From Rhizobiaceae bacterium (GTDB lineage Bacteria > Pseudomonadota > Alphaproteobacteria > Rhizobiales > Rhizobiaceae), in contig JAESUH010000129.1 in NCBI GenBank assembly GCA_016763155.1, positions 1 through 34,183 on the forward strand: a stretch of DNA of 34,183 bases, written 5' to 3'. The translations under genes and the position numbers were made by a program. A model generated the notes under the pieces. That model had not been told where the DNA came from. It did not search any database and saw only the letters and a list, made by a program, of their open reading frames with translations. Within the stretch, counting starts at the first letter, position 1, and each line of letters starts with the position of its first letter. Of the stretch, positions 1 to 34,183 are shown piece after piece.

Positions 1-2
1 AA

Positions 3-431
3 GCAACTGGCGCAAATTTAAAAGATGGCATTTTGACAATTCGAACATCGAAAACGGGCACATTAATTAAATCAATCTTGCCACGAAAGCTAATTACAGC
101 CATCAAAGAATTATCAAATAATGACCTTGGTTATATTTGCACAAATACGTATGGCCAACCTTGGACATCAGACGGTTTTAATGCATCTTTTTTTAAATTC
201 AAAAAAGGTTTACAGGATAAAGGGTTGATAGGAGAAAATATAACCTTCCACGGTTTAAGACATACATATGCAACCCATTTACGTGAAGAGAATGTTACTA
301 ATGAAGATATTGCAACGGCTCTTGGACATGCGGACCCAAAAACAACAAATATGTATAATAAAAATGTCGATACGTTAAAAATTCAAAATAAAATTGTGTC
401 AATCTTTGACCGAGAAGAGAACGAAAAGTAG
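3..431 (+). CDS. Tyrosine recombinase (phage-type integrase), C-terminal part
   Basis: This is the C-terminal catalytic domain of a tyrosine site-specific recombinase, which cuts and rejoins DNA at attachment sites. The reading frame is open to the left window edge, so the gene starts outside; the TTG at 33 is probably not the true start. Visible catalytic motifs are HGLRH (Arg and His of the R-H-R-Y set), the later LGHAD His, and the nucleophile Tyr in TTNMYNKN. The gene is clearly AT-rich compared with the housekeeping genes to its right and ends about 95 bp from the 3' end of tRNA-Phe. That placement is typical of integrases of islands or prophages inserted in tRNA genes. The family call is firm; the nature of the element is unknown because it lies outside the window. 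Confidence 0.88.
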   Translation, partial: ATGANLKDGILTIRTSKTGTLIKSILPRKLITAIKELSNNDLGYICTNTYGQPWTSDGFNASFFKFKKGLQDKGLIGENITFHGLRHTYATHLREENVTNEDIATALGHADPKTTNMYNKNVDTLKIQNKIVSIFDREENEK

Positions 432-438
432 ACAAGTT

Positions 439-469
439 TGTAAAACTTTTAAGAAATTAGTGTAAAACT
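439..469. repeat. Two direct repeats TGTAAAACT between integrase and tRNA
   Basis: TGTAAAACT occurs at 439-447 and again at 461-469, about two helical turns apart, in the AT-rich gap between the integrase stop and tRNA-Phe. The spacing and position would suit integrase arm-type binding sites, but this is inference from position only. Confidence 0.35.
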
Positions 470-526
470 GTCAGAATCAAAAAATGACAAATTTTCGATA
501 GCAAGTTGAAATATAAAGAAAATAAG

Positions 527-602
527 TGGTGCCCGAACCTGGATTTGAACCAGGGACACACGGATTTTCAATCCGTTGCTCTACCAACTGAGCTATTCGG
601 GC
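527..602 (-). tRNA. tRNA-Phe (GAA)
   Basis: On the minus strand the sequence folds as a 76-nt tRNA. The acceptor stem is GCCCGAA paired with TTCGGGC, the anticodon stem is ACGGA/TCCGT around loop TTGAAAA, the T-loop is GGTTCAAATCC, and the CCA end is encoded. The anticodon GAA reads Phe codons. Its 3' end faces the integrase gene, so it is a likely attachment site for the element to the left. Confidence 0.97.
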
Positions 603-772
603 AAGTCTGCATGCGCCAGTAGGTGGCGGACTGCGGATTAGTGTGCGGTTTATAGGCGGTCAGGCGGGTTGTGTCCAGTGCTTTGGAGAGCAAATTCAAG
701 CAAATTTTGAGAAGGTTTATTCAGGCGTCCAAAACACCAATCAGGGAACGGTTTTTTGAAGCGGAATTACTA

Positions 773-970
773 TTAATATTCGTCTTCAGGCAGCGCCTCA
801 TCGGTGCTTTCACTGGCTATCACATAGCTTCCAGCGAGCCATTTACCCAAATCCAGATCTGAGCACCGGCTGGAGCAAAATGGATAGGTTGTGCGCGCAG
901 AAGGTGCCGAACAATAGGGACAGGGCACATTTTTTCGTAAAGGCGTTACGTTTTCTGCTTTGCGGCTCAT
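773..970 (-). CDS. yacG: DNA gyrase inhibitor YacG (zinc-binding)
   Basis: This 65-residue protein matches the YacG family, small zinc proteins that bind DNA gyrase and limit its activity. The zinc site is visible as CPYC (Cys17, Cys20) followed by CSSRC (Cys32, Cys36). The following stretch DLGKWLAGSYVI is the family's conserved core, and the C-terminal tail is acidic as usual. An AGGATC ribosome site precedes the ATG. It is the last gene of the conserved murA-to-yacG block, 26 bp downstream of maf, an arrangement common in Hyphomicrobiales. Confidence 0.92.
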   Translation of the reverse strand: MSRKAENVTPLRKNVPCPYCSAPSARTTYPFCSSRCSDLDLGKWLAGSYVIASESTDEALPEDEY

Positions 971-996
971 ATTGATCCTGTTTGCGTGTTTATAGC

Positions 997-1620
997 CTAA
1001 ATCCGATTGAGCCAGTTGTAATGAACAGGATAGCCCTCGCCGGTCAGCAAAGACACGGTCTCATAAAGCGGCAACCCGACTACATTGGTATAAGAGCCCA
1101 CTAGCTTGACCACAAAACTCCCGGCGATTCCCTGAATTGCATAGCCGCCAGCCTTACCCCGCCACTCGCCAGATGCCAGATACGCATCCATTTCATCGCT
1201 CGAAAGCCGCTTGAAACGAATTCTGGATTCTACCAGCCTGTGACGCATAGCGCCTTTGGGAGTTACAAGTGTGATGCCGGTATATACTCGGTGGGTACGG
1301 CCCGATAAGAGTCGCAAACACATAGAAGCTTCATCAAGCATTTCAGCTTTTGGCAATATGCGGCGGCCAAGACCAACTACCGTATCGGCCGCCAGAATAA
1401 AACTATCTTGCAATTCTTCTGAACGACGGGCATTGGCAATTGCCAGCCTCGCCTTCTCTTTGCACAGCCGCTTGGCCAGCGAGCGCGGGGCTTCGCCTTT
1501 TTGCGGAGTTTCATCCGCATTTACCGGGGAAAGATGGTCCGGCTCTATGCCCGCCTGCTGCAAAAGTTGCAATCGGCGGGGAGAACCTGAAGCCAATACC
1601 AGTTTTGGCCTGCCTGTCAT
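997..1620 (-). CDS. maf: Maf-like nucleoside triphosphate pyrophosphatase
   Basis: The protein (207 residues) belongs to the Maf/HAM1-like pyrophosphatases, which hydrolyse non-canonical or surplus nucleoside triphosphates to monophosphates and pyrophosphate. The N-terminal signature LASGSPRR, the ADETP motif near residue 35, the AADTVV segment with the catalytic Asp and the KAEMLDEA helix are all present, and the length is normal. AGGAA precedes the ATG. It sits between infA and yacG on the same strand with short gaps, so it is probably co-transcribed. Which Maf subfamily (dTTP/UTP or m7GTP type) cannot be fixed by eye. Confidence 0.94.
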
Positions 1621-1656
1621 GATATGTTCCTGGGCCCTATGAAATCACAAAACCTG

Positions 1657-1875
1657 CTATTTGAAACGATAGGTAATGCGGCCCTTGGTCAAATCGTAAG
1701 GCGTCATTTCCACCAATACTTTGTCACCAGCCAACACACGAATACGGTTCTTGCGCATCCGGCCAGCCGTATGTGCAATAATTTCGTGATCGTTTTCCAA
1801 TTTTACCCGGAAGGTTGCGTTCGGGAGCAATTCCGATACCACACCTGGGAATTCTAATACTTCTTCTTTAGCCAT
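1657..1875 (-). CDS. infA: Translation initiation factor IF-1
   Basis: This is a full-length 72-residue IF-1, the small OB-fold protein that binds the 30S A site and helps IF-2 and IF-3 during initiation. The sequence begins [20 protein letters not shown], and the later motifs [16 protein letters not shown] and [15 protein letters not shown] are close to universal in the family. A GAGGA ribosome site lies a few bases before the ATG. The gene lies between the protein phosphatase and maf, the standard alphaproteobacterial order. Nothing is unusual. Confidence 0.97.
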
Positions 1876-2016
1876 TCGTCCTCAGCAACTCTATCCTGGA
1901 AATTTAGGGAAACTTATTGGAGTTCGCACCATTTGTGAACCCATCATTCCCATATAGACCGGTTTAATGCAAAAAACCATGATGAGTTTCAATAGATACC
2001 GTTTATGACGCAGCGA

Positions 2017-2454
2017 TCACGAAGAAAAGCGCTCTTTTATCTTCGCTTCAAGAAAATCACGCACCTTGGTATAGCCTTGCAAAACCTGCTCGCGATTGCC
2101 AGCAATGGTGGAAGGATCTTCCGTCGGCCAGTATTCTACATCTACCGCCTGCGTCCTCGTCAGTTCAAGCGCGCTATGATGGGCTTCCGGCGACAATGTG
2201 ACAATCAAATCAAAATATTGATCCGCAAGGTCATCCAGCTTGGTTGGTTTGTGGCTGATGATGGAAATACCACGATCTTGCATGGCTGCCAGGGTAAAGC
2301 CGCTTGGTTCTCCAGCCCTAATGCCAGCGGACTGTACGTAGATTTCTTTACCAAACAAATCCCGGGTCAAATATTCTGCCATCGGGGAACGAATGGCATT
2401 CATGGCACATACGAACAAAACGGAGCTGGGTCGGTTTTTGGTTTGTTCAGCCAA
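2017..2454 (-). CDS. Low-molecular-weight phosphotyrosine phosphatase family protein
   Basis: The protein matches low-molecular-weight protein tyrosine phosphatases and related ArsC-like enzymes. The C-x5-R phosphate loop is visible as VCAMNAIRSP near the N-terminus, and the general acid Asp lies in the PTEDPSTI segment. I place the start at the TTG at 2454, not the upstream TTG at 2481. A strong GGAGGGGG ribosome site lies just before 2454, and this puts the start 2 bp after the stop of the preceding UPF0262 gene, which suggests translational coupling. The result is 145 residues, normal for the family. The substrate is unknown; the gene is a standard member of this housekeeping cluster. Confidence 0.88.
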   Translation of the reverse strand: MAEQTKNRPSSVLFVCAMNAIRSPMAEYLTRDLFGKEIYVQSAGIRAGEPSGFTLAAMQDRGISIISHKPTKLDDLADQYFDLIVTLSPEAHHSALELTRTQAVDVEYWPTEDPSTIAGNREQVLQGYTKVRDFLEAKIKERFSS

Positions 2455-2456
2455 TC

Positions 2457-2939
2457 CTACCCCCTCCAGTGCAATACGCAAATTAGTGTGAACAATCGCC
2501 GCGCAGTCGAGAAATCAAAATCTATTTTGCCAGAAAGGCGATCTTTCAGTGTTTCCGACCCTTCATTGTGCAGGCCCCGCCTGCCCATATCGATGGCCTC
2601 AATCTGGCTGGGAGAAGCGGTGCGGATAGCTTCATAATAGCTCTCGCAAATCAAGAAATAGTCTTTGATTATTTTCTTGAACGGGGTCAGGGAAAGAATG
2701 TGAGTCGCAATCCGCGTGCCATCTTCATTTGAAATATCGAAGACAAGGCGAGATTCCACAACTGATATAACCAGCTTGTACGGCCCGCCCGACTCATCGC
2801 CAGCGGGCATGAAAACATTTTCTTCAATCAGATCGAAAATCGCAACCGCGCGCTCATGCTCAATATCAGGGGTCGCCCGCCCGATAGATTTATCGTCCAG
2901 AATAACTTCAACAAGTCTTTGATTGTTATTTTCAGTCAC
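2457..2939 (-). CDS. UPF0262 family protein
   Basis: The 160-residue protein matches UPF0262, a family found in alphaproteobacteria with no established biochemical function. The recognisable conserved stretches are [15 protein letters not shown] near residue 28, [20 protein letters not shown] in the middle and [18 protein letters not shown] at the end. The start is GTG, 9 bp downstream of the hisD stop. It is followed almost without gap by the phosphatase gene, so hisD, this gene and the phosphatase probably form one transcript. Its position between hisD and the phosphatase is a lineage marker for Hyphomicrobiales. Confidence 0.93.
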
Positions 2940-2948
2940 GTTGGCGGC

Positions 2949-4241
2949 TCATCTGTTCATACGAATTGAAACAGACTTGGCATGGGCTTGCAATCCCTCG
3001 GCATCTGCCAGAGTGACAGCAGCCGGGCCAATCTTTGCTAATTGTTCGGGGCCGCAATGAAGCACCGAAGTTTTTTTGATAAAATCGAGCACCGAAAGAC
3101 CCGAAGAAAAACGGGCAGATCGCGCTGTGGGTAAAACATGGTTTGGCCCAGCAACATAATCACCAATGGCTTCCGGCGTATAACGCCCCATAAATACAGA
3201 ACCAGCATTTCGAACACCGGCAAGCAATGCATCAGGATCGTCCGTGGCAATTTCCAGATGCTCTGGAGCAAGACAGTTTACCAGAGGAAGTGCATCTTCC
3301 AAGGTCTCTACCAGAATGATTGCACCAAAATCCTGCCAGCTGGCGCGGGCAATATCAGCCCGTGGCAAGGTCGTTAAGTGGCGCTCAATGGCTGCTTCCA
3401 CATCTTTTGCAAACTGGGCATTATCTGTAACCAGAATAGATTGGGCGCTCTTATCGTGTTCCGCCTGAGCCAGCAAATCAATGGCAATCCAGTCCGGATC
3501 ATTATCGCCATCAGCCAGAACCAGCACTTCGGAGGGGCCAGCAATCATATCAATACCAACAGTGCCAAATACCTGCCGCTTGGCGGCCGCCACAAAGGCA
3601 TTGCCGGGGCCTGTGATCTTGGCCACTGGCTTGATGGTTTGTGTGCCATAAGCCAACGCGGCCACAGCCTGAGCACCACCAATACGGTAAATTTCGTGCA
3701 CACCAGCCATTTTCGCAGCAGCCAGCACCGATGGGTTCAAAATACCTTCGGGCGTTGGCACAACCATAACAATGCGCTCAACCCCTGCCACCTGGGCCGG
3801 AACTGCATTCATCAACACAGAACTAGGATAAGACGCCGTGCCACCAGGAACATATAGCCCTACCGCCTCAATGGCGCTCCAGCGGGTTCCAAGTTTGACA
3901 CCTATTTGATCGGTATAAAAATCATCCTTCGGCATTTGCCGAGCATGGTGAGCGTGGATACGCTCATGAGCCAGTTCAAGTGCTGCAAGTGTTTCCGCAG
4001 GCACTTTGGCAATTGCTGTTTCAATTTCAGCTTCACTGATACGCAATTGATCGCTGCTCAGTTCGAATTGGTCGAATTTGGCTGTATAGTCAATAAGTGC
4101 CGCATCACCGCGCAACCGAGTTTCCGCTATAATATCGCGGACAATTGTATCCACCTCTTCGGAAACTTCGCGCTTTACGCCTAGAAGCTTTTCGAATTGC
4201 CGGTCAAAATCTGTATCACCCTGATTGAGGCGCGTAACCAT
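2949..4241 (-). CDS. hisD: Histidinol dehydrogenase
   Basis: HisD carries out the last two steps of histidine synthesis, oxidising L-histidinol to L-histidine with two NAD+. The 430-residue length is normal. Conserved stretches include AIEAVGLYVPGGTASYPSS, TGPGNAFVAAAKRQVFG and GIDMIAGPSEVLVLADG. Zinc-binding positions are recognisable in LLAQAEHDKSAQS (Gln and His), GDYVAGPNHVLPT (Asp) and LQAHAKSV (His). It lies 13 bp after the DUF2948 gene. The hisD gene standing apart from other his genes, in this murA-infA block, is normal for alphaproteobacteria. Confidence 0.97.
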   Translation of the reverse strand: MVTRLNQGDTDFDRQFEKLLGVKREVSEEVDTIVRDIIAETRLRGDAALIDYTAKFDQFELSSDQLRISEAEIETAIAKVPAETLAALELAHERIHAHHARQMPKDDFYTDQIGVKLGTRWSAIEAVGLYVPGGTASYPSSVLMNAVPAQVAGVERIVMVVPTPEGILNPSVLAAAKMAGVHEIYRIGGAQAVAALAYGTQTIKPVAKITGPGNAFVAAAKRQVFGTVGIDMIAGPSEVLVLADGDNDPDWIAIDLLAQAEHDKSAQSILVTDNAQFAKDVEAAIERHLTTLPRADIARASWQDFGAIILVETLEDALPLVNCLAPEHLEIATDDPDALLAGVRNAGSVFMGRYTPEAIGDYVAGPNHVLPTARSARFSSGLSVLDFIKKTSVLHCGPEQLAKIGPAAVTLADAEGLQAHAKSVSIRMNR

Positions 4242-4254
4242 TTGCGTTCTCGCT

Positions 4255-4704
4255 TTAGTCGGCGTGAGTGGGCTGGGATTTTGCTTCCCATGCGGCAGAC
4301 AAATCAGACATTTGGGCCTCTATGCATTCTACTTCCAGCTTAATGGCGCCATCGCCGGCAAAGACCAGCTCGATCACCCCACCAGGAGCCTCGCCTTCGC
4401 TAAAGGTGATCGCCAATAGCGACAAGACCATATCCGATTGAGACCGATCAACGCCCATAAGTTGAACCCGGTTGACCCGTTCAAAATGCAACACCGTGCG
4501 ACGCCGCTCAAAATTTTTCTTGCTCTTTTTCCCGTCAGCATCTTCCCAGACGAAACGGTTAAGCGAGAGCAGAAATCTCTTGTCACGACCCAGATATTCC
4601 AGATCGGATACTTTCAAAACCCCGTCCTGACAACACGCAGAAACGATTGCCAAATCTTCGGCATCCATGGCTACAAGCTTAAGGGGTGGCTTGGAATCTG
4701 TCAT
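4255..4704 (-). CDS. DUF2948 family protein
   Basis: The protein matches DUF2948, an alphaproteobacterial family of unknown function always seen near murA and hisD. Conserved features are PLKLVAMDAEDLAIVSACCQ at the N-terminus, RFLLSLNRFVWED in the middle and RRRTVLHFERVNRVQ. I use the ATG at 4704 (149 residues); the frame is open further to 4776, but those extra 24 residues do not look like the family. No signal peptide or membrane segment is visible, so it is probably cytoplasmic. It lies about 100 bp downstream of murA and 13 bp upstream of hisD. Confidence 0.88.
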   Translation of the reverse strand: MTDSKPPLKLVAMDAEDLAIVSACCQDGVLKVSDLEYLGRDKRFLLSLNRFVWEDADGKKSKKNFERRRTVLHFERVNRVQLMGVDRSQSDMVLSLLAITFSEGEAPGGVIELVFAGDGAIKLEVECIEAQMSDLSAAWEAKSQPTHAD

Positions 4705-4801
4705 TTGATCTGATGTCCATTTGCAAGAAGGTGTATGGGTATTATTGCAAAAGTAATAGGCATCATTGCACCGCAATACAACAGCCTATTAGAGTTGCCA
4801 A

Positions 4802-6091
4802 CTATTCCGATACCCGTGAGATCGTTGCCCCACAATTGGAAAGTTTTTCTTCCAAACGTTCAAAACCGCGATCCAAATGGTAGACCCGGTTGACCGTAGT
4901 GGTTCCTTTGGCAACCAATCCGGCAATTACCAGAGAAACTGAGGCACGCAAATCGGTGGCCATTACAGGAGCGCCGGTCAATTCTGATACGCCTTCGACC
5001 GTAGCATCCTGACCATCAAGAGAGATTTTGGCACCCAAACGCGCCAGTTCCTGCACATGCATGAAACGATTTTCAAAAATGGTTTCCTTGATGTGCGACG
5101 TTCCCTTGGCCATGGTCATCAGGGCCATGAATTGCGCCTGCAGATCTGTGGGAAATCCCGGGAAAGGCTGAGTTTCCATATCAGTTGCGATAAGGTCAGT
5201 TCCATTGCGCGAAACACGTATGCCCTCATTGGTAGGTTCAACCGTAACGCCAGCACGAACCAGCGTATCCAGCGCTTCCTGCAACAAATCAGGTTGCGCA
5301 CCTTTGAGCAAAATATCACCACCAGTCATGGCAACAGCAATAGCATAAGTGCCGGTCTCAATACGATCTGGTAAAACACGGTGACGGCAGCCATGCAGCT
5401 TTTCCACCCCGTCAATGGTGATGGTGGATGTTCCAGCACCTGATATTTTTGCACCCATCGCGTTAAGGCATTTTGCCAAATCCACAACTTCTGGCTCGCG
5501 GGCGGTATTTTCAAGCACGGTTTGACCCTTGGCAAGGGTTGCAGCCATCATCGCCACATGGGTAGCACCCACTGAAACTTTTGGAAATTTAAAGTGCGTG
5601 CCTATAAGCCCGCCTTCAGCACTGGCAACCACATAGCCATTTTCGACTTCAATCTTTGCTCCAAGCGCTCGCAAACTGTCCAAAAACAGATCAACAGGCC
5701 GTGTGCCAATTGCACAACCGCCCGGCAGAGAGACCCTGCCCTCATGACAGCGCGCCAATAGAGGGCCAAGAACCCAAAAGCTGGCACGCATTTTAGAGAC
5801 CAGTTCGTAGGGAGCCGTTGTATCAGCGATTTCACCAGCGGTGAATTTTACCACCCGGCCCATTTGTCCGGCCTGGCCTTTACGCTTGCCTTCAACTTGA
5901 AAATCTACCCCATGATTGGTGAGAATTCGCACCAGCGATTCTACATCAGCAAGGTCCGGCAGGTTTTCCAGCGTCACGGTTTCTGCGGTCAACATGCTGG
6001 CAATCATCAAAGGCAGAGCCGCATTTTTTGCGCCCGAAATAGGAATCGTTCCGTTAAGCCTGTTGCCGCCGGTAATAACAATACTATCCAT
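4802..6091 (-). CDS. murA: UDP-N-acetylglucosamine 1-carboxyvinyltransferase
   Basis: MurA transfers enolpyruvate from phosphoenolpyruvate to UDP-GlcNAc, the first committed step of peptidoglycan synthesis, in the cytoplasm. The 429-residue length is normal. Lys22 and Asn23 lie in the [10 protein letters not shown] motif. The loop [16 protein letters not shown] carries the catalytic Cys (residue 126), the target of fosfomycin; a Cys rather than Asp here predicts the usual sensitivity of the enzyme itself. An AAGGGA ribosome site precedes the ATG. It is the first gene of the block running to yacG. Confidence 0.97.
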
Positions 6092-6214
6092 TAATAACGT
6101 CCCTTAGATTTTCTTCCCGACGGAGATATATTTGCGAAAGGCACGTTTAGCCCATCGCCATGACCACATCAAGGCGATGTTTAGCTTTGAGTTAACCAAA
6201 AAGGTTTGAATAAA

Positions 6215-6400
6215 TTAATCTGGCCGTTTGAGTTTCGGCCCCGTTCGCTTGCTAATCGCAGAATTACGTCGCTGCATCAGCCCATCCGCATTTGCCGGAT
6301 CAACCTTACGCTTACGCAGGTTTTGCCTCAGGGCCTTATTCAGGCGAGAAGTTTTCTGCTCATGGCTGTTTAAACCGCTAGAATCTGCTTTTTCACTCAT
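6215..6400 (-). CDS. Small basic protein of unknown function
   Basis: This is a 61-residue lysine- and arginine-rich protein with the core RLNKALRQNLRKRK. Small proteins of this kind, with an ALR-NLKRRK core, are common hypothetical proteins in alphaproteobacteria and often lie next to murA. The start could be the ATG at 6400 (MSEKADSS, my choice) or the in-frame ATG at 6430; neither has a well-spaced ribosome site. It lies about 120 bp upstream of murA on the same strand. The positive charge suggests contact with nucleic acid or the ribosome, but that is a guess. Confidence 0.6.
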   Translation of the reverse strand: MSEKADSSGLNSHEQKTSRLNKALRQNLRKRKVDPANADGLMQRRNSAISKRTGPKLKRPD

Positions 6401-6552
6401 CCCTTTATTTAGGCCGGAAAGCCTCAGCATTCAAAACAAAAAATGGAATATCCAAAAAATCTCCGAAAGAAGCACATATTTCAACTCAAAACCCTTGCCA
6501 GCACCCCTCACCTATGTCAGAAGCGTCTCGCTTTCATACGTTCATGAAACAA

Positions 6553-6627
6553 GCTGTCGTAGCTCAGCGGTAGAGCACTTCATTGGTAATGAAGAGGTCC
6601 CGAGTTCGATCCTCGGCGACAGCACCA
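6553..6627 (+). tRNA. tRNA-Thr (GGT)
   Basis: A complete 75-nt tRNA is present. The acceptor stem is GCTGTCG paired with CGACAGC, the D-arm is AGCTCAGCGGTAGAGCA, the anticodon stem is CTTCA/TGAAG around TTGGTAA, the T-arm contains GAGTTCGATCCTC, and the CCA end is encoded. The anticodon GGT reads Thr ACC/ACU codons. Confidence 0.97.
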
Positions 6628-7108
6628 TTTTCCTTAATAAAACCATCGCCTTACAAGGCGCTCAAACACTTCTAATATTTGCGGTTTTCAAAAAGTAAGC
6701 ACATAGTAAGCAGAAATTCGGGAACTCGCGGGACCATTTGCAACGCGCTCAACTTTAGCTTTCTTCCGCCAACACAACGGAAATACCCAAGATTCCTAGG
6801 CAATCGTTCGGACATGATCCTGACTTCAGGTGCCCTTTGTCCTATAATGCCCGAATGAAAAATGACGTCACGAGATAGTTTCGACGAAGGGCCGCCGCAG
6901 ATCAAAGTCGAATGAGCTTTGCTGGAACGGGACTCTGTGAAAAACTGGCCAAAGGTCAAAAACTATCTCGGAGAAATAATACGCCCCCAATTTGCGGTCG
7001 ACTCCTGCCGCTTCAGATCGGCACAAATCGCCTGAACCTGGAGCCACGAAGCTCCTTCCTCGGGAGAGAAAGAAGCTTCGCAAACCTTATGCCCGTAAGT
7101 ACGTAGAT
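6628..7108. other. Gene-free stretch downstream of tRNA-Thr
   Basis: About 480 bp between tRNA-Thr and the end of the sulfatase gene contain no reading frame I can recognise. The short frames on both strands look like chance openings. Directly after the tRNA is a small direct repeat (GTAAGCA twice, four bases apart, near 6695-6715). Position suggests a decayed insertion at the tRNA, but there is no protein evidence. Confidence 0.4.
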
Positions 7109-8746
7109 CTAACGTACCAAGCGGGTCACACCAGTATAAGGTTCTCCCGTAGCAACTGGAGTATGTGGATATTTTTTGATTTGATCCTCATGACGAGACT
7201 TCATGAAATCAAAAGCTGGCCACGCCCAGAGGAATTGAGCCATAAGTGGGTGTTCTTCCCTAGGGTCTTTTTCCAAATCAAAAAACCCTTTGCCAGCCAA
7301 ACCAGGTGCTGCGCCAGCAAAATGCCGTTTGTACTGTTGTTTTACGATCGCAGAAAGCTGCGGACCCTGATAAATAAACACATGATCACGCCGGCCATTT
7401 CCATCACCATTAAGGAGAAGTGATGTCTGATCGATGCCATCAATAACCCTGTCTCTTGGAATGGCATCCATTTTTCCGCCAAGACGGGCAAATGTCGTGA
7501 ACAAATCAGTTGCATGCACCATGTCATGTACAACAGCACCTTTTTCGATCACACCAGGCCAATAAGCAAAAGCTGGTACTCGCACGCCGCCTTCAAGAAA
7601 ATCGTTCTTACCACCGCGGAAGATGCCAGGATTATGATAGGTGTCAGGCCAGATCTCAGCCATAGGTCCATTATCAGCCATTAGTACAATCAAGGTGTTG
7701 TCAGCGATGCCAAGTTTTTCAAGCATACCTACAATCTCACCTATCTGTTTATCGAGACGGAAGAAGCTCTCGGAGGAGGCAGAACCATGTGGTGTTTGCT
7801 TCGGTGAGTTCTTAGGGGAGAACATTTCCAAAGCATTAGGCCACCAATCTAGGAGAAACGGTTTGTCATCATTAGCGTGTTTTTCAATAAATTGTTTTAC
7901 ACGCGAATAAGCCATGACGTTGAACTCGAGATATTCTGCAGCGGTGCGAGGAGTTGAGACCTCTTTGCCTTTTTGCCCTTTAAAACCTTCAACAGCCCAC
8001 ATCCATTCAGTTGGGCGAAATTTCTTGTCCAGTGCATAGCGATCCCATTCGTCTTTTTCCCAACCCAAGGTGAGGAATGCATCCTCTGCTTCAGGCGTGA
8101 ACATTTGACCAGCAAACTGATTATACAAAGTAAATATAGCTTCATCGAAACCCTGATTATGCAGGTATGATTCTTCCATATCGCCAAAATGAGATTTCTC
8201 GAAAAACCCTGTGGTGTAATCATCATCAAGCACTTCTGCTATGGTGACTTCTGAACCGGGCAACCCCATTCTGTGAATAGGAAAAATAGGGAATATCATA
8301 CCACTGCGCACCGGTTGTCTACCGGTCATCGCTGCGACACGCGTTGGCGTGCAAGAGGGTTCTGTGTACATCCGGGTGAATGTCATTCCATTAGCAGCAA
8401 GCTTGTTGATGTTGGGTGATCTGTATCCCGTCACATTGTTGAGCATCTTATGGCCGATGGCACCATATTTCATGTCATCCCACATGATATGAATTATGTT
8501 TGGACGCTTGCCATGCTTCTTTTTCAGAGCATCCAGCTTCTTTTCAATGTCCAGATCTTCAGCTGCCCACTTATCACCATATTGCTCCAGAAGAAGTTGA
8601 TATTCTGAGTCCTGGATGATTTTGTTGTCTGCTGCCCATACCGGGGTTTGCAAGCCACCGCTTAATATTCCGATAGCTGCTAACGCAACCAATCCTTTTA
8701 AGCCTCCGCCAAAAAGGGTTGATTTATTTGTTCTTCGCTTCACCAT
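7109..8746 (-). CDS. Secreted arylsulfatase-family sulfatase
   Basis: This 545-residue protein is a type I sulfatase, an enzyme that hydrolyses sulfate esters using a formylglycine made from a Cys. The sulfatase signature is SCTPTRVAAMTGRQPVRSG with the Cys at residue 132; metal-binding Asp90-Asp91 lie in IIHIMWDD and a further acidic/Asn pair in LMADNGP. The N-terminus (about residues 1-39, ending PVWAAD) is a long basic-then-hydrophobic signal peptide, so the enzyme is exported. AAGGA lies before the ATG. The substrate (polysaccharide, steroid or small aryl sulfate) cannot be told by eye. No formylglycine-generating enzyme is in the window. The divergent membrane regulator at 9352 may control it. 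Confidence 0.93.
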   Translation of the reverse strand: MVKRRTNKSTLFGGGLKGLVALAAIGILSGGLQTPVWAADNKIIQDSEYQLLLEQYGDKWAAEDLDIEKKLDALKKKHGKRPNIIHIMWDDMKYGAIGHKMLNNVTGYRSPNINKLAANGMTFTRMYTEPSCTPTRVAAMTGRQPVRSGMIFPIFPIHRMGLPGSEVTIAEVLDDDYTTGFFEKSHFGDMEESYLHNQGFDEAIFTLYNQFAGQMFTPEAEDAFLTLGWEKDEWDRYALDKKFRPTEWMWAVEGFKGQKGKEVSTPRTAAEYLEFNVMAYSRVKQFIEKHANDDKPFLLDWWPNALEMFSPKNSPKQTPHGSASSESFFRLDKQIGEIVGMLEKLGIADNTLIVLMADNGPMAEIWPDTYHNPGIFRGGKNDFLEGGVRVPAFAYWPGVIEKGAVVHDMVHATDLFTTFARLGGKMDAIPRDRVIDGIDQTSLLLNGDGNGRRDHVFIYQGPQLSAIVKQQYKRHFAGAAPGLAGKGFFDLEKDPREEHPLMAQFLWAWPAFDFMKSRHEDQIKKYPHTPVATGEPYTGVTRLVR

Positions 8747-8910
8747 GTTGATTATCCTTCGTTAGGTTAAATGGCATTCAGTTATCTCGTAATTACCCTG
8801 ACCTGCGCCCCAAGTTCGATATCTTCAGTTTGCTCAAGAAACATGGAAACTACTCCAATATTTTTCATGGTTTCAGCACCGCCTCCTTTTTTTCAGTGCA
8901 CAGGAGTTCT

Positions 8911-9132
8911 TCATTTTAGCTTCTCAATCCATTCATGGATTTCCTTGCCCAATTCCTCAAAACTTTTTGCAAGCTCTTCTGAAAATTGCTCCTGCATATT
9001 TTCCCGCCTGTCCAACAATGCAGCCAATTCTTCGTAATGAGCGCACATCTCCCCAAGGTCAGGGTGAACTGTTCGGTAACGCGATATAAGTTGAAATTCC
9101 TTTGGAAAGGATTCTCGCCAAATTTTGTCCAT
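8911..9132 (-). CDS. Small acidic helical protein of unknown function
   Basis: The protein has 73 residues and no domain I recognise. It is rich in Glu and Lys, and the second half (EELAALLDRRENMQEQFSEE onward) looks like an amphipathic or coiled-coil helix. I choose the ATG at 9132 over the in-frame TTG at 9144, because GGAGG lies five bases before the ATG. The gene is on the same strand as the sulfatase and 164 bp upstream of it, so the two may share a transcript. The good ribosome site and ordered composition support a real gene, but the function is unknown. Confidence 0.6.
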   Translation of the reverse strand: MDKIWRESFPKEFQLISRYRTVHPDLGEMCAHYEELAALLDRRENMQEQFSEELAKSFEELGKEIHEWIEKLK

Positions 9133-9351
9133 CGCCACCTCCAACGGCTAATTGTGCTCACTCACTAAAGCAGTCACTGGCGCGATTTTTTTGCCAAAAG
9201 TGCTTTTGGTTGAAGTCGTCTGTGCTCGCGGATATCAAACCAAAAAGTTGAACCTAATTTAAGTAGGTTACCGTAGGTTACGGTGGGCAGCTTGAACCAA
9301 ACGGACAAATAACTTATTGATATTGCAACTCAAACGGGGTCAGAGTTTTCA

Positions 9352-10713
9352 ATGAACAAGAGCATCACTAGTATTGAACCAGCAAACACCAAACGAATTC
9401 TTGATGCACTAAATGCCGTCACCTCAAGCGAAACCTTTGCTGGTGCGAACAGATTTCAGGCATTTCTGACGTATATTGTGATGGAAACTCTGGAAAATCG
9501 GGGAAGCTTGATTCGGGCCAAGCGCATAGCAACCGATGTCTACGGAAGAACCGGTGATTTGATCCAGGAACAAGAAACACAAGTGAGGGTGGATGCGGGC
9601 AGACTTCGCCGGCGGTTGAGCCAATATTATGCAGACGAAGGTAGCCAGCAGCACATTCAAATATTTATCAAACCCGGTGGTTATGTACCTACTTTTAATG
9701 AGCTACCATCGGAAATTGTTGGATCACCACCAACACTGCCAGTAGCTGCAACCAACCGCTTTCCATCATGGTTGTTGGTGCCCGCTATTTTGGCAACACT
9801 CGTTGGAGCCGTTATTTTTTATATAACTGCATATGAGACCAAGGTGGTGTCTACCGATGACGGATGGAAACCATTGGATATATCAGAAAGCGTAAAAGAA
9901 GTAGAACGATTAGCAGTAATGCGAAAGTCTCCAACCGCGCTGCAGGCATACTCGCTTGTTGAGGAGGCTCGTGAGTTAACATATCCTCCGCTTGCTGCCA
10001 GTCGCATAATAGCTGCAATTGAAATGTGCAAACAAGCAATAGATCTGGACCCATCAAGCTATCGCGGCTATTCTTGCACCGCACGCGCTGTCGGTTTCCA
10101 AGCATTTACAAGCTATGACAGTCCCAAGCGTGATAAACTAGTCGCATACGCCTGGAAGATGGCTAATAAAGCAGTTTCAATTGACCCCACAAATCCGCAT
10201 GCTCAGTCAGCACGCGCTTGGATTTTATTTGTTCGACGCGAATACGACGTTGCCAAGACGCTTGCTCTGCATTCCGTTACCATGGCTCCCAGAGATTATT
10301 ATGTTCGAAATTATTATGGCATGATTGCTGGGTTTAACGGTGACTATCAAGAAGTCATAGACAAGGTGGCGTTACCGGGCATATCTGCCAAACTGGAAGA
10401 CTTGTACCATCCCTTACTCTTGGCCGGCTCAAAGTTTCACACGGGATCCTATCAGGAAGCTATTGATCACATTGAATTTGCGGCGAAAAAAACCGGAAAA
10501 ATAAGCACCCTGTTGACTTCAATACTAGCCGCTGCATATCAGGGAATTGGAAACGATGTCAGAGCTGCCGAATTGGTTAAAGAATTACAAGAAGTTTGGC
10601 CAGGCAAGCGTCTGGAAAGTAAACTTCAAAACCTCTATCGACACAAAAAAAATATTGCCCAGATTGTGGATCGCATTTATACGATCGATCCAGAATATTT
10701 GGATACCAATTAG
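9352..10713 (+). CDS. Membrane-anchored TPR protein with N-terminal regulator-like domain
   Basis: The 453-residue protein has three parts. Residues 1-115 form a cytoplasmic domain (FQAFLTYIVMETLENRGSLI, then VRVDAGRLRRRLSQYYADEG and KPGGYVP) that I know from alphaproteobacterial membrane proteins, often linked to TPR or adenylate-cyclase-like regulators. Residues 139-161 form one transmembrane helix. Residues from about 200 to 430 are helical TPR-like repeats (for example CKQAIDLDPSSYRGYSCTA and ANKAVSIDPTNPHAQSARA) on the other side of the membrane. It is divergent from the sulfatase and the small gene, which suggests a sensing or regulatory role for them. The architecture is clear; the role is inferred. 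Confidence 0.72.
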   Translation: MNKSITSIEPANTKRILDALNAVTSSETFAGANRFQAFLTYIVMETLENRGSLIRAKRIATDVYGRTGDLIQEQETQVRVDAGRLRRRLSQYYADEGSQQHIQIFIKPGGYVPTFNELPSEIVGSPPTLPVAATNRFPSWLLVPAILATLVGAVIFYITAYETKVVSTDDGWKPLDISESVKEVERLAVMRKSPTALQAYSLVEEARELTYPPLAASRIIAAIEMCKQAIDLDPSSYRGYSCTARAVGFQAFTSYDSPKRDKLVAYAWKMANKAVSIDPTNPHAQSARAWILFVRREYDVAKTLALHSVTMAPRDYYVRNYYGMIAGFNGDYQEVIDKVALPGISAKLEDLYHPLLLAGSKFHTGSYQEAIDHIEFAAKKTGKISTLLTSILAAAYQGIGNDVRAAELVKELQEVWPGKRLESKLQNLYRHKKNIAQIVDRIYTIDPEYLDTN

Positions 10714-10797
10714 TTCAACATTTGGATTGTCCCGGCCTCGACAACGACAATAAGAACGGCGGTTGATGTCCTGTTTTTAACCAGCGTTTAATGCAAT

Positions 10798-11360
10798 TCA
10801 GTTATTGGAAATGTTCTCCTTGAAAATAACCTGGAGACGAGGCATGTATTCCTGTTCGGGAATATCTCGAATGGACGAGACAAGCAGCCGGACAACTTCG
10901 TGTGCTTCCACTCTCGAATTTCGGTCAATTACAGCGTCCATGGTGCCATCAAGCAATATCATTCGCGTGGCTTCGGTAAAATCATGGCCGATAAAAACGA
11001 CTTCCTTTTCGCGGCCCGAATCTTTCACCGCACACGCTATACCCTGATTGCCTGAGCCAATATTACATATCTCGTGAATTTTCCTCTGCACGTAAAGTTT
11101 GACTGGCCTCCTCATAAGCACGTTCTCTATCATCGCGCACCTCAACAAGCCGCAGGATTCGCATGTTTTGAAATTCCTCAGACAGGATGTGGCGAAATCT
11201 CATTTCACACTCCTCGTGGCCCCTATACGCTAACGACTCGACAAAAACGACAACGTTCTTTTGTTCATTGTTTTCTTAAAATTTGCCAAGAAGTTGTCCA
11301 GATAACCTGTCTGCAGAGCGGTTGTCGATGCAGATATACAGGAGACTATGCCGTATGAGG
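10798..11360 (-). pseudogene. LacI-family sugar-type regulator, C-terminal remnant
   Basis: Joining minus-strand frames gives the sugar-binding half of a LacI-family transcription regulator. The pieces in order are CIDNRSADRLSGQLLGKF, an in-frame TAA near 11278, then VVVFVESLAYRGHEECEMRF, HILSEEFQNMRILRLVEVRD and DRERAYEEAS. A frameshift near 11085-11095 follows, and then NIGSGNQGIACAVKDSGREK, VVFIGHDFTEATRMILLDGT and MDAVIDRNSRVEAHEVVRLL. These match the usual order of the effector-binding domain. The DNA-binding helix-turn-helix half is absent; upstream sequence belongs to other remnants. One nonsense codon, one frameshift and the missing N-terminus make it a pseudogene. Confidence 0.85.
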
Positions 11361-11910
11361 GGGAAGGGAAAGGATAGCAGTTGCGACTGCATCAAAGCCC
11401 ACTTCTTTTGCCAGCGCATCAATGTTTTTTTGTAACTGGCTTTTGGTTTGAGTTCTCAGTTCAGCTGACCTGCGAGCAAGAACCTCTTTGAACTCCTTCC
11501 ATGCAGCCGGTGATATCTGACGGTTTCTCGGGCTATCCCAATGATATGAGAAACTAACAAGCGGGCTGTTGCGTGATGAACCGTGAGTTGAATCATCATC
11601 AGTATCATCGGACTGATCATCCGATGACCTATCATCAGCATCTTCATCATAATCATCCAGCTCAATCCCTGCAAACCAGTTTACGATAGCAGCAGGCCGC
11701 ATAGCGCCACCGCGTTCTGATTGAACAACGGCACCCTTCGTCAATCCAACCTTTTTCAACTGGATCAAGCCCCGCCTTGAAACTCAACAGCACAATCACG
11801 CGATTACGCTCAGGCTGCCTCGTACCCCTGACAACCCTCAGCAATCTTTTTAAATCGCCTATACCAACGATCTTTGCAGGCAAACCTCTCCTGTTCACGG
11901 GAATGATCAT
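11346..11910 (-). pseudogene. Collapsed tyrosine integrase fused to an acidic unknown segment
   Basis: The first frame (11910 leftward) starts like a family of plasmid/chromosomal tyrosine integrases in Rhizobiales: RRGLPAKIVGIGDLKRLLRV, then RGTRQPERNRVIVLLSFKAGL. It then changes frame. The second frame (11768-11346) contains QSERGGAMRPAAIVNWF, a later part of the same integrase, so the middle of the gene is deleted. Immediately after, the frame runs into a very acidic stretch (DDYDEDADDRSSDDQSDDTD, coded by short ATC-rich repeats) and about 75 residues of unknown origin (SPAAWKEFKEVLARRSAEL and onward). The catalytic R-H-R-Y residues are missing. It appears to be a decayed mobile-element gene; the tail could be a remnant of another gene. 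Confidence 0.68.
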
Positions 11911-12318
11911 CTCAAATCCGTGTCGTGTTGTTCATTGTTTTTAATGAATTTATAATATCACACTGGAAAAACCCGGCAAGCAACTCGACCAGGATTGTTG
12001 GGAAACTCAAACGTTTGGAAAAGGAAGAATATGAGAGTGCAATGATCGTGAAATACATTCAGATACAGGCAAGCAATTTGTGATGATTAATGGCAACCAA
12101 GAGAGTGCGGTTTCAACGGATTGCTGCATTACAAATAAAACCACATGACGTCGCATATCCCGTTTAATGCCGGAGGAAAATAGCAGGCCGAGCGGGGGGA
12201 TAGCAAAGACCGAGATGCCGAGGCCATCCTGCTTTTTTGGCGTCACTGCTACATTCGTTGTGAAAACTAATCTTAAGGCAACAAGGGCTTAACCAATGCG
12301 CTTTGCCTCCGAGTTGGT
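11911..12318. other. Gene-free stretch downstream of autotransporter 1
   Basis: About 400 bp lie between the integrase remnant and the stop of the large autotransporter. An 80-codon minus-strand frame (12007-12246) is open, but its protein resembles nothing I know and it has no clear ribosome site. An imperfect inverted repeat (AGGCAA ... TTGCCT, about 12276-12308) follows the autotransporter stop and might act as a weak terminator; there is no T-run. Confidence 0.35.
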
Positions 12319-15300
12319 TTAGAAACTAACCTTGAGCCCGATTGTTCCGGTGTATTTATTGTTGTCTCCGAAGCTTTCCAGGCTGGTTGCTGCAGTGGCT
12401 TGGCCGAAGATGCTATATTTTCTTTCGTCCCAGCTGATGTTGAAGCCAGCGCCGATTTCGCCGGACCAATCATCAGACTGGCTGGTTAAATTAGCTCCGG
12501 TAACTATTGCCGACGTGCCATCACTGAACTGTCGAAAGAGATTTGCAATGCCATAATACTGGCGCTGCTCGCCATTTTCACTGTTGCCCAGATCATCATA
12601 AGAAAATGCCATGCCGGTGCGCGCGGTGAGAGAACTGTTATCACCCAGTGATATAACCTCGCCGAACGGTCCAGTAAAAGTATCAGATGAAATGGTTGAA
12701 TAGGACAATTGTGCCTGGGGGGTGGCTGACCATCCATCGCCCAGATCATGGTTCTTGCCGGCTTCAATGGACCAGATTTGGCCGGTGCCATCATTGCCAG
12801 CGACAAGCGTGCCCAGTGTATCAGAAGTAATATCACTGTTGAACCAGTTAAAGCGGGCTTGCCCATCGACATAGAGGCCACTTTCGCCGATCCATGTGGC
12901 GCTTAAGCTCAGACCGTAGGTTGTTGTTTTGATCGCGCCATCGCCGAACACTGAAAAAGTATCAGCGTTGGCATTGCCGTATTGAGCGTTGAGGCCAACA
13001 AATAGTTGTCCAGTGCCTGCATCATAGACAAGGCCATCAAGGCCTACCTGCATCAGGTTGGTTCTGACATTGAAGCTTGCGCCAGTGGTCGAGGCGCTAG
13101 GTGCTAATTGAGAAAAACTTCCCTCGATGCTCCCCCAAAATGGTCCGCGCTGCCCCGCAGCACCATCACTGCCAAAGGTTGAGGATGCAGTGAAAACGCC
13201 GTTCGGATCTTGAGAACCTTCTGAGGAAGAAAGGGAATGTCCGCTGGTTCTTTGAAAAAAGGACTGGCCGGAATTAAGCGCTTGCAACACACCGGGCAAG
13301 GCTTCGTACACAGGTGAGCCGGGCTGATACAGTGGTGTTGTGGTCGTCCCTGTGCCAGTGGTGCTTGTACCTGTGCCAGTTGTTGGGTTTGTCATAGACG
13401 AGACCAAATGCCAGTCCCCATCGGGTTGCTTGTTCAAAGTATAGCTGAACGCGCCGCCGACGACGGCCTGCGCGCCGCTGGGTGTGGTGTGGTCTCCATC
13501 CAGCACAAAAGTGCCGTTGGACGAACCAGCAACTTTGATGATTTCAATGCCATTCACCGTGGCTGCACCTGTTCCCCCAACATTGTTCACAGTCAAAGTC
13601 GTCGAACCACTCGTATCGTTATTTATCGTCAACAAATCTGTCGGTGATGAATCGCCACCCAGTTCAGTATCAATATCTAAAAGGCCTTTTGTAGCGACGT
13701 AGTCTCCGCCGATAACCAATCTATCTCCTGCCACACCATTTTGCATGTTAATGCGGCCGGAATTGTTGAATACGGCTGCCCCGAGGTTGAATATACCGTT
13801 GACAATCAACGAATTGACGGACGTGTTGTTAAATACTTCCACACCGTTCAATGTGGCAGATCCGTTTACCGTCAAACGACCATCATTGTTGACGGTATCA
13901 TTGCCATCCATGGTTGCAGTACCACCATTGATAGTCCATTCGGCGCCATTGACGTTGGTAAAGTTCGTAGTGGTGCCTGCTGCAGACTGGAGCAGGCCAG
14001 TGGCAATCCCCGAACTGATCAAAGAAAAGTTCCCTGCAGTAGCGTCGAATATCAAGCCCCTGGAACCGTTGTTATTCAACGTACCATTGCTTGTCACATT
14101 TGTTGTCGCCGCGGCGCTTCGGATCGCAGCAGTTCCACCAGAAACAGTGTGCCCGGTTCCAATGATTACGGTCGCAATAGAACCGGCTCCCAACTCAATG
14201 CCAGCACCAGCAGTTCCTGTGACATCGCCGCCAGTTGTGATTGCTATAGTGCCGCTATTGCTTATTGCTGAAATACCATCAGTGCCGCCTGCCACGTTGC
14301 CGACACCGCTAATTATTATATTCCCGGCACCGGTGGCGGTAGCTGTGATACCTTGGCCACCGGAAGAAACATCGGCGCCAAAACTTACCGTATTAATGCC
14401 ATCGACAGTTGAAGTTTGAATGCCCTTAGCCGTTGGTGCATTTGTACCGCCAATTGCGGCACCTGTCGTCACTGTCACCGTGCCAGCACCAGTAGAGCTG
14501 GCAAAAACACCAACTCCGCCGCCATTAATAGTGCCGGCATTATCAACCGTTACATTTCCAGCCCCTGTGCTACGCGCAAAAATGGCAGCGCCGGTACTTG
14601 CCGCAGCCATAGTAATTGAGCCGGTATCCACATTCACCAAACCAGAAGATTCATTAGTCGCGAGAATGCCGATAGATCCGGCCGTGCCAGTGCTGACAAT
14701 TGTTCCAGCACCATCCACAATCACATTTGCTAGGTCTGTACTGGTATGAATTGCGCTAATACCTACAGAATCTGTACCAGCAATTGTTACACCACCGGTA
14801 TTGGTGACCCTTGTGGTTCCTGTTCCCATTGTAGCGGCATAAATACCAAACGTGTTACCAGTGCCAGTATTGGTGACTTGCCCAGTGCGGTTAACCGTTA
14901 CCGAACCATTCAACTGTGCTGATCGTGCTCGAATGGAGTATGAGGCATTGCCAGATGTCGATGTGGTGCCTGTTCCTATCACCATCAGGTTCCCACCTGT
15001 AGCTGTTGAGGCACGGGATATTGCGTCAATTCCAAATGTGGTTGCAGAGATGTTACCGGAACCTTTGACGGTGTATGTACCATTAACTGAATTGGTTACA
15101 ATGCCAGCACCGGATTGTGCTGTCATTGTGCCAATGTCAGCACCGAGTGTAACGGTGATAGTCCCCGAGCCTATGATGTTTGCCAAAATGCCTGTACGAC
15201 CGCCATTTATCGCTCCGGCGGTATCAATCCTGATCGTCCCATCCAGTGAAGTGGCTGAAATACCGGTTCCTGTAGAAACAGCATTCAATGTAATTGGACC

Positions 15301-18300
15301 AGTATCAACATCAATCAACCCTCGCGAAACGTTGTCAATATATATACCCGATCCATTCGTACCTGTGTTGACAATGGCACCAGCACCATTGATTACAATA
15401 TCAGCATTTGTGACAACACCATGAATCGCATTTATTGCCAATGATGATCCGCCGGCAATGCTGATACCGCCGGCATTTGTAATTGTTAGTTTTCCAGCCC
15501 CAACAGTAGCGGCATTAATGCCTATTGTACTTCCCGTACCAGTGTTGGTAATTAAGCCCGTGCGATTGACCCAAACCCTTCCGTCACCAGTCGCTGACAC
15601 AGCAAAAATTGTCTCAGAGGAATTGCCCGATGCGGCCGTCGTCCCACTGCCCAAAACCGTGATATTCCCGCCACCAAAAGATGTTGCATAAATAGCCGAT
15701 TCTGTGCCAAAGGCACTACCTGTTCCCTGAATGAGGGTATAACCCGCGCTGCTTGATGTGTGGACGCCAAGACTAGGCAGGGTAGGGCTCGCAATCACGT
15801 CGGCGTCAAGGGTTACATCGATTGTGCCGAATCCTGATGCGATGCCAAAAATCCCGTAGAGGCCTCCACGAATTGCCCCTGCATTGTTTATCGTGAGTGT
15901 TCCGCCGGCAGTATAGCCATAAATACCAAATCCCTGAGATGCTGCGTGCAAGGTGATTGCACCAGAGTCAATATCGATCCTGCCACTGGTGGAACTGGTT
16001 GCGATTATCCCAATACCTACATTGTTGATGGCACCCGTGCCCTTAACTGTAACATTGGCCGTTGAGACACTGACGTGGGCAGCATAAATACCAATGCCAT
16101 TTTGGTCATTGATATCGATCCCTCCGGTATTTGTTACAAACAGGTTTCCAGTTCCGTAGCTAGATGCATTAATACCAACTGCACCGCCGCCGCCAGTATT
16201 GGTGATCAATCCAGTACGATTAACCGAAACAGTGCCATTGTTTGAGCCTACCGCAGAGATTGTAGTAGATGACAAACCCGTTGCTGATGTGGTGCCGCTA
16301 CCAGTTACAAGGACAGTGCCGCCATTCAATGATTTGGCATTAATACCGTATGTCTTACCGATAATGTTGCCCGCACCCTTGACTGAATTAAGTCCCTTAT
16401 CGGTTCTGGTGAAGACACCCGCATCCGCTGTGCCGGTAATAGTTCGTCCCGCAAAGGCAGTCACAGTAACAGCACCTAGGCCAGCGCCTGAATTGGACGA
16501 ACGTGCATCAATGCCGGTCGTTGCCCCCAAAATGTCACCATCGCGATTTACCACAACGCTGCCGATGGTGCCCACGGTGTTTACAACTACTCCCTTGTCG
16601 CCGGAACCAGTAATATCACCCGCCCCTATCACGTCGATTTTTGCTCCAGCGGTAGAATTGAAGACTACACCGGCATTGCCAATGATATTGCCTGCAACGC
16701 TGATCTCTGTAGAACCGTCAGCGGTGATTTCAATGCCATTTTGACCTGCAGCACTTCCTCCACGAATTGTATTGGCAACGTTACCTCCATTTAGAAAAAT
16801 AACACCACCACCGGTAGAACCAATATTAATGCCATCCCCGCCAAGTCCTGTAATATTAGCGCCTGTACCGGATCCTGCGGTTACAAGTATATTGCCCCCA
16901 ACTGAGTTACCAATTTGGATACCGGTACCGGTGGAATTATTTATTGCCGGTGTAATTGCTGAACCAATAAATAGAACCCCATCAGCCGTCGCATTGGATG
17001 CATTAACCCCGCCAGCGCTGAGTGCGTTAATTGTGCCGCCCACTGCGGTCAGGACATAACCAGTTGGGACGATCGTGGCAGAAACTCCAACCTGATCTGC
17101 AAAAAAACCGGGAACAAAAATCGTGCCATTAAGGATGTCACCTGCTGTCACCAACAAAGATTGCTTGACGTGACCTCGACCGTTCAAACCAAGCTGACCC
17201 CCATTGACGATCACACCACCCTGAGTGGTCGAGCCAAGAGCTCCTGTAACCCCGGCGAGTAAATTGCCCGAAACCGTGGTATCACCGGTGTACGTGTTGA
17301 CACCTGAGAAAGACTGCACATCGTCACCGTTATTTATAATAACGTTACCAGCACCCGAAATCACGCCATTATGCAACCAGCCAGATATTCCTGGGGAACT
17401 ATCACCTGCTATTGTAAGTGTGTTGTCATTCAAGTTGACATTGACGTTCCCAACCAGAGCCCCAATTGTTTCATTGTCCTGCAGATCTAAAATACCGGCC
17501 AATCCACTAACTGTCTGCTGATCTCCGATGGCATTTCCATTTTGGACCTGCAGTGTTCCCGCCTCGACCCGAACGTTACCATTTCCAGTTACAGAACTTG
17601 TTCCAGATAAGGTCAACGTCGCCGCACCTTTTTTGTGCAAAGTGGGGAGACTGATGGCAGATACACCTGAAAAATCTCCTGCATAAGTGCCGTTAACTGT
17701 CTGGTTGACACTTAGAGTTCCGTTGACACCACCAGTGCTGACATTCCCGCTGGTTCCAGAAAAATTGCTGACAGATTCAGTGAAATTGTTGAGATTGAGC
17801 GTGCCCCCATTGATAATGAGTGCGCTAGTATCAGCAATTCGCTCACTGGCTCCAATTTGCAGTGTGCCTGCACTGATTGATGTAGCGCCGGTATAGGTAT
17901 TGACACCCGACAGAACCAAAGTACCAGCACCCGCCTTAGTCAACGCTCCAGTTCCAGGGCCCAAATTGGAGAGTACAGAAGATATTACGGCGGTGTCACC
18001 ACCACTGGTGACTGTAACCGTACTGCCATTGTCGTGGATGGCCAATTGCGCACCCGAAACTTGGTATCCATCGACATCAAAGGTTAGATCGGCAATTCCT
18101 TGCCCGCCAATAACGGTGACTGCACCACCAGCAACACCAAACTCGGAGGTCGGCGCAGGAGGACCCGCGTCATAGGTAATGTTCGTTGCACCACCGTCCG
18201 CAGTCCAGTTTGCCGTACCCGCATCCCATGTGCCAGCGCCGCCTTGAATACCGGCACCAACATTAGGATCCCAAACCTGCTGTGCAGATAATTTTTCGGG

Positions 18301-18453
18301 GACAACTGCCAATGCAACAGCAAAGAACGCTGTCACCAACCCAGAGGAACCTAAAAGACGGCGCTTAAATTGTTTGTCAAATCCAATCTTCGTTTCGAGG
18401 CAAAGGCACACAAGATCGCTCGTAGTCAGATGCAAGAACATTACTGTCACCAT
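12319..18453 (-). CDS. Giant autotransporter adhesin 1 (type Va), 2044 residues
   Basis: This is a classical autotransporter: signal peptide, long beta-helical passenger, C-terminal outer-membrane barrel. The hydrophobic signal core is at about residues 33-57 (FKRRLLGSSGLVTAFFAVAL), preceded by an unusually long N-region. Residues 60-400 contain autotransporter-associated beta-strand repeats such as TKAGAGTLVLSGVNTYTGAT and SFSGVNTYTGDTTVSGN. Residues 500-1450 are Gly/Thr/Asn-rich beta-helix, including three tandem super-repeats (residues 716-1382). A Thr/Gly linker at about 1690-1708 is followed by VYEALPGVLQALNS and a barrel of about 280 residues ending in Phe (GTIGLKVSF), as expected for BAM-dependent insertion. 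A shared palindrome lies 273 bp upstream of the start. The likely role is surface attachment or aggregation; the ligand is unknown. Confidence 0.92.
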   Translation of the reverse strand: MVTVMFLHLTTSDLVCLCLETKIGFDKQFKRRLLGSSGLVTAFFAVALAVVPEKLSAQQVWDPNVGAGIQGGAGTWDAGTANWTADGGATNITYDAGPPAPTSEFGVAGGAVTVIGGQGIADLTFDVDGYQVSGAQLAIHDNGSTVTVTSGGDTAVISSVLSNLGPGTGALTKAGAGTLVLSGVNTYTGATSISAGTLQIGASERIADTSALIINGGTLNLNNFTESVSNFSGTSGNVSTGGVNGTLSVNQTVNGTYAGDFSGVSAISLPTLHKKGAATLTLSGTSSVTGNGNVRVEAGTLQVQNGNAIGDQQTVSGLAGILDLQDNETIGALVGNVNVNLNDNTLTIAGDSSPGISGWLHNGVISGAGNVIINNGDDVQSFSGVNTYTGDTTVSGNLLAGVTGALGSTTQGGVIVNGGQLGLNGRGHVKQSLLVTAGDILNGTIFVPGFFADQVGVSATIVPTGYVLTAVGGTINALSAGGVNASNATADGVLFIGSAITPAINNSTGTGIQIGNSVGGNILVTAGSGTGANITGLGGDGINIGSTGGGVIFLNGGNVANTIRGGSAAGQNGIEITADGSTEISVAGNIIGNAGVVFNSTAGAKIDVIGAGDITGSGDKGVVVNTVGTIGSVVVNRDGDILGATTGIDARSSNSGAGLGAVTVTAFAGRTITGTADAGVFTRTDKGLNSVKGAGNIIGKTYGINAKSLNGGTVLVTGSGTTSATGLSSTTISAVGSNNGTVSVNRTGLITNTGGGGAVGINASSYGTGNLFVTNTGGIDINDQNGIGIYAAHVSVSTANVTVKGTGAINNVGIGIIATSSTSGRIDIDSGAITLHAASQGFGIYGYTAGGTLTINNAGAIRGGLYGIFGIASGFGTIDVTLDADVIASPTLPSLGVHTSSSAGYTLIQGTGSAFGTESAIYATSFGGGNITVLGSGTTAASGNSSETIFAVSATGDGRVWVNRTGLITNTGTGSTIGINAATVGAGKLTITNAGGISIAGGSSLAINAIHGVVTNADIVINGAGAIVNTGTNGSGIYIDNVSRGLIDVDTGPITLNAVSTGTGISATSLDGTIRIDTAGAINGGRTGILANIIGSGTITVTLGADIGTMTAQSGAGIVTNSVNGTYTVKGSGNISATTFGIDAISRASTATGGNLMVIGTGTTSTSGNASYSIRARSAQLNGSVTVNRTGQVTNTGTGNTFGIYAATMGTGTTRVTNTGGVTIAGTDSVGISAIHTSTDLANVIVDGAGTIVSTGTAGSIGILATNESSGLVNVDTGSITMAAASTGAAIFARSTGAGNVTVDNAGTINGGGVGVFASSTGAGTVTVTTGAAIGGTNAPTAKGIQTSTVDGINTVSFGADVSSGGQGITATATGAGNIIISGVGNVAGGTDGISAISNSGTIAITTGGDVTGTAGAGIELGAGSIATVIIGTGHTVSGGTAAIRSAAATTNVTSNGTLNNNGSRGLIFDATAGNFSLISSGIATGLLQSAAGTTTNFTNVNGAEWTINGGTATMDGNDTVNNDGRLTVNGSATLNGVEVFNNTSVNSLIVNGIFNLGAAVFNNSGRINMQNGVAGDRLVIGGDYVATKGLLDIDTELGGDSSPTDLLTINNDTSGSTTLTVNNVGGTGAATVNGIEIIKVAGSSNGTFVLDGDHTTPSGAQAVVGGAFSYTLNKQPDGDWHLVSSMTNPTTGTGTSTTGTGTTTTPLYQPGSPVYEALPGVLQALNSGQSFFQRTSGHSLSSSEGSQDPNGVFTASSTFGSDGAAGQRGPFWGSIEGSFSQLAPSASTTGASFNVRTNLMQVGLDGLVYDAGTGQLFVGLNAQYGNANADTFSVFGDGAIKTTTYGLSLSATWIGESGLYVDGQARFNWFNSDITSDTLGTLVAGNDGTGQIWSIEAGKNHDLGDGWSATPQAQLSYSTISSDTFTGPFGEVISLGDNSSLTARTGMAFSYDDLGNSENGEQRQYYGIANLFRQFSDGTSAIVTGANLTSQSDDWSGEIGAGFNISWDERKYSIFGQATAATSLESFGDNNKYTGTIGLKVSF
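14308..16308 (-). repeat. Three tandem super-repeats of about 217-225 residues in autotransporter 1
   Basis: Three consecutive diverged units cover residues 716-932, 933-1157 and 1158-1382. Each begins with a GSGTT or GTGTT turn (VTGSGTTSATG, VLGSGTTAASG, VIGTGTTSTSG). Each continues with a VNRTG(L/Q)(I/V)TNTG strand, then a (F/T)(V/I)TN-GG(I/V) turn, then an I(D/N)VD(S/T)G-IT strand and a final AG-I-GG segment. The coding units are about 651-675 bp long. The identity is visible in protein but diverged in DNA, so the duplication is not recent. Confidence 0.8.
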
Positions 18454-18608
18454 CCGATCGCAGGCTGAATTTTTGGTGAAAATTCAGTAGCATACCCTCT
18501 AGAGCGCAACTCGCCTGCATAAACCAAGGGTTGTAAAAACATCGTTGTGGCAAACAAACCAACCAATAATGCGCCCAAAAACGCCTTCTTCAATAAACAA
18601 CGGTTCAA
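18447..18608 (-). CDS. Possible short secreted peptide overlapping the autotransporter 1 start
   Basis: An open frame upstream of autotransporter 1 could start at the TTG at 18608 (preceded by a GGGGA-like ribosome site) or further up at 18671. It encodes about 53 residues with a typical signal peptide: basic LNRCLLKK, hydrophobic AFLGALLVGLFATTMFLQPL, cleavage-like VYA-GEL, then a 22-residue remainder. Its TGA overlaps the autotransporter ATG as ATGGTGA, which would allow translational coupling. It could be a leader peptide, a small secreted protein, or a relic of an older autotransporter N-terminus. There is no homologue I recognise, so confidence is low. Confidence 0.35.
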   Translation of the reverse strand: MNRCLLKKAFLGALLVGLFATTMFLQPLVYAGELRSRGYATEFSPKIQPAIGW

Positions 18609-18661
18609 AACAATCCCCTGCCAAACTCTCGGCCATTCTGCACAAATTTTGTTAGCTGACA

Positions 18662-18677
18662 TCGAGTGCACATTCGA
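18662..18677. promoter_or_regulatory. Second palindrome, autotransporter 1 promoter
   Basis: TCGAGTGCACATTCGA is an imperfect 16-bp palindrome with one mismatched pair. It lies 48 bp from the gene-proximal edge of palindrome site A. The equivalent element upstream of adhesin 27103-29925 is a perfect palindrome at almost the same spacing, so it is a conserved promoter part. It would fall close to the transcription start predicted here, so it could be an operator or an RNA hairpin in the leader. Confidence 0.6.
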
Positions 18678-18685
18678 TCATCAGT

Positions 18686-18715
18686 TTCATATTAAGGAAT
18701 TTTTAACCTGTTCAA
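18686..18715 (-). promoter_or_regulatory. Candidate promoter of autotransporter 1
   Basis: In gene orientation TTGAAC (18715-18710) is followed after 18 bases by TATGAA (18691-18686), or after 17 bases by ATATGA. The intervening GTTAA-n-AATTCC is also present in the promoter of the 27103-29925 adhesin at the same distance from the shared palindrome. It is a visual prediction only. Confidence 0.45.
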
Positions 18716-18725
18716 TAATGTCTGT

Positions 18726-18747
18726 ATATGTATGGAATCATACATAT
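18726..18747. promoter_or_regulatory. Shared regulatory palindrome, site A (autotransporter 1)
   Basis: This is a 22-bp element with perfect 9-bp arms, ATATGTATG and CATACATAT, around the centre GAAT. Just outside, on the side away from the gene, is a conserved run reading AAAAAACTGC in gene orientation. The same block appears at sites B, C, E and in part at D. It lies about 10 bp upstream of the candidate -35 box, a good position for an activator. The likely binder is the response regulator at 32110-32748. Confidence 0.82.
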
Positions 18748-19071
18748 GGGGCAGTTTTTTTTGAGACGTGGTAAATGCCAATTGGCCCTAATTTATTTGG
18801 ATCCCCTAACCCAACACAAAGAATCAATCTGCTCCTCTTTCGACGTAACGACACCATCGAATTGGTGAGGATTTCACCGGCACGGTTTTCCATGACAAGC
18901 GTCAGAAATCACAGTGATGGAGGCAAAAGACAAGCTGGACCTGCAGTTTCACAATTGCCCGCAGTTCATACATAAGGCTGGCACACAAATTGATCTTGTC
19001 GCCATGATTTGAAACGTCAAAAAAATAATGCTCAAATATTAGAAGTGGAACAACACCAGTCGAAATTCACA
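18748..19071. other. Gene-free stretch between site A and the IalB-like gene
   Basis: About 320 bp with no reading frame I can support. A 66-codon plus-strand frame (18775-18975) has no ribosome site and no recognisable protein. I see no tRNA, repeat or strong terminator here. Confidence 0.4.
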
Positions 19072-19626
19072 TTAGCCCAATTTCTCAACGGCAAGGGAAA
19101 AGCCGATTAGTGAGATTGGAATGATGATTTTTTTTCCATCCTGAGCCGAGATCATCAGTTTCATTTTCGCACCCTTTTGCATGGAGGCAAGCAAGGCATC
19201 GGAAATGAGGCTGCTGGCAAATATGCCCAATTGGTTGCTGGTAGTGAAGGCAAGAGAAACTGGCAGGTTCTCATCGACTTGCAGTTGCACCCCTGCTTTC
19301 AAATTAAGCCCGTGAGGCAATTGCAGAACTATTTGATGCGGTGCGGCCCCTATCGCTATTCGCGTGAATAGCTGGCCTGATTTTGCGACTTTGACAGTGT
19401 AAGATAATTCGCACAGCATTTTTCTGGCAATTGCATCAGGTTGACATTCGACGTTCCAATTGGAGGAAACGAATTGAGTTTTGTTGGGAGACCTTGGAGT
19501 AGAGGAACCCGGCGTTGTTGATAGCTTGGCAGGCGTGGTTTGAGCGTGAACATACGTGCCGCCAAGAGTTGACATCACAAGCACACAAATCACAGAAACA
19601 AGCTTCAAGGGGGCGTGAAATGACAT
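19072..19626 (-). CDS. Invasion-associated locus B (IalB) family protein
   Basis: The 184-residue protein resembles the IalB family, periplasmic or envelope proteins first linked to erythrocyte invasion in Bartonella and common across alphaproteobacteria. The signal peptide runs to about residue 28 (cleavage near YVHA-QT). The family core begins with NWNVECQPDAIARKMLCELS (Cys61 and Cys72). It continues through LFTRIAIG, IVLQLPHGLNLKAGVQLQVD and the later hydrophobic strand. The usual second Cys pair in the C-terminal half is not visible. An AAGGAAA ribosome site precedes the ATG. It lies 203 bp after the tail-collar genes on the same strand, beyond a stem-loop, so it may be transcribed separately. 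Function here is unknown. Confidence 0.8.
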   Translation of the reverse strand: MSFHAPLKLVSVICVLVMSTLGGTYVHAQTTPAKLSTTPGSSTPRSPNKTQFVSSNWNVECQPDAIARKMLCELSYTVKVAKSGQLFTRIAIGAAPHQIVLQLPHGLNLKAGVQLQVDENLPVSLAFTTSNQLGIFASSLISDALLASMQKGAKMKLMISAQDGKKIIIPISLIGFSLAVEKLG

Positions 19627-19752
19627 CGTAATTTTCCTTAAATGTATGACTTTAACAAGGCAGATATTACTATTGGAAATTGCATTGGCATTCCAAGGAT
19701 TTTATTGCCGTTTTAGTAAATCGAGGCAAATTACTCTCGGTTGGTTCTGATA

Positions 19753-19780
19753 TCCGGCGATGATACAAGCCATCGCCGGA
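19753..19780. terminator. Perfect 10-bp stem-loop after the tail-collar operon
   Basis: TCCGGCGATG (19753-19762) and CATCGCCGGA (19771-19780) form a perfect GC-rich stem with an 8-base loop, 50 bp past the stop of the last tail-collar gene and before the IalB-like gene. No T-run follows on the minus strand, so it may be a weak terminator or an RNA-stabilising hairpin. Confidence 0.5.
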
Positions 19781-19829
19781 TTAAGTCAAAAATTCAGCAC
19801 TTTCCCGCTAGCAAATGTAGCTGCGCATT

Positions 19830-20384
19830 TCATTCAGAGGCGCCTTCCTCCCCCGTTGCTATCGGAATCGTTCCATACCACGAGATGATGTAATTCATGA
19901 CAAGATAAGGTTGAATATTAGCATGCGATTGATCGCCGCCAAAGGAGCCAAGAAGACTGCTGGCCATCGGCTCCAATGGCCCTTCCTTATCGTAGTAGAA
20001 CGGTATTTCTTTACCTGTCGAAAAAAGAGCGCTTGCCGGGTTAAAGGTATTGGCAATCGTATCTGGAGAACCGGGCACACATTGCAAATTATGCCGATGT
20101 CGTGCCATCTCAGATACTCGCAATGTTACATTCTCTTCTCCTCCCACTTCGCCTAGTTTTCGAGGAGTAAGACCTGCTCCCCTGCCGGGCCCCATTGGCG
20201 CGCGACCTGTTAAATTAGGTACGGCAAATGTCGAATACCCATTACCACCATATGTATAACCTATTACTTCAGACAACGCGTCATAGCCTGAAACTGGGTA
20301 TTCCATGCCATCGCATAACAACCAGCCAGCGGGGACGAATATGCTTGAAAGAATTCGAATTTCACCAATATACGAATCGTACAT
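19830..20384 (-). CDS. Tail-collar domain protein 3 (microcystin-dependent-protein-like)
   Basis: The 184-residue protein has the phage tail collar fold at residues 4-65. Key motifs are YIGEIRILSSIFVPAGWLLC, DGMEYPVSGYDALSEVIGYT and YGGNGYSTFAVPNLTGRAP. This is followed by a Gly-rich stretch, the HRHNLQ segment, and a shared C-terminal strand QPYLVMNYIISWYG. The domain trimerises at tips of phage tail fibres, but bacterial relatives outside phages are called microcystin-dependent proteins. AGGAGA precedes the ATG. No signal peptide is visible. It starts 9 bp after the end of the middle gene. It is the most diverged of the three, with the domain's usual LPDLRGR changed to VPNLTGR. Confidence 0.86.
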   Translation of the reverse strand: MYDSYIGEIRILSSIFVPAGWLLCDGMEYPVSGYDALSEVIGYTYGGNGYSTFAVPNLTGRAPMGPGRGAGLTPRKLGEVGGEENVTLRVSEMARHRHNLQCVPGSPDTIANTFNPASALFSTGKEIPFYYDKEGPLEPMASSLLGSFGGDQSHANIQPYLVMNYIISWYGTIPIATGEEGASE

Positions 20385-20393
20385 GTTGCTCTC

Positions 20394-20912
20394 CTAATTT
20401 TGGTGCGGAAGGACGCCACTTATGGCAATAATGAAATTGATGCAGGCAAATGGCATCACATTGGGATGGGGTTGCCCACCACCAGTATTGCTGATTGCTT
20501 CCGGATGCATATTTGTCCGGTCCGGAGAACCTTTAAAATACACCTCAAGTTCGGAAATAGTAATTGTGTTGCCAACAGGCTCCCCGGTTTCACTACCTTC
20601 TACCAATGCACTCATTTCATGTGAATGTGGTGGTAGTTCGTCGGCGTTTAAACTCACCTTCTCCTTACCACCATTTTCGCCGAGATTGTAATTGTTCAAA
20701 CCGGGGGCTTGCCCATTATGGATTGGAACCCGCCCTCTCATATCCGGAAGAGCAAAAGTAGTTAGACCATCACCTCCGTAGGCTATACCGATCACGCTGA
20801 AGAGCGCCTCGTTATGTTGAATACTCAATAAAGATCCATCGCAGATATGCCAATCGATAGGAAAGGTTACCCCTCCAAACATGCGTATTTCGCCGATATA
20901 AGGTTTAAACAT
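20394..20912 (-). CDS. Tail-collar domain protein 2 (microcystin-dependent-protein-like)
   Basis: This 172-residue protein is a second tail-collar homologue: YIGEIRMFGGVTFPIDWHIC, DGSLLSIQHNEALFSVIG, then YGGDGLTTFALPDMRGRVPI, and the typical LPPHSHEMS segment. The C-terminal strand FACINFIIAISGVLP matches the other two. Its start overlaps the end of the first gene by 8 bp, and a GGAGAC ribosome site precedes the ATG, so translation is probably coupled. No signal peptide is seen. No other phage structural gene is nearby, so this is more likely a cell-encoded set than part of a tailed phage. Confidence 0.88.
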   Translation of the reverse strand: MFKPYIGEIRMFGGVTFPIDWHICDGSLLSIQHNEALFSVIGIAYGGDGLTTFALPDMRGRVPIHNGQAPGLNNYNLGENGGKEKVSLNADELPPHSHEMSALVEGSETGEPVGNTITISELEVYFKGSPDRTNMHPEAISNTGGGQPHPNVMPFACINFIIAISGVLPHQN

Positions 20913-21456
20913 CTTTTGTCTCCATAGTGTTTTGACTATCGTCGTCTGCCTCGGGAAAAAGGCCGGTCACAGCAATGCAATAATTCAACGCGAGAAAAGG
21001 TTGCATGTTTTCATGCCCCTCCGCCTTTCCAGTATCCGAAAGTGCATTAGGCGCCATTGGAGCATTTGTGTCGTCAATAATGCGGTATGAGGGGAACACA
21101 TTGAGGCCAAGTACGTTGTTTTCAGGTATGCGGCTATTGGATTGAACACCCGATGCCAACACGTTGTGTTTATGGCTGGGCATTTCATCTACGTTCAGCC
21201 TGACCCGTTCATATCCGCCCTTGTCACCTTGTTTGAAATTATGGCCATTGACTTCGCCATGTTGCATTGGCAAACGGCCACGCAAGTCAGGAAGTGCAAA
21301 ATTAGTTTTTCCATCGCCACCGTATATCGTACCAATGACAGAAAATAGCGCCTTATTTTGATCGATTCTCAAAAGCGTTCCATCGCAACGGGCCCATCCG
21401 TCCGGAGCCCTACTGAACCCGAACGCCAATATTTCTCCGAGGTATTTATCAGCCAT
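20905..21456 (-). CDS. Tail-collar domain protein 1 (microcystin-dependent-protein-like)
   Basis: This 183-residue protein is the first of the three collar genes: YLGEILAFGFSRAPDGWARC, DGTLLRIDQNKALFSVIGTI, then YGGDGKTNFALPDLRGRLPM. It has the conserved EMPSHKHNV segment and the C-terminal strand FLALNYCIAVTGLFP. AAGGAA precedes the ATG. It starts 125 bp after the stop of the inverse autotransporter, with no strong terminator between, so all four genes may be on one transcript under site B. Three paralogues side by side suggest the proteins may assemble together, perhaps as a heterotrimer, since the collar fold is trimeric in phages; that is inference. Confidence 0.88.
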   Translation of the reverse strand: MADKYLGEILAFGFSRAPDGWARCDGTLLRIDQNKALFSVIGTIYGGDGKTNFALPDLRGRLPMQHGEVNGHNFKQGDKGGYERVRLNVDEMPSHKHNVLASGVQSNSRIPENNVLGLNVFPSYRIIDDTNAPMAPNALSDTGKAEGHENMQPFLALNYCIAVTGLFPEADDDSQNTMETKDV

Positions 21457-21581
21457 ATTATGTATTCCTTTCCGCCCATAAAACAGGCGTCAATGTCACT
21501 GTTAAAATAGAAAATCAAATAATTTTCCTCAGCTTTTCCTTTCCTCAATGTTTATTGCAGCCAAAATATATTCCTTAAAGG

Positions 21582-24500
21582 TCAGGGAGTTACACAGGTC
21601 CCGTCGGTGTAATTCACAATATTTCCTACTATTTGAGAGACATTTGCATTTGGTGTGCCAGTATCAGTGCCCTGCAGAAACGCTTCCACCGTTGCCGCGG
21701 CTGTAACGGTGCCGCCCAAGCCCTGAAGCGCGAAAGTTGCTCCCGTCCCCTGTGCTGAAAAATAGGTTGATGCCCCGACGCTGGTTCCAGTGTTATTGGA
21801 GAGGTTCGCGCACAGCCTTGCGGTTGATCCAGGAAGGCTCTTTCCTCCCCTCATGGCAATCGCAACCGGGAAAGTACCGCCAGTGATTGCGATCGTGTTG
21901 TTTTGTAGAGTTACATCGACATTGCTGGCTGCATAGCTGGCGATCTCTATACCGTAGGTAAATGGCGATGCACCAGCATTGGACTGAATGCTATTATTGT
22001 TTATTGCAACAATGCCGCGATAGCCGGTATTTGCTTCAATCAATATCCCATGCACTTCTTCAGTCGCTGATCCAATATTTGTATTATTCGCAATGGTGCC
22101 GGTGAAACTGCCAGTGCCTGTTGCATCCAGCCTTATGGCCGCATGGACTGTTCCGGATGGATGTGTCGCGGCGAGTGCGTTATTTCCGGTGATATTGAAC
22201 GTTCCGCTAGATGTGCCAGTCAATGTCATATCTATGGCTGCATCCTGAGCGCCACTGAGAGTGCTCCCGGTCAAAGTCAGGCCAAAATTGCCGCCATTGG
22301 CACCGTATACTGCGATCCCCTTGCCACGATTATCTGTCAGGGTTGAATTTCGAACAGTCAAATTGGCATTGGTTGCGTTGACCGTATTAACAAACAAAAT
22401 ACCGTGCTCGTCGCTAACACCGCCGGCATTTGTTATCTGACTATCGGTAATATTTAGGGTCGCAACACTCTGGGCAAAAATTCCGTGCTCGGCGCTACCA
22501 TTCAGGTTCATATTATTAATTGAAACATTTTGAACGGATTTGAGATCAAGCGCTGCATTACAACCTGAAAAATCAGTGGTGGTACAAGTACCCGCAGCAT
22601 CCACCGTATTGCCATTTGTCAAATTGAAATTGTTCAAGGTGATGTTACCGGCATTGGTAATTGAGATACCGCTATCGGTTGCGTTCTGTATTGTCCCGCC
22701 GGAACCAGCCGTAGTGCCAGTGCCGGTTATCGTAAATGCGCCGGTGCCGGTGTTGTTCAGGACAAGGCCATTAGCACCACCGTTGGAATTTACACTCCTG
22801 AAGGTCACGCCACTACCGCCAATTGCAGTGTTGGCGATCTGAACTGCTGTGCCTGTGGTCGAGGTAACTGTATTGTTGGTGCCGGTGGTGTTTACCGTGC
22901 CGCCGCCCGATACGTTAAATCCGACTGCCGAGGTTGTGGTGAGTGCAAGGCCGCCGGTGAAGGTGACGGTGCCGCCAGTATTATTGGTTAAATTAACCGC
23001 ATTTGTCGTCGTGGTGCTTGCGGTAACCAATCCACCAATGGTAACCGTGCCGCCGGTTTTGCTGGCAACAGCAATTGCATTAGCCGTATTGGTTTGATTG
23101 ATCGTGCCGTTATAGGTGACATTGCCGCCGGTGCTGGTATTGACATTAAAGGCTGTGCCGGTCGGATTGGTAATGCTGGTAGCACTGGCGAACGTAAATG
23201 TACCATTCGAGCCGCCAATAATATCGATGCCGGCATTACCACCATTAAGGGTTGTGGTGCCGTTGAAATTATAGGTGCCATCGGCATTGTTGAATTGCAG
23301 GCCATTGCCGTTCGTGGCGCTGATTGTGCCTGTCTGGAAGGTGATGGTGCCAGTATTATGGCCGCCATCAACATTAACCGCAGCGGCATTGTTGGTCTGG
23401 GTGATATTGCCCGCATAAGTCGCGGATACGGTACCTGCGTTAACATCGAACGCCGCCCCGCTGGTGCCGCTTATCGCACCGCCATTAATCACAATCGCCC
23501 CATCAACAGTGTCGAGTTTGATCCCGTTTGTGCCACCACTCGAATTAACGCTGGCGAAAACCATATTGATCGTCAGCGGATCAAGGTCCAGCGCCGTGCC
23601 GTTGGTTGTATCGACCGTAGCATTCGCTGCACCACCCGCATCAACATTCAAGGTAAAGCTGTTGGCTTTGGAATTTTGCACCAGCAGGCCGGTGTCGATA
23701 TCATTGGCGATATCCAGATCATCAAAGGACAAGGTGCCTTCCACATTCACCAGTCTCAGGCCACCGCCCCTTAGACGGGCAGCCGTGGTGCCAAGCAGCG
23801 TATTCCCGCCGGAGACAACCTGAATACCGGCGGTGGTCAGGTCATTATCAAACACTATGCCTTCCAGACTGATACCGGCTGAAGCACCAGCACTGGTATT
23901 AACGGTGTTGCTGGCAAATTGCTCGATGGTGATACGCCGTGCACCGGCAACGTCACCATCGACATACAGAGCGAGATTACCGTTGGCACTGAATGTATTG
24001 TTATTGATCCTGAGCCGCAGGTCTGAGGCTGCATTGTATGCAACTATGGCCACTCCGTAATTAGCGCTGGTATTTGAAAGCACATTATTTTCAAGAGTAA
24101 TCGTCGAGGCTCCGGCAGCGCCAGTATTATCGATGATCGTGATTGCTCTGGTATTGCCGATGATCAAGCTGTTTTGAATGGTAGCGTTTTGAATATCGGT
24201 TCCAATGATACCAATTCCGGAAGTGCCCGCGGTGATCACCACACCATCAATGATATTGTTATTGGCAAGCTGGATGACGTCGGAGCCACCACTGGAGGTC
24301 AATGTCGGAGCACCGAAGCCTGCATTAAGATCGGTGACCGTACCGTCAAAGCCGGTCAAGAACAGATTCACCTGAGACCCACCGATGGTAATCGTATCCG
24401 AATTGCGGAATGTCATCAGCCGCTGACTATCGGCCAGATCAAAGGTGTCGTTGCCGCCGGCATTACCTTGAATTGCGGAACTGGCGTCGATTGTATCTGA

Positions 24501-26984
24501 TGTACCGGCACCGGCTTGGCCATCAACCAATATTATGACATCGGCACCAGAGGCTTCAGCCTGCGCCAAGGTACCGGGGTCGGCCTGCGTGCCAGCGCCA
24601 ACACCGCCAGCATCGACAAAGAAGGTTGTAGCTGTCGACAGATTTGTGGTGTTGCCGGTCAATTGGGCATCACGCAAATTATAAGTTCCATTGCCAGCGC
24701 CCAAGCCAGCAATGGTGATTGGTGTTGACGCATCAACTTTAGAGGCTGTATCGGTCGTTCCCTCGCTATCTCCATAGATGAAGGTAGCGTGGGCATTATT
24801 GATCCGCACACCAATCGCCACGCCTGAAATTGAACTTGGCGCATCCGAACTCGAATTGGTTTGGGTGCCAATAATAATCGAGCGGTTATTTTTTGTCCCA
24901 TCAAGATCAATGCCAATGGAGCCTGCACCGCCCCTACCCGTGAGCGATAAACGGCTCATGGTAAAGCCGCCCTGAGGATCAGAACCATTGAAATCAAGGC
25001 CGGTGCGATTGCCTGCCAGATTAGTGATGGTCGTATCCCCAAAAGAGATGGCCCCGCCATTGGTGCCTTCGATATCAATCGCGGCATCACCTGCATTGTT
25101 GCCCGGATTGTCTATTTTTACAGTTTCAAAACTAACAGCCCCGCCGACGTCCTTGATCAAAATCCCATCGCCAGTATCTTTGAGCGTTGTGGTCCCCTTA
25201 AATGAAACGACCCCATTGCCGCCAGATATAGCAACGCCATTGCCGGTTGCCTTATCCACACTAAGCGCAGTGGTGGTGATCGTGCCACCGGGATTGGTGA
25301 AGGTGACGCCGTTATTGGTGACGTTCGAAATGCTGATATTTTTTAACGTTGTCGTGCCGGTATTATTGCCGATTGAAAGGCCGTTGAGCGCACCATCAAT
25401 GGTGATATCATTCAGTGTGGCTGATTCATTGTTCAGGAAAATAGCCGTGCCGCCAATATTGGAAAAGGCGGCATTGGAAATCATTGTGTCGGTAGCACCC
25501 ACAATGTGAATGCCGTCACCTGCGGTATTTTTTACCGTGATATTATTGAAATTTGCCCCGGTGATATTGTTACCACCAAAGCCAACATTTCCGCCCTGAA
25601 GTGTAATGTTTTCTATTCGAACATCGTTCGCAAGGCCAATGATTGTGGCGGTAGCATCAGTACCTTTGATGATACCGGGCGTAACACCAAGAGTATGATT
25701 TACAACGCCGGAGTTAAGACGAACCGGAACCTGCGAACCACCGCCGAGCAAATACTGCTTGGTTTGCAAGGTAACTCCGGCAGTAGTGATCACCCCATTT
25801 TTGCCTTCAGCAACAATGATGCCATTCGCCCCAGAGCGCGCCACAGCATCTTTCAAGGTTGTCGGATCTACTTCATTGCCAAGTCCAAGCGAATTTGATC
25901 CATCGGCAAAGAATATGAACCCAAACGGTTTACCCGTCCTGTCATCAATTGCCAGAGTTGAAACATCCGGCGCAGTGATCCGCTCCTCACGCGTCTGGAT
26001 GCGTGTAGTCCGGTAAATACGATTGTCTGCTCGCCGTTCAATCGTGCTGAGGTCGCCAACAGGGAAACGGGCATTACCGCCACCGGAAAACACATCAAAT
26101 GGAATTTGAAGTCTGGCTTCCGCAACATATTGCACATCGCGAACATCATCGTAAGTTACCTCGGCACCTATGATAAATTTGGCACCCTCTATCCCGAAAG
26201 CATCTCCAATTTGATATTCGAAACGTCCACGCGCGCCAGTAATATCCTCAACAGCATCAGCCCAATAATGATAGCCACCTGCAAACACCCTGAAATCATG
26301 TTTTTCCAACAGTCCGAAATCAATCTTCATGCCCACTTCAGCATCGGCGCCAAATAACGGCACTTCACTAATTTTTTCTCCACCGGCCACAGTTGTGGTC
26401 AGTTGATTATTCACGATACCCAAAACGGTGGTGCCAGACCCAGCAGTAAAGGTATCTGAAATTATTTTCTTGCCATTAATTGGTATATGGAAATTTACTC
26501 TGAAATCGTTATTGATCGTCAGCGCTTCTGCGCCAATGGTGATTGCGCGATGAATTTGATTGGTTTGTGTTCGGGTTACATCAAGAAAAGCATAACCGCC
26601 GAGCAAAAGGTCCGGGCCCAGAATTCTGCGCGCGCCAATCCCCCAATTGCCGAAATAATCATCCTCGTTGGCACCGTTCAATCGCCAATCCAGAAAAACC
26701 AGAGAATCGTCTGACTGGCTGATTGGAACAAATGCTTCAAATCCGGACGAACCGGAAAAAGAATCGGAGCGCACAATATACTCTGCATGTCCCTGCCATT
26801 TACCGGACGAAGCACCCGCAGCAGTACTCGTTTCGTCAGCAGATGCAATGCCAACGCACGCGAACGCAAGAACAGACAGCAAAGCTGCGGCCATTACTGA
26901 CCGCGCAAAAACACGCAAAATCAACAGCCAATACACTACATAACCCCACGAATATATATAATCTACCGATGAAACAATATTCAC
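21582..26984 (-). CDS. Inverse autotransporter with giant beta-helix passenger, 1800 residues
   Basis: The N-terminal half-kilobase looks like the beta-barrel of intimin/invasin-type inverse autotransporters (type Ve). Residues about 58-300 contain FEAFVPISQSDDSLVFLDWR, GNWGIGARRIL, LLLGGYAFLDV and RAITIGAEAL, and end with a long amphipathic strand set. The passenger follows the barrel, from about residue 343 to the C-terminus at 1800, as right-handed parallel beta-helix. There are two header blocks: FIFFADGSN...DPTTLKDAVARSGANGIIV and FFVDAGG...DPGTLAQAEASGADVIILV (from about 788). No C-terminal barrel is present. The signal region is residues 20-49 (ending GIASA-DE). The start is taken as the GTG at 26984, but GTG at 26936 or ATG at 26894 are possible. 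Site B lies 36 bp upstream of the chosen start. Confidence 0.82.
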   Translation of the reverse strand: MNIVSSVDYIYSWGYVVYWLLILRVFARSVMAAALLSVLAFACVGIASADETSTAAGASSGKWQGHAEYIVRSDSFSGSSGFEAFVPISQSDDSLVFLDWRLNGANEDDYFGNWGIGARRILGPDLLLGGYAFLDVTRTQTNQIHRAITIGAEALTINNDFRVNFHIPINGKKIISDTFTAGSGTTVLGIVNNQLTTTVAGGEKISEVPLFGADAEVGMKIDFGLLEKHDFRVFAGGYHYWADAVEDITGARGRFEYQIGDAFGIEGAKFIIGAEVTYDDVRDVQYVAEARLQIPFDVFSGGGNARFPVGDLSTIERRADNRIYRTTRIQTREERITAPDVSTLAIDDRTGKPFGFIFFADGSNSLGLGNEVDPTTLKDAVARSGANGIIVAEGKNGVITTAGVTLQTKQYLLGGGSQVPVRLNSGVVNHTLGVTPGIIKGTDATATIIGLANDVRIENITLQGGNVGFGGNNITGANFNNITVKNTAGDGIHIVGATDTMISNAAFSNIGGTAIFLNNESATLNDITIDGALNGLSIGNNTGTTTLKNISISNVTNNGVTFTNPGGTITTTALSVDKATGNGVAISGGNGVVSFKGTTTLKDTGDGILIKDVGGAVSFETVKIDNPGNNAGDAAIDIEGTNGGAISFGDTTITNLAGNRTGLDFNGSDPQGGFTMSRLSLTGRGGAGSIGIDLDGTKNNRSIIIGTQTNSSSDAPSSISGVAIGVRINNAHATFIYGDSEGTTDTASKVDASTPITIAGLGAGNGTYNLRDAQLTGNTTNLSTATTFFVDAGGVGAGTQADPGTLAQAEASGADVIILVDGQAGAGTSDTIDASSAIQGNAGGNDTFDLADSQRLMTFRNSDTITIGGSQVNLFLTGFDGTVTDLNAGFGAPTLTSSGGSDVIQLANNNIIDGVVITAGTSGIGIIGTDIQNATIQNSLIIGNTRAITIIDNTGAAGASTITLENNVLSNTSANYGVAIVAYNAASDLRLRINNNTFSANGNLALYVDGDVAGARRITIEQFASNTVNTSAGASAGISLEGIVFDNDLTTAGIQVVSGGNTLLGTTAARLRGGGLRLVNVEGTLSFDDLDIANDIDTGLLVQNSKANSFTLNVDAGGAANATVDTTNGTALDLDPLTINMVFASVNSSGGTNGIKLDTVDGAIVINGGAISGTSGAAFDVNAGTVSATYAGNITQTNNAAAVNVDGGHNTGTITFQTGTISATNGNGLQFNNADGTYNFNGTTTLNGGNAGIDIIGGSNGTFTFASATSITNPTGTAFNVNTSTGGNVTYNGTINQTNTANAIAVASKTGGTVTIGGLVTASTTTTNAVNLTNNTGGTVTFTGGLALTTTSAVGFNVSGGGTVNTTGTNNTVTSTTGTAVQIANTAIGGSGVTFRSVNSNGGANGLVLNNTGTGAFTITGTGTTAGSGGTIQNATDSGISITNAGNITLNNFNLTNGNTVDAAGTCTTTDFSGCNAALDLKSVQNVSINNMNLNGSAEHGIFAQSVATLNITDSQITNAGGVSDEHGILFVNTVNATNANLTVRNSTLTDNRGKGIAVYGANGGNFGLTLTGSTLSGAQDAAIDMTLTGTSSGTFNITGNNALAATHPSGTVHAAIRLDATGTGSFTGTIANNTNIGSATEEVHGILIEANTGYRGIVAINNNSIQSNAGASPFTYGIEIASYAASNVDVTLQNNTIAITGGTFPVAIAMRGGKSLPGSTARLCANLSNNTGTSVGASTYFSAQGTGATFALQGLGGTVTAAATVEAFLQGTDTGTPNANVSQIVGNIVNYTDGTCVTP

Positions 26985-27020
26985 CTAGACCAAAATAATA
27001 ACGGCAGGAAATACATACGT

Positions 27021-27042
27021 ATATGTATGGAATCATACATAT
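27021..27042. promoter_or_regulatory. Shared regulatory palindrome, site B (inverse autotransporter)
   Basis: The 22 bases are identical to site A: perfect 9-bp arms with GAAT in the centre. The outer flank again reads AAAAAACTGC in gene orientation. The gene-side flank differs from A and C and lacks the second palindrome. It lies 36 bp upstream of the GTG used here; a downstream start at 26936 or 26894 would give room for a promoter and leader. Confidence 0.82.
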
Positions 27043-27102
27043 GGAGCAGTTTTTTATGGAAAATGTGGATTTTTAACTATCAACCGACCTGTAATACTGC
27101 CC

Positions 27103-29925
27103 CTAATTCAGCGGAATAGTCAGTTTCACACTGCCGCCATAGGCGTCGTAGCTGGCAAGGCCAATTCCGTCGTAGAAGCCGCTGAAAGCAAGGCTCCAGC
27201 CGAGCAGATTGGTGACCGCAATGCCTGCATCCAGTTTGGCGCGTAGATCATCTGAACCAAGCACCGTGCCTTGGGTGAGAATGCCCTTTTTGATACCGAA
27301 GTTCTGCACGCCCGAGATGCCGAAACTTGGTTGCATCAGCGTGCCATCTTCAAGCTTGATATCGTAGCTGAAGCTCGGGCCGAAGCTGTATTCTCCTAAG
27401 GATACGGTTTGTTGCGGAATGATATTGCCGAGAGTATCCGTATAAGTCTCCTGATTTTCCTCAAACCACGATATTCCCGCCTGTGGTGCAATGGTCCATG
27501 CGCCTAGTTTGTAGCTGCCCGAGAGTTTGGCGCTGGCAAGAAAGCGCTCGGTTTCAAACTGATCGGTATAATTGCCATTTGGGTTTACATCATTCTCAGA
27601 ACGACCCCACGCCACGCGCGCTTCATAAGAGAGCTTAGTGCCGCTAATCCTGCCTGCAATATAAGGCCCGATCATCCAACCCATACCATCGACAGATGAG
27701 TTCGCCGTCCGGTTGGTTTCACTGGCCCAGTCCACCTGTACCAGTGCGCCGATAATCATATCGGGCGAGACAAAGTAGTGCGCGCCAAAATAGCCGACCC
27801 AGAGGTCACTATCAGCATTGCCTGCCCTTGCGGAGGAACCATGGACCTCTGTCCAGATGTCAAAATTATGAGCTTCCCCATAAGTTGATGAGGTACTGTC
27901 TACCGAAAGCGCATTTGGAAAGGCATTATCAATGCGCTTATCGGCCTTTGATTTTTGCTTCAACCGGCTGAGGCTGGAAGAAAAGGACAGGCGCAAATTC
28001 CCCTCATTGCCATCCACATCCAGATCACCCAAGGGCCCCCCACCACCAAGATTGGAGCCATTTAGCAGACCGCCAATATTGGGCTGGTTGCTCAATATGT
28101 GATAGGCGCGGTTATGCATGAAAGTGGCGATGACCTTTTGGGTATCTTCAATAATCGTATTCTTGACGATCACTTGTTCTGCAGCAGCATTGCCATTGCT
28201 GACGGCATCCACCGCAACATTCGCCGCCACATCGATGGTGACATCGCCTTTGCCTGATGGCGTGATGGTGGCGGTATAGGTATTGGCATCAGCAGCAACA
28301 AAGCCCGAAGCGGCACCATTGCCCACCGTGATATCAGCCTGCACAAAGCCGGTGACATCTTCCGAGAACTGTACCGTGATATTAAACGCGGTTAGGCCAT
28401 CGGTGGAGGTCGGGGCTGTGATCTCGACTGTTGGCGAAACATTATCCAGAATGGCGGTTTGACTATTTGCCGCCAGATTATCATTGCCCGCATCATCCTT
28501 GCCAGCACCAGCCTTTACCCCAATCACCACATCTCCACCTCCATTGGGTGTGATCAGCGCAGTGAACACCCGTTTCGCAGTTACGGTTTTAAAGGCCGAG
28601 GCTGTGGCATTGGTGAGGGCTGCATTGATATCAGCCAGATCAAAACCGTTAATCCCCTCATTGAAGGTGAAGGTCGCGGTAAACGGGGTTGTGCTATTGG
28701 TGATTGTCGGAACACCGGTAATGGCCACATTGGATTTGATCTCATCCGTATTCGTCACACGCACCGCGATATCCTGTACATCGGTTTGTGCACTGCCATC
28801 GGTCGCCGTTACCTGCACATCATAGACATTGTTGCCACCCACATCAGCCGGTGTTTCAAAATCAGGAGCGGCTGCAAAACTCAACGCGCCCGAATTGGTA
28901 TCAATATTAAACTTAGCCTGATCAGCACCGCCGCTGATTGAATAGGTAACTGCACCACCATCGCCCTGGGTAGTAGTAACCGTCGTCACAGCAGTCACAT
29001 TCTCCATCACAGTGATATTTGCCGTAGTATTTCCTCCATCAGATGTAATAATCGGGGCAACATCAGGCACGTTGGTAACCGTCACAGCAATATCCTGAAC
29101 ATCAACTAGCCCGCTACTATTTGTAACCGTCACCTGCACATCATAGACGTTGTTACCCCCCACATCAGTTGGGGTTTCAAAATCAGGTGCAGTAACAAAC
29201 GTCAGCACACCAGTATTGGCATCAATATTGAATTTGGCCTGATCAGCACCGCCTGTCTTTGCGTAGGTAAGCCCTGCACCTTCCGTGTCACCACCACCAT
29301 CCGTACTTTGCACATCGGTAACCGCAGTCTGATTCTCAGCCGCATTCACCGCAGCAGTAGCACCACCAGTGATAACAGGAGTAACCGCGGCAACTATGGT
29401 AAACGATTTAATCGTATCTGTGCCCGCATCCTTGCTGAATACAAAATTATAGGTATTACCTGCATAATCATATTGCATAATATGAGAAAATGCATTGGCT
29501 GTGGTTGCCGTAAAATCCACCGTGGAGGCGATTGGAGCCCCGTCGACGAATACGTTGGAAATCGTAGCCGCATGATAGTGAATGCGCAAACCATCAAATA
29601 CTGTAGGTGTACCATCATTATTGGTGTTTAAATCAACCGCAATTGGGGAACTGGAAGTCGTTGCGTTAAAACCATGGCCAAAGGTACCTATTATTACGCA
29701 AGTCAAAGATGTTCTAAGCACGACGCCGCTGTAAGCACCATCGTCGATATGCGTATCAGGCACAGCTGGACAAGTCACCCCCGCAGTAATAGCCAAACTG
29801 TTATCAACCACACCAAAGGTGCTTACAGAAAAGAACAACAGCCCCAATAACACGCTGAACCAGCGGTGCATCGTCCAATTCTCGATTACCCCACCAAAAA
29901 CCCTGCTAACACTTTTACCACTCAT
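27103..29925 (-). CDS. Autotransporter adhesin 2 with cadherin-like and Ig-like repeats, 940 residues
   Basis: I place the start at the ATG at 29925, because GGGGGTGG lies before it; the frame is open to 29973. Signal peptide: MHRWFSVLLGLLFFSVSTFG. In numbering from 29973, two cadherin-like repeats lie at about 203-300 and 306-408, each with DQAKFNID-N-G-L-F and VYDVQVT. Two bacterial Ig-like repeats follow at about 413-510 and 514-606 (FTATFTFNEGINGFDLADI, FNITVQFSEDVTGFVQADI). A linker leads to a C-terminal autotransporter barrel at 700-956, beginning FDIWTEVHGSSARAG. Such repeat stacks usually mediate cell-cell or surface adhesion, sometimes calcium-dependent. Site C lies upstream. The region near residues 60-200 is not recognised. 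Confidence 0.87.
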   Translation of the reverse strand: MSGKSVSRVFGGVIENWTMHRWFSVLLGLLFFSVSTFGVVDNSLAITAGVTCPAVPDTHIDDGAYSGVVLRTSLTCVIIGTFGHGFNATTSSSPIAVDLNTNNDGTPTVFDGLRIHYHAATISNVFVDGAPIASTVDFTATTANAFSHIMQYDYAGNTYNFVFSKDAGTDTIKSFTIVAAVTPVITGGATAAVNAAENQTAVTDVQSTDGGGDTEGAGLTYAKTGGADQAKFNIDANTGVLTFVTAPDFETPTDVGGNNVYDVQVTVTNSSGLVDVQDIAVTVTNVPDVAPIITSDGGNTTANITVMENVTAVTTVTTTQGDGGAVTYSISGGADQAKFNIDTNSGALSFAAAPDFETPADVGGNNVYDVQVTATDGSAQTDVQDIAVRVTNTDEIKSNVAITGVPTITNSTTPFTATFTFNEGINGFDLADINAALTNATASAFKTVTAKRVFTALITPNGGGDVVIGVKAGAGKDDAGNDNLAANSQTAILDNVSPTVEITAPTSTDGLTAFNITVQFSEDVTGFVQADITVGNGAASGFVAADANTYTATITPSGKGDVTIDVAANVAVDAVSNGNAAAEQVIVKNTIIEDTQKVIATFMHNRAYHILSNQPNIGGLLNGSNLGGGGPLGDLDVDGNEGNLRLSFSSSLSRLKQKSKADKRIDNAFPNALSVDSTSSTYGEAHNFDIWTEVHGSSARAGNADSDLWVGYFGAHYFVSPDMIIGALVQVDWASETNRTANSSVDGMGWMIGPYIAGRISGTKLSYEARVAWGRSENDVNPNGNYTDQFETERFLASAKLSGSYKLGAWTIAPQAGISWFEENQETYTDTLGNIIPQQTVSLGEYSFGPSFSYDIKLEDGTLMQPSFGISGVQNFGIKKGILTQGTVLGSDDLRAKLDAGIAVTNLLGWSLAFSGFYDGIGLASYDAYGGSVKLTIPLN

Positions 29926-29975
29926 AAAAAACCACCCCCGGCCCCTGCACGGCCCACAATTTCTATTGCCCAATA

Positions 29976-29991
29976 TCGAATGTACATTCGA
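29976..29991. promoter_or_regulatory. Second palindrome, adhesin 2 promoter
   Basis: TCGAATGTACATTCGA is a perfect 16-bp palindrome, 49 bp from the gene-proximal edge of site C. The same element, with one mismatch, stands 48 bp from site A. Between the two palindromes the promoters share GTTAA-n-AATTCC and a TGAA box. It is probably an operator or leader hairpin common to the two classical autotransporters. Confidence 0.62.
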
Positions 29992-30040
29992 CCGTCAGGC
30001 ACTTTGTTAGGGAATTCTTAACTTATTCAGTAATTTACGT

Positions 30041-30062
30041 ATATGTATGGAATCATACATAC
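30041..30062. promoter_or_regulatory. Shared regulatory palindrome, site C (adhesin 2)
   Basis: The element is the same as sites A and B with one changed end base, leaving 8-bp perfect arms, TATGTATG and CATACATA. The outer flank in gene orientation is AAAAAAGTGC, one base different from A and B. It lies 115 bp upstream of the chosen ATG at 29925. Confidence 0.8.
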
Positions 30063-30112
30063 AGGGCACTTTTTTCAGTATGGTGAATTTCACCAGTTCG
30101 CCATTCCAACCG

Positions 30113-30230
30113 GCGTCACTCCTGTGAAAAGCACAGGGGTCCATGCCGCTTCCCTCTCGGCATAATCGCACCACCCAATTTGTAGAGGTTTCACTGGCAT
30201 GGATTCCTGTGACAGGCACAGGAATGACGG
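30113..30230. repeat. Small interspersed repeat with inverted ends (MITE/REP-like)
   Basis: Two 35-bp arms, 30113-30147 and 30196-30230, are imperfect inverted copies of each other. Each contains its own hairpin CCTGTG-n-CACAGG and ends in CCATGCC or GGCATGG. The arm sequence with TCCTGTG...CACAGGAATGACG is of a kind widely scattered in intergenic regions of alphaproteobacterial genomes. It lies between the kinase stop and site C. It may also act as a transcription terminator for the two-component operon. An open frame through it (30007-30255) is not treated as a gene. Confidence 0.7.
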
Positions 30231-30307
30231 GAGAATTGTGTGAGGGGGAGGGCACAAATGGGCAATTATACTGGTTCAGACGCAGATAAATTGAGGTAGT
30301 TCGCCGG

Positions 30308-32113
30308 TCAATCAGGCAAAATCAGTTTTACTTGTGTACCACTGGCCGAACTGGTCACTTTGATCTGCGCACCGATTTGTTTTGCGCGGCGGTGCATGCC
30401 GATAATGCCATGATTGCCCTGCTCAGGCAAATTGGTCGGATCAAATCCAGAGCCATTGTCGCTGATCGTCACAGATGAAGCATTCGACGCGACGGTGATT
30501 ACACTGGCATTGGCATGTTTAATAATATTGGTAATGGCTTCTTGAACAATGCGGGCCAGATGCAGGTTTTGCGAAGGGCCAGATACCGGCAAAATGGGTT
30601 CCTCGCCTATTTGCCAATCGAACTCAAGACCATTGGCCTCCAGCAACGCCTCAAGCCGGGTGCGCAACATGCCAAGCAATGTGGTGATGCTATCCTGATT
30701 TTCTAAACTGTCGAGCATCAGGGCTAAATCTCGCAAGGCATCTTCAAGCGCTGAGCGTAATGTCTCATCGCCAACATTGCGGTTTTCCATATAGGCCAAT
30801 GTATTGACCAATTGCCCGCCAATTCCATCATGCAAATCAAGCATGATGCGTTGCCGCTCCTCATCAACTGCCTTGTGTTTTTCCGCTTCGGCAAGGTCTC
30901 GGTAACTTTTAGCGAGCTCTTTGGTTTTTTGCTCAATAATCTCATGTAGCGAGCCGGTCAGCGTTTCGAACTCCGAAAGACTTCGAATGAGCCGAGACAT
31001 GATCAGCCATAAACATACAATCGACATGGCAATCGGCATATATTGTAATATATGCAAACTTCGAGGAGGCTCGTTTAGCAGGTTCAGAATTTCTTCATAC
31101 AGGCCGATGGCCAATGAAACAGACAGCACCAGAAAGAAAATTGCAAAATCCCGGAGCGCCGACTTTTCTCTGTTCTGCCAAAAAACAATCAAGACGCCAA
31201 GAGCACAAATTGCTGTCCCGATATTTAGAACCAGCGTGAGCAAAAAGACGTACTTTGCAGGTGCAACTACCATGATCGCTGCAGAAACCACTATGAACCA
31301 CAGATAGAATTTTTCCAAAGGCAGTTTCGGCAACTCCAGGAATCTGTTGATGAATTTCATGATGAAAAACACATACAGGTAAATTGAAACTGCCCATGAC
31401 AGGGTCCAGTATTTATATGGAAAGTATGAGATATCATATCCATAATGTGCCAGAAAGATGCAAGCGCTGAAGCATGACAAGCTGAGCCATAAAAATATCG
31501 GGTCATCACGACGTGCCACCCAGACGCCTCCAATAACCACAAATAAAATGGCCATAAGGCCCAAACTAAACCGCGTGACACCAATACCGATTGATGTGCG
31601 GAAGTTTTTTACTGGCTCCAATGTCGACAGCGAGCCGACATAAAAAGGGAATATACTCACCCCCTGCTGTGGCGGCCCGGTAAGAACAATGTCTATCCGG
31701 TTTTGTCCGACACGCAGCAAATTATTTGATATTTGAGATAATATGGGATGGTTCCACATTCGCCCGCCCAGCCTGGGTCGTCTGATTTCGGTACCGTTTA
31801 AGGTAATAGCTATATTGTCAGATATTTTCGGTAAATATACGGCTTGGATCTGCTCAGGTGGCATTTCCATTTCAAACTGAAATTGCATATAGAGCTTCGT
31901 ATTGGCGGTCGCGTACCGCATAGGCACGAAATAAGGCAATGTGATTTTTGCACGTTGGACGCAATTGTGATCAGAACATAATTCGCCGCTGGTGATCAGT
32001 TTGCTGCCCTCGATCGGCGAAATTTGTCCAAAATTTGAGAAGTAAATCAGCGAAGTCAGGAACAGCACCCAGAGCGCCATTGCCACCATCGTGACACAGT
32101 TCTGCTTACTCAC
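30308..32113 (-). CDS. Sensor histidine kinase, NarL-partner type, with 7TM sensor region
   Basis: This 601-residue membrane kinase begins with one transmembrane helix (residues 10-28). A periplasmic domain of about 145 residues follows, beta-rich with RVGQNRIDIVLTGPPQQG near its end. Then come about seven membrane helices (residues 175-375), resembling 7TM sensors with an extracellular ligand module. A coiled coil (390-420) leads to the HisKA_3 dimerisation box ERQRIMLDLHDGIGGQLV with phosphorylated His428. An HATPase domain contains the N-box IVQEAITNIIKHANAS and G-box DNGSGFD. The start is a GTG that overlaps the regulator's TGA by 4 bp (GTGA). The pair is surely co-translated. The ligand is unknown; the periplasmic part could sense carbohydrate or envelope state, which is a guess. 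Confidence 0.92.
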   Translation of the reverse strand: MSKQNCVTMVAMALWVLFLTSLIYFSNFGQISPIEGSKLITSGELCSDHNCVQRAKITLPYFVPMRYATANTKLYMQFQFEMEMPPEQIQAVYLPKISDNIAITLNGTEIRRPRLGGRMWNHPILSQISNNLLRVGQNRIDIVLTGPPQQGVSIFPFYVGSLSTLEPVKNFRTSIGIGVTRFSLGLMAILFVVIGGVWVARRDDPIFLWLSLSCFSACIFLAHYGYDISYFPYKYWTLSWAVSIYLYVFFIMKFINRFLELPKLPLEKFYLWFIVVSAAIMVVAPAKYVFLLTLVLNIGTAICALGVLIVFWQNREKSALRDFAIFFLVLSVSLAIGLYEEILNLLNEPPRSLHILQYMPIAMSIVCLWLIMSRLIRSLSEFETLTGSLHEIIEQKTKELAKSYRDLAEAEKHKAVDEERQRIMLDLHDGIGGQLVNTLAYMENRNVGDETLRSALEDALRDLALMLDSLENQDSITTLLGMLRTRLEALLEANGLEFDWQIGEEPILPVSGPSQNLHLARIVQEAITNIIKHANASVITVASNASSVTISDNGSGFDPTNLPEQGNHGIIGMHRRAKQIGAQIKVTSSASGTQVKLILPD

Positions 32114-32748
32114 AGCAGTCCCATCTTCGTCGCCTGCACTACGGCCTGAATGTTCGAACCAACATTCAATTTCCGGTAAATGCTATTGATGTGATTGCCC
32201 ACTGTCCCCGTAGATATATCAAGCTGGAGGCCAATCTCTCTTCGTTTATAACCTTGGGCAACGGCACGCAGAATTTCAATTTCCCTGCCTGTGAGTTCAA
32301 ACTCTGGAGCAGTTTCAGAAACAGCCTGACGCTTTACCATGGTTAGCAGATGTCGCGCGATGGACGGACTGATCGGGCTGCCCCCATCGATCACGGCCAG
32401 AATATCATCGCACACGCTGGTCAGTCCGCCGCTTTTTAGAACATACCCTTTTGCACCTGCCTGAATGGCTTCAATGACCCGGGCCTCATCCCCAAAAATA
32501 CTGATCACCAGCGCATCACAATCCCAATCTGCTTGGGCCACAGCACGGATAACATCAACGCCCGATCCATCCGGCAGACCGAGATCGATCAGAACCACTC
32601 GTGGTTGCAGATCGCCGAGCAATTCCAGCCCCTGGCTCACCGTGCTTGCAGAACCAACCACCTCCAAATCGTCATGCTTGGTAACGGCATCCCTTATCCG
32701 CGCAGCAATTTCTGCACGGTCTTCGATGATCAGTATTGGGTGTGGCAT
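32110..32748 (-). CDS. NarL/LuxR-family response regulator
   Basis: This 212-residue regulator has a receiver domain: acidic pair in ILIIEDRAE, phosphorylated Asp55 in VVLIDLGLPDGSG, and conserved Lys in GYVLKSGG. A LuxR-type helix-turn-helix follows: FELTGREIEILRAVAQGYKR, then REIGLQLDISTGTVGNHI and the usual NSIYRKLNVGS. I choose the ATG at 32748 because the receiver then starts normally (MPHPILIIED); the GTG at 32796 would leave only 12 bp to palindrome site D. LuxR-type regulators bind as dimers to inverted repeats, which suits the five palindromes in this region. Site D in its own promoter predicts autoregulation. Confidence 0.93.
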   Translation of the reverse strand: MPHPILIIEDRAEIAARIRDAVTKHDDLEVVGSASTVSQGLELLGDLQPRVVLIDLGLPDGSGVDVIRAVAQADWDCDALVISIFGDEARVIEAIQAGAKGYVLKSGGLTSVCDDILAVIDGGSPISPSIARHLLTMVKRQAVSETAPEFELTGREIEILRAVAQGYKRREIGLQLDISTGTVGNHINSIYRKLNVGSNIQAVVQATKMGLL

Positions 32749-32808
32749 GGTGCAGATCACGCTTAAATTTTGAATATAACTTGATATAGCACCCACAAGT
32801 TCCAGTGT

Positions 32809-32830
32809 ATATGTATGGATTCATACATGA
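32809..32830. promoter_or_regulatory. Shared regulatory palindrome, site D (two-component operon)
   Basis: The element keeps the core ATGTATG-N4-CATACAT (32811-32828), with centre GATT in place of GAAT. The A-run and CTGC flank seen at the other sites are absent. It stands 60 bp upstream of the response regulator start, fitting feedback control. Confidence 0.75.
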
Positions 32831-32914
32831 GGAATGGCCTATAACAACCCGTAATGAGGTGCCTATCAGGTTAAATCTACCGTTATTGTCTGAAATTTCT
32901 CAAAAAACTGCACC

Positions 32915-32936
32915 ATATGTATGATTCCAAACATAT
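32915..32936. promoter_or_regulatory. Shared regulatory palindrome, site E (exoprotein pseudogene)
   Basis: This copy lies on the other strand relative to A-C, with one mismatch in the second arm (CAAACATAT for CATACATAT). The upstream flank reads AAAAAACTGC followed by ACC. In the orientation of the plus-strand exoprotein gene it is arranged exactly as sites A-C are to their genes. It lies about 130 bp upstream of that gene's likely start. Confidence 0.8.
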
Positions 32937-33067
32937 ACAGACCTATCTGACCCCGCCAATAAATCAATCACATTTGTCAGTTTCACGTCAGAAGCCAATA
33001 TTATTGTTAGTTAACAGAGTTTTACTGAATATATTGTGAGTATGGTATCCTTTGCGGGGGATGTGTT

Positions 33068-33696
33068 TTGAGTAGTTTTATACCAAAACAACTTTTTTGC
33101 GCGTTCTTGGGTAATTTGTTAGCCACAACTACGCTTTCGCATTCGTTTGTTTACACCGGAAATTTGCCTTCCGGGGGACAGGTTTTCTGTCGGTAATAAT
33201 CACTCGGTGAATTTCCAGAATGGTTCGGGGGCAATGCAGAACCGGGTGACGGGGAATAATATCTCCACCATCAATGGTCGTCTGACAGCCACCGGGTCTG
33301 TATTCCTGATCAATCGTAATGGGGTAATTATAGGCAAGAACGGGGTGATCGAGACCGGCGGCAGTATCCCCGCGCCGAATGGCACGGCGGCATTGATTAC
33401 CGAGCGTGAAGATTGGGGATGCCAATTCTTCAATCACCGAACAGGGCATGATTGCTGCAGCCAAGGTGGAGTTGCGGACCAATGGGGGCAATATCTACGT
33501 TTTAGCTGGCAATAAGGGTGGCTCAAACAACGCCATCGGCGTGACCAAATCCGGTGGACACATCTTCCTGACCGCTCCAGGTGGACGGGTAATAGTACGC
33601 AAGCAGGTTCGCGCCCGGCGCAGGATTTTTCGCAATTCAAGACCTCGCATTGATGGGGGCGATATCTTCGTCAATGCCAATATCGTAAATATCTAA
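33068..33696 (+). pseudogene. Two-partner-secretion exoprotein (filamentous haemagglutinin-like), broken and truncated
   Basis: Three frames together give the N-terminus of a TpsA exoprotein. First, from the TTG at 33068 after GGGGG, comes a signal peptide (FIPKQLFCAFLGNLLATTTL) and the start of the mature protein, YTGNLPSGGQV. After a frameshift near 33180, with about 25 residues lost, the TPS secretion domain follows: FSVGNNHSVNFQNGSGAMQN, RVTGNNISTINGRL, GSVFLINRNGVIIGKNGVIE. A second frameshift near 33405 leads to EQGMIAAAKVELRTNGGNIY, VLAGNKGG, GGHIFLTAPGGRV, ending GGDIFVNANIVNI. Intact relatives are usually far longer. No TpsB transporter is in the window. Site E upstream shows it once shared the regulon. 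Confidence 0.82.
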
Positions 33697-34116
33697 TGAC
33701 TCCGATGCGCTTTGCCATGTATAGAAGGCCCCGATTGCCCAATTGTTAATTTGAGTTAACTGCGATTTTTGTAGGTTACGGTCATGTGCCTGGCCTTTTT
33801 GCATCTCCAGAGAAGTGAAACCTTGATCCAGCCATGAATAGTGGTAGCACAGGGTCCATCTACAGGTGCTTGATCTGGCTCTAGCTAACCTCGGAATTTG
33901 ATCGCACCTCATATTGCGTTAACGTCTTCCACGATATGACTCCAAGCCAATGGCTGCTTCCTGGAAGTTGACCCGTGGCATTCGCGTTTACCTGAACGGT
34001 TACTTTGGGCCGTTAGTGCCGAGAAACCGGTGCATGCCCAAGTCACCTGCAAACATTGTATCTACGGATGGGATTGCCACACACCACTTCAATTTTTATG
34101 GCAGCTAATTCGACCG
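33697..34116. other. Gene-free stretch after the exoprotein remnant
   Basis: About 420 bp show many stops in all frames. A 91-codon minus-strand frame (33637-33912) overlaps the pseudogene and resembles nothing I can name. The abrupt end of the exoprotein gene and scrambled sequence suggest a deletion or insertion-sequence relic, but no transposase motif is clear. Confidence 0.35.
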
Positions 34117-34183
34117 CTATTTCCGAGCAATACGCTTGGCAAGTTCTGCTGAAACTTCATCCGCTGCCTGTTGGACCGGATCA
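34117..34183 (-). CDS. Possible C-terminal end of an unknown gene (partial)
   Basis: The minus frame from the right window edge reads about 21 residues ending AADEVSAELAKRIARK and a TAG stop. It looks like a helical, charged protein C-terminus but is too short to identify. It may be chance. Confidence 0.25.
   Translation of the reverse strand, partial: DPVQQAADEVSAELAKRIARK

Follow-up and report, generated by a model that had tools for sequence, protein, structure and literature searches.

The window, by which we mean the whole 34,183-nucleotide stretch of DNA analyzed here, carries two autotransporter genes whose promoters share two palindromes. The question that this locus raises is whether the second of these (Pal2) is a regulatory element in its own right, part of the "two layers of control" suggested by the first-pass annotation, or whether it was carried along with the promoter that holds it. 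The first palindrome (Pal1) was taken as the 18-bp ATGTATG-n4-CATACAT. The autotransporter genes and the two copies of Pal2 are the following.

12319-18453, minus strand: PATR/AC_1 beta-helix autotransporter with a TIGR01414 barrel
21582-26984, minus strand: inverse-autotransporter-like protein, 1800 amino acids, with Pal1 only; class as given by the first-pass annotation
27103-29925, minus strand: cadherin/Big_12 autotransporter; 50 bp separate Pal2 from the likely ATG at 29925-29923
18662-18677, minus strand: Pal2 in the leader of the beta-helix autotransporter, gene strand TCGAATGTGCACTCGA; predicted +17 to +32
29976-29991, minus strand: Pal2 in the leader of the cadherin/Ig-like autotransporter, a perfect 16-bp palindrome TCGAATGTACATTCGA; predicted +18 to +33 from the placement of the -10 element

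Both copies of Pal2 lie where they had been reported, and they are the only matches to the pattern with 0 mismatches in the 3.99-Mb genome. The copy at 18662-18677, which reads TCGAGTGCACATTCGA, is identical to the other at 14 of 16 positions and keeps six of the eight pairs. Apart from the copy at 29976, the 34-kb window holds no perfect 16-bp palindrome (0.52 expected); for a promoter of ~300 bp, the chance expectation is ~0.005 by post hoc arithmetic. A degenerate search allowing three mismatches returned no more matches than chance, so that the significance of Pal2 lies in the exact matches and their position. With only two exact copies, we rejected the idea that Pal2 is a mobile-element end or a genome-wide repeat. 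A literature search with the core AATGTACATT returned nothing relevant.

The cadherin and beta-helix promoters align by BLASTN with 79% identity over 101 bp (E = 1.6e-17), and a weaker similarity runs past Pal2 as far as the ribosome-binding site and the start codon. The homologous block comprises an A-run, Pal1, the -10 region and Pal2 and continues into the leader, upstream of passengers that are unrelated, as the first-pass annotation had stated: the full proteins give no BLASTP match to one another, and their barrels share at most a weak 51-residue stretch. Two details of the earlier description change. With an 18-bp Pal1, the interval between the palindromes is 50 bp in the beta-helix promoter (18678-18727) and 51 bp in the cadherin promoter (29992-30042), the reported 48-49 bp requiring a Pal1 two bases longer, and the alignment, described as free of gaps, takes one 1-nt gap ~10-15 bp before Pal2. 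BLASTN found no comparable third copy of the promoter in this genome or in 394 others of the family (395 in total). Homologous signal peptides were rejected as the cause of the shared DNA, the leader peptides scoring no better than shuffles.

These comparisons support the view that the two promoters are duplicates and that it was the promoter that was copied. Of the earlier suggestion that the promoter had been copied or kept by selection independently of the protein, the copying is upheld by the homologous block before unrelated passengers; selection on Pal2 is not, since shared descent through promoter copying suffices to explain its presence in both leaders. Between Pal2 and the beta-helix autotransporter we also observe a short open reading frame (18447-18671, minus strand) with a signal-peptide-like sequence (NRCLLKKAFLGALLVGLFATTMFLQPLVYAG...). 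Its end overlaps the first ATG of the autotransporter, which has a signal peptide of its own, and it may encode a small secreted peptide in its own right or be what is left of a gene that has been replaced.

Pal1 has a wider distribution. Five sites with at most one mismatch occur in the 3.99-Mb genome, all of them inside the window, and they precede three autotransporter-type genes, a gene with a TPS domain, and an operon encoding a 7TMR-DISM kinase and a NarL-type regulator.

18728-18745, minus strand: Pal1, beta-helix autotransporter promoter, with GANTC in its center
27023-27040, minus strand: Pal1, inverse autotransporter promoter, with GANTC in its center and without Pal2
30043-30060, minus strand: Pal1 (ATGTATGATTCCATACAT), cadherin autotransporter promoter; the center holds GATTC (GANTC)
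32811-32828, minus strand: Pal1 (ATGTATGAATCCATACAT), response-regulator/kinase operon promoter, a probable autoregulatory site
32917-32934, plus strand: Pal1 with one mismatch (ATGTATGATTCCAAACAT), upstream of the divergent TPS-type gene
30308-32113, minus strand: 7TMR-DISM histidine kinase, cognate partner of the regulator, with a 4-bp overlap with the regulator gene
32110-32796, minus strand: NarL/GerE-type response regulator, the proposed binder of Pal1

The inverse autotransporter, whose 1800-residue product matches no Pfam or NCBIfam family, carries the first palindrome alone, in agreement with the first-pass annotation; Pal1 extends beyond the three autotransporter promoters to the sites at 32811 and 32917, both located between the regulator operon and the divergent TPS-type gene. 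The latter, read rightward from the 32917 region, matches PF05860 (E = 2e-16). The gene for this TPS/filamentous-haemagglutinin N-terminal domain (33069-34183, plus strand) is split among several reading frames ahead of the contig end. Upstream of Pal1 at 18728, 27023, 30043 and 32917, an A-run is followed by CTGC or GTGC and two to three C; this feature, a possible UP element or second contact, is present at four of four surface-protein promoters and absent from the regulator promoter. Three consecutive phage-tail-collar-domain proteins (172-184 residues, PF07484) are encoded at 19830-21456, between the autotransporter genes, and adjoin an IalB-family gene (19072-19626).

The regulator and kinase, whose domains are PF00196, PF00072, PF02518 and PF07695, adjoin the Pal1 sites, and a scan of GTDB contigs identified orthologues of the regulator with 60-61% identity in a Roseicyclus sp. 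MAG (L069) and in Rhodobacteraceae bacterium XHP0102 (L070). Both have ATATATGGAAACATACAT ~70 bp upstream of the regulator start. The sole second such site in XHP0102, ATATATGGAAACATATAT, lies ~130 bp before a gene for a 926-residue autotransporter with a PF03797 beta-domain (E = 2.9e-38). In a third genome, G390 (L092), the regulator is 62% and the kinase 47% identical to those of the window; no Pal1 directly precedes the regulator there, and the single best site genome-wide, GTGTATGATTCCATACAT, instead precedes the neighboring gene, which encodes a 199-residue signal-peptide-bearing protein of no Pfam family. More distant homologues of the regulator (35-41% identity) lack Pal1 in the surrounding DNA, and the recognition helix TVGNHIN with the preceding GYKRREI occurs only in the regulators of the four Pal1 genomes and not in these homologues. 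At the regulon promoters of the four genomes, Pal1 keeps its 4-bp spacer, which the search pattern had fixed. Among 40 relatives, Pal1 with at most one mismatch was found in none except this genome itself, and exact Pal1 was absent from the GTDB and viral contigs searched. Given the five sites in the window and those in three orthologue genomes before a regulator, autotransporter or secreted protein, the neighboring GerE-type regulator very probably uses Pal1 as its operator.

The position of Pal2 relative to transcription depends on where the core promoter is placed. At an offset of 32 nt from the Pal1 center, the window promoters contain the -10-like hexamers TAAAAA, TAAGAA, TATTAT and TATATC, three of which are assigned as follows.

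30015-30020, minus strand: predicted -10 element TAAGAA, cadherin autotransporter promoter, 32 nt from the Pal1 center
18700-18705, minus strand: predicted -10 element TAAAAA, beta-helix autotransporter promoter, 32 nt from the Pal1 center
26995-27000, minus strand: predicted -10 element TATTAT, inverse autotransporter promoter, 32 nt from the Pal1 center

The G390 promoter, read from its sequence, has TAAATT at the same offset and the TPS-type promoter has AATAAA at an offset of 33, while -10 elements in the regulator promoters of Roseicyclus and XHP0102 are unconvincing. An offset of 32 would correspond to the spacing of a class II activator centered near -42/-43. A plain sigma-70 scan found no standard promoter, which is what one would expect if the promoters depend on an activator, though the start stays a prediction. 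With transcription predicted to begin near 30008 and 18693, Pal2 would fall at approximately +17 to +33, inside the transcribed leader, and thus apparently downstream of the start rather than in a classical promoter position.

Taken together, these observations lead us to a reading to which we assign a probability of about 0.6. Both autotransporter genes would stand behind copies of one ancestral promoter-plus-leader cassette. The NarL/GerE-type regulator would bind Pal1 as a dimer centered at about -42 to -43 and activate transcription as a class II activator, acting likewise on its own operon, the inverse autotransporter and the TPS-type gene. Pal2 would have been inherited with the cassette at ~+17 to +33 of the 5' leader; its most likely role, if it works at all, would be that of an operator bound by a second dimeric regulator and acting just after initiation, with a leader hairpin as the runner-up. 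We slightly prefer an operator to an inert sequence or a hairpin because a perfect 16-bp palindrome is unlikely to arise by chance at that place. Conservation in relatives, the check that the first-pass annotation had named for Pal2, went against it: XHP0102, Roseicyclus and G390 lack Pal2 at their Pal1 promoters, none of which is a known orthologue of these autotransporter promoters, and two related genomes searched in full held nothing better than two mismatches. Of the two layers of control, the first, Pal1 and its regulator, thus has comparative support; the second, Pal2, lacks such support and is possible. Among the genomes examined, Pal2 is seen in this one alone, and a function for it is a proposal.

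The strongest competitor, which we hold to be a real possibility albeit short of an even chance, is that Pal2 is inert, a chance palindrome in the ancestral promoter that was carried along by duplication. The promoter homology extends well beyond Pal2, no Pal2 occurs at the window's three other Pal1 promoters (inverse autotransporter, regulator and TPS-type) or at those of the related genomes, and the beta-helix copy is imperfect, all of which speaks for this reading. The chance expectation of ~0.005 argues against it, as does the fact that Pal2 is somewhat better kept than its flanks, 14 of 16 positions against a background identity of ~60-70%, although this difference is borderline (P = 0.02-0.10).

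That Pal2 acts as RNA, by way of a 5'-proximal mRNA hairpin that would shield the transcript or tune its translation, seems unlikely to us. Both leaders do fold with a hairpin centered on Pal2 and an outer stem of CUGA.../...UCAG or UUGG, in which two changes preserve pairing (G-C to G-U and U-A to U-G); other changes break pairs (A-U to A.C). With z scores of 0.26 and -1.74, the full leaders fold weakly compared with shuffled sequences; nothing in Rfam scores above its cut-off, and the comparison comprises two sequences only. Also in keeping with an RNA role, an AUG in the Pal2 stem opens a frame of 21-22 codons that ends on the start codon of the autotransporter or of the leader open reading frame, and in both leaders this upstream frame closes with a TGA that overlaps the next start. 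The changes between these frames nevertheless fall mostly at codon positions 1 and 2, the peptide is unconserved and the AUG has no good ribosome-binding site, and we rejected a peptide-coding upstream frame despite the common end point. Finally, it is very improbable that Pal2 is bound by the Pal1 regulator as well, for although Pal2 has the 7-2-7 arrangement of known NarL sites and a half-site ending in ATG like that of Pal1, the half-sites agree at only four of seven positions (ATGTATG versus TCGAATG) and the spacer is 2 bp instead of the 4 bp kept by the Pal1 sites of all four genomes, a length fixed in the search pattern.

Two further features of these promoters are leads for a second layer of control other than Pal2, namely a CtrA-type box over the predicted -10 element and GANTC in Pal1.

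18692-18706: CtrA-type full site TTAA-N7-TTAA over the predicted -10/+1 of the beta-helix promoter (motif definition, PMC6180460)
30007-30021: homologous CtrA-like box of the cadherin promoter, one mismatch (TTAA-N7-CTAA on the gene strand)

The shared string GTTAA-n-AATTCC noted by the first-pass annotation proves to be an exact TTAA-N7-TTAA in the beta-helix promoter. GANTC, the target of CcrM, lies at the center of five of five Pal1 sites of the window (18735, 27030, 30050, 32818 and 32923). In the window as a whole GANTC is depleted more than two-fold (48 observed versus about 112-133 expected), and the genome encodes a protein with a RAMA domain, which is carried by CcrM. GANTC is also present in Pal1 of G390 and missing from that of XHP0102 and Roseicyclus (G411/G412), so that a Pal1 site does not depend on it.

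In comparison with known systems, the arrangement most closely resembles that of the NarL/FixJ (GerE-type) class II activators, with an adjacent kinase, an inverted-repeat operator at ~-42 and a site in the regulator's own promoter. It differs in the operator: no description was found of ATGTATG-n4-CATACAT together with a surface-protein regulon, the site here being a predicted one, and our literature search found no paper on the combination of 7TMR-DISM, LuxR and autotransporter. The analysis links an apparently undescribed 7TMR-DISM/NarL-type two-component system of Rhodobacterales-like bacteria to a probable DNA site and a probable set of targets (autotransporters, inverse autotransporter, TPS-type protein and small secreted protein). 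A series of giant surface proteins thereby becomes a single regulon open to testing, and genes with unrelated passengers prove to have a promoter-leader cassette in common.

The CtrA full site of Alphaproteobacteria, TTAA(N7)TTAA, has been reported to overlap the -10 element where CtrA represses (PMC6180460). The likeness here consists in the exact box over the predicted -10 at 18692-18706 and in the presence of a CtrA gene of Rhodobacterales type (NF045991, over cut-off, 422 bits); the cadherin copy departs by one mismatch, the inverse autotransporter promoter has no such box, and candidates in promoters of the other genomes are unconvincing.

A further parallel concerns methylation. Expression of agn43 in Escherichia coli, an autotransporter gene, is subject to a Dam/OxyR methylation switch, and the window resembles it in having autotransporter promoters whose regulator site holds methyltransferase targets, GANTC in each Pal1. 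Here the target is of CcrM type instead of Dam, there is one per operator, and it is missing in two of three related genomes; phase variation is not indicated for the Pal1 promoters. It is a long shot that CcrM methylation of GANTC gates the regulator at Pal1, that CtrA covers the -10 element and that Pal2 adds a checkpoint after initiation, joining envelope sensing to the cell cycle. If true, this integration of methylation, CtrA and Pal2 would be the alphaproteobacterial counterpart of methylation-gated autotransporter expression.
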